Source of the DNA: Dechloromonas agitata is5
GTDB taxonomy: Bacteria; Pseudomonadota; Gammaproteobacteria; Burkholderiales; Rhodocyclaceae
Assembly: GCF_000519045.1 (NCBI RefSeq)
Contig: NZ_KI912532.1
Span: 1,302,001 to 1,366,000, forward strand
Reading direction: 5' to 3'
Length of the DNA stretch: 64,000 bases
Shown: positions 1 through 64,000 of the stretch, in pieces
How positions within the stretch are numbered: the stretch's first letter is position 1
Layout: every line of letters begins with the position of its first letter
Position numbers and translations under genes: made by a program
Notes under the pieces: generated by a model
The model's database searches: none
The model's input: the letters and a program-made list of their open reading frames with translations, nothing else
Told to the model about the DNA's origin: nothing

Positions 1-90
1 CAGCTTGGCGCGGGCGGCGCGGATGCGCTCATGGCAGTCCTTGTCGGACAGGGCATTGAATGGGTCGAAGGCGATGGTGGCTGTCTGCAT
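1..90 (-). CDS. nadA: Quinolinate synthase, N-terminal fragment (cut by window edge)
   Basis: Thirty codons read leftward from an ATG at 88-90 and leave the window without a stop. The peptide begins MQTATIAFDPFNALSDKD and continues into ERIRAARAKL, which resembles the start of the longer NadA type. An AGGAAA ribosome site lies just upstream on the minus strand. NadA condenses iminoaspartate with dihydroxyacetone phosphate to quinolinate in NAD synthesis and carries a 4Fe-4S cluster; none of the cluster cysteines fall in this fragment. The identification rests on a short N-terminus, so it is provisional. Confidence 0.5.
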   Translation of the reverse strand, partial: MQTATIAFDPFNALSDKDCHERIRAARAKL

Positions 91-130
91 GCTGATTTCC
101 TGAGGCGGCCGCTATGGTGCGGCCGGCGAA

Positions 131-583
131 TTATCCCTGAATCCACGGCAGGCCGGCCTTGCGCCAGCCGCCGATGTTGCCGCGATGCCCGTTGGCATCC
201 TTGTCGCCCTCGAAGCCTTCGAGGACGTTGTAGCAGTTGTTGTAGCCGGCGGCCGCGGCGGCCGCAGCCGCCCCGATCGAGCGTACGCCGCTGCGACAGA
301 GGAACATGACCAGGGCTTCCGGATCGACCTGGCGCTTCAGTTCGGCCAGGAAGTTCGGGTTGCGCACCCCGCCCGGGTACTGGTTCCACTCGATCTCGAC
401 GGCATTCGGCACACGACCGACCCAGTCCCACTCGGCACGGGTGCGCACATCGACGAGCCGGGCGCTGGGCGCCAGGTGCAGCAGGTCGTAGGCTTCCTGC
501 GGCGTCAGTTCGCCCTGATAGGGGCGTTCGAGCGCCCGGCCGCGTTCGTGGGCGAGGTTGAGGAGGTCGGTTAACTTTCCCAT
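131..583 (-). CDS. Rhodanese-like domain protein
   Basis: A 150-residue single-domain rhodanese. The substrate-recognition motif LVDVRTRAEW is near residues 44-53, and the active-site loop LCRSGVRS carries the catalytic cysteine near residue 96, so sulfur transfer via a persulfide is plausible. There is no signal peptide, so it should be cytoplasmic. I start at the ATG at 583; an in-frame TTG three codons upstream is possible. An unusual run of eight alanines (AAAAAAAA) follows the active-site loop. It is divergent from the CDF transporter gene across 47 bases. The natural sulfur donor and acceptor cannot be told from sequence. Confidence 0.85.
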   Translation of the reverse strand: MGKLTDLLNLAHERGRALERPYQGELTPQEAYDLLHLAPSARLVDVRTRAEWDWVGRVPNAVEIEWNQYPGGVRNPNFLAELKRQVDPEALVMFLCRSGVRSIGAAAAAAAAGYNNCYNVLEGFEGDKDANGHRGNIGGWRKAGLPWIQG

Positions 584-611
584 GGTGTCCAACTGCTAGA
601 ATCGCAAGCCG

Positions 612-620
612 ATAGTATAG
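612..620. promoter_or_regulatory. Overlapping divergent -10-like sequences
   Basis: The block ATAGTATA reads TAGTAT on the plus strand, 12 bases before the CDF start, and TATACT on the minus strand, about 30 bases before the rhodanese start. One near-palindromic element may therefore serve two divergent promoters. No good -35 box was recognised on either side, so this is tentative. Confidence 0.3.
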
Positions 621-630
621 GGCAGAGCAC

Positions 631-1800
631 ATGGCAGACGGCGAGCAGCGCAACGGAACAGCAGCGGCGGAGCGCGCCGCCGAGGCACAAAAGGCGACCT
701 GGGTCAGCGTCGCCGTCAACCTGCTGATGACGGTCGCCCAGCTGGTCGTCGGCTGGCTGGCGCATTCGCAGTCGCTTGTCGCGCACGGCCTGCATTCCTT
801 CTCCGATCTGCTGTCGGATTTTCTGGTCATCTACGCCAGCCGGCAGAGTGCCCATCCGGCCGACGACGCCCACCCCTACGGCCATGCCCGCATGGAAACG
901 GCGGCGACGCTGGTGCTCGGCATTTCGCTGGCCCTGATCGGCGGCGGCATCCTGTGGGAATCGGGTATGCGCCTGCAGCACATCGAGGCCTTGCCGGTGG
1001 TCGAACTCTCCGCATTGTGGATTGCCATCGCCACGGTGATTTCCAAGGAGGGTCTGTATCGCTACCTGATCCGCGTCGCCGAGCGTCAGCGCTCGCAGCT
1101 GCTCACCGCCAACGCGCTGCATACCAGGGCCGATGCGGCGTCGGCCCTGGTCGTCGTGGTCGGCATCGGCGGCGCGCTGATGGGCTGGTCGTTTCTCGAC
1201 CTGCTGGCGGCGGCGCTGATGGGTTTCATGATCCTGCGCATGGGCGGCGAACTGGCCTGGGGGGCGATCAAGGAGCTGATCGACACCGGCCTGGACGAAG
1301 CGCAAGTCGCAGCCATCCGCCAGACCCTGCTCGAGACGCCCGGCGTGCGCGGCCTGCATGAACTGCGTACGCGGCGCATGGCGCACCAGGCGCTGGTCGA
1401 TACGCACATCCAGGTCGATTCGCGGATCAGTGTCACCGAGGGGCATCGCATCGCCGAATCGGCGCGGGCCCGGGTGCTCGGCGAGCATCCGGAGGTGCTC
1501 GACGTGCTGATCCATATCGATCCGGAAGACGAAGGAGATCCGGATCTGTACGTTTCCCGCTTGCCATCGCGCGATGTCCTGCTCGCCGAGTTGCGTCCGC
1601 TGCTGGCCGGCCTGCCGCCGCCGGAAAAGATCGTGCTGCATTACCTGAACGGCAAGGTCGAGGTCGAGGTCTTCCTCGGGCACGCCTTTTTCGAGAATGG
1701 CGAGGCCTTGAAGCGGGCCGAGCACGAGTTGGCAGAGCGTTTGAAAATGCATACCGTGGTGCGTTGCATTTCGCTGAACTGCATGATTGCACCAAGTTAG
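631..1800 (+). CDS. Cation diffusion facilitator family metal transporter
   Basis: A 389-residue inner-membrane CDF protein. Hydrophobic segments start near residue 24. The metal-site motif HSFSDLLSD lies near residues 55-63 and its partner HTRADAASA near 163-171. A cytoplasmic C-terminal domain (RTRRMAHQALVDTHIQVD) follows, as in FieF/ZitB-type exporters of Zn, Fe, Co or Cd by proton antiport. The last 90 or so residues extend beyond the usual ~300-residue FieF length, ending in a second small domain around LHYLNGKVEVEVFL. The metal is not predictable. Its stop codon lies inside a putative NtrC-binding site for glnA downstream. Confidence 0.85.
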   Translation: MADGEQRNGTAAAERAAEAQKATWVSVAVNLLMTVAQLVVGWLAHSQSLVAHGLHSFSDLLSDFLVIYASRQSAHPADDAHPYGHARMETAATLVLGISLALIGGGILWESGMRLQHIEALPVVELSALWIAIATVISKEGLYRYLIRVAERQRSQLLTANALHTRADAASALVVVVGIGGALMGWSFLDLLAAALMGFMILRMGGELAWGAIKELIDTGLDEAQVAAIRQTLLETPGVRGLHELRTRRMAHQALVDTHIQVDSRISVTEGHRIAESARARVLGEHPEVLDVLIHIDPEDEGDPDLYVSRLPSRDVLLAELRPLLAGLPPPEKIVLHYLNGKVEVEVFLGHAFFENGEALKRAEHELAERLKMHTVVRCISLNCMIAPS

Positions 1801-1803
1801 TGC
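1789..1803. promoter_or_regulatory. Putative NtrC-binding site 1 (distal enhancer of glnA)
   Basis: GCAC-N7-GTGC dyad matching the NtrC site pattern of enteric glnA. It covers the last codons and the TAG stop of the CDF gene. Its centre is 31 bases upstream of site 2, about three helical turns, on the same DNA face. Confidence 0.7.
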
Positions 1804-1819
1804 GCTATTTGGCTATTCG

Positions 1820-1834
1820 GCACAATATTGGTGC
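1820..1834. promoter_or_regulatory. Putative NtrC-binding site 2 (proximal enhancer of glnA)
   Basis: GCACAATATTGGTGC, again GCAC-N7-GTGC. It is centred about 98 bases before the start point predicted from the sigma-54 promoter. The paired layout resembles enteric glnAp2, where two NtrC sites sit near -140 and -108. Confidence 0.7.
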
Positions 1835-1897
1835 GTCGATACTTTGCTTATCGTGCTTATCTCGTTGTGGCAGAATGGAAAGAATGCCGCCTGGTCC

Positions 1898-1914
1898 TTG
1901 GCATGCTTTCTGCT
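1898..1914 (+). promoter_or_regulatory. Sigma-54 promoter of glnA
   Basis: TTGGCATGCTTTCTGCT carries the invariant GG (1900-1901) and GC (1912-1913) ten bases apart, close to the consensus TTGGCAC-N5-TTGCT. Transcription would begin near 1925, giving a leader of about 64 bases before the glnA ATG. Confidence 0.75.
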
Positions 1915-1988
1915 AATACTCCCGGGTCGTTATTGATTGATTGTGGCCGGACCGACCGGCACCTTGTTTTCTTAGGAGACTGATTCTT

Positions 1989-3404
1989 ATGGCAACCCCG
2001 CAAGACGTGATGAAGATGGTCAAGGAAAACGACGCCAAGTTCGTCGATTTCCGTTTCACCGACACCCGTGGCAAGGAACAGCACGTCACCGTGCCGGTTT
2101 CCGCCTTCGACGAAGACAAGTTCGAAAACGGCCACGCTTTCGATGGCTCCTCGATCGCCGGCTGGAAGGGCATCCAGGCTTCCGACATGCTGCTGATGCC
2201 GGATCCCGACACCGCCTATGTCGATCCGTTCTTCGACGAAACCACCGTCGTCCTGTCCTGTGACGTCGTCGATCCCGCCGACGGCCGTGGCTACGACCGC
2301 GACCCGCGCTCGATCGCCAAGCGCGCCGAGGCCTACCTGAAGTCCTCCGGCATCGGCGACACCGCCTACTTCGGTCCGGAACCCGAATTCTTCATCTTCG
2401 ACGGCGTCGAATGGAATGTCGACATGTCCGGCTGCGCCCTGAAGATCCACTCGGCCGAAGCCGCCTGGGGTTCGGGTGAGAAGAACGACGGCAGCGGCGC
2501 CACCGGCCACCGTCCGACCGTCAAGGGCGGCTACTTCCCGGTTCCGCCGGTCGACAGCCTGCACGACATCCGCTCCGCCATGGTGCTGACCCTGGAAGCC
2601 CTGGGCTGCCCGGTCGAAGTGCACCACCACGAAGTGGCCACCGCTGGTCAGTGCGAAATCGGCACCGTGTTCAACACCCTGGTCAAGCGCGCCGACCAGA
2701 CCCAGGTTCTCAAGTACGTGGTGCATAACGTTGCCCACCAGTACGGCAAGACCGCCACCTTTATGCCGAAGCCGATCGTCGGCGACAACGGCTCGGGCAT
2801 GCACGTCCACCAGTCGATCTGGAAGGACGGCAAGAACCTGTTCGCCGGTGACGGCTACGCCGGCCTGTCCGAACTGGCCCTCTACTACATCGGCGGCATC
2901 ATCAAGCACGCCAAGGCCCTGAACGCGATCACCAACCCGGGTACCAACTCCTACAAGCGTCTGGTCCCGCACTACGAAGCTCCGGTCAAGCTGGCCTACT
3001 CCGCCAAGAACCGTTCTGCCTCGATCCGCATCCCGTTCGTCGCCTCGACCAAGGCCCGTCGCATCGAAGCCCGCTTCCCGGATCCGATCGCCAACCCGTA
3101 CCTGTGCTTCGCCGCCCTGCTGATGGCTGGCCTGGACGGCATCCAGAACAAGATCCACCCGGGCGATCCGGCTTCCAAGAACCTGTACGACCTGCCGCCG
3201 GAAGAGGACGCACAGATCCCGACCGTCTGCGCTTCGCTGGAAGAAGCCCTGGCTGCGCTGGACAAGGATCGTGACTTCCTGACCAAGGGTGGCGTCTTCT
3301 CCAACGACTGGATCGATGCCTACCTGGCCCTGAAGATGGAAGAAGTGAACCGCGTTCGCATGACCACCCACCCGGTGGAATTCGATCTGTACTACAGCTG
3401 CTGA
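1989..3404 (+). CDS. glnA: Glutamine synthetase, type I
   Basis: A 471-residue GSI, the usual length, making glutamine from glutamate, ammonia and ATP as a cytoplasmic dodecamer. Seen directly: the [11 protein letters not shown] acidic motif, [10 protein letters not shown] with the metal-binding histidine, NRSASIRIP with the active-site arginine, and [10 protein letters not shown] whose Tyr400 is the expected adenylylation site. The ATG at 1989 has a clear GGAG ribosome site. Expression is predicted to be NtrC/sigma-54 controlled (sites at 1789-1914), and ntrB-ntrC lie about 17 kb downstream. The last five sense codons, LYYSC, form the left repeat of an integrated element, so the present stop codon was supplied by the element. 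Confidence 0.97.
3387..3401 (+). repeat. attL core repeat within glnA
   Basis: CTGTACTACAGCTGC encodes Leu-Tyr-Tyr-Ser-Cys, the glnA C-terminus, and recurs exactly at 15405-15419. The glnA stop TGA follows directly. Confidence 0.8.
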
Positions 3405-3451
3405 AAATTGAGTGGTTGTCAGTGCCTAGCAACGGTGCTGACAGGATCAAG

Positions 3452-3478
3452 AAAAGCCCGGTACTCCCGGGCTTTTTT
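3452..3478 (+). terminator. Rho-independent terminator after glnA
   Basis: Ten-base stem AAAAGCCCGG / CCGGGCTTTT around the loop TACTC, with a six-T tract. It lies inside the element, so transcription of glnA now ends on element-supplied sequence. Confidence 0.9.
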
Positions 3479-3523
3479 ATTACCTATGGTTTGCATTGGT
3501 TGTCGTTGCTGTGCATACTGAAT

Positions 3524-3572
3524 GGGTAGCCTGGCAGGTGCGGGCTACCCAACATTAGGTGAAAAGCTACCC
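3524..3572. repeat. Arm-type integrase site candidates near attL
   Basis: Three copies of one octamer: GGGTAGCC at 3524-3531, its inverse GGCTACCC at 3543-3550, and GCTACCC at 3566-3572. The same motif occurs near the right end, which suggests binding by the integrase N-terminal domain. Confidence 0.6.
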
Positions 3573-3639
3573 GCCGGCTCGTGTGATCCAGTCTCAGCAA
3601 TGAGTTCAGAGGCCAGCGGACTACCCGCGAGGGGGAAGC

Positions 3640-4908
3640 ATGGCAGGAATCACAGACAAGGAAGTCCGGAGCATCATCAGCAGGGCCAAGAGTGAAGGGC
3701 GAACGATCACCCAGGCTGATGGCACGGTGCCCGGCCTCACCATCGGCGCCTCGAAGACTGGCGCCGCCTCTTGGGTGCTGCGCTACTACGTCCATGGCAA
3801 GCGCAAGGAGGCAACCATCGGCCAGTACCCGACGTGGGGGATTGCCGATGCCAGGGAGAAGGCCAAGGAGCTGCGCCGGGCCGTCGATGATGGCGTGGAT
3901 GTGGCGCTTGAGAAACAGCGCCGCAAGCAGGAAGCGGCGACTGCAGTTACCGTGGATGAGCTGGCCAGGGCCTATTTTGTGAAGGCCGAGCAGGAGATGC
4001 ACCCGCACACCTACAAGCAACGTCGCAGCATTCATGACCGGTTCGTCTCTCCGGTCATCGGGCAATTCCGGGCGGACAGCGTCACGCCGGCGCAGATTGT
4101 CGGAGTGGTGAAGAAGAGCCTGGAGGGTGGGAAGACGCTGCCCACCATCACCTTGATCCACTGCAGCCAGATATTCGCCCATGCGGTGGGGAACGCCATC
4201 AGGGAATCGAATCCGTGCCGGGATCTGAAGCTGTCCGCCATCGTCGGCAAGCCGGATGCGCCGAAACAGCGTACGGCGCTCACAGCAATCGAGCTGGCCG
4301 CATTCCTGCCAGCGCTGGCGACGATCCCAAGGCAGTACGCCCTCGCTATCCGCCTGCTCCTGCTGACTGGCGTCCGAGTGGGAACCTTGACCGAGGCCGA
4401 GGTGGAGGAATTCGATCTCGATGCGGGCTTGTGGCGGGTGCCACACGGACGCCGGAAGAACCGGCGGCACACCACTGGGCCATTCGTGATTCCGCTTCCG
4501 CCGGCGGCCGTCGAGTGGGTGCGCGAATTGATCCTACTGGCCGACAACAGCGCCTTCCTACTGCCGGTGGAATCCCGGCGCCATAGCGACAAACGAAATC
4601 CACTCTCGAAGCGCACGACCATCGGCGATTGGCTGGATCGGATGGATGGCCGCGGGAAGGCTTGGCGGCGCATCACCCCGCACGATCTGCGATCGACATG
4701 CAAGAGCTGCCTGTCGGAGCTCCGGGTGGATTACGAGACGCGCCAGCGTTACCTCGATCATTCGCTGGAGGGGATGGATGCGATCTATGACAAGGCCGAT
4801 TACGTCGAGCACCGACGGGCGGCCGCCGACCTCTGGCTGTCTTTCCTGAACGACCTGGAGAGCGGCAAGGAGGGGGCGAAGGTTATCAAGCTGCCGAGCG
4901 CAGCCTGA
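3640..4908 (+). CDS. Tyrosine recombinase integrase (P4-like)
   Basis: A 422-residue integrase. The N-terminal DUF4102-like part includes the GASKTGAASWVLRYYVHGKR and ATIGQYPTWGIADAREKA motifs. The C-terminal catalytic domain shows Arg246 (TGVRVG), His348 and Arg351 (HDLRST), His374 (YLDHS) and nucleophile Tyr383 (AIYDKADY). A GGGGGAAG ribosome site precedes the ATG. It lies next to attL and reads away from glnA, the usual arrangement. It probably cuts within the LYYSC codons of glnA, inferred from the flanking repeats. All catalytic residues are present, so it looks functional. Confidence 0.93.
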   Translation: MAGITDKEVRSIISRAKSEGRTITQADGTVPGLTIGASKTGAASWVLRYYVHGKRKEATIGQYPTWGIADAREKAKELRRAVDDGVDVALEKQRRKQEAATAVTVDELARAYFVKAEQEMHPHTYKQRRSIHDRFVSPVIGQFRADSVTPAQIVGVVKKSLEGGKTLPTITLIHCSQIFAHAVGNAIRESNPCRDLKLSAIVGKPDAPKQRTALTAIELAAFLPALATIPRQYALAIRLLLLTGVRVGTLTEAEVEEFDLDAGLWRVPHGRRKNRRHTTGPFVIPLPPAAVEWVRELILLADNSAFLLPVESRRHSDKRNPLSKRTTIGDWLDRMDGRGKAWRRITPHDLRSTCKSCLSELRVDYETRQRYLDHSLEGMDAIYDKADYVEHRRAAADLWLSFLNDLESGKEGAKVIKLPSAA

Positions 4909-5009
4909 CGAGTTTGCTGTGCCTAGCCCGACGGGGCGAAAACCGGGAACCCTTGCCCGGCCGGCGCAGCAATCAAGATCACAAGGGCAAAGCGTGAAAG
5001 GGGCGCTTG

Positions 5010-5696
5010 ATGGAGGAATTCAATATCGATCCGCTGTGGCATTTGCACGATGAGCTGTCATTGCACCAGGCGGCTGCGTTGATCGCCGGGTATGACCCCG
5101 GCGTCGTAGAACGCTGCATGAGCGACACCAACCATGAGGAGCGGTTCTCCCGGCTGTATCCGGCCGAGTCGGCACTGATGAACGCGATCAGGGCCGGCAA
5201 GCTGAAAGCATCACTCCGGTTCGATGCTGAGCCGCGATTTGTTGCGGGTTTGGACAACCTGCGGGATCGAGCTCACTTCGAGGGTGAAGAGGTTCAACTG
5301 ATTGAACATGAGAACTTGGGCGAGCTCGTCATCACCAGGGAGCCGAATTGGGTTACCTCGTCGATCGCCCTGGAGGACCTGAAAGCCTGGCTGCTTTCCC
5401 GTGGTGCCCGGCCGGCCTTTTTCTTCCCCGAGAAGCAGGAATCGGCTGATTACCTTGATACCAGGAGCCCACGCTATGCGCCCAAGTTGGCTGCAGCCGT
5501 TCGGGCTTGGCAAGCTGTTACAGACCCCAATGGTAAGCATCCAAAGCAGGCGCTGTCGAAGTGGATCAGGGAGAATGCGGCAAAGTTTGGGCTTGCCGAT
5601 GAAGAGGGGAAGCCCAATGAAACGGGTGTAGAGGAAGTCGCCAAGGTGGCGAACTGGCAGCCAGGCGGCGGCGCACCTAAGACCCCGGGGGAATAA
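5010..5696 (+). CDS. Hypothetical mobile-element protein
   Basis: A 228-residue soluble protein of unknown function; the ATG at 5010 follows an AAAGGGG ribosome site. The first 30 residues (WHLHDELSLHQAAALIAGYDP) and the C-terminal block (YAPKLAAAVRAWQAV, then SKWIRENAAKFGLADE and a VANWQPGGGAPKTP tail) recall proteins I associate with integrase-flanking genes of proteobacterial islands and prophages, from memory only. No catalytic motif is visible. It lies between the integrase and the excisionase-like gene, so a role in element maintenance or control is possible but unproven. Confidence 0.7.
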   Translation: MEEFNIDPLWHLHDELSLHQAAALIAGYDPGVVERCMSDTNHEERFSRLYPAESALMNAIRAGKLKASLRFDAEPRFVAGLDNLRDRAHFEGEEVQLIEHENLGELVITREPNWVTSSIALEDLKAWLLSRGARPAFFFPEKQESADYLDTRSPRYAPKLAAAVRAWQAVTDPNGKHPKQALSKWIRENAAKFGLADEEGKPNETGVEEVAKVANWQPGGGAPKTPGE

Positions 5697-5749
5697 CCCA
5701 CCCACCCATAGGAGTCGCGCCAATACGGGCTTCACGGTTGGCGCTACTC

Positions 5750-5790
5750 GAAACCTACCCACCCCTTACCGGGGAAACCTACCCACCCCT
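5750..5790. repeat. Direct repeat, 17 bp, 24-bp period
   Basis: GAAACCTACCCACCCCT occurs at 5750-5766 and 5774-5790, and a related CCCACCCACCC block lies at 5698-5708. The minus strand is strongly G-rich. The 5697-5920 interval otherwise holds no gene. It could be an initiator-binding (iteron-like) or regulatory site of the element. Confidence 0.6.
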
Positions 5791-5920
5791 CCCCCACTTT
5801 TCTGGCATGGGTTTTCTGAACCCGCCCAGCTATTAAGCATGCAGTCATAATCTTCTAATCGATCCCATGCAGTTCCGAGCAATGGTTGCTGGAACGCCTC
5901 ACTGGTAGGAGTAGCCAAGC

Positions 5921-6112
5921 ATGGGCTTCGATAGATTCCGGAATCGCATGATTCCGCCGCAGAAATGCGCAGAAGAGCTTTCCGTCTCTGAATTCACCAT
6001 TCACCGCTGGATTCGCGAAAAGAAAATCCGGGCGGTGAAACTCTCCTCGCGTTGTACTCGGATTATTGGCGATAGCCTGGCTGAGTATCTTGAGACGGCA
6101 GCCAGGGCCTGA
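5921..6112 (+). CDS. Excisionase-type helix-turn-helix protein
   Basis: A 63-residue protein with a winged helix-turn-helix of the HTH_17/excisionase type: PPQKCAEELSVSEFTIHRWIREKKIRAVKL, followed by the wing and a C-terminal helix (GDSLAEYLETAA). Such proteins bind att-region DNA and direct excision, or act as small activators. AGGAG lies nine bases before the ATG. Size, position downstream of the integrase and fold fit Xis, but the function is inferred from fold and context. Confidence 0.75.
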   Translation: MGFDRFRNRMIPPQKCAEELSVSEFTIHRWIREKKIRAVKLSSRCTRIIGDSLAEYLETAARA

Positions 6113-6115
6113 GCG

Positions 6116-6274
6116 ATGGCGACCATGCGCACCCATCGCAATCGCCGCACCGGCCCGCTGTGGCCACGTGCTCACCGACTTGCCGCAGCCATTCCGCTGT
6201 TCCGCGGTCCCGACAAGCAGCAGATGATCCGCGCCTTTCTCATCACTGTGCGCCGGGCATTGCGGGAGGAGTGA
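6116..6274 (+). CDS. Small basic protein, unknown
   Basis: An open frame of 52 codons fills the gap between the excisionase-like gene and the next gene, starting three bases after the upstream TGA and ending one base before the next ATG. The product is arginine-rich (MRTHRNRRTGPLWPRAHRLA) with a C-terminal IRAFLITVRRALREE helix. A second in-frame ATG is at 6125. The tight packing fits a real gene, but there is no recognised family and the ribosome site is weak. Confidence 0.4.
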   Translation: MATMRTHRNRRTGPLWPRAHRLAAAIPLFRGPDKQQMIRAFLITVRRALREE

Positions 6275-6275
6275 T

Positions 6276-7052
6276 ATGTCGGTGCGAGTATTGGCCAGGG
6301 TATGGGATGGCTTCGACGGGGGAGGCTCGGACCTGTTGGCCCTTCTGGCGCTGGCGGACTGGAGCGATGACGAAGGGCGCTGCTTCCCGTCTATGTCAGC
6401 CATCGCCGCCAAGACGCGACTCTCGCGTTCGCAAGCCCAGCGCGTTGTCCATGGCCTGATCGACGGCGGCCACCTCCAAGTGGTCGGGAACGAGTTCGGG
6501 GGCGCACCGGGGGCGACACGTCAGTACCGCATCGTCCTTTCGAGCCTGAGTGGCCGCATGGGTGCTACCCCTACGGGCCGCATGGGTGCGACGGGTAGCG
6601 CGCATGCGACGGGTAGCGCCGATACACAAGACGGGTCGCATGGATGCGCAGAGACGGGCCGCATGGGTGCGACCCAAACCGTCAGTGAACCGTCATTAAC
6701 CGTCAAAGGGGGCGCGCAGGCGCGCTTGGCATCGTCTCGGCGATCGAGAAGCGAGGAAATCACCCTCGCCCAGTTCCTGGAGAACTGCAAGACATCAGGG
6801 GAGAAGGCCATCCCCGAGGACGACCCGGTCATGGAGTACGCCGAGAAGGTCGGCATCACCAACGAAATGCTGGCCGTTGCGTGGGCGGAATTCAAGGCCG
6901 CCTATCTGCCCACCAGCAAGCGCTACAAGGACTGGCGCCAAACCTTCCGGAATGCCGTCCGGCGCAACTGGTACAAGCTCTGGTTTCTGGCTGAGGGGCA
7001 GGTGGCGGCCTGGACCACGGCCGGCGAGCAGGCCAGGAGGGCGGCAGCATGA
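6276..7052 (+). CDS. Helix-turn-helix replication-type protein
   Basis: A 258-residue protein. The N-terminal 80 residues form a winged helix (CFPSMSAIAAKTRLSRSQAQRVVHGLIDGG), as in phage O-type and plasmid initiators. The middle, about residues 91-135, is a low-complexity linker with repeated GRMGAT units. The C-terminal domain ends FRNAVRRNWYKLW, typical of proteins that load DnaB-type helicases. The next gene is a DnaB-type helicase starting in a 4-base overlap. The probable role is origin recognition and helicase delivery for the element; this is inferred. Confidence 0.7.
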   Translation: MSVRVLARVWDGFDGGGSDLLALLALADWSDDEGRCFPSMSAIAAKTRLSRSQAQRVVHGLIDGGHLQVVGNEFGGAPGATRQYRIVLSSLSGRMGATPTGRMGATGSAHATGSADTQDGSHGCAETGRMGATQTVSEPSLTVKGGAQARLASSRRSRSEEITLAQFLENCKTSGEKAIPEDDPVMEYAEKVGITNEMLAVAWAEFKAAYLPTSKRYKDWRQTFRNAVRRNWYKLWFLAEGQVAAWTTAGEQARRAAA

Positions 7053-8449
7053 ACGCACCTCACGAACTGTACCTGCCGCCGCACTCGATCGAGGCCGAGC
7101 AATCCGTCATCGGCGGCCTGCTGCTCGACAACAACGCCTGGGAGCGGATCGCCGGCCTGGTGAGCGACGCCGATTTCTACCGGGACGAGCACCGGCGCAT
7201 TTTCCGCCACATCGCCACCATGCTCGACCGCGGGCAGCCTGCCGACGTGGTGACGGTGGCCGAGAGCCTGGACGACACCAACGAATCAGAGGCGACCGGC
7301 GGCCTGGCCTACCTCGGAGAACTGGCCGCCAACACCCCCAGCGCCGCCAACATCCGGCGCTATGCCGAAATCGTGCGAGAGCGCCGCATCCGGCGCGACG
7401 TGCTGGCCATGGGGCATCGGGTGACCGAACTGGCCGCGACCGCCGGCAGCGACACAGCCGAGCTTGTAGAGCAGGTCACCGGCTTGGCGATGGGCTTGGC
7501 CGACACCCGACACGCAGGCCGCGAGCCCATGGTGATCGACGACCTTCTGCCTGACGTCCTGGAGGCACTGGAGTCGCGCACTGAGAAGCGGGGGCAGGTT
7601 TCGGGGCTATCTACCGGCTTCCGGGATCTGGACCGGATGACCTGCGGCCTTCACCCCGGCGACCTCATCATCGTTGCCGGCCGCCCGAGCATGGGCAAAA
7701 CCACGATGGCCGTGAATGTCGCCGAGAACGTCGCCGTCGCCGGCGGCTGCGCATTCGTGGTCTCCCTGGAAATGGGCGCATCTCAGCTCGTGGAGCGCAG
7801 CATGGCCCGCTTCGGCAACATCAGCACCCAGGCGCTGCGATCTGGTGACCTGGATGACGAGGGATTCCGGCGCGTTTCGGATTCGCTGGCTCGGCTCTCC
7901 GGGAAGCGCCTGGTCATCGCCGACGATCCGACTCTGTCGCACGTCGCCCGCATCCGCCTTGCGGCGCGGAAGGTCCGGCAGCGCCACGGCGAGCTCGATC
8001 TGATCGTCATCGACTACCTGCAGCTGATGCGCGGCGAGGGCAGCACGCGGAACGAGGAACTGGGCAACATCACCCGCGCCCTGAAGCTGCTGGCGCGGGA
8101 GCAGGCCTGCCCGATCATCCTGCTGTCCCAGCTGTCCCGGAAGGTCGAGGAGCGGACCGACAAGCGACCGCTGATGTCCGACCTGCGCGACTCGGGAAGC
8201 ATCGAGCAGGATGCCGACGTCGTGCTGATGTGCTACCGCGACGACTACTACCGCCCGGACAGCCCTTTCAAGGGATTCGCCGAAATCCTGATCCGCAAGC
8301 AGCGCCTTGGCCCGCTGGGCGACGTGCGCCTCGTGTTCCAGGGCGAATTTTCCCGCTTCTGTGATGCCGACCAGCGCGAGTTTGCCGAGGCCGCGGCGCG
8401 GGCGGCGGAAGCACGGGCGGCGCGCTCTGTACGAAGGGGGTTCGAATGA
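7049..8449 (+). CDS. dnaB: Replicative DNA helicase, DnaB type (element-encoded)
   Basis: A 466-residue hexameric helicase. The N-terminal DnaB domain begins LPPHSIEAEQSVIGGLLLDN. The RecA-like motor has Walker A GRPSMGKTT from residue 211, Walker B LIVIDYLQLM, and the downstream LLSQLSRKVEER and RDSGSIEQDADV motifs. It is full length with all motor motifs, so active. It overlaps the upstream initiator-like gene by ATGA. No primase was found in the element, so it would depend on host DnaG. It is probably distinct from the chromosomal dnaB. Confidence 0.93.
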   Translation: MNAPHELYLPPHSIEAEQSVIGGLLLDNNAWERIAGLVSDADFYRDEHRRIFRHIATMLDRGQPADVVTVAESLDDTNESEATGGLAYLGELAANTPSAANIRRYAEIVRERRIRRDVLAMGHRVTELAATAGSDTAELVEQVTGLAMGLADTRHAGREPMVIDDLLPDVLEALESRTEKRGQVSGLSTGFRDLDRMTCGLHPGDLIIVAGRPSMGKTTMAVNVAENVAVAGGCAFVVSLEMGASQLVERSMARFGNISTQALRSGDLDDEGFRRVSDSLARLSGKRLVIADDPTLSHVARIRLAARKVRQRHGELDLIVIDYLQLMRGEGSTRNEELGNITRALKLLAREQACPIILLSQLSRKVEERTDKRPLMSDLRDSGSIEQDADVVLMCYRDDYYRPDSPFKGFAEILIRKQRLGPLGDVRLVFQGEFSRFCDADQREFAEAAARAAEARAARSVRRGFE

Positions 8450-8925
8450 CGACCGAGCAGCTCACTCCGGAAAAGCTTGCTGCCATCAGGCGGGGACAAA
8501 TTGGGGCAGCACTCAGGCGGGAACAGCGTGCCGCTGAGGAAGCCAGGGAGCAGGCCCTCGGAGGGCGGCTAAAGGCCAAGGTGAAGGCCAAATCGGCTAT
8601 GCCCGAGGAGGTGCCGCCGTTCTGCTACCTGGCCGGCGGCCGGAGCCCGGAGGAGGCCGCAATCGAGGCCTTCAAGCACTTCAGCATGACGCCGGCCGAA
8701 GCACTCGGCCTCGTCTGGAAGCTTCGCACCGTTCGGCGGGCCGATCGTCTGTTCGCCGAAGAACTGGTGCATCGAACGGATGAACGATCCGTCATCACCC
8801 CAGGCCACCGTGGGCAAACGGAGCCAGCCCGTGAGGAAGAAGGAAAAGGACGCCTTGGCCTCAGCCGCCAAACAGTCGCCGTGAGCGGGCAACCCAACCA
8901 ACTATCGAAAGGACAGGAAGCATGA
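8446..8925 (+). CDS. Hypothetical protein
   Basis: A 159-residue charged protein of unknown family. Residues 1-50 are rich in Arg, Lys and Ala and probably helical. A central segment (GRSPEEAAIEAFKHFSMTPAEALGLVWKLRTVRRA) looks like two helices. The C-terminus is polar and probably disordered. It is joined to dnaB upstream and to the next gene by 4-base ATGA overlaps, so it belongs to the same translationally coupled operon. No function assigned. Confidence 0.6.
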   Translation: MTTEQLTPEKLAAIRRGQIGAALRREQRAAEEAREQALGGRLKAKVKAKSAMPEEVPPFCYLAGGRSPEEAAIEAFKHFSMTPAEALGLVWKLRTVRRADRLFAEELVHRTDERSVITPGHRGQTEPAREEEGKGRLGLSRQTVAVSGQPNQLSKGQEA

Positions 8926-9581
8926 ACGAAATTACCCAGGCCGCCCAAGCCATCCGCACCAAGCGCGAGGAGATCGCGGGCATCAAGTCGGAACTCGATC
9001 GCTGCGAGACCTGCATTGCAGCTGTCGCCGAAACCAAGGCAGCGCTGGCAGCGCTGAAGCAGCAGCGCAAGGAAACCCTGACGGCTGCCTTCATGGTCGG
9101 CAAGGAGGCGGACACCAGCGAAGTCGACAAGCTCATCAAGGGGGCTGAGAAGGCGGCTGCCAGCGCTGCCGACACCGCGGCGGGGGCGGAAGGCGCCAAG
9201 GAGGTGCTGCAGGAGCGTCTGGAGGCCGCGGAACTGGACCTGGCACGCCTGCGCTCTCAACAGAGCAGGGTGGCCTATGCCGAGTGCGAGAAAGAGTTCG
9301 AGGCGGCGGAAGCGGCGTACGCCGAAGCTGCCGAAGCGCTTCACGCGGCTGTGACCAGGATGATGGCGTGCAATTCCGTGGCGAAACGCTTCATGGGCTT
9401 CTCGAACCTGCGGGAGATCATGAAGGGCTTTTACCTCGACGGCCTGAACATCAATCGCGGCCGGCGCCTTCCGGAACAATTCTGCATCCGGTTCCTGACC
9501 TTGGCCGAGGAAAAGGCCGCGCCCCAGGCCGAACGGCTGCTGGCCAAGCTGCAGGCTGCCGGCATTGAGATCGAGGTGTGA
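8922..9581 (+). CDS. Coiled-coil hypothetical protein
   Basis: A 219-residue protein whose first 150 residues are almost continuous heptad-rich helix with many Ala, Glu and Lys (two coiled-coil stretches broken near residues 60-75). The C-terminal part (MMACNSVAKRFMGFSNLREIMKGFYLDGLNINRG) is more globular. Coupled to the upstream gene by an ATGA overlap. It may be structural or an assembly factor; there is no recognised family. Confidence 0.6.
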   Translation: MNEITQAAQAIRTKREEIAGIKSELDRCETCIAAVAETKAALAALKQQRKETLTAAFMVGKEADTSEVDKLIKGAEKAAASAADTAAGAEGAKEVLQERLEAAELDLARLRSQQSRVAYAECEKEFEAAEAAYAEAAEALHAAVTRMMACNSVAKRFMGFSNLREIMKGFYLDGLNINRGRRLPEQFCIRFLTLAEEKAAPQAERLLAKLQAAGIEIEV

Positions 9582-9586
9582 CCATC

Positions 9587-10276
9587 ATGGCCGAACCGAT
9601 CAACCGACAGCACGTCGCCGTTATCCGGTCGATGGGCTCCTTCGTGTTCGACGCGGTATTCGAAGAGACGCACGAGGCCGACCTGGAGGTTACCGACAAC
9701 CCGGTGGAGACGGGGGTCGTCGTCAGCGACCACGCCTTCATGAAGCCCCTCAGGCTCTCTATTTCCGCTGGCGTCTCCGACACCCCGCTGAAGGGTTGGG
9801 GTGGCGGTTATCAGGTCAGCCAGGGGGCGCTGGTCGGCGGCGGTAGCGGCGAAGGAAAGGACTTCTGGGCGCGGAATGCACCAAGCGACCCGTTCGCATC
9901 GGATGCCGGCCGCTCCCGGCGCGCCTTCGAGCTGCTGACCGAACTGCAGAGGCGGGCGGAGCCGTTCGCCGTGCAAACCGGCCTCAAGCTCTACGAGAAC
10001 ATGGTCATCACGTCGATCCGAACAAGCCAGGACAAGGACACCTCCGGCGCTTTGTTCTTCACGGCGTCGCTGCGCGAGGTGCTCATCGTCAATACCGAGA
10101 CGGTGAAGTATCCACCCAGAAAGCCCGGAGCCACCAAGCGGCAGGCTGGTCCGAAGAAGCACAAAGGCGAGCAGCAGGGCAAGGAGGTGACGGACGAGTC
10201 CAAGAAAAAGAAGCTGAGAGAATCAGCGGCGCATGCTCTCGGCCTCCAGAAATTTTTCGGCGTAGGGGGGCGGTGA
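9587..10276 (+). CDS. Dit-like phage tail/baseplate protein
   Basis: A 229-residue protein. The N-terminal domain (GSFVFDAVFEETHEADLEVT, then DNPVETGVVVSDHAFMKPLRL) matches the Dit-like N-terminal domain of phage tail hub proteins, which form the ring joining tail tube to baseplate. The C-terminus is lysine-rich. I start at ATG 9587, seven bases after GAGGTG; a GTG at 9578 overlapping the previous stop is the alternative. No other tail gene (tape measure, sheath, tube) was recognised in the element, which is odd for a working tailed phage. Confidence 0.7.
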   Translation: MAEPINRQHVAVIRSMGSFVFDAVFEETHEADLEVTDNPVETGVVVSDHAFMKPLRLSISAGVSDTPLKGWGGGYQVSQGALVGGGSGEGKDFWARNAPSDPFASDAGRSRRAFELLTELQRRAEPFAVQTGLKLYENMVITSIRTSQDKDTSGALFFTASLREVLIVNTETVKYPPRKPGATKRQAGPKKHKGEQQGKEVTDESKKKKLRESAAHALGLQKFFGVGGR

Positions 10277-11253
10277 TGTTGCGCAATCTGATTCAGGCCA
10301 CCCCTCATAGCGCCCGCCTGCGGAAGCGGCGCGGACGGCTGCTCAAGCCGGTCAAGCCCTCCCACAAGGTGGAGCTCTGGTACAAGCAGCAGCTGCTCGC
10401 CGTCGTGGCCAAGCTCCGCAAGGTCGCCCAGGAGGAACTGCTGCCAGAGCTTCGTCGGCTGGAGCCGTTGTATGCAAAAACCTCGGATGCCATCGCGAAA
10501 GATGGCATTACGGCCTTTTCGCCAATCGTCACCTCCAGGATCGCTGATCTGAAGCGCCGCTTCGGCGGTATCGAAGGAGTTGCACGGCGCTTAGCCGAGG
10601 CGGCGACGAGGCGCAGCCTGCAGACCGTGGATGGGGGCTTAACCGCCTCCATGAAGGCGTCCATCGAAATCGACATCAGCGGCTTTCTCACTCGCAGCGG
10701 GCCTATTCAGCAGGTATCCGAAGCGGCGAGGCTGGCCAATGTCAGGCTGATCAAGTCGATCCCCGAGCAATATTTCGAGAAGCTGGGCGATGCCGTCGGC
10801 AAGAACATGGAGCGCGGCATGCGCTTCGAGGACTTGGCCAAGGAGATCGAGCGCATCGGCGACGTGACCGAGAGCCGCGCCAAGCTGATCGCCCGGGACC
10901 AGACAAGCAAGATGAACGGCGCCTTCAATCAAATCCGGCAGCTGTCGCTGGGCATCGACAAGTACCAGTGGCAGACCTCCGGCGACGAGCGAGTGCGGGA
11001 CGACCACGCGGCCAATGACGGCGAAACGTTCCGATGGGACAAGGCGCCGGCGACCGGCCATCCTGGCGAGGCGGTGAATTGCCGATGCGTCGCAATACCG
11101 GTTCTGGATCTCGATGGTGACGTCGATGCGGGCTCGTCAGGGTGGTCAGTCGGCGGCATCGCAATGGCCGCCGCGGTGGCTGCGGGCATCGGCGCCATGT
11201 TTGACAGTTTCGCCGGTGATAGCCGCGCACCAGGTGCCGGGGGCGGGCGGTGA
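10276..11253 (+). CDS. MuF-like phage head morphogenesis protein
   Basis: A 325-residue protein with the SPP1 gp7/Mu gpF minor-head domain at about residues 190-280: LIARDQTSKMNGAFNQIRQL, then YQWQTSGDERVRDDH, and the closing GHPGEAVNCRCVA motif. Such proteins bind portal or head and may enter the host with DNA. The C-terminus has a Gly/Ala hydrophobic stretch (AMAAAVAAGIGAMF). The ATG overlaps the previous stop as TGATG; a GTG one codon earlier is possible. Portal and terminase genes, the usual neighbours, are absent. Confidence 0.8.
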   Translation: MLRNLIQATPHSARLRKRRGRLLKPVKPSHKVELWYKQQLLAVVAKLRKVAQEELLPELRRLEPLYAKTSDAIAKDGITAFSPIVTSRIADLKRRFGGIEGVARRLAEAATRRSLQTVDGGLTASMKASIEIDISGFLTRSGPIQQVSEAARLANVRLIKSIPEQYFEKLGDAVGKNMERGMRFEDLAKEIERIGDVTESRAKLIARDQTSKMNGAFNQIRQLSLGIDKYQWQTSGDERVRDDHAANDGETFRWDKAPATGHPGEAVNCRCVAIPVLDLDGDVDAGSSGWSVGGIAMAAAVAAGIGAMFDSFAGDSRAPGAGGGR

Positions 11254-11351
11254 GCAGCGGGAAAACGCCTGGAACGCAGGCTGGGGGCGGGAAGGCCGGG
11301 CCATACCGCCCCCTCCGGAACGAATAATGGAACACGAAAAGGACTGAAGAA

Positions 11352-12122
11352 ATGGAACACGAAAAAACACTGCAGGTATGCGACCGCATCGGGCTGACGG
11401 CCCGGACGGTGACGGAAGAGGGCTACCTGATTGTCCCGAGCAACATCGCCCGCACCGGCGTGCAGGAATACCGGGGCTACGAACTCGGCCTCGACGCCGA
11501 CGGCATGGACCCGATGAAGGTCATCCGGCTGCACCGGCCGCCCGAGGAGGTTTTCGACGCGGCCAGCATGGCCAGCTTCGAGGGGAAGCCGGTGACGCTC
11601 GGCCATCCCGATGAACCGGTCACCTCGACGAACTGGAGCGGCTTGGCTATGGGTGAAGTGATCGAGATTCGGCGCACCGGCGACATGCTGTCCGGCAAGG
11701 TCATCATCAAGGCCAGGAGCGCGATCGATGCCGTTGAGGCCGGCACCGTCGAGCTGTCGAATGGGTACAGCTTCAAGCTGGACATGACCGCCGGCCGGAC
11801 TCCCGACGGGGAGGAGTATGACGGCGTTCAGCGGCAGATCAGGGGCAACCATGTGGCCCTGGTGGAGGCAGCCCGTTGCGGCTCTGCATGCCGCCTCGGT
11901 GATGCCTTGCCCGTGGGCGCGCCGGTGCAGTTGCTGGGGCGCGATGCGTTCGCCGCCAGACAGGCGCAGGCCTGGCGCTGTGGGGTGGAAAATGCCGAGC
12001 CAGCGCCGGGGGCGGTGGTATCCGCCGGCGATAGAAGGCGACATGGCATGACGACAGGGCGGGCTGCCTTCATCGAACGCCAAGCCAATGGGTGGAATGG
12101 CCAGGAAGGGGGCGAGGCATGA
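11352..12122 (+). CDS. DUF2213 phage protein (possible prohead protease/scaffold)
   Basis: A 256-residue protein with the DUF2213 signature: IRLHRPPEEVFDAASMASFE, GKPVTLGHPDEPVTSTNW, ELSNGYSFKLD and RGNHVALVEAARCG. In tailed phages this family lies between the MuF and capsid genes and is thought to act in prohead maturation; the NHVALV segment resembles the histidine motif of prohead proteases. Here it follows MuF as usual, but no capsid gene follows. Positions 11326-11340 duplicate its start region (11351-11365), including ATGGAACACGAAAA. Confidence 0.75.
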   Translation: MEHEKTLQVCDRIGLTARTVTEEGYLIVPSNIARTGVQEYRGYELGLDADGMDPMKVIRLHRPPEEVFDAASMASFEGKPVTLGHPDEPVTSTNWSGLAMGEVIEIRRTGDMLSGKVIIKARSAIDAVEAGTVELSNGYSFKLDMTAGRTPDGEEYDGVQRQIRGNHVALVEAARCGSACRLGDALPVGAPVQLLGRDAFAARQAQAWRCGVENAEPAPGAVVSAGDRRRHGMTTGRAAFIERQANGWNGQEGGEA

Positions 12123-12715
12123 GCCCCAGAAAGCAATCGGACAGGACTGCCAAGGCGCCGACGTTGCCTCAGGGGCAGAAGGAGATCGACGTCGCCGGCA
12201 AAGACAATCAGAGTCGGGGTCGGAGAATGGCCGAGGCGGCCCTTTCGCCTTCGGTGGCCAATGCCTGCACGGTATCAGCTTTTGCCCAAGGCTCATTCGG
12301 TAACCAGGCCTTCACCGATGTGCTGGCCGCGGTGCTTGAAAAGGTCTCACGGGTCAATGCGGGCGACATGTCCTCAGTCGAGGCAACACTGACGGCGCAG
12401 GCCTGCGCATTGGACTCGATATTCAACGAGATGGCTAGGCGGGCAGCGCTGAACATGGGTGAGTATCTGGGCGCCACGGATACTTATCTTCGCCTCGCCT
12501 TCAAGGCACAAGCCCAGTGCCGAAGCACGCTGCAGACACTGGCCGAGATCAAGAATCCGCGGCCAGTAGCCTTTGTGAAGGCTCAGCAAGCGAACATTTC
12601 CCAAGGGCATCAGCAGGTCAATAACGGCCCTGGCGTCGCGCACGCGCGCGAGGAAACGCGGAACGAAGCAAACGAACTATTGGGGGTGGGAAATGGCGAA
12701 CGGATGGACGCCTGA
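12119..12715 (+). CDS. Conserved phage/island hypothetical protein
   Basis: A 198-residue protein starting in an ATGA overlap with the DUF2213 gene. The core is helical: ALSPSVANACTVSAFAQG, then ACALDSIFNEMARRAALNMG, YLRLAFKAQAQCRSTLQTLA, and a KAQQANISQGHQQVNNGP segment. This pattern resembles uncharacterised proteins of prophages and integrated elements; function unknown. The next small gene overlaps its 3' end by 23 bases. Confidence 0.65.
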   Translation: MSPRKQSDRTAKAPTLPQGQKEIDVAGKDNQSRGRRMAEAALSPSVANACTVSAFAQGSFGNQAFTDVLAAVLEKVSRVNAGDMSSVEATLTAQACALDSIFNEMARRAALNMGEYLGATDTYLRLAFKAQAQCRSTLQTLAEIKNPRPVAFVKAQQANISQGHQQVNNGPGVAHAREETRNEANELLGVGNGERMDA

Positions 12716-12911
12716 GCGGAGAGAGCGCCAAGCGGCGATGATCCGCTCTTGGAAACCCTGGAGCCGATCAACCGGGCCGCGGAGCGCACTCGGCAAGGCC
12801 GCCAGTTCGGCGAACGCCATCAAGCACGGATTCAGAAGTCGGGCGGCAGTGGAGGATGCGCGCTTGGTTCGAGATTTCCTGCGGAAGCTGGAGTTCCGCG
12901 GCGAAGTGTAG
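12693..12911 (+). CDS. Small basic hypothetical protein
   Basis: A 72-residue basic protein: RRERQAAMIRSWKPWSRSTG, then PRSALGKAASSANAIKHGFRSRAA. The STGPR-GK-...-N-KHG pattern is one I associate with small phage/island proteins encoded next to genes like the one upstream. It may bind nucleic acid, but that is inference from charge. It is the last gene of the rightward operon that begins near 5.9 kb. Confidence 0.6.
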   Translation: MANGWTPERRERQAAMIRSWKPWSRSTGPRSALGKAASSANAIKHGFRSRAAVEDARLVRDFLRKLEFRGEV

Positions 12912-13085
12912 TCGGCGCAGCCAAGGCGGCGGTGTGGCGTTGTTATGGGCCATAACCAGCATTCCGGCCGGATGACGTTGATTCGAATCAGCGTGCCGCG
13001 CGGGGGCGGGGAATCTTACCCGGCTGGTTATCCGGTCTCCCCGCTGGGAAGCCGCCCCAGCTCAATGCTAGGGGGCGGCAGCCGC
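12912..13085. other. Convergent non-coding gap with inverted repeats
   Basis: No gene. It holds a perfect 7-bp-arm palindrome GTTATGG-G-CCATAAC at 12940-12954 and a GC-rich hairpin, GCCGCCCC (13051-13058) pairing with GGGGCGGC (13072-13079). The hairpin lies between the ends of two converging operons but lacks a T tract, so intrinsic termination is uncertain. Confidence 0.5.
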
Positions 13086-13451
13086 TCAAAGGATGGTGCC
13101 GGCGACCATCATGTATGCGCCGACATAGCCGGCGATCCGGTCAATCGCGGCTTGGTGAAGCATCAAGCGCGTCTCCTCGTCGTAGGAGACCTTGGCCATT
13201 CTCCTCGGACCTGAATCGTCGATGGAGACGAGGGTGGCCTTGACTACGGTCGGGCTTGCACCCCCAACGCCATTCACCCCGAGCCGAACGATGCTACGGA
13301 AGCCCAGCACGGCGCCGGCCAGCGCCAGAAGCGAGCCCGACCGTTGAAACCACACCCAGGAGGCTGTTCCCCAGTCGAGATAGACGGAATACGCGGTCGC
13401 CGCCAGGGCACCGACGAGAAGGAGCGGGATGCTGGAAAGAAGCCCCCTCAT
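13086..13451 (-). CDS. Small membrane protein, unknown
   Basis: A 121-residue protein with three likely membrane segments: residues 5-24 (LSSIPLLLVGALAATAYSVY), about 32-52 (a hydrophobic Leu/Ala/Gly run) and 103-121 (IAGYVGAYMMVAGTIL). The loop between the second and third is cytosolic-looking and charged. It is coupled by an ATGA overlap to the upstream HTH gene, and the pair reads against the rest of the element. Superinfection exclusion or stress sensing are possible roles for such a gene in a prophage, but nothing in the sequence decides it. Confidence 0.6.
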   Translation of the reverse strand: MRGLLSSIPLLLVGALAATAYSVYLDWGTASWVWFQRSGSLLALAGAVLGFRSIVRLGVNGVGGASPTVVKATLVSIDDSGPRRMAKVSYDEETRLMLHQAAIDRIAGYVGAYMMVAGTIL

Positions 13452-13666
13452 TGCTGCTCCGCATCCTTCACGGCTGAGCGGTCAATCTCGAAACCTTCGC
13501 GCACCACCTGCTTGCAGCATGGGCAGATGGTCTTTCCCTTGGTCCGGCGCAGGGCCTGATACACGGCAGCATTGCCGACGCCGACGGCCGCGGCGGCCTC
13601 GTAGGCGGTCATGCCAGGGTTCTGTTGCATCAGGTCGAGGGCTTGCTGGGTCTTGCTCTTGGTCAT
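13448..13666 (-). CDS. Small HTH protein with CPCC motif
   Basis: A 72-residue protein. Residues 1-45 form a helix-turn-helix (QALDLMQQNPGMTAYEAAAA, then VGVGNAAVYQALRR), followed by ICPCCKQVVREGF, whose closely spaced cysteines could bind metal or respond to redox state. It is first in a two-gene leftward operon with a -10 box (13695-13700) just upstream. A regulator of the divergent promoters in 13667-13898 is plausible. Confidence 0.65.
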   Translation of the reverse strand: MTKSKTQQALDLMQQNPGMTAYEAAAAVGVGNAAVYQALRRTKGKTICPCCKQVVREGFEIDRSAVKDAEQQ

Positions 13667-13694
13667 GACAATCGCTCCGTTGGGTGGTGGCAGT

Positions 13695-13700
13695 ATTATA
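13695..13700 (-). promoter_or_regulatory. -10 box of the leftward HTH/membrane operon
   Basis: Perfect TATAAT on the minus strand, 29 bases before the HTH gene ATG and immediately preceded by TG. No convincing -35 at 17 bases, so it may depend on the TG or an activator. Confidence 0.5.
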
Positions 13701-13765
13701 CACTGCACATAAGTATTGCTATTGCTGCACAGATATGTAGAATAGTCGTCATCGCAGTATCGACA

Positions 13766-13844
13766 GCTCATTAAAAATTTGGAAGCAATCAAAGCCCGCA
13801 GCAATCGGCACCTGGCCGCAGCAGATGGACACAGGGGGCTTTGA
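13766..13844 (+). promoter_or_regulatory. boxA-like sequence plus long stem-loop in a leader
   Basis: GCTCATTAAAAATTTGGAAGC (from 13766) resembles the boxA antitermination element of rRNA leaders (GCTCTTTAACAATTT-type). It is followed by TCAAAGCCC (13789-13797), which pairs with GGGCTTTGA (13836-13844) around a 38-base loop. The unit sits upstream of the rightward genes at 13899-15013 and could bind NusB/NusE or act as an antiterminator leader. Confidence 0.4.
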
Positions 13845-13898
13845 CGGCGATCAGGCCGCCGCGAGTGCCTGGCAACTTGTCACTTCGGAGAATCAGCT

Positions 13899-14177
13899 AT
13901 GGCACAAATTCGGCCCATTGAAAGCAGCGGCCATCCCGTGAATGTCATGCCCAGGGTAGAGGGGGCGAGTATTTCCAGCAGGGAGGTCAGAGAGCTGCTG
14001 GCTCAGGTTGCAAACGCTTTCCCCGAGACGGCAAAGGTGATGGATACGGCGTCTCGGCTGATTGTTCACCTCGAAACACTGCGTCACGAGGCAACGCTGC
14101 CGCTCTCTCTGGGGCACTACGAGAATGTGCGGACCCTGCTTACCCAGAAAGCCATGGTGGAGGTTAACCATGGCTGA
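13899..14177 (+). CDS. Hypothetical protein
   Basis: A 92-residue soluble protein with no recognised domain. A GGAG ribosome site precedes the ATG. It is predicted to be mostly helical after residue 25 (SREVRELLAQVANAFPETAK, then MDTASRLIVHLETLRHEAT). It is first in a three-gene rightward unit, overlaps the next gene by 8 bases, and is preceded by the boxA-like leader. Confidence 0.55.
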   Translation: MAQIRPIESSGHPVNVMPRVEGASISSREVRELLAQVANAFPETAKVMDTASRLIVHLETLRHEATLPLSLGHYENVRTLLTQKAMVEVNHG

Positions 14178-14433
14178 GACGATCCAGCACTGGCAGGATT
14201 TCGAGCATCCGGTCACCATCCCGGCGGGGCAGGCCGGCGCCATTTACCGGGCGATGCGCAGTGTCAGGAACACACTGAACATGGTTGCCGACCACCATCT
14301 GCGCTCGAACTCCGGCGGTGTCCAGGCGCAGCGCCTTTCGTCGATCGAGGTTGAGGCCATGCTGTCCGGCGCTCTGGCGCTCTCCGACATGATGGAGGCG
14401 GTGTTCGAGGAACTGCATGCCGAGGCGCTCTAG
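14170..14433 (+). CDS. Hypothetical protein
   Basis: An 87-residue protein starting at the ATG at 14170, eight bases inside the previous gene. The sequence (MAETIQHWQDFEHPVTIP..., then a long helix with RAMRSVRNTLNMVADH and MLSGALALSDMMEAVFEELH) suggests a small helical bundle. No family recognised. The start is chosen from the overlap and because the reading frame upstream is basic and Trp/Arg-rich, as expected of an out-of-frame read of the preceding gene. Confidence 0.5.
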   Translation: MAETIQHWQDFEHPVTIPAGQAGAIYRAMRSVRNTLNMVADHHLRSNSGGVQAQRLSSIEVEAMLSGALALSDMMEAVFEELHAEAL

Positions 14434-14494
14434 CCAGAAATCGCGCCAAGCTTCGGTCGCACCCCGGAGGTTTTCCATATTCGATGAGGTAAAA

Positions 14495-15013
14495 ATGGAG
14501 CAAGCCAAGACCATCGGCCAGGACGATATGCTGGCCGTCGCATTTCAGGCTGTTCGCCTTTACGCCGAAACGCATCCGCGTCCGCTGCATGTCACTCTCG
14601 GCCAGGCTGCCGAAATGCTCGGCATTCCCATGGACTTGTTGATGAAGATGATGAGCAGCAAGAAGCTCAGGCTTAACGACTGCGGCTTGATACCGATTGG
14701 CGACATCGACCAAGTGCTTGCATCTCGAGCGCAGCATCAGGGCCAGATGCAGAAAGTGGTGGTGCAGAAGGCGACCCGTACTGCCGAGGAGGCGAGGCCA
14801 GCTAGTGGGCGATCCCGGAGCGATTCGCCTGATGGTACGCTGATGCGCTTGGTGGAGGTTGAAGAGGCTGTACGTGTGAGGACCACGACAATTTACAAGT
14901 GGATGAAGGAAGGGAAGTTTCCGAAGCAAATCAAGATGGGTTTTGTCTCGCTCTGGGTGAGGGCTGAGGTGGAAGCATGGATTCAGCAGCAAATTGCTGT
15001 CCGTGATGTGTAG
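14495..15013 (+). CDS. AlpA-like regulator with two DNA-binding domains
   Basis: A 172-residue protein starting at an ATG nine bases after GAGGT. The N-terminal half has an excisionase-like fold (HVTLGQAAEMLGIPMDLLMK, then LNDCGLIPIGDIDQVLASR). The C-terminal half is an AlpA-type helix-turn-helix: RLVEVEEAVRVRTTTIYKWM, then KEGKFPKQIKMGFVSLWVRA. AlpA proteins activate integrase or satellite genes and bind att regions. Two such modules joined by a Ser/Arg linker are unusual. It is the last element gene before attR, so a role in excision or activation is likely. Confidence 0.7.
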   Translation: MEQAKTIGQDDMLAVAFQAVRLYAETHPRPLHVTLGQAAEMLGIPMDLLMKMMSSKKLRLNDCGLIPIGDIDQVLASRAQHQGQMQKVVVQKATRTAEEARPASGRSRSDSPDGTLMRLVEVEEAVRVRTTTIYKWMKEGKFPKQIKMGFVSLWVRAEVEAWIQQQIAVRDV

Positions 15014-15400
15014 CTCTGCCTCGACGTGTTGCGTTCGGGCGAAGGACACCCAGTAACGACAGCCTGGATTGTGCAACCCAGCGCCTCGGGCAAGCCGGCT
15101 TTGCTGAAAAACTTGCTGAATGAAAATGAGGTCCGAGGGGGGGCTGCCCGTTAATACAGGTTATATGGTCAGCAGGGGGTCTGCCCGTGCGAAAAATACG
15201 GTCACGGAGGGGGGCGAATGTGTCTGCACCAATCTGGAATTTTTGCACCGAATTGGTGCGTATTTCGATTGAAAGGCACCATGTCCCAGCCCTTGGTTCG
15301 CTCAGTTTCGATGCCTAGAGGAGTGGTTTTGGGTAGTCCTTTGGGTAGCCTGTGTGGCTGCTATGACTTGAGATCATCGCGTGGCAACGCCAGACTGCAT
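15014..15400. other. Non-coding right end of the element
   Basis: About 390 bases without a supported gene, visibly more AT-rich than the flanks. It holds a direct repeat GGGGGNCTGCCCGT (about 15138-15151 and 15175-15188), a GCACCAATCTGGAATTTTTG stretch, and two GGGTAGYC copies at 15331-15350. It probably contains integrase and excisionase binding sites (the attR arm region). Confidence 0.55.
15331..15350. repeat. Arm-type integrase site candidates near attR
   Basis: GGGTAGTC at 15331-15338 and GGGTAGCC at 15343-15350, tandem with a 12-base period and preceded by TTT/TT. They match the octamers at 3524-3572 near the left end. Confidence 0.6.
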
Positions 15401-15404
15401 TGAC

Positions 15405-15419
15405 CTGTACTACAGCTGC
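15405..15419 (+). repeat. attR core repeat
   Basis: CTGTACTACAGCTGC, identical to the glnA 3' codons at 3387-3401. After it comes AAGCGG, with no in-frame stop; loss of one T from an original TGC-TAA would explain this. Confidence 0.8.
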
Positions 15420-15444
15420 AAGCGGCGCCGGTTCCAGGAAAAAA

Positions 15445-15469
15445 GGGCGGGGATTCCCGCCCTTTTTTT
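15445..15469 (+). terminator. Strong terminator beyond attR (probable original glnA terminator)
   Basis: GGGCGGG / CCCGCCC stem with loop GATT and seven Ts; upstream As extend the stem. It sits 26 bases after the attR core, the distance expected of a glnA terminator before the element inserted. Confidence 0.85.
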
Positions 15470-15528
15470 GTCCACTTTTTCGTAGCCTTGCCGTTAAGTC
15501 CGGTACACTGAAAAAGTTGAGAGGATCA

Positions 15529-15993
15529 ATGACGATGACACGCTGTACGCTTGCCCTGCTGATTATTGCGTTGCCCCTGTCGGTTTCGGCGCAGACCATT
15601 TACAAGTGCGTCGACGCCAATGGCAGCACGACCTACACCAATGCCAAGCTGGACAAGAACTGCAAGGCCATCGCCAGCGGCCCGGAGAATTCACTGCCAC
15701 CGTTGCCCAACAAGCCCCGGGTGGCGACCGGCGCCGCGGCCAATCCAACCCCGGCGGGTTTCCCGCGCGTGGGGGAGGATACCCAAAAGTCACGTGACAA
15801 CGACCGGCGCCACATTCTCGAGCAGGAACTGGCCGGTGAACAGCGCAGCCTGGAGCAGGCCAAGAAGGAACTCGCCGAGCAGGAAGCCCTGCGCGGCGGC
15901 CAGAGTGACCGCACGGCGCCTTACCGCGACCGGGTCGGCCAGCACGAGCGCAATATCCAGGCGATCCAGAAGGAACTGGGCAACCTGCGGTAG
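15529..15993 (+). CDS. DUF4124 domain periplasmic protein
   Basis: A 154-residue protein with a signal peptide (TRCTLALLIIALPLSVSA), then the DUF4124 core IYKCVDANGSTTYTNAKLDK with a Cys pair, then a Pro-rich linker and a C-terminal coiled coil (LEQELAGEQRSLEQAKKELA, then QHERNIQAIQKELGNL). DUF4124 proteins are small exported proteins of unknown role common in Beta- and Gammaproteobacteria. GAGAGGA precedes the ATG at 15529. Before the element integrated it would have been the gene directly downstream of glnA. Confidence 0.8.
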   Translation: MTMTRCTLALLIIALPLSVSAQTIYKCVDANGSTTYTNAKLDKNCKAIASGPENSLPPLPNKPRVATGAAANPTPAGFPRVGEDTQKSRDNDRRHILEQELAGEQRSLEQAKKELAEQEALRGGQSDRTAPYRDRVGQHERNIQAIQKELGNLR

Positions 15994-16021
15994 TTGCCAG
16001 TCATCAGGTGTGAGCGAATTT

Positions 16022-16045
16022 TGGGGGCGCCGAGGCGCCCCTTGC
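16022..16045. terminator. Hairpin between converging DUF4124 and RND genes
   Basis: GGGGCGC / GCGCCCC stem with loop CGAG, followed by a weak TTGCTTAT run. It lies in the 78-base gap between two converging genes. Moderate evidence for termination. Confidence 0.4.
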
Positions 16046-16071
16046 TTATGCTGAAAACGGGCTACCTGCGA

Positions 16072-19000
16072 TTAACTACTGCTTTTCACCTTGTACCAGG
16101 CGGCGTACAGCGCCGGCAGAAAGAGCAGGGTGAGGGCTGTGGCGACGATCAGGCCGCCCATGATGGCGACGGCCATCGGCCCGAAGAAGTCGTTGCGCGA
16201 CAGCGGGATCATGGCGAGCACCGCTGCTGCAGCCGTCAGCACGATGGGCCGGAAGCGGCGCACGGTCGATTCGACGATGGCTTCGGAGCGCGCCTTGCCG
16301 GCCGCCAGGTCCTGCTCGATCTGGTCGACCAGGATCACCGAATTGCGCATCACCATGCCGAACAGCGCAATGGTGCCAAGCAGTGCCATGAAGCCAAAGG
16401 GCTGGTTGAAGACGAGCAGGAACAAGGCGATGCCGATGATGCCGAGCGGCGCGGTGAGCAGCACCATGACGACGCGCGACACGCTCTGCAACTGGGTCAT
16501 CAGGATGGTGACGACAGCCAGCACGAAGAGCGGGATGCCGGCCATCACCGAACCCGAGCCCTTGGCCGACTCCTCGACCGAGCCGCCGGTGGCGATCCGG
16601 TAACCGGCCGGCAGGGCGGCCTGGATGGCATCGATTTCCGGCTTCAGGCGATCGACGATGGTAGCCGGCTGCGTCTTGCCATACAGGTTGCCGCGTACGG
16701 TGATCGTCGGCAGCCGGTCGCGGCGCCAGATCAGGCCAGGCTCGAAACTGTGCTTGAGGCGGCCGATCTGGCCGAGTGGCACGCTCTTGCCGCTGCGTGT
16801 CGGCACCGCCAGGTCGGCGAGGGCGGAAAGGCGGCTGCGCTCCTCGCGGTCGCCGCGCAGCACGACGTCGATGGTCTTCTCCCCCTCGCGGAAACTGCTC
16901 ACCGTGTAGCCGTTCAACGACATGTTGAGCAGGGCGGCGACATCCTGGCTGGAAACGCCGAGCAGGCGGGCCTTGTCCTGATCGATCTCGATCTCGACAG
17001 TCTTCGACAGTTCGCTCCAGTCGAGATTGATGTTGCTCAGTTCAGGGGCGCGACGCATCACGTCGGCGATCTCGCCGGCCGTCCGGCGCAGCAACTCCGT
17101 GTCCTCGCCGGAAATGCGGTACTGCACCGGGTAGCCGACCGGCGGGCCGTTCTCGATGCGGGTGATTGTTGCCCGCGCCCCGAAGGCCTCGCTGTCGTAG
17201 AGCCGGATCAGGCGCTCGCGCAGGGCTTCGCGCGCCTCGATGCCGCGCGTCACGATGACGAACTGGCTGACGTTGCTGGCGCCCAGCTGCTGGTCGAGGC
17301 CGAGGTAGTAACGCGGTGAGCCGGCACCGATGTAGGCGATGTAATGCTCGAACTGGTCGAATTCGGCATTGTCCTTCTCCAGCCAGTCCTCGAGCCGCCG
17401 CGTTTCGGCGTCGATGGCGGTGAGCGAGGCGCCTTCCGGCAGGCGCAGCTCGACGTTCAGTTCGAGGCGGGTCGAATTCGGGAAGAACTGCTTCTGCACC
17501 TTGCCCATGCCGGCGATGGAGAGCGCGAACAGAGCGATGGTGATGCCGATGACCAGCCAGCGGCGGCGCACGCACCAGGCGACCAGTTGCCGGAAGCGAA
17601 CATAGAAGGGCGTGCCGTAGACGTCATGGTCCTCGGCGTGGCCCGGGCCGTTCAGGCCGAGCTTGTCGACCAGCCGGGCCAGGCGGGGCGCCTTGCGCTC
17701 CCAGGCTGCGGTGGTTTTGGCGGCGCGCGGGTCGGGCAGCAGCTTGTAGCCCAACCAGGGAATGGCGACGACCGCGGCGAGCCAGGAAATGAGCAAAGCG
17801 ACGGCGTTGATCTGGAAGAAGGCGAAGGCGTATTCGCCGGTCGCCGACTTGGCCAGCGCGATGGGGATGAAGCCGGCCACGGTGACCAGCGTGCCGGACA
17901 GCATCGGCCCCGCCGTGCTGGTGTAGGCGAAGGAAGCGGCACGGGTGCGCTCCCAGCCCTGCTCCATCTTCACCCACATCATCTCGACAGCGATGATCGC
18001 GTCGTCGACCAGCAGGCCGAGGGCCAGCACCAGGGCGCCGAGCGACACCTTGTGCAGGCCGACGTTGAACAGCGCCATGCCGAGGAAGGTGGCGGCCAGC
18101 ACGAGCGGGATGGAAATGGCGACGACCAGGCCGGTGCGGATGCCGAGGCTGAGGAAGGTGACCAGCATGACGACCAGCACCGCTTCGGCCAGGGCCTGGA
18201 CGAAGGCCTGCACCGAACGCTTGACCGCCGCCGGCTGGCTGGCCGCTTCGTCGATCGTGATGCCGACCGGCAGGGCGGCCTGCAGGGTGGCGATGCGCTG
18301 GTTCAGATCCTTGCCGAGCTGGATGATGTCGCCGCCCTTGGCCATCGCGACGCCGATGGCCAGCGCCCGCTTGCCGCCGAAACGGACCTGGGTGGCCGGT
18401 GGTTCGACGGTGCCGCGATGGACGCGGGCGATGTCGCCCAGCCGGAAGCTGCGGTTGCCGGCGCGGATCAGCGTGTCGGCCACCGCCTGTACATTGTCGA
18501 AGGCGCCGCCCGGGCGGATCTGGATGCGCTCGCGTTCGGTCTCGAAGAAACCGCTACCGGCCACGGCGTTCTGCTGGGCCAGCGCCTGCACGATGGTGGC
18601 CTGCTCGATACCCAGCGTCGCCAGCTTGGCATTGGCCAGGTCGACGAAAATCTTCTCGTCCTGGATGCCGAAGATTTCCACCTTGCCGACGTTCGGGATG
18701 CGTAGCAGCTCATCGCGGATGCGCTCGGCCTGATCCTTCAGTTGCGGATAAGCGAGGCCGTCGCCGGTCAGGGCGTAGATGTTGCCGAAGACATCGCCGA
18801 ATTCGTCGTTGAAGAAGGGGCCTTGGACGCCGCTCGGCAGCGTGTGGCGAATGTCGCCGACCTTCTTGCGCACCTGGTAGAAGACGTCTGGCACGTTGCC
18901 CGGGGGCGTGCTGTCCTTGACGAAGAACATCACGGTCGATTCGCCGGGCCGCGAGAAGCTCGAAACGCGGTCGATGAACGGCGTTTCCTGCAATTTCTTC

Positions 19001-19215
19001 TCGATCTTGTCGGTCACCTGCTGTTCGACCTGGCGCGCCGTGGCACCCGGCCACAGGGTCCGGATGACCATGATCTTGAAGGTGAAGGGCGGATCTTCCG
19101 CCTGGCTCAGGCGGCCGTAGGCGACGATGCCCATCAGCGCAATGGCGAGCAGGAAATAACCGACCAGCGTGCGGTGGTGCAGCGTCCAGTCGGAGAGGTT
19201 GAAGCGCTGGCTCAC
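16072..19215 (-). CDS. RND efflux transporter, inner-membrane permease
   Basis: A 1047-residue AcrB-type permease of normal length. A first membrane helix at residues 15-35 is followed by a large periplasmic loop, a bundle of membrane helices around 340-500 with the proton-relay motif LVDDAIIAVEMM, a second helix near 545-565 and periplasmic loop, and a C-terminal bundle (850-1040). It exports substrates by proton antiport with an adaptor and an outer-membrane channel. The adaptor gene is just upstream (3-base gap, same strand). The outer-membrane factor is not encoded here, so a TolC-like protein from elsewhere must be used. The substrate is not predictable. Confidence 0.93.
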   Translation of the reverse strand: MSQRFNLSDWTLHHRTLVGYFLLAIALMGIVAYGRLSQAEDPPFTFKIMVIRTLWPGATARQVEQQVTDKIEKKLQETPFIDRVSSFSRPGESTVMFFVKDSTPPGNVPDVFYQVRKKVGDIRHTLPSGVQGPFFNDEFGDVFGNIYALTGDGLAYPQLKDQAERIRDELLRIPNVGKVEIFGIQDEKIFVDLANAKLATLGIEQATIVQALAQQNAVAGSGFFETERERIQIRPGGAFDNVQAVADTLIRAGNRSFRLGDIARVHRGTVEPPATQVRFGGKRALAIGVAMAKGGDIIQLGKDLNQRIATLQAALPVGITIDEAASQPAAVKRSVQAFVQALAEAVLVVMLVTFLSLGIRTGLVVAISIPLVLAATFLGMALFNVGLHKVSLGALVLALGLLVDDAIIAVEMMWVKMEQGWERTRAASFAYTSTAGPMLSGTLVTVAGFIPIALAKSATGEYAFAFFQINAVALLISWLAAVVAIPWLGYKLLPDPRAAKTTAAWERKAPRLARLVDKLGLNGPGHAEDHDVYGTPFYVRFRQLVAWCVRRRWLVIGITIALFALSIAGMGKVQKQFFPNSTRLELNVELRLPEGASLTAIDAETRRLEDWLEKDNAEFDQFEHYIAYIGAGSPRYYLGLDQQLGASNVSQFVIVTRGIEAREALRERLIRLYDSEAFGARATITRIENGPPVGYPVQYRISGEDTELLRRTAGEIADVMRRAPELSNINLDWSELSKTVEIEIDQDKARLLGVSSQDVAALLNMSLNGYTVSSFREGEKTIDVVLRGDREERSRLSALADLAVPTRSGKSVPLGQIGRLKHSFEPGLIWRRDRLPTITVRGNLYGKTQPATIVDRLKPEIDAIQAALPAGYRIATGGSVEESAKGSGSVMAGIPLFVLAVVTILMTQLQSVSRVVMVLLTAPLGIIGIALFLLVFNQPFGFMALLGTIALFGMVMRNSVILVDQIEQDLAAGKARSEAIVESTVRRFRPIVLTAAAAVLAMIPLSRNDFFGPMAVAIMGGLIVATALTLLFLPALYAAWYKVKSSS

Positions 19216-19218
19216 GGC

Positions 19219-20310
19219 TTAACGCTGCCGGGCCGGCGGCGTCGCCGCGCGGGGCTGAACGGCCTGGCCATCGACCAGCTTCAGGCCGCCGCTGATGATC
19301 ACCGACTCGCCTGCCGACAGGCCGCCACTGAGCTCGGCGCCGTCCTCGCGGAAGCGGGCGACCGTCACCGGGTGCGAGGCGACCATGCCATCCCGGACGA
19401 TGCGGACGAAGGGGCCCTGGCCGGTGTCGAGCACGGCGCTGAGCGGTACCAGCAGGGTGCTGCCGGCGGCTGCCTCGCCGACCTGGGCGCGGGCGGTCAT
19501 GCCGAGGCGCACGGCGGGGGGCGGGTCGAGCAGGCGAATGCGGGCGGCGTAGGTGCGGGTCGCCGGGTCGGCGGCTGGAGCCAGTTCGCGCAATACACCG
19601 CGCAGCGTCGTTTCCGGCGCGGCCCACAGGCTGATCGTGAGATGCCGGGCGCGGCGCAGTTCCTCGACGCGGCTTTCCGGCACGGCGATGGCGATTTCCT
19701 TTTCTTCCGGGCGAGCGACGCGCAGCACCGGCTGGCCTGCGGCGACGACCTGGCCGACATCGGCCAGCACGGCGGTGACGACGGCCGGCGTTTCGCTGCT
19801 CAGCGTACCGTAGGCTGCCTGGTTGCCGCTGATCTCGTTCTGGGCGCGGGCCTGTTCGAGTCGGGCGCGGCTGCTGTTGTAGAGATTGTCCTTGGCATCG
19901 AAGGCCGCCTGGCTGACAAATTTCTGGGCGAGCAGGCCGGCATAGCGCTCGCGTTCGGCGCGCGTGGTGGCCAGATCGCTCTCGGCGGCGGCCAACTGGG
20001 CGCGGGCGCTGTTCGCCGCCAGTTGCAGGTCGGTCGGGTCGAGGCGGGCGAGCGGCTGGCCGGGTTTGATCTCGGCGCCGGCATCGACCAGGCGGGCAGC
20101 GATCTTGCCGCCGACACGGAAGGCGAGGTCGACTTCATGCCGGGCGCGGATTTCGCCGGTATAAACGCTGCCGCCCTTGGTTGCCGGGACAGCCGGCTGG
20201 ACAAGGACAACGGGCGTCGGCGGGGGCGGGGTTTCGCCGTTGCGGCAGGCGCCCAGCAGCGCGCTGGCGACGAGCAGCAGAAGCGTGGGGTGGGCGGGGA
20301 GCGTGGGCAT
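19219..20310 (-). CDS. RND efflux periplasmic adaptor (lipoprotein)
   Basis: A 363-residue membrane-fusion protein. It has a signal peptide with lipobox LLGAC (Cys22), so it should be lipid-anchored in the inner membrane. The order is barrel-sandwich half (GEIRARHEVDLAFRVGGKIA), a helical hairpin rich in Ala, Arg and Glu at about 95-165, a second lipoyl half, a beta-barrel and a membrane-proximal domain (LVPLSAVLDTGQGPFVRIV). It bridges the permease gene downstream to an outer-membrane channel. No regulator gene is adjacent; ntrB is divergent across 100 bases. The ribosome site is weak. Confidence 0.9.
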   Translation of the reverse strand: MPTLPAHPTLLLLVASALLGACRNGETPPPPTPVVLVQPAVPATKGGSVYTGEIRARHEVDLAFRVGGKIAARLVDAGAEIKPGQPLARLDPTDLQLAANSARAQLAAAESDLATTRAERERYAGLLAQKFVSQAAFDAKDNLYNSSRARLEQARAQNEISGNQAAYGTLSSETPAVVTAVLADVGQVVAAGQPVLRVARPEEKEIAIAVPESRVEELRRARHLTISLWAAPETTLRGVLRELAPAADPATRTYAARIRLLDPPPAVRLGMTARAQVGEAAAGSTLLVPLSAVLDTGQGPFVRIVRDGMVASHPVTVARFREDGAELSGGLSAGESVIISGGLKLVDGQAVQPRAATPPARQR

Positions 20311-20410
20311 CGTCGCAGCGTGATTTGGAGAAGCTGGCGATGATAATGAACGTTTGGTCAGTAACGCAAGTTGTCATCAGGCCATGACGCGGCGCGGCTA
20401 CAATGCCGTC

Positions 20411-21472
20411 ATGAACGTGACCCATGCTTCCTTCGCCGGCCTTGATCTGCTGGCTTCGGCCGTGTTGCTCATCGATGACGGGCAGATCATCCGCTATATC
20501 AATGCCGCCGGCGAAAACCTGCTGGCGGTGAGCAGCCGCTCGGCGGTCGGCAAGACGCTGGCGGCCGTCTGCACCTGTTCGGCCACCCTGCAGGCGGCGC
20601 TCGACAACGGCCTCCAGAACAACTGGGGCTACACCGGGCAGAACATCGAGTTGCGGCGGGCCGACGGCGAGGCGCTGCATATCAATTGCACCGTCACGCC
20701 GCTGCGCCCGGATGTCGCGCCGGGTGTGCGGCTGTTGCTCGAACTGCAGCCTATCGAGCACCATCTGTCGGCAACGCGCGAAGAGCGCCTGATCGAGCAG
20801 CAGCAGGCCAACCGCGAGCTGATCCGCAACCTGGCGCACGAGATCAAGAACCCGCTCGGCGGCATCCGCGGCGCGGCACAGTTGCTCGAACACGAACTGG
20901 GCAACCCGTCGCTCAAGGAATACACCCAGGTCATCATCAAGGAAGCCGACCGCCTGCAGGACCTGATGCAGCGCCTGCTGACGCCGCACCGGCCGATGCT
21001 GCCGGCGACGGTGAATATCCACGAAATCCTCGAACGGGTGCGCAGCCTGCTGACCGCCGAATTCCCTGGTTCGCTCGCCGTGCGCCGCGACTACGACACC
21101 AGCCTGCCGGAGCTGGTCGGCGATCGCGAGCAGCTGATCCAGGCGGTCTTGAATATCGCCCGCAACGCCGCGCAGGCGATGGGGGGCGAGGGCGAGATCG
21201 TGCTCCGGACGCGTTCGCTGCGCCAGGTGACGCTGGCCAAGAAGCGCTACCGCCTGGCCATGGAGATCAAGGTCATCGACAACGGTCCGGGCATCCCCGA
21301 CGACATCCGCGAGCGCATGTTCTACCCACTGGTTTCCGGCCGGGAAGGCGGTAATGGCCTGGGGCTGACCATCGCCCAGAATTTCATCCAGCACCACCAC
21401 GGCACGATCGATTGTGCCAGCCGGCCGGGTAGCACCGTCTTTACCTTGCGCCTGCCCATCGAGCAGGCCTGA
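20411..21472 (+). CDS. ntrB: Nitrogen regulation sensor kinase/phosphatase NtrB (NRII)
   Basis: A 353-residue cytoplasmic histidine kinase. An N-terminal PAS domain (LLIDDGQIIRYINAAGENLL) is followed by the dimerisation/H-box with His143 (NLAHEIKNPLGGIRGAAQLL) and a catalytic domain with N-box (NIARNAAQAM), VIDNGPGIPD and GREGGNGLGL. It phosphorylates NtrC when nitrogen is short and acts as a phosphatase with PII when it is not. ntrC follows after 49 bases. TACAAT lies six bases before the ATG with no Shine-Dalgarno sequence, so the mRNA may be leaderless. Confidence 0.95.
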   Translation: MNVTHASFAGLDLLASAVLLIDDGQIIRYINAAGENLLAVSSRSAVGKTLAAVCTCSATLQAALDNGLQNNWGYTGQNIELRRADGEALHINCTVTPLRPDVAPGVRLLLELQPIEHHLSATREERLIEQQQANRELIRNLAHEIKNPLGGIRGAAQLLEHELGNPSLKEYTQVIIKEADRLQDLMQRLLTPHRPMLPATVNIHEILERVRSLLTAEFPGSLAVRRDYDTSLPELVGDREQLIQAVLNIARNAAQAMGGEGEIVLRTRSLRQVTLAKKRYRLAMEIKVIDNGPGIPDDIRERMFYPLVSGREGGNGLGLTIAQNFIQHHHGTIDCASRPGSTVFTLRLPIEQA

Positions 21473-21521
21473 GTCTTGCTTCGGTTATGGCCATTCTGAC
21501 TACAAAATGAGCCAAGAGATT

Positions 21522-22934
21522 ATGAAACCGGTCTGGATCGTAGACGACGATCGTTCCATCCGCTGGGTGCTGGAGAAAACCCTGTCCCGCGAGGGCATCC
21601 CGTTCAAGAGCTATGCTTCGGCCAGCGAGGCCATTTCGCAGCTCGAACAAGGCATCGAGCCGCCGCAGGTGCTGATGTCCGATATCCGCATGCCGGGCCA
21701 GTCCGGGCTGGAATTGCTGCAGGAGGTGAAGACGCGTTTTCCGTCGGTGCCGGTCATCATCATGACCGCTTATTCCGACCTGGAAAGCGCCGTGGCGGCC
21801 TTCCAGGGCGGCGCCTTCGAATACCTGCCGAAGCCCTTCGACGTGGACCAGGCGGTCGAGTTGATCCGCCGGGCGATTGACGAGTCAATGCACCAAAGCG
21901 GTGCGTCCGATGAAGAGGGCCTGGTGCCGGAGATTCTCGGCCAGGCGCCGGCCATGCAGGAAGTCTTCCGCGCCATCGGCCGGCTGGCCCTGTCGCACGC
22001 CACAGTGCTGATCACCGGTGAATCCGGCTCGGGCAAGGAGCTGGTCGCCCGCGCCCTGCACCGGCATAGCCCACGCGCCGACAAGCCCTTCATCGCCATC
22101 AACACGGCGGCCATTCCGAAGGATCTGCTGGAATCGGAACTGTTCGGTCATGAGCGTGGCGCCTTTACCGGCGCGCAGGCCCAGCGCCGTGGCCGTTTCG
22201 AGCAGGCCGAGGGGGGGACGCTGTTCCTCGACGAAATCGGCGACATGCCGTCCGAACTGCAGACCCGGCTGCTGCGTGTGCTGTCCGACGGCCATTTCTA
22301 TCGCGTCGGTGGCCACTCGCCGATCAAGGCCAACGTCCGCGTCATCGCGGCGACGCACCAGCACCTGGAAACGCGGGTCAAGGATGGCCTGTTCCGCGAG
22401 GATTTGTTCCACCGACTGAACGTCATCCGCATCCGCCTGCCGGCCCTGCGTGAGCGGCGCGAGGACATCCCGCTGCTCACCCGCCATTTCCTGCAGAAGA
22501 GCGCCCGGGAACTGGGGGTCGAAACCAAGCGGCTGTCGGAAGGGGCGCTGAAATATCTGACCGGGCTCGATTTCCAGGGCAACGTGCGGCAATTGGAAAA
22601 CCTCTGCCACTGGCTGACGGTAATGGCGCCCGGTCAGCAGGTCGAGGTCGGCGACCTGCCGGTCGAGCTGCGCGAGGCCAGCCCGGCGCTGCAGGTGACT
22701 GACTGGGAAGGCGCACTGGAAGGCGAGGTCGACCGCCTGCTGGCGCGGGGCGTGCCGGATGTGCATGGCGTGCTGGCCCAGGTTTTCGAACGCATCCTGA
22801 TCACCCGGGCCCTGGCCCATACCGGCGGCCGTCGCATCGAGGCGGCGCAGGCGCTGGGCATCGGCCGCAACACCATCACGCGCAAGATCGCCGAACTCGG
22901 CATCGACGGCGGCAAGGAGCATGCGGCGGAGTAG
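21522..22934 (+). CDS. ntrC: Nitrogen regulation response regulator NtrC (NRI)
   Basis: A 470-residue sigma-54 activator. Receiver domain with phosphoacceptor Asp54 (LMSDIRMPG); AAA+ domain with Walker [10 protein letters not shown], the sigma-54 contact loop GAFTGA from residue 213, and Walker [13 protein letters not shown]-terminal Fis-type helix-turn-helix ([20 protein letters not shown]). I start at ATG 21522 because this puts the aspartate at 54 as in E. coli; an ATG at 21507 would add five residues. It should bind the GCAC-N7-GTGC sites upstream of glnA. Confidence 0.96.
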
Positions 22935-22944
22935 AATCCGTCGC

Positions 22945-23757
22945 ATGGCACTGATCGACCCCGTATTGCTCAAGCCCCGGCTCGGCGCACTGGCCGGGCG
23001 TTTCGACGTCGACGCGCTGGACGAATGCGACTCGACAAACAGCGAACTGATGCGTCGCGCCGACCGCGGCGCGCCTGCCGGCACGGTCATCGTCGCCGAC
23101 CGGCAGCGTGCCGGGCGCGGCCGGCGCGGGCGGAGCTGGCTGTCTTCGCCGGAAGCCAGCCTGACCTTTTCGCTGCTCTGGCGTTTTCCCGGCAGCCCGA
23201 CCCGCTTGAGCGGCCTGTCGCTTGCCGTCGGTGTCGGTCTGGCCCGGGCGCTCGGTGGCCTCGGCGCACCCGGCGTCCGCCTGAAATGGCCGAACGACGT
23301 ATTGCTTGCCACGAACGGCGATTTTGCCAAGCTGGCCGGCATCCTGGTCGAACTGGCTTCCGACCGGCGCGGCACGCAGGCCATCATCGGCATCGGCCTC
23401 AACCTGCTGCCGCCAACCGGCGATCTGCCGCAACCGGCCAGCGGCCTGAGCGCCGCCGGGGTCCGCGTCGAGCGCCACGACATCCTGGCCGCCATCCTGG
23501 CCGAGTTGGCCGCTGCCCTCGATACCTTTGCCGCCCTAGGCTTCGCCGGGCTGCGCGACGACTGGCAGGCGCTGCATGCCTGGCAGGGCGAATCGGTACG
23601 CATCCAGGGCGAGGAAGCCGATCTGGCCGGGCGCTGCCTGGGCGCCGATCCGGATGGCGCCCTGCTGCTCGAAACCGGCAAGGGCATCGAACGCATCTTC
23701 TCCGGCGATGTTAGTTTGCGGCGCACGGCAGGCGGTGACGGGACGAGCCACGCATGA
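22945..23757 (+). CDS. birA: Biotin--[acetyl-CoA-carboxylase] ligase, no DNA-binding domain
   Basis: A 270-residue group I biotin protein ligase. It starts directly in the catalytic domain (DECDSTNSELMRRADRG), with GRGRRGRSWLS for biotinyl-AMP binding and KWPNDVLL with the catalytic lysine; the C-terminal SH3-like domain is present. The N-terminal winged helix of E. coli BirA is absent, so it attaches biotin but should not repress the biotin operon. It overlaps coaX by ATGA. TAGAAT ends seven bases before the ATG and there is no clear ribosome site. Confidence 0.93.
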   Translation: MALIDPVLLKPRLGALAGRFDVDALDECDSTNSELMRRADRGAPAGTVIVADRQRAGRGRRGRSWLSSPEASLTFSLLWRFPGSPTRLSGLSLAVGVGLARALGGLGAPGVRLKWPNDVLLATNGDFAKLAGILVELASDRRGTQAIIGIGLNLLPPTGDLPQPASGLSAAGVRVERHDILAAILAELAAALDTFAALGFAGLRDDWQALHAWQGESVRIQGEEADLAGRCLGADPDGALLLETGKGIERIFSGDVSLRRTAGGDGTSHA

Positions 23758-24467
23758 TCGTCTGCCTCGACAGCGGCAACACCCGCATCAAGTGGGGCGT
23801 GCACGATGGCACGGCCTGGCGGGCGCAGGGGGCGGTGGCGCAGGCCGATATCGCGCAACTGGCCGGTCTGCCGGGTGAGTGGCCGCGGCCCGACAAAGTG
23901 ATGCTGGCCAATGTAGCCGGTCCGGACGTGGCGTGTCGTATCGCCGAGCGGTTGGCACCCTGGCAGCCTTGCCTGCAGGAAGTCCGGTCGAGCGCATGGG
24001 CCGGCGGCGTGAAAAATCTCTACCGCTTTCCGGAGCGGCTCGGTGTCGACCGCTGGTGTGCCCTGGTCGGCGCCCGCGCCTTGCACGCCGGGGCGGCCCT
24101 GGTGGTGATGGCAGGTACGGCGACGACCATCGACACGCTGGCGGCCGATGGCAGCTTTGCAGGCGGCGACATCCTGCCCGGCATCGGCCTGATGCGACGT
24201 TCGCTGGCCCAGGGGACGGCCGCCTTGCCACTGGCGACCGGGCGCTACGAACCGTTGCCGCGCTGTACCGAGGACGCCATTGTGTCCGGCATCCTCGAGG
24301 CGCAGGCCGGCGCCGTTGAGCGCATTTTCGCCCGCCTGGCCGGGCCGGACCGGATCTGTCTGATCTCCGGTGGCCATGCCGGGGAAATCGCCGAATGCTT
24401 GTCGATACCGTTCCGGCTGGTCCCCAACCTGCCCCTCGAGGGCTTGCGGCAGTTGGCGGTGGATTGA
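23754..24467 (+). CDS. coaX: Type III pantothenate kinase
   Basis: A 237-residue ASKHA-fold kinase making 4'-phosphopantothenate, the first step from pantothenate to CoA. Motifs seen: phosphate-1 DSGNTRIKWG (residues 6-15), LGVDRWCALVGARAL, the phosphate-2 motif GTATTIDTL and FAGGDILPGIGLM, and the adenosine-site region LISGGHAGEIAE. Coupled to birA by a 4-base overlap, a common betaproteobacterial arrangement. Type III enzymes need a monovalent cation and resist CoA feedback (known of the family). Confidence 0.94.
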   Translation: MIVCLDSGNTRIKWGVHDGTAWRAQGAVAQADIAQLAGLPGEWPRPDKVMLANVAGPDVACRIAERLAPWQPCLQEVRSSAWAGGVKNLYRFPERLGVDRWCALVGARALHAGAALVVMAGTATTIDTLAADGSFAGGDILPGIGLMRRSLAQGTAALPLATGRYEPLPRCTEDAIVSGILEAQAGAVERIFARLAGPDRICLISGGHAGEIAECLSIPFRLVPNLPLEGLRQLAVD

Positions 24468-24507
24468 GCCGGCATGTGCCGGGCGATACCGGGAAAATCC
24501 CCCTTCG

Positions 24508-24536
24508 TTGCGGCTCAGGGGCGGGGCAGCTAGAAT
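24508..24536 (+). promoter_or_regulatory. Sigma-70 promoter for the coaX-ppiC intergenic transcript
   Basis: TTGCGG (24508-24513), a 17-base spacer, then TAGAAT (24531-24536). Predicted start near 24543. This is one of the better -35/-10 pairs in the window. Confidence 0.6.
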
Positions 24537-24542
24537 CGTACG

Positions 24543-24642
24543 CTCAAGGACTGGATAGTGCGTTGCGACATTCCTACGGTCCGCCAGCCCTGACCGCATG
24601 GTGAACCCCGCTTGGCCTTGCCGCCCGCGGGGTTTTCTTTTT
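24543..24642 (+). ncRNA. Candidate small RNA or attenuated leader
   Basis: A ~100-base transcript is bounded by a good promoter and a rho-independent terminator: stem AACCCCGC (24604-24611) / GCGGGGTT (24627-24634), then TTCTTTTT. GGAC near the 5' end can pair with GGTCC about 25 bases on. It does not show the conserved SRP RNA core or a tRNA fold. It may be a free sRNA or a leader that attenuates the prolyl isomerase gene starting at 24670. Confidence 0.45.
24604..24642 (+). terminator. Rho-independent terminator upstream of ppiC-type gene
   Basis: Eight-base stem AACCCCGC / GCGGGGTT with a 15-base loop and a T-rich tail (TTCTTTTT). It lies 28 bases before the next ATG. Confidence 0.75.
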
Positions 24643-24669
24643 GGCATTCTGAATCCGGGAAATACACGC

Positions 24670-25470
24670 ATGAATACCGTCGTCCAGTTTTATCGCAAGG
24701 GACCGCCCAACGTGGTGATCAATGGCGAGCAGATCCCCGAGGCGGCGATCGCCGAGGCGATGATCGACTACGCCGATGCACCCAAGCCGCGCGAGGCGGC
24801 GGTGCGTTCGCTGGTGGTCCGCACCCTGTTGCGGCAGCGGGCGGTAGCGCTGCAGATCGAGGCGGAAACCGAAGAGGCTGCGCTGGAAAAAGTGCTGGAG
24901 CGCGAGGTCGAGATGCCGCCGGTGTCCGATGAGGAAATCCGGCGCTATTTCGACGGAAATCGCAAGAAATTCCGCAGCGGTGACCTGTTCGAGGTGCGTC
25001 ACATCCTGTTCGATACCAAGGCGGGGGACAGCGACCCCGAGGTGCTGAAGAAGGCCGAGCGGGCCCTGTTCCACCTCAAGAACGACCCGGCCTCGTTCGA
25101 GCGGGTGGCCCGCGAGGAATCGATCTGTTCGAGCAGCAAGACCGGCGGTCAACTCGGCCAGATTTCGGAGGGGGCGGTGGTGCCCGAGTTCTGGTCGGCA
25201 CTCACTGCGTTTGGCAAGACCGGCCTGTTACCGCAGCTGGTGGAGTCGCGCTTCGGGCATCACGTGGTGCAGGTGGACCGGGTGGCGTTGGGCCAGGACC
25301 TGCCTTTCGAGGCAGTGGAGGCGCGCATCCGCGTCTTTCTGGCCCAGTTGATCGAGCAGCGCAAGCACCAGGAGTACCTGGCCCGCCTGATCGAACAGTC
25401 AGACATCCGCGGGGTCGATCTGAGCGACCAGAAACAGCAACCGGCCGGGCCGGGCCTGCCGGCCGAGTAA
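24670..25470 (+). CDS. PpiC/parvulin-type peptidyl-prolyl isomerase
   Basis: A 266-residue protein. The N-terminal ~100 residues are helical (SurA/NifM-like chaperone part). The parvulin domain spans about 115-215: FEVRHILFDTKAGD, ERVAREESICSSSKTGGQLG, VVPEFWSAL and ESRFGHHVVQVDRV. There is no signal peptide, so a cytoplasmic NifM-like or nitrate-reductase-associated isomerase is more likely than a periplasmic SurA. The C-terminus is Gln/Pro-rich. A GGGAA ribosome site lies about nine bases before the ATG. No nif or nar gene is nearby, so the client is unknown. Confidence 0.8.
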   Translation: MNTVVQFYRKGPPNVVINGEQIPEAAIAEAMIDYADAPKPREAAVRSLVVRTLLRQRAVALQIEAETEEAALEKVLEREVEMPPVSDEEIRRYFDGNRKKFRSGDLFEVRHILFDTKAGDSDPEVLKKAERALFHLKNDPASFERVAREESICSSSKTGGQLGQISEGAVVPEFWSALTAFGKTGLLPQLVESRFGHHVVQVDRVALGQDLPFEAVEARIRVFLAQLIEQRKHQEYLARLIEQSDIRGVDLSDQKQQPAGPGLPAE

Positions 25471-25503
25471 GCCTGGCGGACGAAACCGACGCGACCCCGG
25501 CCA

Positions 25504-25750
25504 GGCGCACTGGCCGGGCTTTTCGACCACGCTGAACTGCCCAAAAGTGACTCAAGCAACCGGGCACCGATGCGTTGGGCCGACCGCAGTGCGCATCCTA
25601 GCCGGATTCGCGCAACTGGGTGTGCAGCGATTCCACTTTTTGCCGTCGGGTTATGCCGATCAACTTTCGCCGCGCCTTGTGATCCTGCTTCAACTCCCGC
25701 AGAATCTAGCACTTGAGGGATTAAAACAAATCGCGCTTGCGACGCGTTGA
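25504..25750 (+). pseudogene. Degraded birA-coaX relic
   Basis: No intact gene. From 25504 the frame reads GALAGLFD...DSSN...MRWADRSA, colinear without gaps with the BirA start GALAGRFD...DSTN...MRRADRGA. After a large deletion and a frame change, positions about 25600-25750 read FAQL...LPSGYA...NLALEGLKQIAL then a stop, aligning with the CoaX end FARL...LISGGHA...NLPLEGLRQLAV. So a second birA-coaX pair once lay here, or the pair was duplicated, and only the two outer ends survive. Confidence 0.7.
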
Positions 25751-25765
25751 AGCAGCGGGCTCACT

Positions 25766-27067
25766 ATGGAAATCATTTCGGTCAGCGATCTGAAAATCGG
25801 CATGTTCGTCGCCGAACCGGATTGTCCGTGGACGGCATTTCCCTTCATCTTTCAGGGATTCGTCGTCACTTCGTCCGAACAGATCGCGCTCTTCCGGCAG
25901 AAATGCCGTTTCGTATCGATCGACCGCTCGCGTTCCCTGAATGAGCACTATGCAGCCCCGCGCCATGAACGCGATCTGCCCTTGCACGCCGCACCGATAA
26001 CAGGCCAGCGTATCGAGGAAAGTTCCGGCAAGGGGGAGCTCTTCTCCGCCAACGAGAAAGAAAGGCGAAATCTGCGCCGGCGCCGCTTTCTCGATTTCCT
26101 GCATTCGCAGGACGACAATGAGCAGGCCTGCCAGCTCTCTCGAGAACTGGCTGACGTCGAACCCCGCTATGATCAACTGACTACGGCCTTGCAGCATGCC
26201 TTCGAGACACTTTCCGAGGGCCGGGATGTTGATTTGCTCACTGTCCGCGAGGGGCTGCGTGACATTTCTGCCAGCCTGCAACGCAATCCGGATGCGGTGA
26301 TGTGGCTGTTGCGCCTGAAGCAGCGCGATGAATACAGTTTCGATCATGCCATGGATGTTGCGGTCAACATGTTGCTGGTCGGAACGCATATCGGCTGGCG
26401 TGACATGCGCCTGCTCGATCTCGGCATGACCGGCCTGTTGCAGGATATTGGCAAGATCGAACTGCCGCTCGAACTCCTGCGGAAGAAGACTGACCTGACC
26501 GAAGCGGAGCGTCGGCTGGTACATTCGCATGTGGCCAGTTCCATGGAAATCCTGATGGCACATTCCACGTTGTCGAATGATGTTGTATTGGCCGTGGCGC
26601 GCCACCATGAGAGATGGGACGGGAGTGGCTACCCGCGTGGCCTGAAGTTCGAGCAGATCGGCATGGCGGCCGAGATTGCCGGGATCGCCGATTCTTTCTG
26701 TGCCATGCAGAAGGACAAGCCCTATCGCAGCGCCCTCGGGCATCAGGAGGCGCTGGAGGAGTTGCACAACCTGCGCGGCAAGAAGTTCAACCCCACCCTG
26801 ATGGAGCAGTTCGTTCAGTGCGTCGGCCTCTACCCAATCGGGACGCTGGTTGAACTGAGCAATGGGGAGGTTGGTGTGGTCATCCTGCAGAACCGGGTGC
26901 AGCGCTCCCGGCCGCGGGTCGTCGTGATGCTGGATGCCGACAAGCAGCAGGTCAGCAGTTACCGCGTCATCGATTTGCGCGAACCGGCCCACGCCCGCTT
27001 GCGGGTTGCCAAGGCTCTGCCCTACAACGCTTACGGTCTGGCGGCGAATGACTACTACCTTGGATAG
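25766..27067 (+). CDS. HD-GYP domain protein with altered metal site
   Basis: A 433-residue protein. An N-terminal DUF3391-like domain (MEIISVSDLKIGMFVAEPDC) is followed by an HD-GYP domain at about 180-345. GYP is intact (RHHERWDGSGYPRGL), but the HD pair reads GLLQDIGK (His to Gln), and the later metal-site Asp of the usual DVYDAL motif is Cys (IADSFCAM). HD-GYP enzymes hydrolyse c-di-GMP using two or three metals; loss of two ligands makes activity doubtful, so it may bind c-di-GMP or work as a partner. It overlaps the next, EAL-domain, gene by 20 bases. Confidence 0.85.
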   Translation: MEIISVSDLKIGMFVAEPDCPWTAFPFIFQGFVVTSSEQIALFRQKCRFVSIDRSRSLNEHYAAPRHERDLPLHAAPITGQRIEESSGKGELFSANEKERRNLRRRRFLDFLHSQDDNEQACQLSRELADVEPRYDQLTTALQHAFETLSEGRDVDLLTVREGLRDISASLQRNPDAVMWLLRLKQRDEYSFDHAMDVAVNMLLVGTHIGWRDMRLLDLGMTGLLQDIGKIELPLELLRKKTDLTEAERRLVHSHVASSMEILMAHSTLSNDVVLAVARHHERWDGSGYPRGLKFEQIGMAAEIAGIADSFCAMQKDKPYRSALGHQEALEELHNLRGKKFNPTLMEQFVQCVGLYPIGTLVELSNGEVGVVILQNRVQRSRPRVVVMLDADKQQVSSYRVIDLREPAHARLRVAKALPYNAYGLAANDYYLG

Positions 27068-28733
27068 CACCGGTTTCATCGACTATGCCGCATTCGGCGT
27101 CAGTGAGGACGACCTGCCGTCGCTACGCGCCCTGGATGCCGTCTGGCGCACCGCGGTGGCCAAGGCGGCGGCGCCCTACGGTACGACGCATTTGCTGGAC
27201 GAGTTCGTGGCGCGGACGGGCGAGTTGCCGCTGCGGATCAATGAAAATCTCTGGCAACGCAGCTGGATGCACGCCTGGCACAAGCTGAGCGGGAGGGGGT
27301 TTTCCCTCGCCGACATGTTCGGTTTTTTTAATCGAGCGACGGCCATCGCGGAGGCCGACTTGTTCGGTGGCCAGCCCCAGATCGGGCGCCTTCAGCTTGA
27401 ACTGTTCGGTATCCTGCGGCGCAGCGTGGTAGCGGCCATCAGTTGTGCCATCGAACTGGGTGAGGAGGCGCGCGATACCGAAGCGGGCTTGCCGGGCGAA
27501 TGGATGGCGATGCGTACCTTGCGGGAAATGGGGGAAGGTGGCCAGCGGGTTGCCGTTCTCTCCGTCTCCATGGTCAATCGGCAGGCTTTGTCGAACCTGA
27601 CGGCCAGCGAATTGCAGAGCCTGCCAGGGCTTCTGTCCGGGCAGTTGTCGAGTCTCTTGCGCCCTCAGGACAAGGCCTTCACCGGACACGAGGGGGAATG
27701 GTTGCTGCTCCTCGCCGACGTGACCTCGATGGCCCAGCCGGCGCTGGCGGCATCGCAGATTCATCGGGTTTTCGACCATCCGGTGCGCTTGCTGGGCGGA
27801 CGGGGCATCTTGCTCGATGCGTCGATCGGGATCGCCATGTTCCCCGAACACGGCAACGAGGCCGACGAGGTCATCCAGGCAGCCCGTCTGGCGCGGGCCA
27901 GCCTGCAGGTGAGCCGGGAGTCCTTTGCCATCTTCGATGATTCGATGCGACAGCGTTGGCAGCATCGGCAACAGTTGTCGGAGGAGTTGCGAGAGGCGCT
28001 GCGCAAGGATCGCCTGATGCTGTACCTGCAACCCCAGGTCAACAGCGACTCCCGTACCTGCTTTGGTGCGGAACTGCTGCTGCGTTGGCGACGCGACAAC
28101 GGTGACTGGGTGCCGCCGCCGCTCATCGTGGAATTGATCGAGGAATATGGTTGGCGGGCTCAGTTCACCAGTTGGCTGGTTCGCGCAGCCATGCACCAGG
28201 CAGCCGCGCTCGATACGGAAGGCATCGGCATCAGCCTTTCGCTGAATCTGACGGCGGGTGATCTGCTGGATACCGACCTGCCGGAAATCGTCGGGCAATG
28301 CCTGGAATCCTGGCGCCTGCCGGCCGAGCGCTTTACTTTGGAACTGACCGAAACGGCCCTGATGCGGGATCGCGAACGTGGCCTGGAGGTGATGACCCGT
28401 CTGCGTGCCATGGGGGTTCGCCTGGCGCTGGACGATTTTGGTACCGGTTTCTCCTCGCTGAGCTATCTGGCGACCTTACCGCTCAATGAAATCAAGATCG
28501 ACCGCTCGTTTGTCGTCGGCATGTTCTCCTCGGTGGATAACCTGCGGATCGTCCGCACCATCATCGATCTGACGCACGACCTCGGCATGAAATCGCTGGC
28601 CGAAGGTGTCGAAGACATCATGCAGCGCGACCAGCTCTTCGCGCTGGGCTGTACGCAGATTCAAGGCTACCTGTACGCCAAGCCGATGCCGATGGCGGAA
28701 TTCATCGCCTGGTACCGCGCCTTCCCGACTTGA
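27048..28733 (+). CDS. EAL-domain c-di-GMP phosphodiesterase with degenerate GGDEF
   Basis: A 561-residue cytoplasmic protein. An unknown N-terminal part (1-170) precedes a degenerate GGDEF domain in which the signature is replaced by HEGEW. The EAL domain (about 310-555) is complete: GAELLLRW with the catalytic Glu, NLTAGDLL, ELTETAL, DDFGTGFSSLSYL, IKIDRSFV, EGVED and IQGYLYAKPM. It should hydrolyse c-di-GMP to pGpG. The start ATG lies 20 bases inside the HD-GYP gene, suggesting coupled synthesis of the two phosphodiesterase-family proteins. Confidence 0.9.
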   Translation: MTTTLDSTGFIDYAAFGVSEDDLPSLRALDAVWRTAVAKAAAPYGTTHLLDEFVARTGELPLRINENLWQRSWMHAWHKLSGRGFSLADMFGFFNRATAIAEADLFGGQPQIGRLQLELFGILRRSVVAAISCAIELGEEARDTEAGLPGEWMAMRTLREMGEGGQRVAVLSVSMVNRQALSNLTASELQSLPGLLSGQLSSLLRPQDKAFTGHEGEWLLLLADVTSMAQPALAASQIHRVFDHPVRLLGGRGILLDASIGIAMFPEHGNEADEVIQAARLARASLQVSRESFAIFDDSMRQRWQHRQQLSEELREALRKDRLMLYLQPQVNSDSRTCFGAELLLRWRRDNGDWVPPPLIVELIEEYGWRAQFTSWLVRAAMHQAAALDTEGIGISLSLNLTAGDLLDTDLPEIVGQCLESWRLPAERFTLELTETALMRDRERGLEVMTRLRAMGVRLALDDFGTGFSSLSYLATLPLNEIKIDRSFVVGMFSSVDNLRIVRTIIDLTHDLGMKSLAEGVEDIMQRDQLFALGCTQIQGYLYAKPMPMAEFIAWYRAFPT

Positions 28734-28790
28734 ACAAACACTCCCTTGCGGTGACAATCCGCTGTCATTTCGCCCACTGCGGGAGATTCC

Positions 28791-29192
28791 ATGTTCGATC
28801 CAGTCATCAGCAGCCTGCCTGCCTTCGCCGGCTATTTCGCCACGGCGCTCGCCTTGCTGGCGGTATTCGCCCTGCTCTACGTCTTTGTCACGCCCTATAA
28901 CGAGCTGGCCCTGATCCGCGAGGGCAACACGGCGGCGGCCGTCAGCCTGGGCGGCGCGGTGGTCGGCTATGCGCTGCCGATCGCGGTGTCGGTGGCGGTC
29001 AGCCACAACATCATGGCGATGATCGGCTGGGGCGTCGTCGCCTGTCTGGTCCAGCTGATGGTCTATGTCATCGCCCGCCTCGCCCTGCCCCAGATCAACC
29101 GTGCCATCCCGCAGGGCAAGGTCGCTTCCGGCGTTTTCCTCGCTTCGCTTTCCCTCGGCATCGGCATCCTCAACGCCGGCTGCATCGCCTGA
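28791..29192 (+). CDS. DUF350 membrane protein
   Basis: A 133-residue inner-membrane protein with four predicted helices (about 13-35, 48-70, 77-99, 110-130). The loop NELALIREGNTAAAVSLGGA and the repeat-like second half are typical of DUF350 (YjfL-like), two copies of a two-helix unit. Function unknown. A GGGAG ribosome site is present. It is first of four closely spaced genes (gaps 18, 10 and -1), followed by SPFH, DUF4178 and a small membrane protein, families that co-occur in membrane-stress loci. Confidence 0.85.
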   Translation: MFDPVISSLPAFAGYFATALALLAVFALLYVFVTPYNELALIREGNTAAAVSLGGAVVGYALPIAVSVAVSHNIMAMIGWGVVACLVQLMVYVIARLALPQINRAIPQGKVASGVFLASLSLGIGILNAGCIA

Positions 29193-29210
29193 TCACTCAA
29201 GGAGACTTTC

Positions 29211-30245
29211 ATGGCTCTGATGGACTTCATCAAGAAACAGTTTATCGACATCCTGCAATGGACCGAGGATGGCGACGGCACGCTGGCCTGGCGATTCCCG
29301 ATGGCGGAAATGGAGATCCAGAACGGCGCCAGCCTGACCGTGCGCGAGTCGCAGGTGGCGATGTTCGTCAACGAAGGCAAGGTGGCCGACGTCTTCCAGC
29401 CGGGCATGTACAAGCTGACGACGCAGACCCTGCCGGTGCTGACCTACCTGAAGAACTGGGACAAGCTGTTCGAATCCCCGTTCAAGAGCGATGTTTACTT
29501 CTTCTCGACCCGTACCCAGCTCGATCAGAAGTGGGGCACGCCGAACCCGATCACCATCCGCGACAAGGAATTCGGCATTGTCCGGCTGCGCGCCTTCGGC
29601 ATCTATGCCTACCACCTGGTCGAACCCAAGGCCTTCTACCAGAAGATTTCCGGTACTCGCGACCGTTACGATCGCGAGGAACTGGCCGGCCAGTTGCGCA
29701 ACACCCTGGTTGCCGGCATGACCGACCTGTTTGCCGAGTCGGGTGTGCCCTTCATCGACATGGCGGCCAACCAGGAAGAATTCGGTCGGGCGATGTTCGC
29801 CAAGATGCAGCCGGTGTTCGCCGAATACGGCCTGGCGCTGGATTCGCTGGTCGTCCAGAACGTGTCGCTGCCCGAGGAGTTGCAGAAGATTCTTGACCAG
29901 AAGATCGGCATGAACATGATTGGCGACATGCAGCGCTACACGCAGTACCAGGTCGCCAACAGCATCCCCGATGCGGCGAAGAACGAGGGCGGCATGGCGG
30001 CGATGGGGGTTGGCCTGGGCGCCGGCGTCGGTTTCGGCCAGGTGGTCGGGCAGGCGATGGCCGCGGCCCTGCCGCAGGGCGGGGCGGCTCCGGCGGCAAC
30101 CGCTCCGGCAGCGACGGCTGGCAGCCTTTCGCCCGATGAGGTCGTTGCCACGCTGGAAAAACTGCACGGTCTGGTCGAGAAAGGCATCCTGAGCCAGGCC
30201 GAGTTCGATGCCAAGAAGGCGGAACTGCTCAAGAAGCTGACCTGA
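29211..30245 (+). CDS. SPFH-domain (YdjI-like) protein with SHOCT tail
   Basis: A 344-residue protein. The SPFH/band-7-like domain covers about 25-225 (ASLTVRESQVAMFVNEGKVA, PGMYKLTTQTLPVLTYLKNW, FGIVRLRAFGIYAYHL). After a Gly/Ala-rich linker (MGVGLGAGVGFGQVVGQAMA) a SHOCT motif ends the protein (LEKLHGLVEKGILSQAEFDA). YdjI-type proteins are cytoplasmic or membrane-associated scaffolds related to flotillins and act in membrane-stress responses with zinc-ribbon partners. An AAGGAGA ribosome site is present. It probably assembles at the membrane with the DUF350 and DUF4178 products. Confidence 0.87.
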   Translation: MALMDFIKKQFIDILQWTEDGDGTLAWRFPMAEMEIQNGASLTVRESQVAMFVNEGKVADVFQPGMYKLTTQTLPVLTYLKNWDKLFESPFKSDVYFFSTRTQLDQKWGTPNPITIRDKEFGIVRLRAFGIYAYHLVEPKAFYQKISGTRDRYDREELAGQLRNTLVAGMTDLFAESGVPFIDMAANQEEFGRAMFAKMQPVFAEYGLALDSLVVQNVSLPEELQKILDQKIGMNMIGDMQRYTQYQVANSIPDAAKNEGGMAAMGVGLGAGVGFGQVVGQAMAAALPQGGAAPAATAPAATAGSLSPDEVVATLEKLHGLVEKGILSQAEFDAKKAELLKKLT

Positions 30246-30255
30246 TCGGCCCCGC

Positions 30256-32184
30256 GTGGCGCTCACTGCCTCCTGCCCGTCCTGCGGCGCGCCCGTTGAG
30301 TTCAAATCCAACTCGTCGGTCTTCGCCGTCTGTGCGTATTGTCAGAGTACGCTTGTCCGTCACGACCAGAATCTGGAGGACATCGGCAAGATGGCGCCCC
30401 TGGTCGAGGACCGCTCGCCGCTCCAGCTGGGGGCCGAGGGTAGCTACGAGGGCGTCCATTTCGCGCTGATCGGGCGCATCCAGATCAAGTACAGTCAGGG
30501 CATCTGGAACGAGTGGCACCTCTTGTTCGACGACATGCGTACGGGCTGGCTGTCGGAGGCGGGCGGTGAGTATGTGCTCACCTTCATGCGCCAGGTGAAC
30601 GAGCCGTTGCCGGCCTTTTCGGGACTCAGGATAGGCCAGCGTCTGCAGGTGGCCAGCCAGGTATGGACCGTCAGCAATCTCGAAAACGCGGGGTGCGTCG
30701 CCGGCGAGGGCGAGCTGCCGTTCAAGGTCGGCGCCGGCTATCCGGTGGCGGCGGCTGACCTGCGCAACGAGCGCCATTTCGCCACCCTCGACTACTCCGA
30801 AACGCCGCCCCTGCTCTTTGTTGGCGAAGCGGTCGATTTCCGGTCGCTACGCCTGAACAACCTGCGCGAGGGCCGGGCGGAGCGTGAGGTCAGCGTCCAG
30901 GCGCAGGTCTTCCGCTGCCCGTCCTGCGCTTCGCCGATGCAGGCCCGCTCACCGGACATCCTGGCCGTTGCCTGTGCCAGCTGCGGCACGGTGGTCGATG
31001 CGGCCGACCCCAGCTACAAGATCCTGTCGCGCGTCATGCGCCGCCGCGACGAAATCCGCAAGCTCCGCCTGCCATTGGGCAGCAAGGGAAACCTGGATGG
31101 CAAGCCGGTCGAAGTCATCGGCCATCTGGTGCGCCGGGCGCGGATCGAGGGCATCGCCTACCTGTGGTCGGAATACCTGCTCGCCGCCGAGCACGGCACC
31201 TACCGCTGGTTGACCGAGTACAACGGTCACTGGAACGTGGTCGATGTGCTGTCGCGGCCGCCAACGAGCAACAGCGTCATCGAGGTGGACAGCCTGCGTT
31301 ACGACGGCGAGCTGTTCAAGCATTTCTCGACCACCCCGCTCGCCGAGGTGGTGCAGATCGATGGCGAATTCACCTGGCGGGTCAAGTACGGCGAGACCAA
31401 CCGCGTCGTCGATTACGTCGCACCGCCCCGCATGCTGTCCAAGGAGACCAGCAACAACGACCTGAACTGGTCGCTCGGCCGCTATGTTGCCCCGGACGTC
31501 ATTGCCGAGGCGTTCGGCCAGGCCGGCAAACTGCCTGCAGCCATTGGCGTCTATGCCAACCAGCCCAACCCGTGGTCTGCCGCCGTGCGCCGGAGTTGGG
31601 GCTTGTTCGCCAAGCTGGCACTGGTGGCCCTGCTGGTGCAGGTGTTCTTTTTGTTCATTTCAAGCGAAAAGCTGCTGCTGCGCCAGGATTTCAGTTTCGA
31701 ACCGGGTTTTGCCAGTGAGGTGCAAAGCCGTGAATTCACGCTGGCCGCCCAGCAGCGCAAGATCGTCGTGCGCCAGGCGACCTCGCTCGACAACAACTGG
31801 CTCGGCGTCGATCTGCTGCTGGTCAACAAGAGCACCGGCCAGGCCTGGCCGGCGGCGCGCGAGATTTCCTACTACTGGGGTTACGACGATGGCCGGTGGA
31901 CGGAAGGCAGCCGCGACGACGAGGTGGTGTTCCGCAACATCCCGGCGGGTACCTACTACCTGACGCTTGACCCGGAAATGTCGCCGAACAAGGGTGTCGC
32001 AGTGCGTGATCGTCTGGAGGTGGTTACGCCGCGCACCGGGTGGTCCAATTTCGTGATCGTGCTGATCTTCCTGGCGGCCTTCCCGGTCTTCGCCTCGCTG
32101 CGCAAATCGGCCTTCGAGACGCAGCGCTGGGCGGAAAGCGATCATGCACCGGTGAGCAGCGACGATTCCGACGGAGACGACTGA
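30256..32184 (+). CDS. DUF4178 protein with two zinc ribbons and membrane helices
   Basis: A 642-residue protein with a GTG start. First zinc ribbon CPSCGAP...CAYCQ (residues 8-30), then a DUF4178 beta-domain (residues 55-200); second ribbon CPSCASP...CASCG (about 223-250), then a second DUF4178 (about 275-420). A membrane helix near 455-475 (LFAKLALVALLVQVFFLFIS), a periplasmic beta-domain and a second helix near 598-615 follow. The duplicated ribbon-plus-DUF4178 unit is cytoplasmic. It follows the SPFH gene by 10 bases and overlaps the next gene by one. DUF4178 function is unknown; context suggests membrane stress. Confidence 0.85.
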   Translation: MALTASCPSCGAPVEFKSNSSVFAVCAYCQSTLVRHDQNLEDIGKMAPLVEDRSPLQLGAEGSYEGVHFALIGRIQIKYSQGIWNEWHLLFDDMRTGWLSEAGGEYVLTFMRQVNEPLPAFSGLRIGQRLQVASQVWTVSNLENAGCVAGEGELPFKVGAGYPVAAADLRNERHFATLDYSETPPLLFVGEAVDFRSLRLNNLREGRAEREVSVQAQVFRCPSCASPMQARSPDILAVACASCGTVVDAADPSYKILSRVMRRRDEIRKLRLPLGSKGNLDGKPVEVIGHLVRRARIEGIAYLWSEYLLAAEHGTYRWLTEYNGHWNVVDVLSRPPTSNSVIEVDSLRYDGELFKHFSTTPLAEVVQIDGEFTWRVKYGETNRVVDYVAPPRMLSKETSNNDLNWSLGRYVAPDVIAEAFGQAGKLPAAIGVYANQPNPWSAAVRRSWGLFAKLALVALLVQVFFLFISSEKLLLRQDFSFEPGFASEVQSREFTLAAQQRKIVVRQATSLDNNWLGVDLLLVNKSTGQAWPAAREISYYWGYDDGRWTEGSRDDEVVFRNIPAGTYYLTLDPEMSPNKGVAVRDRLEVVTPRTGWSNFVIVLIFLAAFPVFASLRKSAFETQRWAESDHAPVSSDDSDGDD

Positions 32185-32327
32185 TGTTCGACAAGTTCAA
32201 CCTGGCCGCTGGCATCTGTGCCCTGTTGCTCTTCGCCTTCGTCCAGCAACAGGGCTGGAACCTGTTCGAGAACGAAGCCAGTTCCAGCCATGGGGGGTCG
32301 GGCAGCAGTCGCAGTTATCATAAATAA
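32184..32327 (+). CDS. Small single-pass membrane protein
   Basis: A 47-residue protein beginning MFDKFNLAAGICALLLFAFV, with one membrane helix and a polar Ser/Gly/His-rich tail (SSSHGGSGSSRSYHK). Its ATG overlaps the DUF4178 stop as TGATG, so it is translationally coupled and the last gene of the DUF350 operon. No known family. Confidence 0.6.
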   Translation: MFDKFNLAAGICALLLFAFVQQQGWNLFENEASSSHGGSGSSRSYHK

Positions 32328-32360
32328 GGGAATCCCCTGAAATGCCGGCATAATCGCGGC

Positions 32361-34403
32361 ATGCGAATGGCCTTTTTCCTGTTGTCATGCTTGGCTGTTG
32401 CCCCGGCCTGGGCGCTGGAGCATGTCGTGTTGCAACTGAACTGGAAGCACCAGTTCCAGTTTGCCGGCTATTACGCCGCAATCGAGCAGGGCTATTTCCG
32501 CGAGGCAGGCTTCGACGTCAGCTTGCGCGAGTTGCCCAGTGGCGGGAATCCGGTTGAGATCGTGCTCAACGGGGAGGCGGATTTTGGCGTCGCCGCGTCG
32601 GAGCTGGCCTGGCACCGGGTACAGGGCAAGCCGGTCGTCGCGCTGGCGGCCATCGTCCAGCATTCGCCGCTGATCCTGCTGGTCAACCGGCGCAAGATCG
32701 GCGATATCGATAGCCTGGAGGGCAGCCGCATCATGCTGGCGCCGCATGAAACCGAGCTGTTCGCCTATCTCCGGCGCGAGGAGATCCGGCAATTCACCAC
32801 CGTGCCGCACACCTTCGACACCCGTGACCTGATCGAAGGGCGGGTTGAGGCGATGTCGGGGTACGCCACGGACGAGCCCTACCTGCTGCGCAAGGTCGGC
32901 TTTCCTTACCAGATCTTCAATCCGGCGGCGGTGGGCATCAATTTCTATGGCGACACACTGTTCACCTCGGAGCAGCGCGTCAAGGCCTCGCCGGATCGTG
33001 TCCGGGCCTTTCGGCAGGCTGTCGTGCGGGGCTGGGCCTATGCCCTGGCTAATCCGGAGGCAATCACCGATCTCATCCTGGTCCGTTACTCGCGGCGCCA
33101 TGAACGTGACCACCTGCTGTTCGAGGCCAACGAACTGAAGCGCCTGATGCAGCCCGACCTGGTCGAGATCGGCCAGCAGTCAGCCAGCCGCTGGCAGCAA
33201 ATTGCCGAAACCTACGCCGAATTGGGCATGCTGCCGCCCCGGCCGGCCATCGATGGCCTGATCTTCGAGGCGGAGGCCAGCAAGCTGCCGGCCTGGATCG
33301 GCTTCGCGCTGGCCGGCGGCGGCCTGTTGATCCTGCTGGTCGGCGGCGCGGCGCTCTATTTTGCCCGTCTGAACCATCGCCTGCAGCGTGAGGTCGCGTC
33401 GCGGGAAGTATTCGAATGCGCCCTGCGGACCAGCGAGGAGCGCTACCGGCAACTGGCCGAGTTCAGCAAGGACGTGATCTGGACGCTGGACCTGAAGAGC
33501 ATGCGTTTCACCTACGTCAGCCCGGCCATCGAGAAGGTACGCGGTCTGACTGTCGAGGAGGCGACTGCCCAGAGCGTGGCCGATGCAATGACGCCAGCCT
33601 CCTATGCCAGGGTGCAGGCGATCATGGACGACCATTTGCACCGCATCGCGGCCGGCGACCTGAGCGCCCTGTCGGCGACCTGCGAGATCGAACAGCCGCA
33701 CAAGGATGGCAGCCTCATCCATGCCGAAGTGGTCGGCAGTTTCCTGCTCGACGCGGCTGGCCGGCCCTATGCGCTGCTCGGCATTTCCCGCGATGTTTCG
33801 GAGCGTCGGCGGGCCGAGAACGAATTGCGCGCGGCCAACGAGCAACTGCGCCGGCAACTGGTCGAGATCGAGCAACTGCAGGTCGCACTCAAGGAGCAGA
33901 CCATCCGGGACAGCCTGACCGGCTGCTTCAACCGCCGCTATCTCGACGAAACCCTGGAGCGCGAATTGTCGCGCTCGCGCCGCGAGGGCTATCCGCTGGC
34001 ACTGGTCATCCTCGACCTCGATTTCTTCAAGCGGATCAACGACACCTACGGCCATCTGGCCGGCGACCGCGCCCTGGTCGTGCTGGCTGAAACCCTGCGC
34101 GCCGATATCCGTCAGGAAGACGTACTGTGCCGCTACGGCGGTGAGGAATTCGTCGTCCTGATGCCGCGCATGCCGCTCGACAAGGCCGTCGAACGGGCCG
34201 AAGGCTGGCGCCGCCAGATCGCCGACATTGGCATCGACTTCGGCAATTTCAGGGTCACCTATACTGCCTCGGCCGGTGTGGCGGCCTACCCCGATCACGG
34301 CAAGACCCCCGATGAACTGACCCACGCGGCCGACACGGCGCTTTACATCGCCAAGAACATCGGGCGTAACCGGGTCGTCGAATACACGCCGGAAATGGGC
34401 TGA
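32361..34403 (+). CDS. Periplasmic NMT1/THI5-like sensor, PAS, GGDEF diguanylate cyclase
   Basis: A 680-residue membrane sensor. Signal peptide (MRMAFFLLSCLAVAPAWA), an NMT1/SsuA-type solute-binding domain (LQLNWKHQFQFAGYYAAIEQ, then GYFREAGFDV), a membrane helix at about 311-335, a PAS domain (SEERYRQLAEFSKDVIWTLD), a short coiled coil and a GGDEF domain with active site RYGGEEF and inhibitory I-site RQED five residues before it. It should make c-di-GMP in response to a small periplasmic ligand, perhaps thiamine-precursor-like. CATAAT lies six bases before the ATG. Confidence 0.88.
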   Translation: MRMAFFLLSCLAVAPAWALEHVVLQLNWKHQFQFAGYYAAIEQGYFREAGFDVSLRELPSGGNPVEIVLNGEADFGVAASELAWHRVQGKPVVALAAIVQHSPLILLVNRRKIGDIDSLEGSRIMLAPHETELFAYLRREEIRQFTTVPHTFDTRDLIEGRVEAMSGYATDEPYLLRKVGFPYQIFNPAAVGINFYGDTLFTSEQRVKASPDRVRAFRQAVVRGWAYALANPEAITDLILVRYSRRHERDHLLFEANELKRLMQPDLVEIGQQSASRWQQIAETYAELGMLPPRPAIDGLIFEAEASKLPAWIGFALAGGGLLILLVGGAALYFARLNHRLQREVASREVFECALRTSEERYRQLAEFSKDVIWTLDLKSMRFTYVSPAIEKVRGLTVEEATAQSVADAMTPASYARVQAIMDDHLHRIAAGDLSALSATCEIEQPHKDGSLIHAEVVGSFLLDAAGRPYALLGISRDVSERRRAENELRAANEQLRRQLVEIEQLQVALKEQTIRDSLTGCFNRRYLDETLERELSRSRREGYPLALVILDLDFFKRINDTYGHLAGDRALVVLAETLRADIRQEDVLCRYGGEEFVVLMPRMPLDKAVERAEGWRRQIADIGIDFGNFRVTYTASAGVAAYPDHGKTPDELTHAADTALYIAKNIGRNRVVEYTPEMG

Positions 34404-34420
34404 AGCCCAGGACTGTTCGG

Positions 34421-34591
34421 CTAGTCGCCTCCCCCGTCTCCTCCGCCATCGCCGGTATCCCCGCTGCAGACATCGCTGTCGCTATTGCAGCCGAGACGGT
34501 CGCCACCGTGGCGATCTCCGGCCGACCGGCGCCAGCGCTGCCAGAGCAGGAAGGCGCCGGCGAGCAGGAGGCCGGCGATCAGGAACTTCAT
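34421..34591 (-). CDS. Small membrane protein with Gly/Asp-rich tail
   Basis: A 56-residue protein starting MKFLIAGLLLAGAFLLWQRW (signal/membrane helix), then an Arg/Asp/Cys segment and the C-terminal run SGDTGDGGGDGGGD. Its ATG overlaps the gabD stop as ATGA, so it is coupled to gabD. The acidic Gly-rich tail resembles small exported or membrane proteins of unknown role. Two cysteines (LGC and DVC) could form a disulfide. Confidence 0.5.
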   Translation of the reverse strand: MKFLIAGLLLAGAFLLWQRWRRSAGDRHGGDRLGCNSDSDVCSGDTGDGGGDGGGD

Positions 34592-36042
34592 GCCTGCACG
34601 TCGAAGCAGAGGTACTTGATTTCGAGGTAGTCCTCGATCCCGTACTTCGAGCCTTCGCGTCCGAGACCGGACTGCTTGACGCCGCCAAAGGGCGCCACCT
34701 CGTTGGAGATGCTGCCGGTATTGATGCCGACCATGCCGTACTCCAGCGCCTCGCCGACGCGCCAGCAGCGGGCGACGTCGCGGGTAAAGAAGTAGGCGGC
34801 CAGACCGAACTCGGTGTCGTTGGCCATGGCGATGGCTTCGCCCTCGGTTGTGAACCGGAAGAGCGGGGCGACCGGGCCGAAGGTTTCCTCGCGGGCGACC
34901 TTCATGGCGGTCGTCACGTCGGCCAGCACGGTCGGCTGGAAGAAGTTGCCGCCGCGTTCGTGGCGCGCCCCACCGCACAGCACGCGTGCACCGTGGGCGA
35001 CGGCGTCGGCGACATGCGACTCGACCTTGCCCAGGCCGGCAGCATTGATCAGCGGCCCTTGCGCCACACCCGCCTCGGTGCCGGCGCCGACCTGCAACTG
35101 GCTGACCTTGGCGGCGAACTTGGCGGCGAATTCCTCATAGACGCCACTCTGCACCAGCAGCCGGTTGGCACAGACGCAGGTCTGGCCGGTATTGCGGTAC
35201 TTGGCGGCGATCGCACCGGCGACGGCGGCATCGACATCGGCATCGTCGAAGACGATGAACGGCGCGTTGCCGCCCAGTTCCAGCGACAGTTTCTTGATGG
35301 TCGGCGCACATTGCGCCATGAGCAGGCGGCCGACGGCGGTGGAGCCGGTGAACGACAGCTTGCGGACGATGGGATTGGCACACAGTTCGCCGCCGATGGC
35401 TGCTGGCTGGCCTGTGACCACGTTGAACACGCCGGCCGGGAAACCGGCCTGTTCGGCCAGTACGGCCAGCGCCAGGGCAGTGAGCGGCGTCGCTTCGGCC
35501 GGTTTGACCACCACCGGGCAGCCGGCAGCCAGCGCAGGGGCAACCTTGCGGGTGATCATGGCGAGTGGAAAATTCCATGGCGTGATCGCTGCGCAGACGC
35601 CGATCGGCTGCTTGATGACGAGCAGGCGTGTGGTCGAGGCCGGGCTGGGGATGCTCTCGCCGTAGGTGCGCTTGCCTTCCTCGGCAAACCATTCGACGAA
35701 GGAGGCACCGTAGATCACTTCGCCCCTGGCTTCCGCCAGCGGCTTGCCGCACTCGGCGGTGACGATCTGCGCCAGGTCTTCGGCGTTGTCGAGAATCAGA
35801 CGGTTCCAGGCTTGCAGGATCTGCGAACGGCGGCGGGCCGTCAGGGCGCGCCAGGCTGGCCAGGCAGCGTTGGCGGCTTCGATGGCCCGGCGCGTCTCGT
35901 CGGCACCACACAGTGGGACGTTGGCCAGCTTTTCGCCGCTGGCCGGGTTGATCACGTTCAATCGTTCGCCGCTGTCAGCCCCGACCCAGGTGCCGCCGAT
36001 CAGGTTGCCGGTTTGCAGCAATTGCATGTTCTGGAGATTCAT
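34588..36042 (-). CDS. gabD: Succinate-semialdehyde dehydrogenase
   Basis: A 484-residue aldehyde dehydrogenase closest to GabD (NADP+-dependent oxidation of succinate semialdehyde in GABA breakdown). Seen: the cofactor motif TPWNFPLAMITRKVAPALAA, FTGSTAVG, the general-base ELGGNAPFIVFDDAD, the catalytic Cys near residue 290 in YRNTGQTCVCANR, EETFGPVAPLF, and the C-terminal PFGGVKQSGLGREGSKYG. No gabT is adjacent, so a different aldehyde is possible. A 56-codon gene is coupled downstream; the nlpC gene is divergent. Confidence 0.88.
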   Translation of the reverse strand: MNLQNMQLLQTGNLIGGTWVGADSGERLNVINPASGEKLANVPLCGADETRRAIEAANAAWPAWRALTARRRSQILQAWNRLILDNAEDLAQIVTAECGKPLAEARGEVIYGASFVEWFAEEGKRTYGESIPSPASTTRLLVIKQPIGVCAAITPWNFPLAMITRKVAPALAAGCPVVVKPAEATPLTALALAVLAEQAGFPAGVFNVVTGQPAAIGGELCANPIVRKLSFTGSTAVGRLLMAQCAPTIKKLSLELGGNAPFIVFDDADVDAAVAGAIAAKYRNTGQTCVCANRLLVQSGVYEEFAAKFAAKVSQLQVGAGTEAGVAQGPLINAAGLGKVESHVADAVAHGARVLCGGARHERGGNFFQPTVLADVTTAMKVAREETFGPVAPLFRFTTEGEAIAMANDTEFGLAAYFFTRDVARCWRVGEALEYGMVGINTGSISNEVAPFGGVKQSGLGREGSKYGIEDYLEIKYLCFDVQA

Positions 36043-36105
36043 GGTCTTGAAAATTCCTGTAAAAACGCTAAGTTATGGGCTGTTCCAAGAAAAGACTTTA
36101 GCTTG

Positions 36106-36606
36106 ATGCGTCTTCCCTTCTTATTGTCCGCCGGCCTGGCCGCATTACTGCTCGCGGCGTGCGGCAGCCCCGGGCCGCGCCCTTCCGCTTCGACGGAGAC
36201 TATAGCGCAAGCCTCCCGCCCGGTCAGCGAGAAGGGCAACGAGATCGTCCTCTACGCCCTCGGCCTGATCGACACCGGCTATCGCTTCGGTGGCAAGAAC
36301 CCGGAGGCCGGGCTCGATTGCAGCGGCATGGTCAGCTACATCTATGGTCAGGCTGCCGGTCTCAAGGTACAGGGCAGCGCGGCCGACATCGCCCGCAACA
36401 GCCGGCCTGTCGAGCGCAACGCGTTGCGTCCGGGCGACCTCGTTTTCTTCAATACCCTCAACCGCTCACTGTCGCACGTCGGCATCTACATCGGTGATTC
36501 CCGCTTCATCCACGCCCCGTCGTCCAACGGCAAGGTGCGCATCGACCGCCTGAGCGATCGCTACTATGCACAACGCTACGAGGCGGCACGCACCTTCTTC
36601 GATTGA
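36106..36606 (+). CDS. NlpC/P60 family lipoprotein endopeptidase
   Basis: A 166-residue lipoprotein: signal peptide with lipobox LLAAC, a short linker, then a C40 peptidase domain. Catalytic residues are visible: Cys in GLDCSGMVSYIY, His in LSHVGIYIG and a third polar position after FIHAPSSNGKVRID. Such enzymes cut gamma-D-Glu-diaminopimelate bonds in cell-wall peptides; Spr/MepS is the E. coli relative. I start at ATG 36106; a TTG one codon earlier is possible. It would act in the periplasm. Confidence 0.9.
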   Translation: MRLPFLLSAGLAALLLAACGSPGPRPSASTETIAQASRPVSEKGNEIVLYALGLIDTGYRFGGKNPEAGLDCSGMVSYIYGQAAGLKVQGSAADIARNSRPVERNALRPGDLVFFNTLNRSLSHVGIYIGDSRFIHAPSSNGKVRIDRLSDRYYAQRYEAARTFFD

Positions 36607-36644
36607 TTGCGTTGCCCCGCCCCGAGCAAGCCGTTTTTTCGGCA

Positions 36645-36673
36645 TGGACGCGCGCCGCCACGCAGAGTAGAAT
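36645..36673 (+). promoter_or_regulatory. Promoter of tRNA-Arg
   Basis: TGGACG (36645-36650), 17-base spacer, TAGAAT (36668-36673). It ends 13 bases before the mature tRNA 5' end. Confidence 0.55.
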
Positions 36674-36686
36674 GCACCCCTCCCAA

Positions 36687-36763
36687 GCGCCCATAGCTCA
36701 GCTGGATAGAGTACTGCCCTCCGAAGGCAGGGGTCGTGCGTTCGAATCGCGCTGGGCGCGCCA
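36687..36763 (+). tRNA. tRNA-Arg (anticodon CCG)
   Basis: 77 bases with encoded CCA. Acceptor stem GCGCCCA / TGGGCGC, D-loop AGCTCAGCTGGATAGAGT, anticodon loop CTCCGAA (anticodon CCG, reads CGG), T-loop GTTCGAATC. All stems pair. Flanked by its own promoter and a terminator. Confidence 0.97.
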
Positions 36764-36777
36764 GAATATCTGCTGTA

Positions 36778-36821
36778 ATCAAGCAAAAGAGCCACCCGTT
36801 GCGGTGGCTCTTTTGCTTGAT
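36778..36821. terminator. Terminator after tRNA-Arg
   Basis: Perfect 19-base inverted repeat (36778-36796 with 36803-36821; inner part GAGCCACC / GGTGGCTC) around loop CGTTGC. The T-run is within the 3' arm (CTCTTTTGCTT), so it can work in both directions. Confidence 0.8.
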
Positions 36822-36874
36822 ACGGCATTTGTGGGAAGGCCGGGCATTGCACTGCCATGCGCTGAGCGACTGAT

Positions 36875-37870
36875 CTAAGCCATATTGCGTATGGCTTGTT
36901 CAATCAGGAGGATCGGCTCCGGTGTTCTGGTTCGGAAGTCGGCACTGGCGCTGCCAAGCAGAACATGGATATCCACGACGCTATCCTCCGGCATGAACAT
37001 GATCAGCGAACACGCTCTCCTGAGTTTGGAAACGACCTGCCTTGCCTTCTCTTCATCCACGCCGGGCAGGGCCATCAGGAACTGCGTGTTGCCGTGGCGC
37101 CCGAGGGTGTCGTAGGTGCGAATGACACTTCCCATCGTCCTGGAAAGTTCAGCGAGCAGCGTATCTGCCGCCAGCGATCCGTATCGATCCTGAATGGCGT
37201 CAAAACCAGCGATTTCTGCGACCAGAACGGTCAACGGGGTTTGTTGATGAAAAGCGCGGATGGTCTCGCGCTCCAGTAATTCGCGCGTAGTTTCCGAATT
37301 CCATAGATTGAGTTTGGCATCGAGCATTGCACGGCGAGCTTCGTCATCGTGGTTCGCGACGAGGCCTGCCTGCGTATCGCTCAATTCCCTGGCCATGAGT
37401 GCGAGTTCGGCCCATTTCCCCAAATCGTCGAGGGCTTGCAGCTCTGACGGGGCCAGCAGCCGAGGAATCCGGTCGATAAGACAAAGTGTGCCGATATTGA
37501 ATCCTTCCCGGTTTTTCAGCGGCCGTCCGGCATAGAAGCGAATCCCTGGTTCGCCAAGCACGAGAGGGTTGTCGGCAAACCGTTCATCCTGGGTGGTGTC
37601 CTCGATGACAAAAATCTCATCGCCGAGAATCGCATGGCCACATAACGAAATATCGCGGGGGGTTTCACGCAGCGGCAAGCCGAGACAGCTCTTGAACCAT
37701 TGGCGGTTGTGATCGACCAGGGAGATCAAGACGATGGGGGTCTGAAAAATCAACTTTGCCGTGCGCGTCACACTATCCAGCGCACCCTCATCCGGGGTGT
37801 ACAGCAGTTGCATACGCCGGAGGGACTCAAGGCGTTTCGTCTCGTCAGCCGGTAACAGCGGTGGTTGCAT
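36875..37870 (-). CDS. GAF-domain protein with degenerate GGDEF
   Basis: A 331-residue cytoplasmic protein. GAF domain at about 25-160 (FQTPIVLISLVDHNRQWFKS, then LPLRETPRDISLCGHAI), followed by a GGDEF-like fold in which the signature reads RHGNTQF, so cyclase activity is not expected. It could bind ligand or GTP, or dimerise with the PAS-GGDEF protein whose gene ends 8 bases upstream on the same strand. GAF proteins with this RDISLCGHAI-type motif often sense small molecules or redox state. Confidence 0.85.
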   Translation of the reverse strand: MQPPLLPADETKRLESLRRMQLLYTPDEGALDSVTRTAKLIFQTPIVLISLVDHNRQWFKSCLGLPLRETPRDISLCGHAILGDEIFVIEDTTQDERFADNPLVLGEPGIRFYAGRPLKNREGFNIGTLCLIDRIPRLLAPSELQALDDLGKWAELALMARELSDTQAGLVANHDDEARRAMLDAKLNLWNSETTRELLERETIRAFHQQTPLTVLVAEIAGFDAIQDRYGSLAADTLLAELSRTMGSVIRTYDTLGRHGNTQFLMALPGVDEEKARQVVSKLRRACSLIMFMPEDSVVDIHVLLGSASADFRTRTPEPILLIEQAIRNMA

Positions 37871-37878
37871 GGTCCTGT

Positions 37879-38826
37879 CTATTCCTTTCCGTGCATCATC
37901 TCAATCCGATTCCTGCCCGTTTGTTTAGCCCGATACAGCAGTTGATCGACGGTTTGAATGAATTCGATGGCCGTCATGCCTTCCGTCGGGATAACGGTTC
38001 CGGCGCCGATGCTGACTGTGACCCGCTGATCGTGTGCGGATCGGGCGTGAACGATCGCGAGTTTACCGATCAAGCGCTGACAGCGTTGGGCGACTCGCTC
38101 CGCACCAAGACGGTCCGTTTCAGGCAGTAGAATCACAAACTCCTCACCGCCGAAGCGTGCCACAAGATCGCGAGGGCGAACGGCCGCGAGATTCAGCGTA
38201 CGCGCAATTTCCGTCAGGCATTGATCGCCCTGAATATGTCCGTACAAATCGTTGTACTGCTTGAAGAAATCAACATCCAGGAGCAGTAATGACAGCGGCA
38301 GCCGGCTTCTGCTCGCGCCGTCCCACTCCCGCTCCAGGCTGGAGTCAAACTGCCGTCGATTGGCGATACCCGTCAGCCCATCCTTGAACGACAGTGCTTC
38401 CAGTTCCTTTTGTAGCGACAACAGCTTTTCTTCGTTTTTCTTGCGTTCGCTGATGTCGAACATGAAACCGATCAGCGACTCAACATCGCCCTGGGCATTG
38501 CGCACGACGTGAACGACATCCCGTATCCAGACATAACCGTTATCCTTGGTCAGCGCCCGGTAGTCAGCTTCGTGATCGACCCCGGCCTTCGACTGGGCGA
38601 CGCAGAAATTCACCACGTGCTCTCGATCTTCCGGATGGATGCGCATCGCCCAGTCGTTTGCCGACTGCCAGCTTGCCTGGCTCCAACCCAGTAGCGGCTC
38701 GATCTGAGGGCCGATATAGGCAAAGGTCATTGTCTGCCAGTCAATTTTCCAGGGGATGGCCTTGGTCGATTCCAGCAGGGTCTTGTAAACGGCACTCTCG
38801 CTGCTCAGGTCGCTGACATCGGACAT
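37879..38826 (-). CDS. PAS-GGDEF diguanylate cyclase
   Basis: A 315-residue cytoplasmic protein. PAS domain (FAYIGPQIEPLLGWSQASWQ) with a PAC segment (YVWIRDVVHVVRNAQGDVES), a short coiled coil, then a GGDEF domain (KDGLTGIANRRQFD, LLLDVDFFKQYNDLYGH, RFGGEEFVIL). An I-site RPRD precedes GGEEF by five residues, so product inhibition is likely. I start at the ATG at 38826, ten bases after AGGGAAT; longer starts would add a basic, poorly conserved-looking segment. It heads a two-gene unit with the GAF protein. Confidence 0.9.
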   Translation of the reverse strand: MSDVSDLSSESAVYKTLLESTKAIPWKIDWQTMTFAYIGPQIEPLLGWSQASWQSANDWAMRIHPEDREHVVNFCVAQSKAGVDHEADYRALTKDNGYVWIRDVVHVVRNAQGDVESLIGFMFDISERKKNEEKLLSLQKELEALSFKDGLTGIANRRQFDSSLEREWDGASRSRLPLSLLLLDVDFFKQYNDLYGHIQGDQCLTEIARTLNLAAVRPRDLVARFGGEEFVILLPETDRLGAERVAQRCQRLIGKLAIVHARSAHDQRVTVSIGAGTVIPTEGMTAIEFIQTVDQLLYRAKQTGRNRIEMMHGKE

Positions 38827-39156
38827 GTGGGGGATTCCCTTGATTGGCTTGTTGCGTTGGACATAAACGGGGCCCGGGAGTCGCGCTGAAATCTGCCTCA
38901 ACTGCCGGACTGCAGTATGGCTCAGGTCATCGCTGGATTTCCAGTTCTCACCGCTTTGTCGCCTTGGGTGGCGTTGACGCGGGAACGCCGGTTTGGTTTC
39001 CGGTTTTGCCGATATGACCTTCTGGCGCCTGCTCCTCACGCAACGGCGATTATCTTCGGATCGCCTGTCATACCCCGGTCATTTATGATGTGGTATTCCA
39101 ATAGGGATCGGCAGACGGGGTCTGTCGGCATGCGAGATCAGGCAAGGGAGAAGCGG
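38827..39156. other. Intergenic region between divergent PAS-GGDEF and galE genes
   Basis: About 330 bases with no supported gene. It must hold both promoters. A TATGAT hexamer lies near 39086-39091 on the galE strand but without a good -35. No strong inverted repeat was seen. Confidence 0.5.
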
Positions 39157-40167
39157 GTGAATATTCTGGTGACGGGCGGGGCCGGCTACATCGGTTCGCA
39201 TACCTGTGTGGAATTGCTGGCTGCAGGGCATGCGGTAACGGTGTTCGACAATTTTTGCAACAGCCATCCCGAGAGCCTGGCCCGGGTCGGGCGGATTGCC
39301 GGCCGCGAGGTTACGTTGGTGCGCGGCGATGTGCGCGATCGTACGGCGCTGGTGAGGGCCCTGCAGTCAAGCCGGGCGGAGGCGGTGATTCATTTCGCCG
39401 GCCTGAAGGCGGTCGGCGAATCCGTCGAGCAGCCGCTGGCCTATTACGACAACAACGTGGTCGGCACGCTGCGCCTGCTCGAGGCGATGCGCGAAACCGG
39501 GGTGCGTTCGCTGGTTTTCAGTTCCTCGGCCACGGTCTATGGCGATCCGCTGCGCTTGCCGCTGACCGAGGATCATCCGCTGTCGGCGACCAATCCCTAC
39601 GGGCGGAGCAAGTTGATGGTCGAGGAGATCCTGCGCGACGCCTATCGGGCCGATCCGGCCTGGCGCTTCGGGATCCTGCGCTATTTCAACCCGGTCGGCG
39701 CGCATCCGAGCGGCCTGATCGGCGAGGATCCGCAGGGAATTCCCAACAACCTGATGCCTTTTGTCGCACAGGTCGCAATCGGGCGACGCGAATACCTGAA
39801 TGTCTGGGGCGACGATTACGACACGCCGGACGGAACCGGTGTGCGCGACTACATCCATGTCGTCGATCTCGCCCTCGGCCACCTGGCGGCGCTCGATTAC
39901 CTGCGCGAGCATGCCGACTGCGTTGCCATCAATCTCGGAACCGGGCGCGGCTACAGCGTGCTGGAAATGGTGGCGGCATTCGCCCAGGCAAGTGGCCGGC
40001 CGGTGCCCTATCGCATCGCACCCCGGCGGCCGGGGGATATTGCCAGTTGTTATGCCGACCCGGCGCTGGCCGAGCGGCTGCTCGGCTGGAAGGCAGAACG
40101 CGGGGTCGACGCGATGTGCGTTGATGGCTGGCGCTGGCAGAGCGGCAATCCGCAGGGCTACGCCTAG
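39157..40167 (+). CDS. galE: UDP-glucose 4-epimerase
   Basis: A 336-residue short-chain dehydrogenase-fold epimerase. NAD-binding [10 protein letters not shown] (residues 7-16), [11 protein letters not shown], the catalytic Ser region [11 protein letters not shown], and YxxxK as [12 protein letters not shown]. The substrate-domain motifs [12 protein letters not shown] and [17 protein letters not shown] are typical of GalE. It interconverts UDP-glucose and UDP-galactose for surface polysaccharides or galactose use. GTG start after GGGAG. No other sugar gene is adjacent. Confidence 0.94.
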
Positions 40168-40186
40168 CCGCCGGCGACTCCGGGTT

Positions 40187-40465
40187 TCAAGTGTTGCCGG
40201 CCTCGTAGGCGGCGAGCGTCACACCGGCATGGGTCAGCACCTCGCGGATCGCCTTGATGTCGTTCTTGCTACAGGTACTGCTGTTGTGCGGGTGGTGCAG
40301 GAAGGCTTCGACCTTATTCAGGGTGATCTTGAAGCGTGCACCATGCGAGGGCTCGATTTCGGCCCCGAGGTGATGGAGCAGGGATTCAATTTCCCGCCAG
40401 TGGATGTTGGCCGACGGTGGGTCCTGGAAGATGCTGCGCATCAGGTGGGCGTGCTTGTGACTCAT
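40187..40465 (-). CDS. HicA-like orphan protein
   Basis: A 92-residue protein with the YcfA/HicA-like mRNA-interferase fold: HWREIESLLHHLGAEIEPSH, then GARFKITLN and a conserved His region HHPHNSSTCSKNDIKAIREV. In toxin-antitoxin pairs HicA is about 60 residues and lies next to hicB. No hicB-like gene is present on either side, and the protein is longer than usual. It may be a solitary RNA-binding homologue rather than a toxin. Confidence 0.65.
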   Translation of the reverse strand: MSHKHAHLMRSIFQDPPSANIHWREIESLLHHLGAEIEPSHGARFKITLNKVEAFLHHPHNSSTCSKNDIKAIREVLTHAGVTLAAYEAGNT

Positions 40466-40520
40466 GATGAAGCTCCAAGCTGATTGGTGCTCCCGATTTT
40501 ATGCCTTCGGCACGCCGGCG

Positions 40521-41006
40521 TCAGGCCAAAACCACCTTCAGCAGGGCCAGCGTGAGCAAAGTGTACCCGGCCGCAACAAGATCATCGGCCATCACCCCAA
40601 AGCCGTTCTTGACGTGCGCGTCAAAATAACGCGCCGGTTGCGGCTTGGTGATGTCGAAAAAGCGAAAGAGGCCAAAGGCGGTGAGTTGCCAGAGGAAGCT
40701 GTCCGGCGTCATCAGCAGGACGAGCCAGAAGGGCACGATCTCGTCCCAGACGATGCTGCCGTGATCCGGGTCGCCCAGCGCCTTGCCGGTGACCTCGATG
40801 AACCAGATCCCGGCCAGGTAGGCGACAACGAGCAGGCCGAGCAGTGGCAGTTCCTCGAAGGCGGGCCGGAACAGCGCGAAGCTGAGCCAGGCGAACAAGG
40901 TGCCGAAGGTCCCCGGCGCTTTCGGTGCCAGCCCGCTGCCGCAACCGAGCGCGAAGAAATGCGCCGGGTGGGCGAGCAGGAAGGCAAAAGTCGGCTTACG
41001 CGGCAA
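40521..41006 (-). CDS. pgpA: Phosphatidylglycerophosphatase A
   Basis: A 161-residue inner-membrane enzyme that removes phosphate from phosphatidylglycerol phosphate. Motifs SGLAPKAPGTFGTLFAW near the N-terminus, the DPDHGSIVWDEIVPFW acidic motif and the FRFFDITKPQPARYFD segment fit PgpA. Three to four membrane segments. Its start overlaps the thiL 3' end by 11 bases, the usual thiL-pgpA arrangement, and it ends the ribB(A) operon. Confidence 0.93.
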   Translation of the reverse strand: MPRKPTFAFLLAHPAHFFALGCGSGLAPKAPGTFGTLFAWLSFALFRPAFEELPLLGLLVVAYLAGIWFIEVTGKALGDPDHGSIVWDEIVPFWLVLLMTPDSFLWQLTAFGLFRFFDITKPQPARYFDAHVKNGFGVMADDLVAAGYTLLTLALLKVVLA

Positions 41007-41979
41007 AGTGATCGTATCCCTTGCGCGCGAAGCTGACCGGCTTGCTGTCCGGATCGTAGACCGTGACGTCGCCGGCCGGGCCAGCGACGATCTCGCCGAT
41101 GTGCCAGAGCGGCAGCTCCAGGCGGGCGGCGATCTGGGCGATGGTCAGGCTGAGCGGGCCGGGGGCGGTGAAACACAATTCGTAGTCATCACCGCCGGCC
41201 AACTGGCATTCGAGTGCGAAGCGGCGCAGGTCGGCATCGTAGCGTTCGCCGCTACCCGCCACGTCCCGCAGGTGCGGCAGTTGCACCAGTTGGATGGCGG
41301 CGGCGCAGTGGGAGCGTTCGCAGATATGGCCGAGGTCGGCCAGCAGGCCGTCCGAGACGTCGATGGCCGCCGTCGCGATGCCGAGCAGTGCCTGGCCGAG
41401 CGCAACGCGGGGGCGCGGTTTTTCCAGGGCGGCAACGCATAGGCGCGGCCAGGGTTCGGGTAATTTGACCCTGCCCTGGAGGTGGGCGAGGCCTAGCGCG
41501 GCCAGGCCAGGGCGGCCGGAAACCCAGATCTGGTCGCCGACTTGGGCGCGGTCGCGGCGCAGGGCCTGGCCGGGTTCGACTTCGCCCATGGCGGTGATGC
41601 AGACGTTGAGCGGCCCCTTGGTGGTGTCGCCGCCGATCACGTCGACGCCGTATTCTTTGGCGCAGGCGAAGAAGCCATCGGCAAAGGCAGCGATCCACGC
41701 TTCATCGACCGCCGGCAGGGCGCCGGCCAGCGTCACCCAGCGTGGTGTGGCGCCCATCGCGGCGAGGTCGGACAGGTTGACGGCGAGCGCTTTCCAGCCG
41801 AGGTTCTTCGGGTCGGTGTCGGGCAGGAAGTGGGTGCCGGCGACCAGCATGTCGGTGGTCACCGCCAGCTGCTTGCCCGGCGTCGGCTGAACCAGGGCGC
41901 AGTCATCACCCGGGCCGAGAACGGCCGATGGGGTAGGCCGGGCGAAGTACTTGTCGATCAGGGCAAACTCGCCGGCCAT
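40996..41979 (-). CDS. thiL: Thiamine-monophosphate kinase
   Basis: A 327-residue enzyme converting thiamine monophosphate to the diphosphate cofactor. Motifs: GPGDDCALV with metal-binding aspartates, AVTTDMLVAGTHF, NLSDLAAMGATPRW, GGDTTKGPL, DVSDGLLADLGH and LAGGDDYELCFTA. Normal length. The ATG at 41979 is five bases from the nusB stop. It is part of the ribB(A)-ribH-nusB-thiL-pgpA operon. Confidence 0.95.
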   Translation of the reverse strand: MAGEFALIDKYFARPTPSAVLGPGDDCALVQPTPGKQLAVTTDMLVAGTHFLPDTDPKNLGWKALAVNLSDLAAMGATPRWVTLAGALPAVDEAWIAAFADGFFACAKEYGVDVIGGDTTKGPLNVCITAMGEVEPGQALRRDRAQVGDQIWVSGRPGLAALGLAHLQGRVKLPEPWPRLCVAALEKPRPRVALGQALLGIATAAIDVSDGLLADLGHICERSHCAAAIQLVQLPHLRDVAGSGERYDADLRRFALECQLAGGDDYELCFTAPGPLSLTIAQIAARLELPLWHIGEIVAGPAGDVTVYDPDSKPVSFARKGYDHFAA

Positions 41980-41983
41980 CGGC

Positions 41984-42475
41984 TTATTTTTTGGCTTGCT
42001 TGCGGGCTGCGACTTCGTCCGGGCGCAGGATGGCTGCAACCTTGTCGAGCACGCCATTGACGTACTTGTGGCCGTCGGTGCCGCCGAAGGCCTTGGTCAA
42101 CTCGATGGCCTCGTTGATGATCACGCGGTAGGGGGTTTCGGGATGGTTCTGCATCTCGAAGGTGCCGAGCATCATCACGCAGGCTTCGACCGGCGACAGC
42201 TCGTTGAACGGGCGGTCGATGTGGGCGGCGATGCGCTCGGTCAGCGCGGCCTGCTGGCCAATCACGCCGCGCAGGGTGCCGACGAAGAACTCGCGATCGG
42301 CCTTGGCGAAGCCTTCCATTTCGGGGGCGTAGGCTTCGATGGCAGCCTCGTCGGCGCCGCCGACACGCCACTGGTAGAGGCCCTGTAGCACGAATTCGCG
42401 TGCCCGGCGGCGGGCCGATTTCGGCGGCGCCTTGACCTCTTGGGGATGCTCGCTGTCGCTCATGAAGGTAGTCAT
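41984..42475 (-). CDS. nusB: Transcription antitermination factor NusB
   Basis: A 163-residue NusB that binds boxA RNA with S10 (NusE) in rRNA antitermination. Motifs [17 protein letters not shown] at the N-terminus, [19 protein letters not shown], and the C-terminal [29 protein letters not shown]. The ATG at 42475 overlaps the ribH stop (ATGA); an ATG at 42463 is an alternative. The Lys/Ala-rich C-terminus is a modest extension. NusB is relevant to the boxA-like leader seen in the element at 13.77 kb. Confidence 0.95.
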
Positions 42476-42945
42476 TGGTTCAGCGCCTTTTGCAGATTGG
42501 CCATTTCGACGGCAGCCTGGGCGCAATCGGCACCCTTCGGCTGCATGCGGACTTCGGCCTGTTCGTCGGTGTCGCAGGTCAGGATGCCGTTGGCGATGGG
42601 CACGCCGGTATCCAGCTGGACTTCCATGATGGCGCGGCAGGCGTCGTTGGACACTACTTCGAAGTGGTAGGTGTCGCCACGGATGACGGCGCCGAGGGCG
42701 ACCAGCGCATCGAAGCTGCCGCTCTGCGCCATGGTCTGCAGCACCAGCGGGGCTTCCAGGGCACCGGGAACGGTGGCGATGGTCATGTCGGCATCGGCGA
42801 CGCCGAGGCGCTTCAATTCGGCGATGCAGGAGGACAGCAGGCCTTCGCAGACCGGCAGGTTGAAGCGACACATCACGACGCCGACCTTGAGGCCGGCACC
42901 GTTCAGGTTGCTGTCGTATTCGAAAACGTTGTCGAAGCGAGACAT
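42472..42945 (-). CDS. ribH: 6,7-Dimethyl-8-ribityllumazine synthase
   Basis: A 157-residue lumazine synthase, penultimate enzyme of riboflavin synthesis; the family forms pentamers or 60-mers. Motifs [45 protein letters not shown] with the active-site His, and [16 protein letters not shown]. It lies between ribB(A) and nusB with a 3-base gap upstream and an ATGA overlap downstream. Confidence 0.96.
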
Positions 42946-42948
42946 GAT

Positions 42949-44058
42949 TCAGAGCTCCGCAGGAGAGGAAACGAAGCCGGTGACTTCGAGGTCGAAGCCG
43001 GCCATGGAGGGCATCTTGCGCGGGCTGGAGAGCAGGCGCATCTTGGTGACGCCAAGGTCGCGCAGGATCTGGGCGCCGATGCCGTAGCTGCGCGGGTCCC
43101 ACTTGGCCGGGGCGCTCGGGGCGGTGCCGGTCAGGCGGGTGAGGATGGCCTCGCCGTCTTCCGGACGGTGCATCAGCACGATGACGCCGTGGCCGTGCTT
43201 GGCCAGCGCGGCTTGCGCCTGGTCGATCGAGAAGGCCTGGCGCTTGCTGGCCGGGTCGAGGAAGTCGAGAACCGAGAGCGGCTCATGGACGCGGACCAGC
43301 GTTTCGCCACCGGCCGGGATCGTGCCCTTGACCAGGGCCAGATGGGTGGCGCCGCTCGCCTGATCGACGAAAGCGTGCAGCGTGAATTCGCCGTGCGCGG
43401 TGTCGATGGTCTTGCTGGTGACGCGCTTGATCAGGGTTTCCGACGAGGCGCGGTAGTGGATCAGGTCGGCGATGGTACCGATCTTGATGCCGTGTTCCTT
43501 GGCGAACTCGATCAGCTCGGGCAGACGGGCCATCGTGCCGTCGTCGTTCATGATTTCGCAGATGACCGAGGCGGGCTCCAGGCCAGCCATGCCGGCCAGG
43601 TCGCAACCGGCTTCGGTGTGGCCGGCACGAACCAGCACGCCGCCTTCGCGGGCGGTGATCGGGAAAACGTGGCCGGGCTGCACGATGTCGTCGGCAACGG
43701 CGTTCTTGGCCACGGCCACCTGAATGGTCCGGGCGCGGTCGGCGGCGGAAATGCCGGTGGTGACGCCCTCGGCGGCTTCGATCGAGACGGTGAAGGCTGT
43801 GCCATAGACGGTGCCGTTGTTGCGTGCCATCTGGGTCAGGCCCAGGCGCTTGCAGCGTTCGGCGGTCAGGGTCAGGCAGATCAGGCCACGGCCGTACTTG
43901 GCCATGAAATTGATGGCTTCCGGCGTGATGTGTTCGGCGGCCATGACGAGGTCGCCCTCGTTTTCGCGGTCTTCTTCATCGACCAGCACGACCATGCGGC
44001 CGGCTTTGAGTTCGGCGACGATTTCGGCGGTGCTGGCAATGGCGGGATGGGGGGGCAT
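42949..44058 (-). CDS. ribB: DHBP synthase fused to a degenerate GTP cyclohydrolase II domain
   Basis: A 369-residue protein. Residues 1-200 are a complete 3,4-dihydroxy-2-butanone 4-phosphate synthase ([40 protein letters not shown]). The second half has the GTP cyclohydrolase II fold, but the zinc-cysteine segment (normally RVHSECLTGD...CDCG) reads [13 protein letters not shown] with no cysteines, so cyclohydrolase activity is not expected. Many betaproteobacteria carry this RibB-RibX-like fusion and use a separate RibA. ATG at 44058; an upstream TTG is possible. First gene of the operon. No FMN riboswitch is visible upstream. Confidence 0.9.
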
Positions 44059-44145
44059 GGGGGTGTCCGGGAACAGCAAAGGGGGTGCTATTTTCGCAGA
44101 AACAGCGCGTTAGCACATGACTTTAGTGACCGTGGAGCGTGTCCG

Positions 44146-44706
44146 CTAGGGTAGGTAGGCCTCGACCTGGATACGCAGCCGTACCTCGTCGCCAATGAAA
44201 GGCAGGCCATTGTTCAAGCCGAAATCAGAACGTTTCAGGCTGGCCACGGCATCCGCCCCGCAGCCGCGTTTGCGGTTGGCCAGATTGAGTCCGCACTTGA
44301 AGCGCGTCACCTCGAGGCGCAGCGGTCGCATTGCGCCGCGCATGACGAGGGTGCCGTCGACGGCGCTCAGTGTGTCGTCGCGGAAGATGAGCTTGTCGCT
44401 GCGGAACAGGATGTCGGGGAAAGACTGGGTGTCAAACCACGCGTCGCCGCGCAGCACGTCGTCGCGCAGGGCGAACCCGGTATCGAGCGAGGTAGCATCG
44501 ATACGGATATCGATCCGCCCGCTTTGCTGCACGGGGTCGAATTCGATGCTGCCGCTGCTCCGGTTGAACTGGCCGCGCTGGGTCGAAAAGCCGAGGTGAT
44601 CGATTTCGAAGCTGGCGTAGGTGTGTGTCGGGTCGATGACGTATTCGGTGGCCTGGACGCTGGGCAGCGTGAAGGCCAGCAGCGGGGCAATCAGCAAACG
44701 GAACAT
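44146..44706 (-). CDS. YceI family periplasmic protein
   Basis: A 186-residue protein: signal peptide (MFRLLIAPLLAFTLPSVQA), then a YceI lipocalin-like beta-barrel (YVIDPTHTYASFEIDHLGFS, GSIEFDPVQQSGRIDIRID, FPDILFRSDKL, VDGTLVMRGAMRPLRLEV). The family binds polyisoprenoid lipids in its barrel. A Cys pair (FKCGLNLANRKRGCGAD) may form a disulfide. Divergent from the aminopropyltransferase gene across 83 bases. Confidence 0.9.
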   Translation of the reverse strand: MFRLLIAPLLAFTLPSVQATEYVIDPTHTYASFEIDHLGFSTQRGQFNRSSGSIEFDPVQQSGRIDIRIDATSLDTGFALRDDVLRGDAWFDTQSFPDILFRSDKLIFRDDTLSAVDGTLVMRGAMRPLRLEVTRFKCGLNLANRKRGCGADAVASLKRSDFGLNNGLPFIGDEVRLRIQVEAYLP

Positions 44707-44789
44707 GGCGGGAGGCACGGTGGGACGATGCCGTTCGGACAACATGGCCACTGGGCCGTTCCCCGTATTTCGGGGTAGCATCGCTGCCC

Positions 44790-46289
44790 ATGCGTCATGC
44801 CCTCCTCTTTTCCGTCTTTGTCATCGCCTCCTGCGGCCTGGCTTACGAATTGATCGCCGGGGCGTTGTCGTCCTACCTGCTGGGCGATTCGGTGATGCAG
44901 TTCTCGACGGTGATCGGCACCTACCTGTTCGCGATGGGCGCCGGGTCGTGGTTGTCGAAATACATCACGCGCGACCTGATTGGTCGTTTTATCCAGATCG
45001 AACTGATGGTTGGTCTGCTCGGTGGCTTTTCGGCAGTCGGCCTGTTCATGGTTTTTATCTGGTTGTCGGCGCCATTCAAGCTGGTGCTCTATCTGGTGGT
45101 GTTCGGGGTTGGCGTGCTGGTCGGCCTGGAGATCCCGCTCGTCATGCGCATCCTGAAGCGCGAACTGGCCTTCAAGGATCTGGTGTCGCAAGTGCTCACG
45201 TTCGACTATCTCGGCGCACTGGCCGTCTCCATTCTCTTCCCGCTGATCCTGGCGCCGTATCTTGGCATGGTGCGCACCGGCCTGTTGTTCGGCCTGCTGA
45301 ATGTGGCGGTCGCGCTGTGGGCGGTACATTTGTTCCGCGAACAACTGCCGGCCCGGCGCAGCCTGTTGCTGCAAAGCTGGACCGTCTTCGGGGTGCTCAC
45401 CGCTGGTTTTGCCGGAGCCGGACAACTGACGAGCCTGGCCGAAACGCATCTCTATGCGGACGAGATCGTTCATGCCGAAAGCACACCTTACCAGCGCATT
45501 GTCGTCACCCGCTGGCGTGACGATCTGCGCCTGTTCCTCAACGGCAACCTGCAGTTTTCATCGCACGACGAATACCGCTACCACGAAGCCCTGGTGCACC
45601 CTGGCCTGGCTGCGCTACCGGGCGCCCAGCGTGTGCTGGTGCTGGGCGGCGGCGATGGACTGGCGGTCCGGGAAATCCTCAAGTACCCACAGGTTGAGTC
45701 GATCACGCTGGTCGATCTTGATCCGGCGATGACGAATCTGTTCTCGACGGCGCCGGCCCTGGTCGCGTTGAACCAGGGGGCGCTCGGCTCGGAACGGGTC
45801 AAGGTGGTCAATGCCGATGCGCTGCAATGGCTGGAGGAAAGCCGGGACTATTTCGATTTCATCGTCATCGACTTTCCCGATCCCTCCAACTTTGCACTGG
45901 GCAAGTTGTACAGCGCGGCGTTCTACCGTCTGATCGAAAAGCGGCTATCGGCCAACGGCCTGCTCGTCGTGCAATCGACCTCGCCGCTCTACGCCCGGCA
46001 ATCGTTCTGGTGCGTCGTGACGACGCTGGAGAGTGTCGGCTTCAAGACGGCGCCCTACCATGCGCAGGTGCCGTCCTTCGGCGAATGGGGCTACATCATC
46101 GCCGGCCGGCAGGCGTTCACGCCGGCCACCATCGATGCGACGAAAACCCGCTACCTGACGCCGGAAACGCTTCCCGGGCTGTTCGCCTTCCCGGCCGACA
46201 TGGGACGCATACCGGCCGAGATCAATCAGCTCAACAACCAGGTGCTGGTGCGCTATTTCGAAAGCGAATGGCGCAAGGTCATTCGCTAG
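44790..46289 (+). CDS. Membrane-anchored polyamine aminopropyltransferase (spermidine synthase-like)
   Basis: A 499-residue protein. The N-terminal 200 residues hold about six to seven membrane helices (with IGTYLFAMGAGSWLSKYITR between). The C-terminal domain (about 225-490) is a Rossmann spermidine-synthase fold: RLFLNGNLQFSSHDEYRYHE, VLVLGGGDGLAVREILKYP, LVDLDPAM, VIDFPDPSNFALGKLYS and FGEWGYIIAG. It should transfer aminopropyl groups from decarboxylated AdoMet, or act on a related substrate at the membrane. Members often sit with DUF350/DUF4178 genes elsewhere (from memory); here those lie 13 kb away. Confidence 0.88.
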   Translation: MRHALLFSVFVIASCGLAYELIAGALSSYLLGDSVMQFSTVIGTYLFAMGAGSWLSKYITRDLIGRFIQIELMVGLLGGFSAVGLFMVFIWLSAPFKLVLYLVVFGVGVLVGLEIPLVMRILKRELAFKDLVSQVLTFDYLGALAVSILFPLILAPYLGMVRTGLLFGLLNVAVALWAVHLFREQLPARRSLLLQSWTVFGVLTAGFAGAGQLTSLAETHLYADEIVHAESTPYQRIVVTRWRDDLRLFLNGNLQFSSHDEYRYHEALVHPGLAALPGAQRVLVLGGGDGLAVREILKYPQVESITLVDLDPAMTNLFSTAPALVALNQGALGSERVKVVNADALQWLEESRDYFDFIVIDFPDPSNFALGKLYSAAFYRLIEKRLSANGLLVVQSTSPLYARQSFWCVVTTLESVGFKTAPYHAQVPSFGEWGYIIAGRQAFTPATIDATKTRYLTPETLPGLFAFPADMGRIPAEINQLNNQVLVRYFESEWRKVIR

Positions 46290-46302
46290 CGCCCCCGGGG
46301 CG

Positions 46303-47394
46303 TCAGACGTTGAACAGGAAGTTCAGCACGTCGCCATCCTTGACGACATATTCCTTGCCTTCGGCGCGCATCTTGCCGGCTTCCTTGGCGCCCGCCTCGC
46401 CCTTGTAGGCGATGAAGTCGTCGAAGGCGATGGTCTGGGCGCGGATGAAGCCGCGTTCGAAGTCGGTGTGGATGACGCCAGCTGCCTGCGGGGCGGTGTC
46501 ACCGGCATGGATGGTCCAGGCGCGCACTTCCTTGACGCCGGCCGTGAAGTAGGTCTGCAGGCCGAGCAGCTTGTAGCCAGCGCGGATCAGGCGGTCGAGG
46601 CCGGCTTCATGCAGGCCCATCGACTCCAGGAAGTCCAGCTTGTCGGCCTCGTCGAGGTCGGCGATCTCGGCTTCGATCGAGGCGCACAGCGCGACGACTT
46701 GCGAGCCTTCCTCGGCGGCGTGGGCTTCGACCTTGGCGAGCAGCGGGTTGTCGGTGAAGCCGTCTTCGGCCACGTTGGCCGCGTAGAGCACCGGCTTGGC
46801 GGTGATCAGGCAGAAGGGCTTGAGGCTGGCCCATTCCTCCTTGGACAGGTCGAGGCCGCGTACGGCCTTGCCCTGGTCAAGCTGGGCAAAGCACTTTTCC
46901 AGCACAGCGACCAGGATCTTGGCTTCCTTATCACCTGAGTTGGCGGGGCGCTTGTAGCGGTTGAGGGCCTTTTCGACCGTCGCCATGTCGGCCAGCGCCA
47001 GTTCGGTGTCGATGACCTCGATGTCGCGGATCGGGTCGACGCTACCGGAAACGTGGATCACGTTCGGATCATCGAAGCAGCGGACGACATGCACGATGGC
47101 ATCGGTTTCGCGGATGTTGGCCAGGAACTGGTTGCCCAGGCCTTCGCCCTTCGAGGCGCCGGCGACCAGGCCGGCGATGTCGACGAATTCGACGATGGCC
47201 GGCTGGATGCGCTGCGGCTTGACGATCTCGGACAACTGGGCGAGGCGCGGATCGGGGACCTCGACGATGCCGACGTTCGGTTCGATGGTGCAGAAGGGGT
47301 AGTTGGCCGCTTCGATGCCCGCCTTGGTCAGGGCATTGAACAGGGTGGATTTGCCGACGTTGGGCAGGCCGACGATACCGCATTTCAGGGACAT
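46303..47394 (-). CDS. ychF: Obg-family redox-regulated ATPase YchF
   Basis: A 363-residue YchF/OLA1 protein. P-loop [15 protein letters not shown] (residues 8-22), switch [22 protein letters not shown], a coiled-coil insertion in the middle, and a C-terminal TGS domain ([20 protein letters not shown]). YchF binds ATP rather than GTP and associates with ribosomes and stress control. It follows pth, as in many Proteobacteria, and converges on the aminopropyltransferase gene. Confidence 0.96.
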
Positions 47395-47417
47395 GGTTTT
47401 TCCTTTGGAATGACCGA

Positions 47418-47996
47418 TTAGACGGCTTTGCCGTGCAGGTGTCTTTGGGCGCCGGCGTAGTCGCCGGCTGAGAGTTGGGGCCAGGTGTGCAGGCAGCGGG
47501 CCAGGGCGTGCTCGATGTCCGGTAGTTCTTCCTTGCGCGGTTGGTGCAGCACGAAGTCGGCCACCGGTTGCGCCAGGCCGAGGGTGCGCGGGTGGCCGAT
47601 GCCGATGCGCAGGCGCCAGAAGTCCGGGGTGCCGAGCTTGGCCTGGATGTCTTTCAGGCCGTTATGGCCGCCATTGCCGCCACCCTGTTTGAGGCGGATG
47701 CCGCCGGGCGGCAGGTCGAGGTCGTCATGGATGACCAGCACCTCGGCCGGGGTGATCTTGTAGAAATGAGCCAGCGCCGCGACCGCCTGGCCGGAGCGGT
47801 TCATGTAGGTGGTCGGTTGCAGCAGCCAGACGTCGCCTTCACGACCGGCCTTGCCGAAAAACTTGCCCTGCGGGGCGAGCGAAACCCTCAGCTTGTCGGC
47901 CAGTTGGTCGACGAACCAGAACCCGACGTTGTGGCGGGTGGCTTCGTATTCCGGCCCGGGGTTGCCGAGGCCGACGATGAGGCGGGGAGCGGTCAT
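47418..47996 (-). CDS. pth: Peptidyl-tRNA hydrolase
   Basis: A 192-residue Pth that recycles tRNA from prematurely released peptidyl-tRNA. Motifs [20 protein letters not shown] with the catalytic His (about 22), [14 protein letters not shown] with the conserved Asn, [20 protein letters not shown] and GHNGLKDI. It lies between rplY and ychF. Confidence 0.96.
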
Positions 47997-48065
47997 GCGT
48001 GCAGTCGTGAAAAGGCCGCCGGGGCGTTATGCCTGCGGCGGCCAGAGTATAGCGGAGCGCGCGGA

Positions 48066-48668
48066 TTACTCGGCGGCAGCTTCGCCTTCGGCAGCCTGGG
48101 CGCCGCCCTTGCCGACGATGCTGACCACGATCGGGTCTTCGTCGCCGTGCTTGACCAGGGCAACACCGGCCGGCAGCTTGACCTGGGAGGCGTGGATGTT
48201 GTCACCGACGTTCAGGGCGCCGAGGTCGACTTCGATGAACTCCGGCAGATCCTTGGCCAGGCAGTGGATGTCCAGTTCGGTGGTGACGTGGTTCACCAGG
48301 CCGCCATTCAGCTTGACGCCCGGGCCGGCTTCTTCGTTGACGAAGTGCAGCGGCACCTTGATATGCAATTCGTGGGTGGCATCGACGCGCTGGAAATCGA
48401 CGTGCAGGATCAGTTGCTTGTAGGCGTGCGTCTGGTAGTCGCGCAGCAGGACTTGTTCTTTCTTGCCATCGATGACCAGGTTGATGATCGAAGAGTAGAA
48501 GGCTTCCTTCTTCATCTTCAGCAGCAGGTCGTTGTGGTTGGTTTCGATGGCGACCGGAGCGGCCTCACCACCGTAAACGATGCCAGGCACCGTGCCGGCG
48601 CGACGCAGGCGGCGGCTCGCACCCGTTCCCTGCAACGAACGCGCATTGGCGATAACTTCGAATTGCAT
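48066..48668 (-). CDS. rplY: 50S ribosomal protein L25 / CTC family
   Basis: A 200-residue L25 of the long CTC/TL5 type that binds 5S rRNA. The N-terminal L25 domain ([20 protein letters not shown], then [23 protein letters not shown]) is followed by a CTC beta-domain and an acidic Ala-rich tail ([11 protein letters not shown]). It lies between prs and pth, the usual betaproteobacterial position. Confidence 0.95.
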
Positions 48669-48724
48669 GTTGATACTCCAGAGTGTTTCCCGGTCCGCGA
48701 CCAGAGCGGGAAGGTTTAAAAAAC

Positions 48725-49675
48725 TTAATCGATGAACAGCGACGACACGGAGTCGTCGTTGCTGATGCGGCGAATGGTTTCGGCCATGATCTCGGCGACC
48801 GACAACTGGCGGATGCGCGGCGAAGCGGCGGCATCGTCGCGCAGCGGAATGGTGTCGGTAACAACCAGGGCGTCGAGGTCGGACGAATTGACGCGCTCGA
48901 CGGCCGGGCCGGACAGCACCGGGTGGGTGCAGTAGGCGACGACCTTCTTGGCACCGTTGGCCTTGAGGGCCGTGGCGGCCTTACACAGCGTGCCGGCGGT
49001 GTCGACCATGTCGTCCATGATGATGCAGGTGCGGCCATCGACCTCGCCGATGATGTTCATCACTTCGGAGACGTTGGCCTTCGGGCGGCGCTTGTCGATG
49101 ATCGCCAGGTCGCATTCGAGGCGCTTGGCCAGCGAGCGGGCGCGGACGACACCGCCGTGATCCGGCGAGACGACCAGCGGGTTTTCGTAATTCTGCTTAC
49201 GGATGTCGTCGAGCAGGATGGGCAGAGCGTAGATGTTATCGACCGGAATGTCGAAGAAGCCCTGGATCTGTTCGGCGTGCAGGTCCATGGTCAGCACGCG
49301 GTCGACGCCGGAGGCGACGAGCATGTTGGCGACCAGCTTGGCGGCGATGGGCACGCGCGAAGAGCGCGAACGACGGTCCTGGCGGGCGTAGCCGAAATAC
49401 GGGATGGCAGCGGTGATGCGACCGGCCGAGGCGCGCTTCAGGGCGTCGACCATGACCAGCATTTCCATCAGGTTGTCGTTGGTCGGGGCGCAGGTGGATT
49501 GCAGTACGAAGATATCGCGACCGCGAACATGTTCCTGCAGTTCGACGGAAACTTCGCCATCCGAGAAGCGGCCGACATTGGCGCGACCCAGGTCGACGTT
49601 GAGCTGTTGAGCGACATCGGCGGCCAGCTTCGGGTTGGCGTTGCCGGTGAAGACCATCAGGCTGTTGTAAGCCAT
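48725..49675 (-). CDS. prs: Ribose-phosphate pyrophosphokinase
   Basis: A 316-residue PRPP synthase for nucleotide, His and Trp synthesis. Motifs [40 protein letters not shown], the flexible ATP loop [48 protein letters not shown] and the PRPP-binding [13 protein letters not shown]. The ATG at 49675 is nine bases from GGAGG. A tRNA-Gln gene lies immediately upstream and is probably co-transcribed. Confidence 0.96.
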
Positions 49676-49765
49676 TTCCACATTCCTCCGGACTATTTGC
49701 ATGCGCACTGCATTCGCCCGCCACAATGAAAATCGGGCAGGCTTGTGACCTGCCCGAAGGAAGCT

Positions 49766-49842
49766 TGGCTGAGGAGGAAGGATTCGAACCTTCGAATGCC
49801 GGAATCAAAATCCGGTGCCTTGACCAACTTGGCGACTCCCCA
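49766..49842 (-). tRNA. tRNA-Gln (anticodon TTG)
   Basis: 77 bases on the minus strand with encoded CCA. Acceptor TGGGGAG / CTCCTCA (one G-U pair), anticodon loop TTTTGAT with anticodon TTG (reads CAA), T-arm GGTTCGAATCC. Located between ispE and prs. Confidence 0.97.
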
Positions 49843-49882
49843 GCGGGTTGCTCGAACGGGTTCGCGTTCAAGCGAGGCGCGA

Positions 49883-49888
49883 ATAATA
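49883..49888 (-). promoter_or_regulatory. -10 box candidate for tRNA-Gln
   Basis: TATTAT on the minus strand, about 40 bases upstream of the tRNA 5' end and inside the ispE-tRNA gap. No good -35 at standard spacing. Confidence 0.35.
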
Positions 49889-49917
49889 CAGGAGGCGATT
49901 GCGAAAATCCAGCCCTT

Positions 49918-50781
49918 TTACTGAATTTTTGCGAGCGGATGTTCTGCCAGGCCGTCGGCGACCCAGCCGCGCAGGCTTGCCGGCAAGTGCGCCAGGGCAG
50001 CTTCGGCCGCGCGGCGCTCGGCAAACCCGGCGAAAACACAGGCGCCGGAGCCGGTCATCATGGCCTGCGGGGCCTGTGTCTTCAGCCAGGCCAATGCTGC
50101 GGCGACGGCTGGAAATTTGGCAGAGGCCACGGTTTCCAGATCGTTGTGACCGTCGCCGTGTTGCCATTCCCCCGGACGGATAGCCGGGGTGTCGCGCTTC
50201 AGTTCGGGTGCGCCGAAGATGGCGGCGGTGGGGACATGGGCTTCGGGTTGGAGGACCAGATAGCTTTCCGCCGGCAGGTCGACATCGGTGAAGGCTTCGC
50301 CAATGCCTTCGGCGAAGGTGTTGCGGCCATGCACGAAGACTGGCACGTCGGCACCCAGCGTCAGGCCGAGCCGTTCCAGCTCGGTTCGGCTGAGGCCGGT
50401 CTGCCACAGGTGGTTGAGGGCGAGCAGCACGGTGGCGGCATCGGACGAGCCGCCCCCCAGGCCACCGCCCATCGGCAGGTGCTTGGTGAGGTGAATCGTT
50501 GCGCCTTGGCGGCAGCCGGTAGCCTGTTGCAGCAGGCGGGCGGCGCACACGGTCAGGTCGCTGTCGGCTGGCACGCCGGGAATGGGTGTGGCGAGCACGA
50601 TGTGGCTGTCTTGGCGCGGTGCGAAATGCAGGGTATCGGCGCGGTCGATGAAGCGAAAGACCGTTTGTAGCAGGTGATAGCCATCGGGCCGGCGGCCGAC
50701 GACGTGCAGGAAGAGGTTGAGCTTGGCCGGGGCGGGCCAGGAGCTGTCCCAGGTCCAGCGGGTCACGGGTGTTCCTTCCAT
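49918..50781 (-). CDS. ispE: 4-Diphosphocytidyl-2-C-methyl-D-erythritol kinase
   Basis: A 287-residue GHMP kinase of the non-mevalonate isoprenoid pathway. Motifs [20 protein letters not shown], the ATP-binding [31 protein letters not shown] and the C-terminal [12 protein letters not shown]. The ATG at 50781 lies 19 bases inside the lolB 3' end; a GTG at 50766 would shorten it by five residues. The lolB-ispE-tRNA-prs order is typical of betaproteobacteria. Confidence 0.95.
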
Positions 50782-51341
50782 TCTTCGATGCGCAGCTTGA
50801 GTTCGATCTCGCCGGGGCGGCTGATGGTCAGGCGGGCGGGCAGCGCGTCCGGCCGTCCATCGTCATACACGTAGTCGATGCGCCAGCCGGCTTCATGCAA
50901 CTGGCCGGGGCGGCCCTGGGCGTCGGACAGGATGCGGGCGTTGCCGCCGGAGCGGCCGAGCAACCAGGCGGGCAGGCGGGCGACCGGCAGGCGCAGGCCG
51001 GTCACTGCCTCGATCAGGGCATCCGGGTCGGGCGAGGTGTGCTCCTGGCCGTCTGCCGTGCGCAAGCGTGCGCCGTTCGGGGCGCTGTCAATTTCGGCCA
51101 CGCCGTAACCGAGCGGGTTGGCGAGCAGGATGCGATCATGGCGGTCGCGATGCGACCAGGTCAGGCGTCCGCCGGAGCTCTGCGCGGCCTGCCCGGGCGG
51201 TGTGGCGCGCAGGGCGAAACGGCTTTCCAGCACGAAGTCGCGCATGGCGTCGCGTGCCGGCAGGGTGGGGGGGGGGAGCGTGGCGCAGCCGGCGAGCAGG
51301 CCGAGCGCCAGGGCTGTGGCCGCAGTAAAACGGGCGATCAA
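50763..51341 (-). CDS. lolB: Outer-membrane lipoprotein insertase LolB
   Basis: A 192-residue lipoprotein: signal peptide with lipobox LLAGC (Cys18), then a LolB beta-barrel ([47 protein letters not shown]). LolB receives lipoproteins from LolA and inserts them into the outer membrane. The best start is TTG at 51341, overlapping the TGA of the TPR gene as TTGA; longer starts add a non-signal-like segment. Trp-rich and Leu-rich segments ([19 protein letters not shown]) fit the family. Confidence 0.9.
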
Positions 51342-53053
51342 GGCAGCAGTTTCTTGACGGTGGCAGCCAGCGCTTCGTTTTCCGGATGTGCCTTGTAGGC
51401 GTCCTGCAGGATGCGGCGGGCTTCGTCCTTGCGCTCCAGGGTCCACAGCACTTCACCGAGATGGGCGGCGATTTCCGGGTCGGCCTTGATGCGGAAGGCT
51501 TTTTCCAGGGTCTGGAGGGCTTCCGGCAGCTTGCCCAGGCGGAAGAGCACCCAGCCCATGCTGTCCATGATGAAGGGGTCTTCTGGTGCCAGGCTGAGCG
51601 CCCTGGCGATCAGGTCGTGGGCCTCCGGCAGGCGCTGGTTGCGTTCGGCCAATGAGTAGCCAAGGGCGTTGAGAGCGTGAGCGTGGTCGGGTTTCAGGGC
51701 GAGCAGATGCTTGAGGTGCATCTCGAGGATTTCCGGCTTGCCGATGCGCTCGGCGGTCAGGGCCGCTTCGTAGAGCAGTTCGCTGTCGTTGGGCTGCGCT
51801 GCCAGCGCACGGTCGAGCACGATGTAGGCTTCGTTGTGCCGGCCGGCTTCTCGCAGCAGCTGGGATTCGGCGAGGGTCAGCTGGATGCGCTCGGCCGGCG
51901 TGCCGGCCCGGGTGTTGGCCAGCAATTCGCGTGCTTCGGCGTTCTTGCCCTGTTGCATCAGGATCTGGGCGGCGCGCGAACGGGCGGGAACGAACTGTTC
52001 GCCGCCGGTGACCTGCCGGTAGTGGGCGAGCGCGGCATCCGGCTGCTTCTGCTCCTGTTCGAGCTGGCCGAGGAAGAAGTGGATCGTGCTCTTGTCGGGG
52101 AAGTCGGTTTTCAGCAGGTTTTCGAGCTGGCTGCGCCCGGTCGTGGTATCGCCCTGCTGCAGGGCGAGCATGGCGACCGGGTAGATCACTTCCGGATTGT
52201 CCGGGTGGTCCTTGACCAGGCGGTCGAAGTGCCGGCGCGATTCCTCGTAGCGTTTCTCGCTGATCAGCAGGCGGGCCAGCGTCAGGCGAGCCTCGTTGGC
52301 GGCCGGGTTGTGGCCGACGAAATCGTCCAGGCTGTCAATGGCGGTTTTCGCCGAGAGGCGGGCCTGCAGCTGGGCGCGGGCAATGGCGGCGGTTTCCCAG
52401 TTCGGGCGCAGCTGCAATGATTTTTCGGTTTCGGTCAGGGCGCGCAGGTTGTCCCCGGCCGCGGCGGCGGCCTGGGCCATGGCGAAATGCGCCTCGGGGA
52501 GCGTGTTGTAGGGCGTGGCCAGCCTGTCGATCAGGCCCTGAACGGCCTTCTTGTCCGTGATTCGGCCCAGCATGCGGTTCAGGTGCAGCAGGTTGTTGCC
52601 GACATTGGCCTTGTCCTGGGCAAGGAGGGCGGCCATTTGAGGGGCCAGTTCATCGATGCGGTTGGCCATGACCAGGAGCGACGACTGGGTCTGGCGGGCG
52701 CGGGTCGAGTCCGGCTCGACTTCGAGCCACAGGCGGGAGAGCTCCAGCGCGCGGTCGTACTGACGTGCGAAGCCGGCGATCTCGGTGGCACGGGCGATGA
52801 CTTTCGGGTCGCGGGTGCGCACCGCGAGGTCGGCCCAGGCATCGGAGCCGAGTTTGGCGTCGCCGCGCTGCAAGGCAAATTCGCCGACCAGGGCCTGGAA
52901 AACGGTGCGGGCCAGGAGGTCTTCACCGACCGGTTGCGCCGCCGCGCGCTTGGCGGCGGGGCGGGACGGCTTTTCGCCGGCGGCCAGGGTGGTTCCCCCG
53001 TGGGTCAGGCCCAGGGCAAGGGTGATGGCGGCGGCGAGAAACTTCGGTTGCAT
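51338..53053 (-). CDS. Exported TPR-repeat protein
   Basis: A 571-residue protein with a signal peptide (MQPKFLAAAITLALGLTHGG) and many tetratricopeptide repeats from about residue 90 to the end (for example PNDSELLYEAALTAERIGKP, PDHAHALNALGYSLAERNQR, PEDPFIMDSMGWVLFRLGKL). It is probably a periplasmic or outer-membrane-attached scaffold. The gene just upstream of lolB in betaproteobacteria is commonly such a TPR protein; its role is not established. I start at ATG 53053. Divergent from mutM. Confidence 0.88.
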   Translation of the reverse strand: MQPKFLAAAITLALGLTHGGTTLAAGEKPSRPAAKRAAAQPVGEDLLARTVFQALVGEFALQRGDAKLGSDAWADLAVRTRDPKVIARATEIAGFARQYDRALELSRLWLEVEPDSTRARQTQSSLLVMANRIDELAPQMAALLAQDKANVGNNLLHLNRMLGRITDKKAVQGLIDRLATPYNTLPEAHFAMAQAAAAAGDNLRALTETEKSLQLRPNWETAAIARAQLQARLSAKTAIDSLDDFVGHNPAANEARLTLARLLISEKRYEESRRHFDRLVKDHPDNPEVIYPVAMLALQQGDTTTGRSQLENLLKTDFPDKSTIHFFLGQLEQEQKQPDAALAHYRQVTGGEQFVPARSRAAQILMQQGKNAEARELLANTRAGTPAERIQLTLAESQLLREAGRHNEAYIVLDRALAAQPNDSELLYEAALTAERIGKPEILEMHLKHLLALKPDHAHALNALGYSLAERNQRLPEAHDLIARALSLAPEDPFIMDSMGWVLFRLGKLPEALQTLEKAFRIKADPEIAAHLGEVLWTLERKDEARRILQDAYKAHPENEALAATVKKLLP

Positions 53054-53152
53054 GGACGGCTTTCGATCGAAGAGGGGCAGGCAATGTGCATTTGAACGCA
53101 TAAAATCCGATTAGTTTGCGATGTTATTTGGGATTGTGCGGAGGGACAAGCG

Positions 53153-53986
53153 ATGCCGGAATTGCCGGAGGTGGAAGTCTGTCGGCGGGGGATCGAGCCG
53201 GAACTGGCCGGGCAGACGGTGGTTGGTGTGACGCTGCGGGCGCTCCGCCTGCGCCAGCCGATTTCGCCCGAACTGGTCGACCTGCTGCCCGGCTGCCGGA
53301 TCGTCGCGGTGCGCCGGCGCGGCAAGTATCTGCTGATCGATTGCCGGCGGGCGGGCGTTGAGGGAACACTGATCATTCATCTCGGGATGTCAGGCAACCT
53401 GCGTTTCGTGCCGCCCGGCTTGCCGCCGGAGAAGCACGATCACGTCGATCTGCTTCTGCCGACGCAGATCCTGCGCTTCGCCGACCCCCGCCGCTTCGGC
53501 GTCGTGCTCTGGCAGGCCGGACCGCCGGAACAGGCTGAGCGCCACCCGCTGCTGGCCAGTCAGGGCATCGAGCCACTGTCCGACGGTTTCTCGCCAGGCT
53601 GGCTGCATGCCGCGCTCGCCCGGCGCAGCGGGCCGATCAAGCCGATCCTGATGGACAGCCATCTGGTGGTCGGCATCGGCAACATCTATGCTTCGGAAAG
53701 CCTTTTCCGCGCCGGTATCTCGCCATTGCGGGCGGCGAACCGGATCAGTCGGGCGCGCTACGAAATCCTTGTTCCGGCGATTCGCGAGACGCTGGCCGAT
53801 GCCATCGCCGCTGGCGGCAGCAGCATCCGCGATTACGTGCACAGCGACGGCGGGGCCGGTTGCTTCCAGATTCAGGCCGGGGTGTACGACCGGGCCGGCG
53901 AGTCGTGCCTGCGTTGTGATGGCGTGGTCAGACAAATTCGCCAGGCGGGGCGCAGCACCTATTACTGCGCGGGCTGCCAGCATTGA
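53153..53986 (+). CDS. mutM: Formamidopyrimidine-DNA glycosylase
   Basis: A 277-residue Fpg/MutM that removes 8-oxoguanine and cuts the strand. N-terminal MPELPEVEV with catalytic Pro2 and Glu3, the beta-hairpin RRRGKYLLI with the conserved Lys, HLGMSGNLR, GIGNIYASESLFRAGISP (helix-two-turn-helix) and the zinc finger CLRCDG...YYCAGCQ. A GAGGGAC ribosome site is present. Complete and probably active. Confidence 0.97.
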   Translation: MPELPEVEVCRRGIEPELAGQTVVGVTLRALRLRQPISPELVDLLPGCRIVAVRRRGKYLLIDCRRAGVEGTLIIHLGMSGNLRFVPPGLPPEKHDHVDLLLPTQILRFADPRRFGVVLWQAGPPEQAERHPLLASQGIEPLSDGFSPGWLHAALARRSGPIKPILMDSHLVVGIGNIYASESLFRAGISPLRAANRISRARYEILVPAIRETLADAIAAGGSSIRDYVHSDGGAGCFQIQAGVYDRAGESCLRCDGVVRQIRQAGRSTYYCAGCQH

Positions 53987-54053
53987 AAAGCCCCTGCAAG
54001 CCCCTGTTTTTTATGCTAGATTGCATATTCCGTCCGTCTTCGGGAAGAAATCT

Positions 54054-56003
54054 ATGTCACTGGCCGATCAATTTGCCGCCTACTCCGCCTGGCGTTCCCG
54101 TCTCGCCGCTCATATCGGCGAACTGCAGCACTGGCTGGGGCAGAACGAACTGTCAGATGCCCAGAGCGACCTGCGCCTGGCGCAACTGCTCGAGCGCTTG
54201 CGCGAAGACCGACTCAACGTCGCTTTCGTCGCCGAGTTCTCGCGTGGCAAGTCGGAACTGATCAACGCCATCTTCTTTGCCGATTACGGCAACCGCATGC
54301 TGCCCTCGTCGGCGGGGCGGACCACCATGTGTCCGACCGAGTTGCTGTTCGACAGCAACAAGGCGCCGAGCATCGAGTTGCTGCCCATCCAGACGCGTTC
54401 GTCCAATTCCAGCGTCAGCGAATACAAGCGTTTTCCGGATGAGTGGTCACGCATGCCGCTCGACACCGACTCGCCGGATGCGATGCAGGATGCGCTGCGC
54501 CATGTCAGCCAGACGACCCGCGTCACGCCGGAAGAGGCGGCCCGCCTTGGTTTCGAGGTCGGCGAAGGCCAGGTCGAGTTGTACAGCGTCGGTGAGGACG
54601 GCCTGGTCGAGGTGCCGCGCTGGCGCCACGCGATGATCAATTTTCCGCATCCCCTGCTCAAGCAGGGCCTGGTCATCCTGGATACACCGGGCCTCAACGC
54701 CATCGGCGCCGAGCCGGAACTGACCCTCTCCCTGTTACCTAACGCTCATGCCGTGCTCTTCATCCTGGCAGCCGATACCGGCGTCACCCAGTCGGACATG
54801 GCCATCTGGCGCGAGCACATCTGCAACGGCGGCGTCGCCAAGCGCGGCCGCATGGTCGTCCTGAACAAGATTGACGGCCAGTGGGACGAGTTGAAGACGC
54901 CGGAAGAGATCGATGCCGAAATCCGCCGCCAGGTCGAATCCAGTGCCAACACGCTGGATCTGCCGGCCAGCCAGGTCTTCCCGGTGTCGGCCCAGAAGGG
55001 CTTGGTCGCCAAGATCACCGGCGATGCCGCCCTGCTCGACAAGAGCCGCCTGCCGCTGCTGGAAGCGGCGCTGTCCAGCGAACTGATCCCGGCCAAGCGC
55101 GACATCGTTTGTGAAAGCACGGAAAGTGAGTTCGGTGATGTCAGCCGGCGCGTGCGCGGCCTGCTCGAGTCGCGGTTGACCGGCTTGCGCGAGCAATTGA
55201 CCGAATTGACCGAGCTGCGCGGCAAAAACAAGGGTGTCGTCGAATACATGATGGGCAAGGTGCGGGCCGAGAAGGAGGAATTCGAGTCCGGCCTGCAGCG
55301 CTACTACGCGGTGCGCAGCGTCTTCTCGACGCTGACCAACAACCTGTTCGGCCACCTTGGCCTCGATGTCCTGCGCCAGTTGACCCATGAGACGCGCACG
55401 GTGATGGAGGAGGCGGCCTTCTCCAAGACCTTGTCGGATGCGATGGCGAATTTCTTCGCCCAGGCGCGGCAGGCGCTGAGCAAGTCGAGTGGCGAAATCA
55501 ACGAGATCCTGGCCATGATGGAGGCGGTCTACAAGAAATTCGCCGTTGAGCACGGCCTGAAGCTGGGTTCGCCAACGAGCTTCTCGCTATTGCGCTATGA
55601 AAAGGAACTGGATCGCCTGCAGGCGTGGTGCGATGATCATCTGAACACCATGCTCAGCCTGCTGACGCACGACAAGAAGAACATCACGCAGAAATTCTTC
55701 GAGGAGGTCGCGGTACAGGTGCGCCGTGCCTTCGAGCATGCCAACCGTGACGCCGAAGTCTGGCTACGCGCCGTGATGGCACCGATGGAAACGCAGGTTC
55801 GCGAGCACCAGATCCAGTTGAAACGTCGCCTGGAGAGCATCAAGCGCATCCATCAGGCGACCGATACGCTGGAAGACCGCATCGCCGAACTCGAGAGCGT
55901 CGAGAAGGGCCTCCGCCAGCAGATCGACGCCCTCGAGGAAATTGTCGGCCGCGTCCAGGAAATGCTGGTGCCGCAGGCTGACCGGGTTTTGCAGGCTGCC
56001 TGA
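54054..56003 (+). CDS. Dynamin-family GTPase
   Basis: A 649-residue large GTPase. G1 P-loop AEFSRGKSEL (residues 60-69), G2 threonine in SSAGRTTMCPTEL, G3 LDTPGLNAIG, G4 NKIDGQWDE. After the G domain the protein is helical: a long stalk-like region (about 360-500) and a C-terminal coiled coil (RRLESIKRIHQATDTLEDRI, AELESVEKGLRQQIDALEEI). No membrane helix is seen, so it would bind membranes peripherally, as bacterial dynamin-like proteins do in stress survival or membrane repair. GGGAAG precedes the ATG. It is a single gene without the partner seen in paired systems. Confidence 0.88.
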   Translation: MSLADQFAAYSAWRSRLAAHIGELQHWLGQNELSDAQSDLRLAQLLERLREDRLNVAFVAEFSRGKSELINAIFFADYGNRMLPSSAGRTTMCPTELLFDSNKAPSIELLPIQTRSSNSSVSEYKRFPDEWSRMPLDTDSPDAMQDALRHVSQTTRVTPEEAARLGFEVGEGQVELYSVGEDGLVEVPRWRHAMINFPHPLLKQGLVILDTPGLNAIGAEPELTLSLLPNAHAVLFILAADTGVTQSDMAIWREHICNGGVAKRGRMVVLNKIDGQWDELKTPEEIDAEIRRQVESSANTLDLPASQVFPVSAQKGLVAKITGDAALLDKSRLPLLEAALSSELIPAKRDIVCESTESEFGDVSRRVRGLLESRLTGLREQLTELTELRGKNKGVVEYMMGKVRAEKEEFESGLQRYYAVRSVFSTLTNNLFGHLGLDVLRQLTHETRTVMEEAAFSKTLSDAMANFFAQARQALSKSSGEINEILAMMEAVYKKFAVEHGLKLGSPTSFSLLRYEKELDRLQAWCDDHLNTMLSLLTHDKKNITQKFFEEVAVQVRRAFEHANRDAEVWLRAVMAPMETQVREHQIQLKRRLESIKRIHQATDTLEDRIAELESVEKGLRQQIDALEEIVGRVQEMLVPQADRVLQAA

Positions 56004-56021
56004 CGGAGACGCCCCGACCGG

Positions 56022-56060
56022 CCAATAAAAAACCCGCGACGATCGCGGGTTTTTTATTGG
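56022..56060. terminator. Bidirectional terminator between dynamin and ferredoxin genes
   Basis: Perfect 17-base inverted repeat (56022-56038 with 56044-56060) with core AACCCGCG / CGCGGGTT, loop ACGAT, and runs of A and T on both sides, serving two converging genes. Confidence 0.92.
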
Positions 56061-56073
56061 GAGCGGGAAAAGC

Positions 56074-57378
<1,305 letters not shown>

Positions 57379-57382
<4 letters not shown>

Positions 57383-58680
57383 TCCGCCGCCACCGTGACG
57401 GTGATCAGGTTTTCCGGCTTGACCCGGCGCGCGAAGGCTTGCCGGACATCGTCGGCCGTCACGGCCTGCACTTTGGCCTGGTACTGGTCGAGATAGTCGA
57501 GCGGCAGGCCGTAGAAGCCGATGACCGCGACGTTGTCGAGAATCTTCTTGTTGCTGTCCAGGCGCAGCGGGAAACTGCCGGTCAGGTTGGCCTTGGCGGC
57601 TGCCAGTTCCTCATCGCTTGGGCCATCCTTCAGGAAGCCGTCCAGCACGTCGCGCGCGACCTTGATGGCGTCCTTCGCCTGGCTGCGCTTGGTTTGCAGA
57701 CCAATCTGGAAGGGACCGGTCTGCCGCATCGGAGCGAAGTAGGAATACACACTGTAGGCGTAGCCGCGCTTGTCACGTACTTCCTTCATCAGGCGGGAGA
57801 CGAAGCCGCCGCCGCCCAGCGTGTAGTTGCCGACGAGGAGCGGGAAGAAATCCGGATTGCCGCGTTCGATGGCCGGCAGGCCGAGGTAAATGTGGGCCTG
57901 GCTGGCCGGATGGGCGAGCTGGGTTAGACCACCCTTCGGCAGGCCGGGGGGGGCGGGCAAGGGGGTGACGGTGCCGCGCGGCAAGCCGGCGAGCAGCTTC
58001 TCGACAATGCCTTCGGCCTCCTGGCGGGACAGGTCGCCGACCAGGGTGATCGTGGCGTTGGCGGCCGTGTAGTAGCGGGCGTGGAAGGCGGCGAGATCGT
58101 CGCGGTTCAGGGCCGCGACACTCTCCGGCGTGGCTTGCCGGCCGTAGGGATGGTCGGGATAGAGCGCCTCCCAGAAAGCTTTGCCGGCGATGCTGTCCGG
58201 CCGTGTCATCGCCTCCTTGAGGCCGGCGATGGTGCGGGCCTTCTCGCGCTCGAAGATGGCGGCATCGAACCGCGGGGCCTGGATGACCGTCTTCAGGATG
58301 TCGAGGGCTGGTTCGCGCTTGTCACGGGCGGCCAGCGTACGCAGCGCGACGCTGGCGCGGTCGGTGTCGGCGCCCCCTCCGAGGTTGGCGCCGATGTCGG
58401 CCAGTCGTTCGGCGATGGCGGTTTCATCCAGCTGGCCGGCGCCGTTGTCGAGGGTGGCGCGGGTCAGGGCGGCAAGGCCGGATTTGCCTGCCGGATCGAA
58501 CAGGGAACCGGCGGCAAAATCGACTTGCACGTCGAGCATGGGCAGGACGCGGCTTTCGACGAAATAGACGCGGGCGCCGGAGGACGAGACCCAGTGCTCG
58601 ATCTTGACGCCAGCCAGGGCGGCCTGGGTGAGCAGGAGGGCGAAGACGGCGGCAATCAATCGTTTCATGGTTGCTTTCAT
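57379..58680 (-). CDS. M16-family zinc peptidase homologue, inactive-type partner
   Basis: A 433-residue exported protein (signal peptide MKRLIAAVFALLLTQAALA) with the two-domain M16 fold (VDFAAGSLFDPAGKSGLAAL, GGGGFVSRLMKEVRDKRGYA with the typical Arg-Tyr pair). The HxxEH zinc motif is missing: the position reads GKSGLAALTRATL. It is therefore the non-catalytic partner of the upstream M16 protein, whose stop overlaps its start as TGATG. The pair probably forms a heterodimer in the periplasm. Confidence 0.9.
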
Positions 58681-60038
58681 CAGTGACGGGTGGCGACGGC
58701 CGGGCGGCGCGGCTTGCCGTCGAGCGGTTGCGGATCGAGGACGCCGACGGTCAGGGCGTCGTCGTTGAAATACTTTTGGGCGACGGCCTGGACTTGCGCT
58801 GCGGTGACCTGCTGCAACTTGTCCAGCATGCGGTCGATTTTCCCATAGGGCAGGCCGACCGCCTCGATCTGGCCGATTTCCATGGCCTGGCCGAACATCG
58901 AATCCTTCTTGTATACCTCGCCGGCAATCAGTTGCGCCTTGGCCCGTTTCAGTTCGACCTCGCTGACGCCTTCCTGCTGGACGCGGGCGATTTCGGCGCG
59001 CAGAGCGGCCTCCAGGTCGGCGACGGTTTTTCCTTCCGACGGCGTGCCGTGCAAGTAGAGCATGCCCGGGCCGCGCGCCGTGTTGTCGTAGTCGATGCCG
59101 GCGGTCAGGGCGATCTTGTCCTCGCGCACCAATTTCTTGTTGAAGCGGGCGGCATCGTGGCCGTCGAGGATGGCGGCCAGCATTTCCAGCGCGTACGGGT
59201 CACTGTCCTTGTCCACGTCGCGCAGGATGGGCGCCTTGTAGCCCATGATCAGCACGGGCAGTTCGGCTGGCGCCTTGACGGTGACGCGGCGGCTGCCCTC
59301 CTGCTTCGGCTCGATCTGCTGGCGGCGCGGCGGCAGGGCGCGGCCTTCGAGCGGGCCGTAGTAGCGCTCGGCCAGTGCGAAAACCGTCTTGTGATCGACG
59401 TCGCCGGTGATCACGACATAGGCGTTGTTGGGGACGTACCAGGTGTCGTACCAGGCCTTGGCGTCGGCGGCGGTCATGTTTTCCAGGTCGTTCATCCAGC
59501 CGATGATCGGGCGGCGGTAGGGATGGGCCTGGAAGGCGACGGCATTCATCTGCTCGAACAGCTTGGCCTGCGGGTTGTCGTCGGTGCGCATGCGACGCTC
59601 CTCCATGACGACCTTGATCTCCTGCTCGAATTCCTTGGCATCGACGTTCAGGTGGCGCATGCGGTCGGCTTCGAGTTGCATCATGTCGGCCAGCTTTTCC
59701 TTCGGGATCTGCTGGAAATAGGCTGTGTAGTCGCGGCTGGTGAAGGCGTTATCCCGGCCGCCGGCAGCGGCGACCCGCTTGTTGAACTCGCCCGGGCCGA
59801 CGCTCGGCGTGCCCTTGAACATCATGTGTTCCAGCACGTGGGCGACGCCCGAGGCACCATCGACCTCGTCCATGCTGCCGATGCGGTACCAGACCATCTG
59901 CACGGCGGTCGGGGCGCGGTGGTCTTCCTTGACGATGATGCGCAGGCCGTTCTTGAGCGTGGTTTCGTAGGGGTTGGCGGTGGCGACGGAAGCGAGCCCG
60001 GCTGCCAGCAGGAGAGTGAGCAGGTATTTGAGACGCAT
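58680..60038 (-). CDS. M16-family zinc metallopeptidase
   Basis: A 452-residue exported peptidase (signal peptide RLKYLLTLLLAAGLASVATA). The inverted zinc motif HVLEH in GASGVAHVLEHMMFKGTP and the distal Glu in VVMEERRMRTDDNP are intact. It degrades peptides in the periplasm, inferred from the family. ATG at 60038; a GTG at 60068 is possible. First gene of the M16-M16-rsmD-coaD-fdx operon, divergent from ftsY. Confidence 0.92.
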   Translation of the reverse strand: MRLKYLLTLLLAAGLASVATANPYETTLKNGLRIIVKEDHRAPTAVQMVWYRIGSMDEVDGASGVAHVLEHMMFKGTPSVGPGEFNKRVAAAGGRDNAFTSRDYTAYFQQIPKEKLADMMQLEADRMRHLNVDAKEFEQEIKVVMEERRMRTDDNPQAKLFEQMNAVAFQAHPYRRPIIGWMNDLENMTAADAKAWYDTWYVPNNAYVVITGDVDHKTVFALAERYYGPLEGRALPPRRQQIEPKQEGSRRVTVKAPAELPVLIMGYKAPILRDVDKDSDPYALEMLAAILDGHDAARFNKKLVREDKIALTAGIDYDNTARGPGMLYLHGTPSEGKTVADLEAALRAEIARVQQEGVSEVELKRAKAQLIAGEVYKKDSMFGQAMEIGQIEAVGLPYGKIDRMLDKLQQVTAAQVQAVAQKYFNDDALTVGVLDPQPLDGKPRRPAVATRH

Positions 60039-60147
60039 GGGGGAGTAGGGCTTTCTGCTAGAATTCACGGCTGATTTTGCATCGAACCGGACGGCATCTT
60101 AACGGCTCGCCGTCCGCCTGTCAGCAAGGCTTGAGACCTTATATCCC

Positions 60148-61137
60148 ATGTTCAGTTTCCTGAAAAAAAACAAGCCGGAGCCGGCCGCGGCTCCTGCTGC
60201 AGAAGCGGCCGAAACCCCTGAAGCGCCCAAGCTCTCCTGGCGCGAGCGCCTGTTCAAGGGCCTGGCCAAGACCCGCGCCCAATGGGGCGGCAAGCTCAAA
60301 TCCATCTTCTCGCGCGGCAAGGTCGACGACGAACTGCTCGAGGAACTGGAAACCCTGCTGCTGACCAGTGATTGCGGCATCGAGGCGACGACCCACCTGC
60401 TCGACGAGTTGAAGAAGGCGGCCAAGCGCGACAAGCTCGATACGCCGGAAGCGATCCAGAAGGCGCTGGCCGACGCGCTGCTCGAAACGCTGGGCCCGCT
60501 CGAGCAGCCGCTCGACATCAACACCCACAAACCCTACGTGATCATGATCGCCGGGGTGAACGGGGCCGGCAAGACGACCTCGATCGGCAAGCTGGCCAAG
60601 TATTTCCAGACCCAGGGCAAGAGCGTGCTGCTCGCCGCCGGCGACACCTTCCGCGCCGCGGCCCGCGAGCAACTGCAGACCTGGGGCGAGCGCAACAACG
60701 TGACGGTCATCGCCCAGGAGTCGGGCGACCCGGCCGCCGTGATCTACGACGCCATCTCGGCTGCCAAGGCGCGCGGCATCGACATCGTGCTGGCCGACAC
60801 CGCCGGCCGCCTGCCAACCCAGTTGCACCTGATGGAGGAAATTGCCAAGGTGCGCCGCGTGATCCAGAAGATCGAGCCGGAAGGTCCACACGAAACGCTG
60901 CTCGTCCTCGATGCCAACATCGGGCAGAACGCGCTGGCTCAGGTCAAGGCCTTCGACAAGGCGATCAACGTCACCGGCCTTGTCTTGACCAAGCTCGACG
61001 GCACGGCCAAGGGCGGCGTCGTTACCGCCATCGCCCGCCAGTGCCCGAAGCCGATCCGTTTCATCGGCGTCGGCGAGCAGATCGACGACCTGCGTCCCTT
61101 CGTCGCCAGGGATTTTGTGGACGCCATGTTTGAATGA
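60148..61137 (+). CDS. ftsY: Signal recognition particle receptor FtsY
   Basis: A 329-residue SRP GTPase. A short acidic Ala/Glu/Pro N-terminal region is followed by the four-helix N domain and the NG domain: P-loop GVNGAGKTTSIGKLAKY, DTFRAAAREQL, LADTAGRLPTQ, TKLDGTAKGG and FIGVGEQIDDLRPF. It docks ribosome-SRP complexes at the membrane. The N-terminal acidic part is shorter than in E. coli. Divergent from the M16 peptidase genes. Confidence 0.97.
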   Translation: MFSFLKKNKPEPAAAPAAEAAETPEAPKLSWRERLFKGLAKTRAQWGGKLKSIFSRGKVDDELLEELETLLLTSDCGIEATTHLLDELKKAAKRDKLDTPEAIQKALADALLETLGPLEQPLDINTHKPYVIMIAGVNGAGKTTSIGKLAKYFQTQGKSVLLAAGDTFRAAAREQLQTWGERNNVTVIAQESGDPAAVIYDAISAAKARGIDIVLADTAGRLPTQLHLMEEIAKVRRVIQKIEPEGPHETLLVLDANIGQNALAQVKAFDKAINVTGLVLTKLDGTAKGGVVTAIARQCPKPIRFIGVGEQIDDLRPFVARDFVDAMFE

Positions 61138-61244
61138 GCGTTGCGAGTAGCCCGTCGGTTTGAGTTGCCAGCCAGAACCATCGCGATCTCCAACCGCCCC
61201 AGCTCCCTATTCGCAACGAACAACGCGCGACTAACAACCAAGAA

Positions 61245-61895
61245 ATGATCGAAGCCAGCAACCTGACCAAGCGCTATCCAGGCGGCCTGGAGGCCGTCAA
61301 GGATGCCAGCTTCCGCATCGATGCCGGGCAGATGGTGCTGATCACCGGCCATTCCGGCGCCGGCAAGACGACGCTGGTCAAGCTGATCTCGACCATCGAG
61401 AAGCCGACCTCCGGCAGCCTGGTGGTCAATGGCCAGAACCTGACCGCCCTGCGCCGCAGTGCCCTGCCGCATGTGCGTCGGCACTTCGGCCTGGTTTTCC
61501 AGGACCAGAAGCTGTTGTTCGACCGCAGTGCGCTGCATAACGTGCTGTTGCCGCTGCAAATTGCCGGCCTGCCGCATCGCGAGGCGGTGCGCCGGGCGCA
61601 GGCGGCGCTCGACAAGGTCGGCCTGCTGGCGCGCGAGAAAGCGAACCCGATTGCGCTGTCCGGCGGCGAGCAGCAACGCCTGGCCATCGCCCGCGCCGTG
61701 GTCAACCGGCCGACCGTGCTGATCGCCGACGAGCCGACCGGCAATCTGGATGCCGAATCGGCCACCGAAATCCTCGATCTCTTCGCCGATTTTCATCGTG
61801 TCGGCGTCACCGTGGTTGTCGCCACGCACGACCAGACCTGGATCGAGCGTTACCACCCGAACGTGCTGCGCCTGGATCATGGGAGGGTTGTCTGA
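61245..61895 (+). CDS. ftsE: Cell division ATP-binding protein FtsE
   Basis: A 216-residue ABC ATPase. Walker A GHSGAGKTTL, Q-loop FGLVFQDQKLL, signature LSGGEQQRLAIARA, Walker B VLIADEPTGNLD and H-loop VVVATHD. With FtsX it controls periplasmic cell-wall hydrolases at the septum. The ftsX start overlaps its stop by one base (TGATG). 107 non-coding bases separate it from ftsY. Confidence 0.96.
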   Translation: MIEASNLTKRYPGGLEAVKDASFRIDAGQMVLITGHSGAGKTTLVKLISTIEKPTSGSLVVNGQNLTALRRSALPHVRRHFGLVFQDQKLLFDRSALHNVLLPLQIAGLPHREAVRRAQAALDKVGLLAREKANPIALSGGEQQRLAIARAVVNRPTVLIADEPTGNLDAESATEILDLFADFHRVGVTVVVATHDQTWIERYHPNVLRLDHGRVV

Positions 61896-62794
61896 TGGCT
61901 GTCTGGTTCTCCCAGCATCGCGCCGCGCTGGTCCTCGCCTTCCTCCGCCTGCTCGCTTCGCCGCTCAATACCCTGCTCTCGCTGCTCGTTATCGGCATCG
62001 CGCTGACCCTGCCGGCCTTCGGTTACCTCGCCCTCGACAACCTGCGCGATCTCGGCCGCAATGCGACCGGCGTGCAGCAGATCAGCCTGTTCATGAACCT
62101 GGACGCGAGCAAAAAGGATGTCGCGGAAATCGAGAACCGCCTGCGTGCGGCCGCCGCCGGCCAGTGGCGCTTCGTGCCGCGCGACGAGGCCCTGAAGCGC
62201 ATGCAGGCGAACGAGGGGATGGCCGAGATCGTCGCCAGCCTGCCGCGCAACCCGCTACCTGACGCCTTCATCGTTGAGCCGAAGAATACTGAGCCGGAAG
62301 CGCTGGAGATCATGCGCAAGGAAATCGCCGGCTGGCCCAGGGTCGCCCACGTTCAGCTCGATTCGGCCTGGGTCAAGCGTTTCGACGCCTTCCTGCGGCT
62401 CGGCAAGCTGGCCTTGTGGATGTTGGCCGGCCTGTTCGGGGCCGGTCTGGTCGCCGTCACCTTCAACACCATTCGCCTGCAGGTCATGGCCCATGCGGCG
62501 GAAATCGAAGTGGCGCGGATGATCGGTGCCACCGATGGCTTCATTCGGCGCCCCTTCTATTATTTTGGTGCCCTGCAGGGCCTCCTCGGCGGCTTGCTCG
62601 CCGCCGGGCTGATCCTCGCGGCCCTCCGTCTGCTGGCCACGCCGGTCGGCGAACTGGCGGCGCTCTATGGCAGCACGTTCGTGCTGCGCCAGCCGGCGCT
62701 CGGCGAGATTGCGGCCATGGCTGGCCTGGGCGCCTTCCTCGGCTGGCTCGGCGCGCAGTTGTCGGTCAGCCTGTCGCTGCGGAAGTTTGACTAG
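61895..62794 (+). CDS. ftsX: Cell division protein FtsX
   Basis: A 299-residue permease-like protein with four predicted membrane helices (about 25-48, 174-196, 228-250, 268-290) and a periplasmic domain between the first two (QQISLFMNLDASKKDVAEIE, GWPRVAHVQLDSAWVKRFDA) that contacts wall-hydrolase activators. Part of the ftsY-ftsE-ftsX cluster. The next gene starts within its last codons. Confidence 0.95.
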   Translation: MAVWFSQHRAALVLAFLRLLASPLNTLLSLLVIGIALTLPAFGYLALDNLRDLGRNATGVQQISLFMNLDASKKDVAEIENRLRAAAAGQWRFVPRDEALKRMQANEGMAEIVASLPRNPLPDAFIVEPKNTEPEALEIMRKEIAGWPRVAHVQLDSAWVKRFDAFLRLGKLALWMLAGLFGAGLVAVTFNTIRLQVMAHAAEIEVARMIGATDGFIRRPFYYFGALQGLLGGLLAAGLILAALRLLATPVGELAALYGSTFVLRQPALGEIAAMAGLGAFLGWLGAQLSVSLSLRKFD

Positions 62795-64000
62795 CCGGCG
62801 AGCCTTCCTGGCCACGGTCGGGGCGGCCGCCCTGGCCGGCTGCGCGCCAGCCGGCAAAGCGGCACTGCCGCCGGGCGAACTGCTCGGCATGAACCACACC
62901 CTCGGCCACCGCCTGCGCGATGGCGGCCTGCCGCCGGCCAGCGAAACCCGGCGGACCGGCGTGCTGATCGTTGGCGGCGGCATTTCCGGCCTGGCAGCGG
63001 GCTGGTGGCTGGCCCGGCAAGGCCGCGACGATTTCACGATACTGGAGATGGAGGTCGAGCCGGGCGGCAATTCGCGCGGCGGGCAATCGCCGCTGGTTGC
63101 CTATCCGTGGGGGGCGCACTACCTGCTGCTCCCCGGGAGAGAGGCGGAATACGTGCGGGCGCTGCTGGCCGAACTGGGCGTGCTGCAGGGCGACCCGGCT
63201 GCACTGCGCCCAACCTACGACGAGCGTTATCTGTGCGCCATGCCGCAAGAGCGCATCTATCGCAACGGCCTGTGGGAAGAGGGCTTGTTGCCGCAGCGCG
63301 GCCTGTCGGTCGAGGAACGCGGGCAGCAACAACGCTTCCATGCCCGCATGGCCGAACTGAAGCAGGCCCGGGGGGGCGACGGCCGGCGCCTATTCGCCAT
63401 CCCGATGGCCTTGTCGAGCCGGGATGCGACCTGGCGGGCCCTGGATCGTCTTTCCTTCCGTCAGTGGCTGCTCGACAACGGCTTCACCGCGCCGACCCTG
63501 CACTGGCTGGCCAATTACGCCTGTCGCGACGACTACGGGACCGATTACGCGCAGACCTCAGCCTGGGCCGGCCTGCATTACTTCGCCAGCCGCCAGGGCG
63601 AGGCAGCCAACGCGGCGCCCGATACGGTGCTCACAGCCCCCGACGGCAACGCCTGGCTGGCGCGCGGGCTGGCCGCCGCGGCCGGCGAGCGGATCGTCTG
63701 CGGGGCGCTGGTCGGGCGCCTTGAGGAGAGCAAGGCCGCGATCACCGCCGACGTACTGATCGGCGAGCGCGTGGTGCGTTACGAGGCTTGGCAACTGGTC
63801 TGGGCAGCGCCGCTCTTCGTGCTGCCCCGGGTGTGGGCCGCGATGCCGGGCGAACTGCGGACGGCGGCCCTGGCCGGCGATTACGCACCCTGGCTGACCG
63901 CCAACCTGCATCTCGCCGGCTGGCCGGAGGAACGCTACGGCGCGCCGCCCGCGTGGGACAACGTGTTCTACGACAGCCCCGGTCTCGGCTATGTGACGGC
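62787..64000 (+). CDS. Tat-exported FAD-dependent oxidoreductase, 5' part (cut by window edge)
   Basis: An open frame with no stop before the window edge (at least 404 codons). It begins at TTG 62787, eight bases inside ftsX: LTSRRAFLATVGAAALAGC is a twin-arginine-type signal with a lipobox cysteine, suggesting a folded, lipid-anchored exported flavoprotein. FAD site VLIVGGGISGLAAGWWLARQ, then EMEVEPGGNSRGG. It resembles flavin amine oxidase/protoporphyrinogen-oxidase-type proteins, but the substrate is unknown. A start further upstream would lengthen the n-region and weaken the signal. Confidence 0.8.
   Translation, partial: MTSRRAFLATVGAAALAGCAPAGKAALPPGELLGMNHTLGHRLRDGGLPPASETRRTGVLIVGGGISGLAAGWWLARQGRDDFTILEMEVEPGGNSRGGQSPLVAYPWGAHYLLLPGREAEYVRALLAELGVLQGDPAALRPTYDERYLCAMPQERIYRNGLWEEGLLPQRGLSVEERGQQQRFHARMAELKQARGGDGRRLFAIPMALSSRDATWRALDRLSFRQWLLDNGFTAPTLHWLANYACRDDYGTDYAQTSAWAGLHYFASRQGEAANAAPDTVLTAPDGNAWLARGLAAAAGERIVCGALVGRLEESKAAITADVLIGERVVRYEAWQLVWAAPLFVLPRVWAAMPGELRTAALAGDYAPWLTANLHLAGWPEERYGAPPAWDNVFYDSPGLGYVT

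Follow-up and report, generated by a model that had tools for sequence, protein, structure and literature searches.

A four-gene SPFH and DUF4178 operon of Dechloromonas agitata as the probable membrane half of a dispersed aminopropyl-transfer system

What is the function of a tight four-gene operon that encodes three membrane proteins, an SPFH protein, and no enzyme? The question is raised by a locus in the window, the 64,000-nucleotide stretch of Dechloromonas agitata is5 DNA analyzed here. The answer that we consider likely is that the operon supplies the membrane scaffold, one half of a seven-gene system for aminopropyl transfer, and that the enzymes of this system are scattered on the same chromosome. 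Its seven members would be a DUF350 protein, an SPFH protein, a DUF4178 protein, a small peptide, an aminopropyltransferase with seven transmembrane (TM) helices (the 7TM enzyme), a flavin adenine dinucleotide (FAD) amine oxidase, and SpeD.

The four genes of the operon

The open reading frame coordinates confirm the four closely spaced, same-strand genes of the first-pass annotation, with gaps of 18, 10, and -1 bases. The first gene (28791..29192, + strand) encodes a 133-amino-acid DUF350 protein of the YjfL family (Pfam PF03994, 5.4e-35), in which a hydropathy scan found the four membrane helices claimed for it. It comprises two tandem copies of a 70-amino-acid, two-TM unit, and a profile of the 70-amino-acid form of DUF350 matches the full-size forms (mostly 128 to 135 amino acids) twice, often weakly. 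The second gene (29211..30245, + strand) encodes a 344-amino-acid protein with an SPFH domain (Band_7_1, PF13421, 1.9e-78) and a C-terminal SHOCT domain (PF09851, 7e-07). The earlier label of a flotillin-like scaffold is loose, the protein having no TM segment in the hydropathy scan. No segment rose above the threshold, although a hairpin could escape such a scan; a Gly/Ala-rich stretch is present, and no 2TM insert reaching the threshold was found between Band-7 and SHOCT. A search by sequence returned no solved structure for this protein at an E value of 0.1.

The third gene (30256..32184, + strand) has a GTG start and encodes the 642-amino-acid protein described earlier as a double zinc-ribbon/DUF4178 membrane protein, a description upheld by Pfam (PF13785, 7.2e-27, two stretches) and by two TM segments in the hydropathy scan, at residues 450 to 468 and 597 to 615. 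The order is two CxxC...CxxC zinc ribbons, two DUF4178 domains, a TM segment, a beta-sandwich domain, the second TM segment, and an acidic tail. Among 43 DUF4178 homologues, six of the zinc-ribbon cysteines are invariant and two nearly so. The CPSC of the first ribbon comes directly after the start, with C7 and C10 conserved in at least 90% of the 43 homologues, and this conservation supports the GTG start. Solved structures found by sequence were four zinc-ribbon-type proteins and one marginal match. A structure model (pLDDT 84.0) was also compared with known folds; among the 30 best Foldseek matches, the TM-score to either chain was 0.2 or less. The best VIA-align match (Z 9.9, rmsd 4.3, 117 aligned residues) covers mainly residues 469 to 594, a common beta-sandwich outside the DUF4178 domain, and we therefore draw no function from it.

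The fourth gene (32184..32327, + strand) encodes a 47-amino-acid peptide with one TM segment in the hydropathy scan, a Gly/Ser tail, and a -His-Lys end. It matches no family in Pfam or NCBIfam. Each of the 80 named loci has a homologue that ends in HK; by this sequence evidence the gene is real, and the membrane peptide of the first-pass annotation is borne out. The terminal lysine is present in every copy found, nearly always as -His-Lys, with a profile that could miss copies lacking this residue; nine matches that stop short of the C terminus were kept apart in the counts. Across homologues the HK ending is encoded by all four possible codon pairs. The terminal lysine also occurs in fused forms and in counterparts from PspA-type operons. 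A tail like that of the peptide closes eleven DUF4178 open reading frames, and judged by these sequences the peptide is fused to DUF4178 in some lineages.

Enzymes near the operon in relatives and apart from it in the window genome

In relatives, the operon genes run on into the 7TM aminopropyltransferase, the FAD amine oxidase, and SpeD. We surveyed 63 DUF4178 loci outside the window genus, after removal of three stretches from that genus (L034 to L036) from a set of 66; profile training left out an unrelated SPFH match (L035_1) and the SpeD of L046. Within about 9 kb of DUF4178, in counts that describe loci chosen by that gene, DUF350 was found at 59 loci, the 7TM enzyme at 56, the oxidase at 41, SpeD at 39, SPFH at 37, and PspA with CesT at 4. 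The 7TM enzyme was missing from the stretch at seven loci. Contig ends truncate two of these, another is a second paralogue, and the remaining four fit neither case. All seven genes share one order inside the stretch at 14 of the 80 named loci, some with other genes interspersed. In 13 genomes with a named locus but no 7TM enzyme in the stretch, the enzyme was found elsewhere in all 13 (full length in 11, divided between two frames in 1, and a short fragment in 1).

The first-pass annotation had proposed an enzyme-free complex, a view to be given up if homologous operons proved to carry an enzyme; they do, with an aminopropyltransferase near 56 of the 63 loci. Its statement that no enzyme is present is correct by Pfam for the four open reading frames alone but not for the wider system. 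The neighborhood survey that it suggested, for defense islands and polyamine genes, yielded polyamine-type enzymes near DUF4178 loci, chromosomal housekeeping neighbors, and no sign of phage defense. An upstream HD-GYP/EAL (c-di-GMP) pair was rejected as part of the operon; it is absent in L035.

In the window genome, the four genes lie together and the enzymes are at three other places, so that the seven genes are not one transcription unit. The 7TM enzyme (44790..46289, + strand, profile match E 8e-247) is encoded 12.5 kb downstream of the operon. The FAD amine oxidase (62787..64000, + strand, profile match E 5e-219) extends 376 bases beyond the end of the window; the gene spans G000:C1:1364787-1366376 and the profile match G000:C1:1364793-1366373. 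Its twin-Arg/lipobox N terminus predicts export. SpeD, the S-adenosylmethionine decarboxylase assigned by Pfam, is at G000:C1:857488-857841, about 473 kb away. With the 7TM-enzyme profile, no soluble SpeE was found in the window genome. The complete genome gave no PspA_IM30 match (control matches in 9 of 14), and an 18-kb stretch from the genus (L034) gave no CesT profile match.

Sequence matches of the 7TM enzyme in the PDB are to aminopropyltransferases. Its AF2 model (pLDDT 84.8) shows seven helices followed by a SpeE fold, and Foldseek matched the model to 1uir_B (E 3e-16). D361 and D364 are invariant in 37 of 37 homologues and align to Asp in 7xif and 6bq2, where GGGEG aligns to GGGDG of the enzyme. 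By the positive-inside rule, the N terminus is inside in 37 of 37 and in 50 of 50 homologues with seven modeled helices, and the catalytic domain is accordingly modeled as facing the periplasm. A cruder hydropathy count gave six spans in 34 of 49 homologues and five in the window protein; an even number would place the catalytic domain in the cytosol. The periplasmic placement predicts chemistry at the periplasmic side of the inner membrane, and decarboxylated S-adenosylmethionine would then have to cross that membrane.

Retention and decay of four separate loci in the genus

The four separated loci (operon, 7TM enzyme, oxidase, and SpeD) are kept or lost together in the genus. Among 60 genomes, 40 had all four, 11 had none, 5 had SpeD without the rest of the system, and 4 had other combinations; among the 41 of good quality, the numbers were 29 with all, 7 with none, 4 with SpeD only, and 1 decayed relic. 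In the four good-quality SpeD-only genomes, SpeD lies beside a soluble SpeE. Fisher tests of this co-occurrence ignore descent. On an rpoB tree (48 of the 60 genomes have rpoB), the operon, 7TM enzyme, and oxidase each required six changes and SpeD five, with four incomplete genomes pruned and the relic scored absent; before this, the numbers were 8, 8, 7, and 6. In the relic, G724, the operon, oxidase, and SpeD survive as fragments and a 7TM enzyme is not recognizable; the system has thus decayed jointly in this one genome. Its SpeD pieces were scored absent, which puts SpeD in 47 genomes versus 48 of 60 in the raw tally, and the 7TM enzyme of G692, an 80-residue piece at a contig edge, was likewise scored absent. 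That the seven genes are kept together despite chromosomal separation names the partner set of the system.

Possible mechanism, known relatives, and a candidate acceptor

Around these direct observations, we infer a physical complex, its topology, its acceptor, and its physiological role. SpeD would produce decarboxylated S-adenosylmethionine in the cytosol. In a membrane patch, the SPFH scaffold, DUF350, the peptide, and the zinc-ribbon/DUF4178 protein would retain the 7TM enzyme, which would transfer the aminopropyl group to an envelope amine acceptor, probably not free putrescine. The predicted exported oxidase would then act on the aminopropylated product. The SPFH protein would fill the slot taken by CesT/Tir-PspA in some relatives.

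Alternatively, the product of the 7TM enzyme might be a free polyamine, spermidine or one like it, made at the membrane and either exported or used to shield the envelope in the way described for surface spermidine in Pseudomonas aeruginosa in the accessible text of PMC4295883. The SpeE fold and conserved catalytic positions fit such a role, as does the pairing of SpeD with soluble SpeE in 4 of the 41 good genomes, which lack the system. In 2019, however, Li et al. reportedly described clusters of AdoMetDC, an MFS-SpdSyn fusion, and DUF350, proposing a spermidine-independent role; the fusions are said not to replace spermidine synthase, with spermidine absent. These clusters resemble the present system in SpeD, a membrane-fused aminopropyltransferase, and DUF350, and part of the gene association is thus reportedly in print there. 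A simple synthase, moreover, would not require so many conserved partners, and we regard free polyamine synthesis as unlikely.

We give still less credence to an enzyme-independent membrane-stress complex, in which an SPFH lipid-domain scaffold and its partners would be only loosely associated with polyamine-type enzymes. The window operon itself is without an enzyme by Pfam, and in Bacillus subtilis the SPFH protein YdjI and its membrane partners YdjG and YdjH anchor PspA, according to the available part of PMC8581546. Against this stand the retention of the operon and the three separate enzyme loci as all or none, the joint decay in G724, and the lack of PspA in the window genome. An envelope-stress role for the operon is possible. 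The membrane-domain complex of the first-pass annotation draws support from conserved gene order, the peptide-DUF4178 fusion, and the SPFH-PspA parallel; it is the enzyme-free version that fails. Its other suggestion, anti-phage defense acting through the membrane, has that suggestion alone in its favor and is highly improbable, given a best PADLOC 2023 E value of 0.012 (none at 0.1 for the other three proteins), core chromosomal housekeeping neighbors, DUF4178 protein matches in 9 of 72,556 plasmid records, and SPFH matches in 5 of 50,697 phage records at 24 to 27% identity (best E 4e-31, none covering 80%).

The aminopropyl-transfer system that we favor has close relatives in the accessible text of Ravi et al. 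2024 (PMC11237479), the only source naming DUF4178 among the literature searched, and the gene association is to that extent partly in print. The second group described there combines PspA-CesT/Tir, 7TM spermine synthase, DUF350, and DUF4178. The window system shares DUF350, DUF4178, the 7TM-spermine-synthase enzyme (here in trans), and a membrane setting, but SPFH-SHOCT replaces CesT/Tir-PspA, the window genome having no PspA; the FAD oxidase and SpeD are part of the set; DUF4178 is doubled and joined to zinc ribbons; and the single six-to-seven-gene operon is split in the window genus. The SPFH protein thus stands in the PspA position of related operons. Within an ATP-grasp (glutathionylspermidine synthetase-like) group, the same source describes a band-7/SHOCT variant that lacks PspA, has a 2TM segment between band-7 and SHOCT, and includes AdoMet decarboxylase and polyamine oxidase. 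Band-7 with SHOCT and DUF350 are shared with it, as are SpeD and an amine oxidase (in trans here), whereas the enzyme here is a 7TM aminopropyltransferase; no 2TM insert in the SPFH protein reaches the hydropathy threshold. The B. subtilis PspA-YdjGHI set (PMC8581546, in part) likewise joins a soluble SPFH protein to membrane partners, one of which, YdjG, has two zinc ribbons (PMC11237479, in part). PspA and the TPM-domain protein YdjH belong to that set, but neither is among the four proteins here, in which Pfam found no TPM domain. PF13421 matches in the B. subtilis control, a match not tied to YdjI by name. PA4774/SpeE2 of P. aeruginosa was rejected as a homologue, since it has 349 amino acids and the available portion of PMC11107197 mentions no membrane part, and mentions of DUF350 in PMC12730115 proved to be DUF3509. 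Two papers that deal with SpeD relatives acting on other substrates (PMC10407285 and PMC11999265) hold nothing on this system in their accessible text. As far as our literature search reaches, three points are new: the splitting of the system together with its joint retention and decay, the validation of the peptide, and the predicted periplasmic catalytic domain.

The lysine side chain is a butylamine, like half of putrescine. It is conceivable, if improbable, that the 47-amino-acid peptide is itself the substrate, its C-terminal lysine being aminopropylated by the 7TM enzyme and the new amine then oxidized by the exported oxidase. The terminal lysine in all homologues, the use of four codon pairs for HK, and the N-in topology of the 7TM enzyme are consistent with this, and a periplasmic position is predicted for both the peptide tail and the catalytic domain. 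The lysine may instead be a docking tag. To our knowledge, this orphan bacterial aminopropyltransferase has no known acceptor, and the unannotated Lys-ending peptide is a candidate for that part. Such a reaction would be protein aminopropylation on a membrane-anchored peptide held by the SPFH scaffold, loosely analogous to hypusine formation.

The operon and its distant enzyme genes

The first-pass annotation had described a four-gene operon, and the finding is real: ORF calling and Pfam bore out its frames, gaps and domains. The genes, all on the forward strand, encode a DUF350 protein (28791-29192), an SPFH-SHOCT protein (29211-30245), a DUF4178 protein (30256-32184) and a 47-residue peptide (32184-32327), for which a hydropathy scan predicted four, zero, two and one membrane segments, respectively. 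The DUF4178 protein contains two DUF4178 stretches and two CxxC...CxxC ribbons; C26, C29, C221, C224, C240 and C243 are invariant, and C7 and C10 nearly so, among 43 sequences. We consider it probable that this operon supplies the scaffold half of an aminopropyl-transfer system, partly known and functionally orphan, which is present here in a split, PspA-free form; our confidence in any particular acceptor of the aminopropyl group is far lower. PMC11237479 describes PspA-CesT operons in which DUF350 and DUF4178 accompany a 7TM spermine synthase; its band-7/SHOCT variants carry a polyamine oxidase and an AdoMet decarboxylase instead of being built around that dyad alone. In PMC8581546, the Bacillus subtilis SPFH protein YdjI, with YdjG and YdjH, takes PspA to the membrane. 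Our literature search, which took in few subscription papers, met the word DUF4178 solely in PMC11237479 and turned up no account of the split operon, the small peptide or the predicted topology.

The 7TM-aminopropyltransferase gene (7TM enzyme) lies at 44790-46289, inside the window and 12.5 kb from the operon. The FAD amine oxidase gene begins at 62787 and runs 376 bases past the window end, and SpeD lies about 473 kb upstream on the same contig (G000:C1:857488-857841). PspA was not found anywhere in this genome, and the 7TM-enzyme profile, which does pick up soluble spermidine synthase genes in four relatives, matched none here. Across 29 genomes with both on one contig, the operon and the 7TM enzyme are a median of 19.7 kb apart (range, 0.9 kb to megabases), and the 7TM enzyme and oxidase are separated by 17.8 to 20.4 kb in 20 of 25 same-contig cases, which suggests that the split is old. 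The operon is flanked on the same strand by HD-GYP, EAL and NMT1-PAS-GGDEF genes (25766-28733 and 32361-34403); the upstream HD-GYP/EAL pair is missing from a stretch of the same genus (L035) and is therefore probably not a system member. The genes at 3640-15013 resemble an integrated element; judged by eye, their products include a protein similar to integrases and a helicase similar to DnaB.

Neighborhoods of the DUF4178 genes in relatives

In overlapping samples of 300 genomes from the order and 398 from the phylum, DUF4178 was present in 48 and 26, respectively. We fetched 66 stretches around DUF4178 matches and, leaving aside 3 from the window's genus, searched 63 with profiles of our own. 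By these profiles, 59 stretches contain DUF350, 56 the 7TM enzyme, 55 DUF4178 (whose profile misses several short forms), 42 the peptide, 41 the oxidase, 39 SpeD, 37 SPFH, and 4 PspA with CesT. Representatives of the enzyme genes matched the Pfam families Spermine_synth (7e-36), Amino_oxidase (5e-08) and AdoMet_dc (1e-25), and those of the PspA type matched PspA_IM30 (7e-44) and CesT_Tir_1 (1e-52). The usual order of the four PspA-type loci is SpeD, CesT, PspA, DUF4178, DUF350, two small membrane proteins and the 7TM enzyme; in one of them (L084), SpeD has a different position. DUF350 occurs in sizes of 70, about 133 and about 280 amino acids (28791-29192; L053, L083); the 133-residue form contains two tandem copies of the 70-residue two-helix unit, and the largest is about twice as long as the 133-residue form. 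In G061 (stretch L046), a SpeD-like gene has near it another DUF4178 frame, shorter than the first and away from that genome's main operon.

A scan of genome contigs gave 404 confirmed loci, of which the best 80 were kept as named loci. Dechloromonas, Azonexus, Propionivibrio, Sulfuritalea, Accumulibacter and other Rhodocyclales appear among their record titles, although for many the title gives the class only. Among these best 80, the stretch held the four operon genes alone at 36, all seven genes in the order DUF350-SPFH-DUF4178-peptide-7TM enzyme-oxidase-SpeD at 14 (some with interposed genes), the four plus the 7TM enzyme at 12, and partial or rearranged sets at 18; the stretches are partly short contigs, where absences carry little weight. 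The 7TM enzyme immediately follows the peptide at 6 of the 12 (L254, L255, L257, L258, L259 and L273), an apparent intermediate arrangement, and is more distant in the other 6. For 13 named loci with no 7TM enzyme in the stretch (9 more distant from the window, 4 near), the genome encoded one elsewhere in every case: 11 of full length, 1 split in two frames and 1 short fragment. The split 7TM enzyme, in two overlapping frames, is that of an Accumulibacter genome (G730 C58:111353-112853) and reflects a frameshift or a sequencing error.

Retention and loss within the genus

Of 60 sampled genomes of the genus, 42 carried the operon (scored by DUF4178), 43 the 7TM enzyme, 41 the oxidase and 47 SpeD. 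All four were retained in 40 genomes and none in 11; 5 had SpeD only, and four mixed patterns occurred once each, in G702 (83% complete), G706 (91% complete with 6% contamination), G717 (81% complete) and G724. When only the 41 genomes with completeness of 90% or more and contamination of 5% or less were counted, 29 had all four, 7 none and 4 SpeD only, the last being G724. Operon and 7TM enzyme were associated with Fisher p values, uncorrected for descent, of 1.7e-11 (n = 60) and 3.8e-9 (n = 41). On an rpoB tree (48 of the 60 genomes had rpoB), the operon, 7TM enzyme, oxidase and SpeD required 8, 8, 7 and 6 changes; pruning four incomplete genomes and treating G724 as lacking the loci lowered these to 6, 6, 6 and 5. 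G724 carries DUF350, SPFH and DUF4178 fragments bordered by genes that are found around the operon region in the window too, an oxidase in pieces and SpeD in two frames; it has no recognizable 7TM enzyme, the sole match (E, 4.6e-5) covering part of the Rossmann region. In G702, one contig (L150) runs together SPFH, a DUF4178-peptide fusion, a half-size DUF350 and the 7TM enzyme, an arrangement that differs from all other genomes examined in the genus and is perhaps contamination or transfer.

Soluble SpeE adjoins SpeD in the four good-quality SpeD-only genomes (G682, G691, G711 and G718), so that SpeD there presumably serves ordinary polyamine synthesis. It is as if the seven-gene system and the SpeD-SpeE route were mutually exclusive. 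Li et al. in 2019 reportedly described AdoMetDC alongside DUF350 and an MFS-spermidine synthase fusion that does not substitute for spermidine synthase. Stretches from G682, G718 and G711 (L163, L164 and L165), all system-free, show the ordinary adjacent SpeD-SpeE pair.

Predicted topology and the peptide terminus

The AlphaFold2 model of the 7TM enzyme (pLDDT, 84.8) has seven long helices followed by a SpeE fold, and its top Foldseek match was the Thermus thermophilus aminopropyltransferase 1uir_B (E, 3e-16). All 37 homologues compared share D289, D361, D364, Q255, Y264, E266 and Q395; in the alignment with 7xif and 6bq2, D361 and D364 fall opposite Asp residues, and the glycine motif of both structures has Glu at the D289 position. 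Lys and Arg are enriched in loops 0, 2, 4 and 6 (37/37 and 50/50 homologues). Helix 7 is hydrophobic (mean best score, 1.84; at least 1.6 in 42/50), and helix 2 is the weakest (7/50). An inside N terminus followed by seven spans would place the catalytic domain in the periplasm, which stays a prediction because a coarser count mostly gives six spans (34 of 49 homologues, against seven in 11 and five in 4) and five for the window protein. Of 35 oxidases, 28 have RR near the N terminus and 20 a lipobox (some starts are possibly miscalled), in line with predicted export.

A peptide homologue occurs at all of the best 80 of 404 loci and always ends in His-Lys, encoded by all four codon pairs (CACAAG, 47; CACAAA, 21; CATAAA, 8; CATAAG, 4). 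The peptide profile, which was trained on such tails and may miss copies without them, matched in 136 of 163 scanned loci, some being one place fetched twice. The match reached the C terminus in 127, all ending in Lys and 124 in HK; the other 9 ORFs are Lys-ended as well. The same kind of Gly/Ser tail with HK also closes 11 DUF4178 ORFs, which we read as peptide fusions. The 66 stretches yield 1,122 predicted proteins of at least 40 residues; HK is the ending of 39, of which 38 are the peptide or its fusions. The PspA-type counterparts of the peptide end in GGK in 4 of 4.
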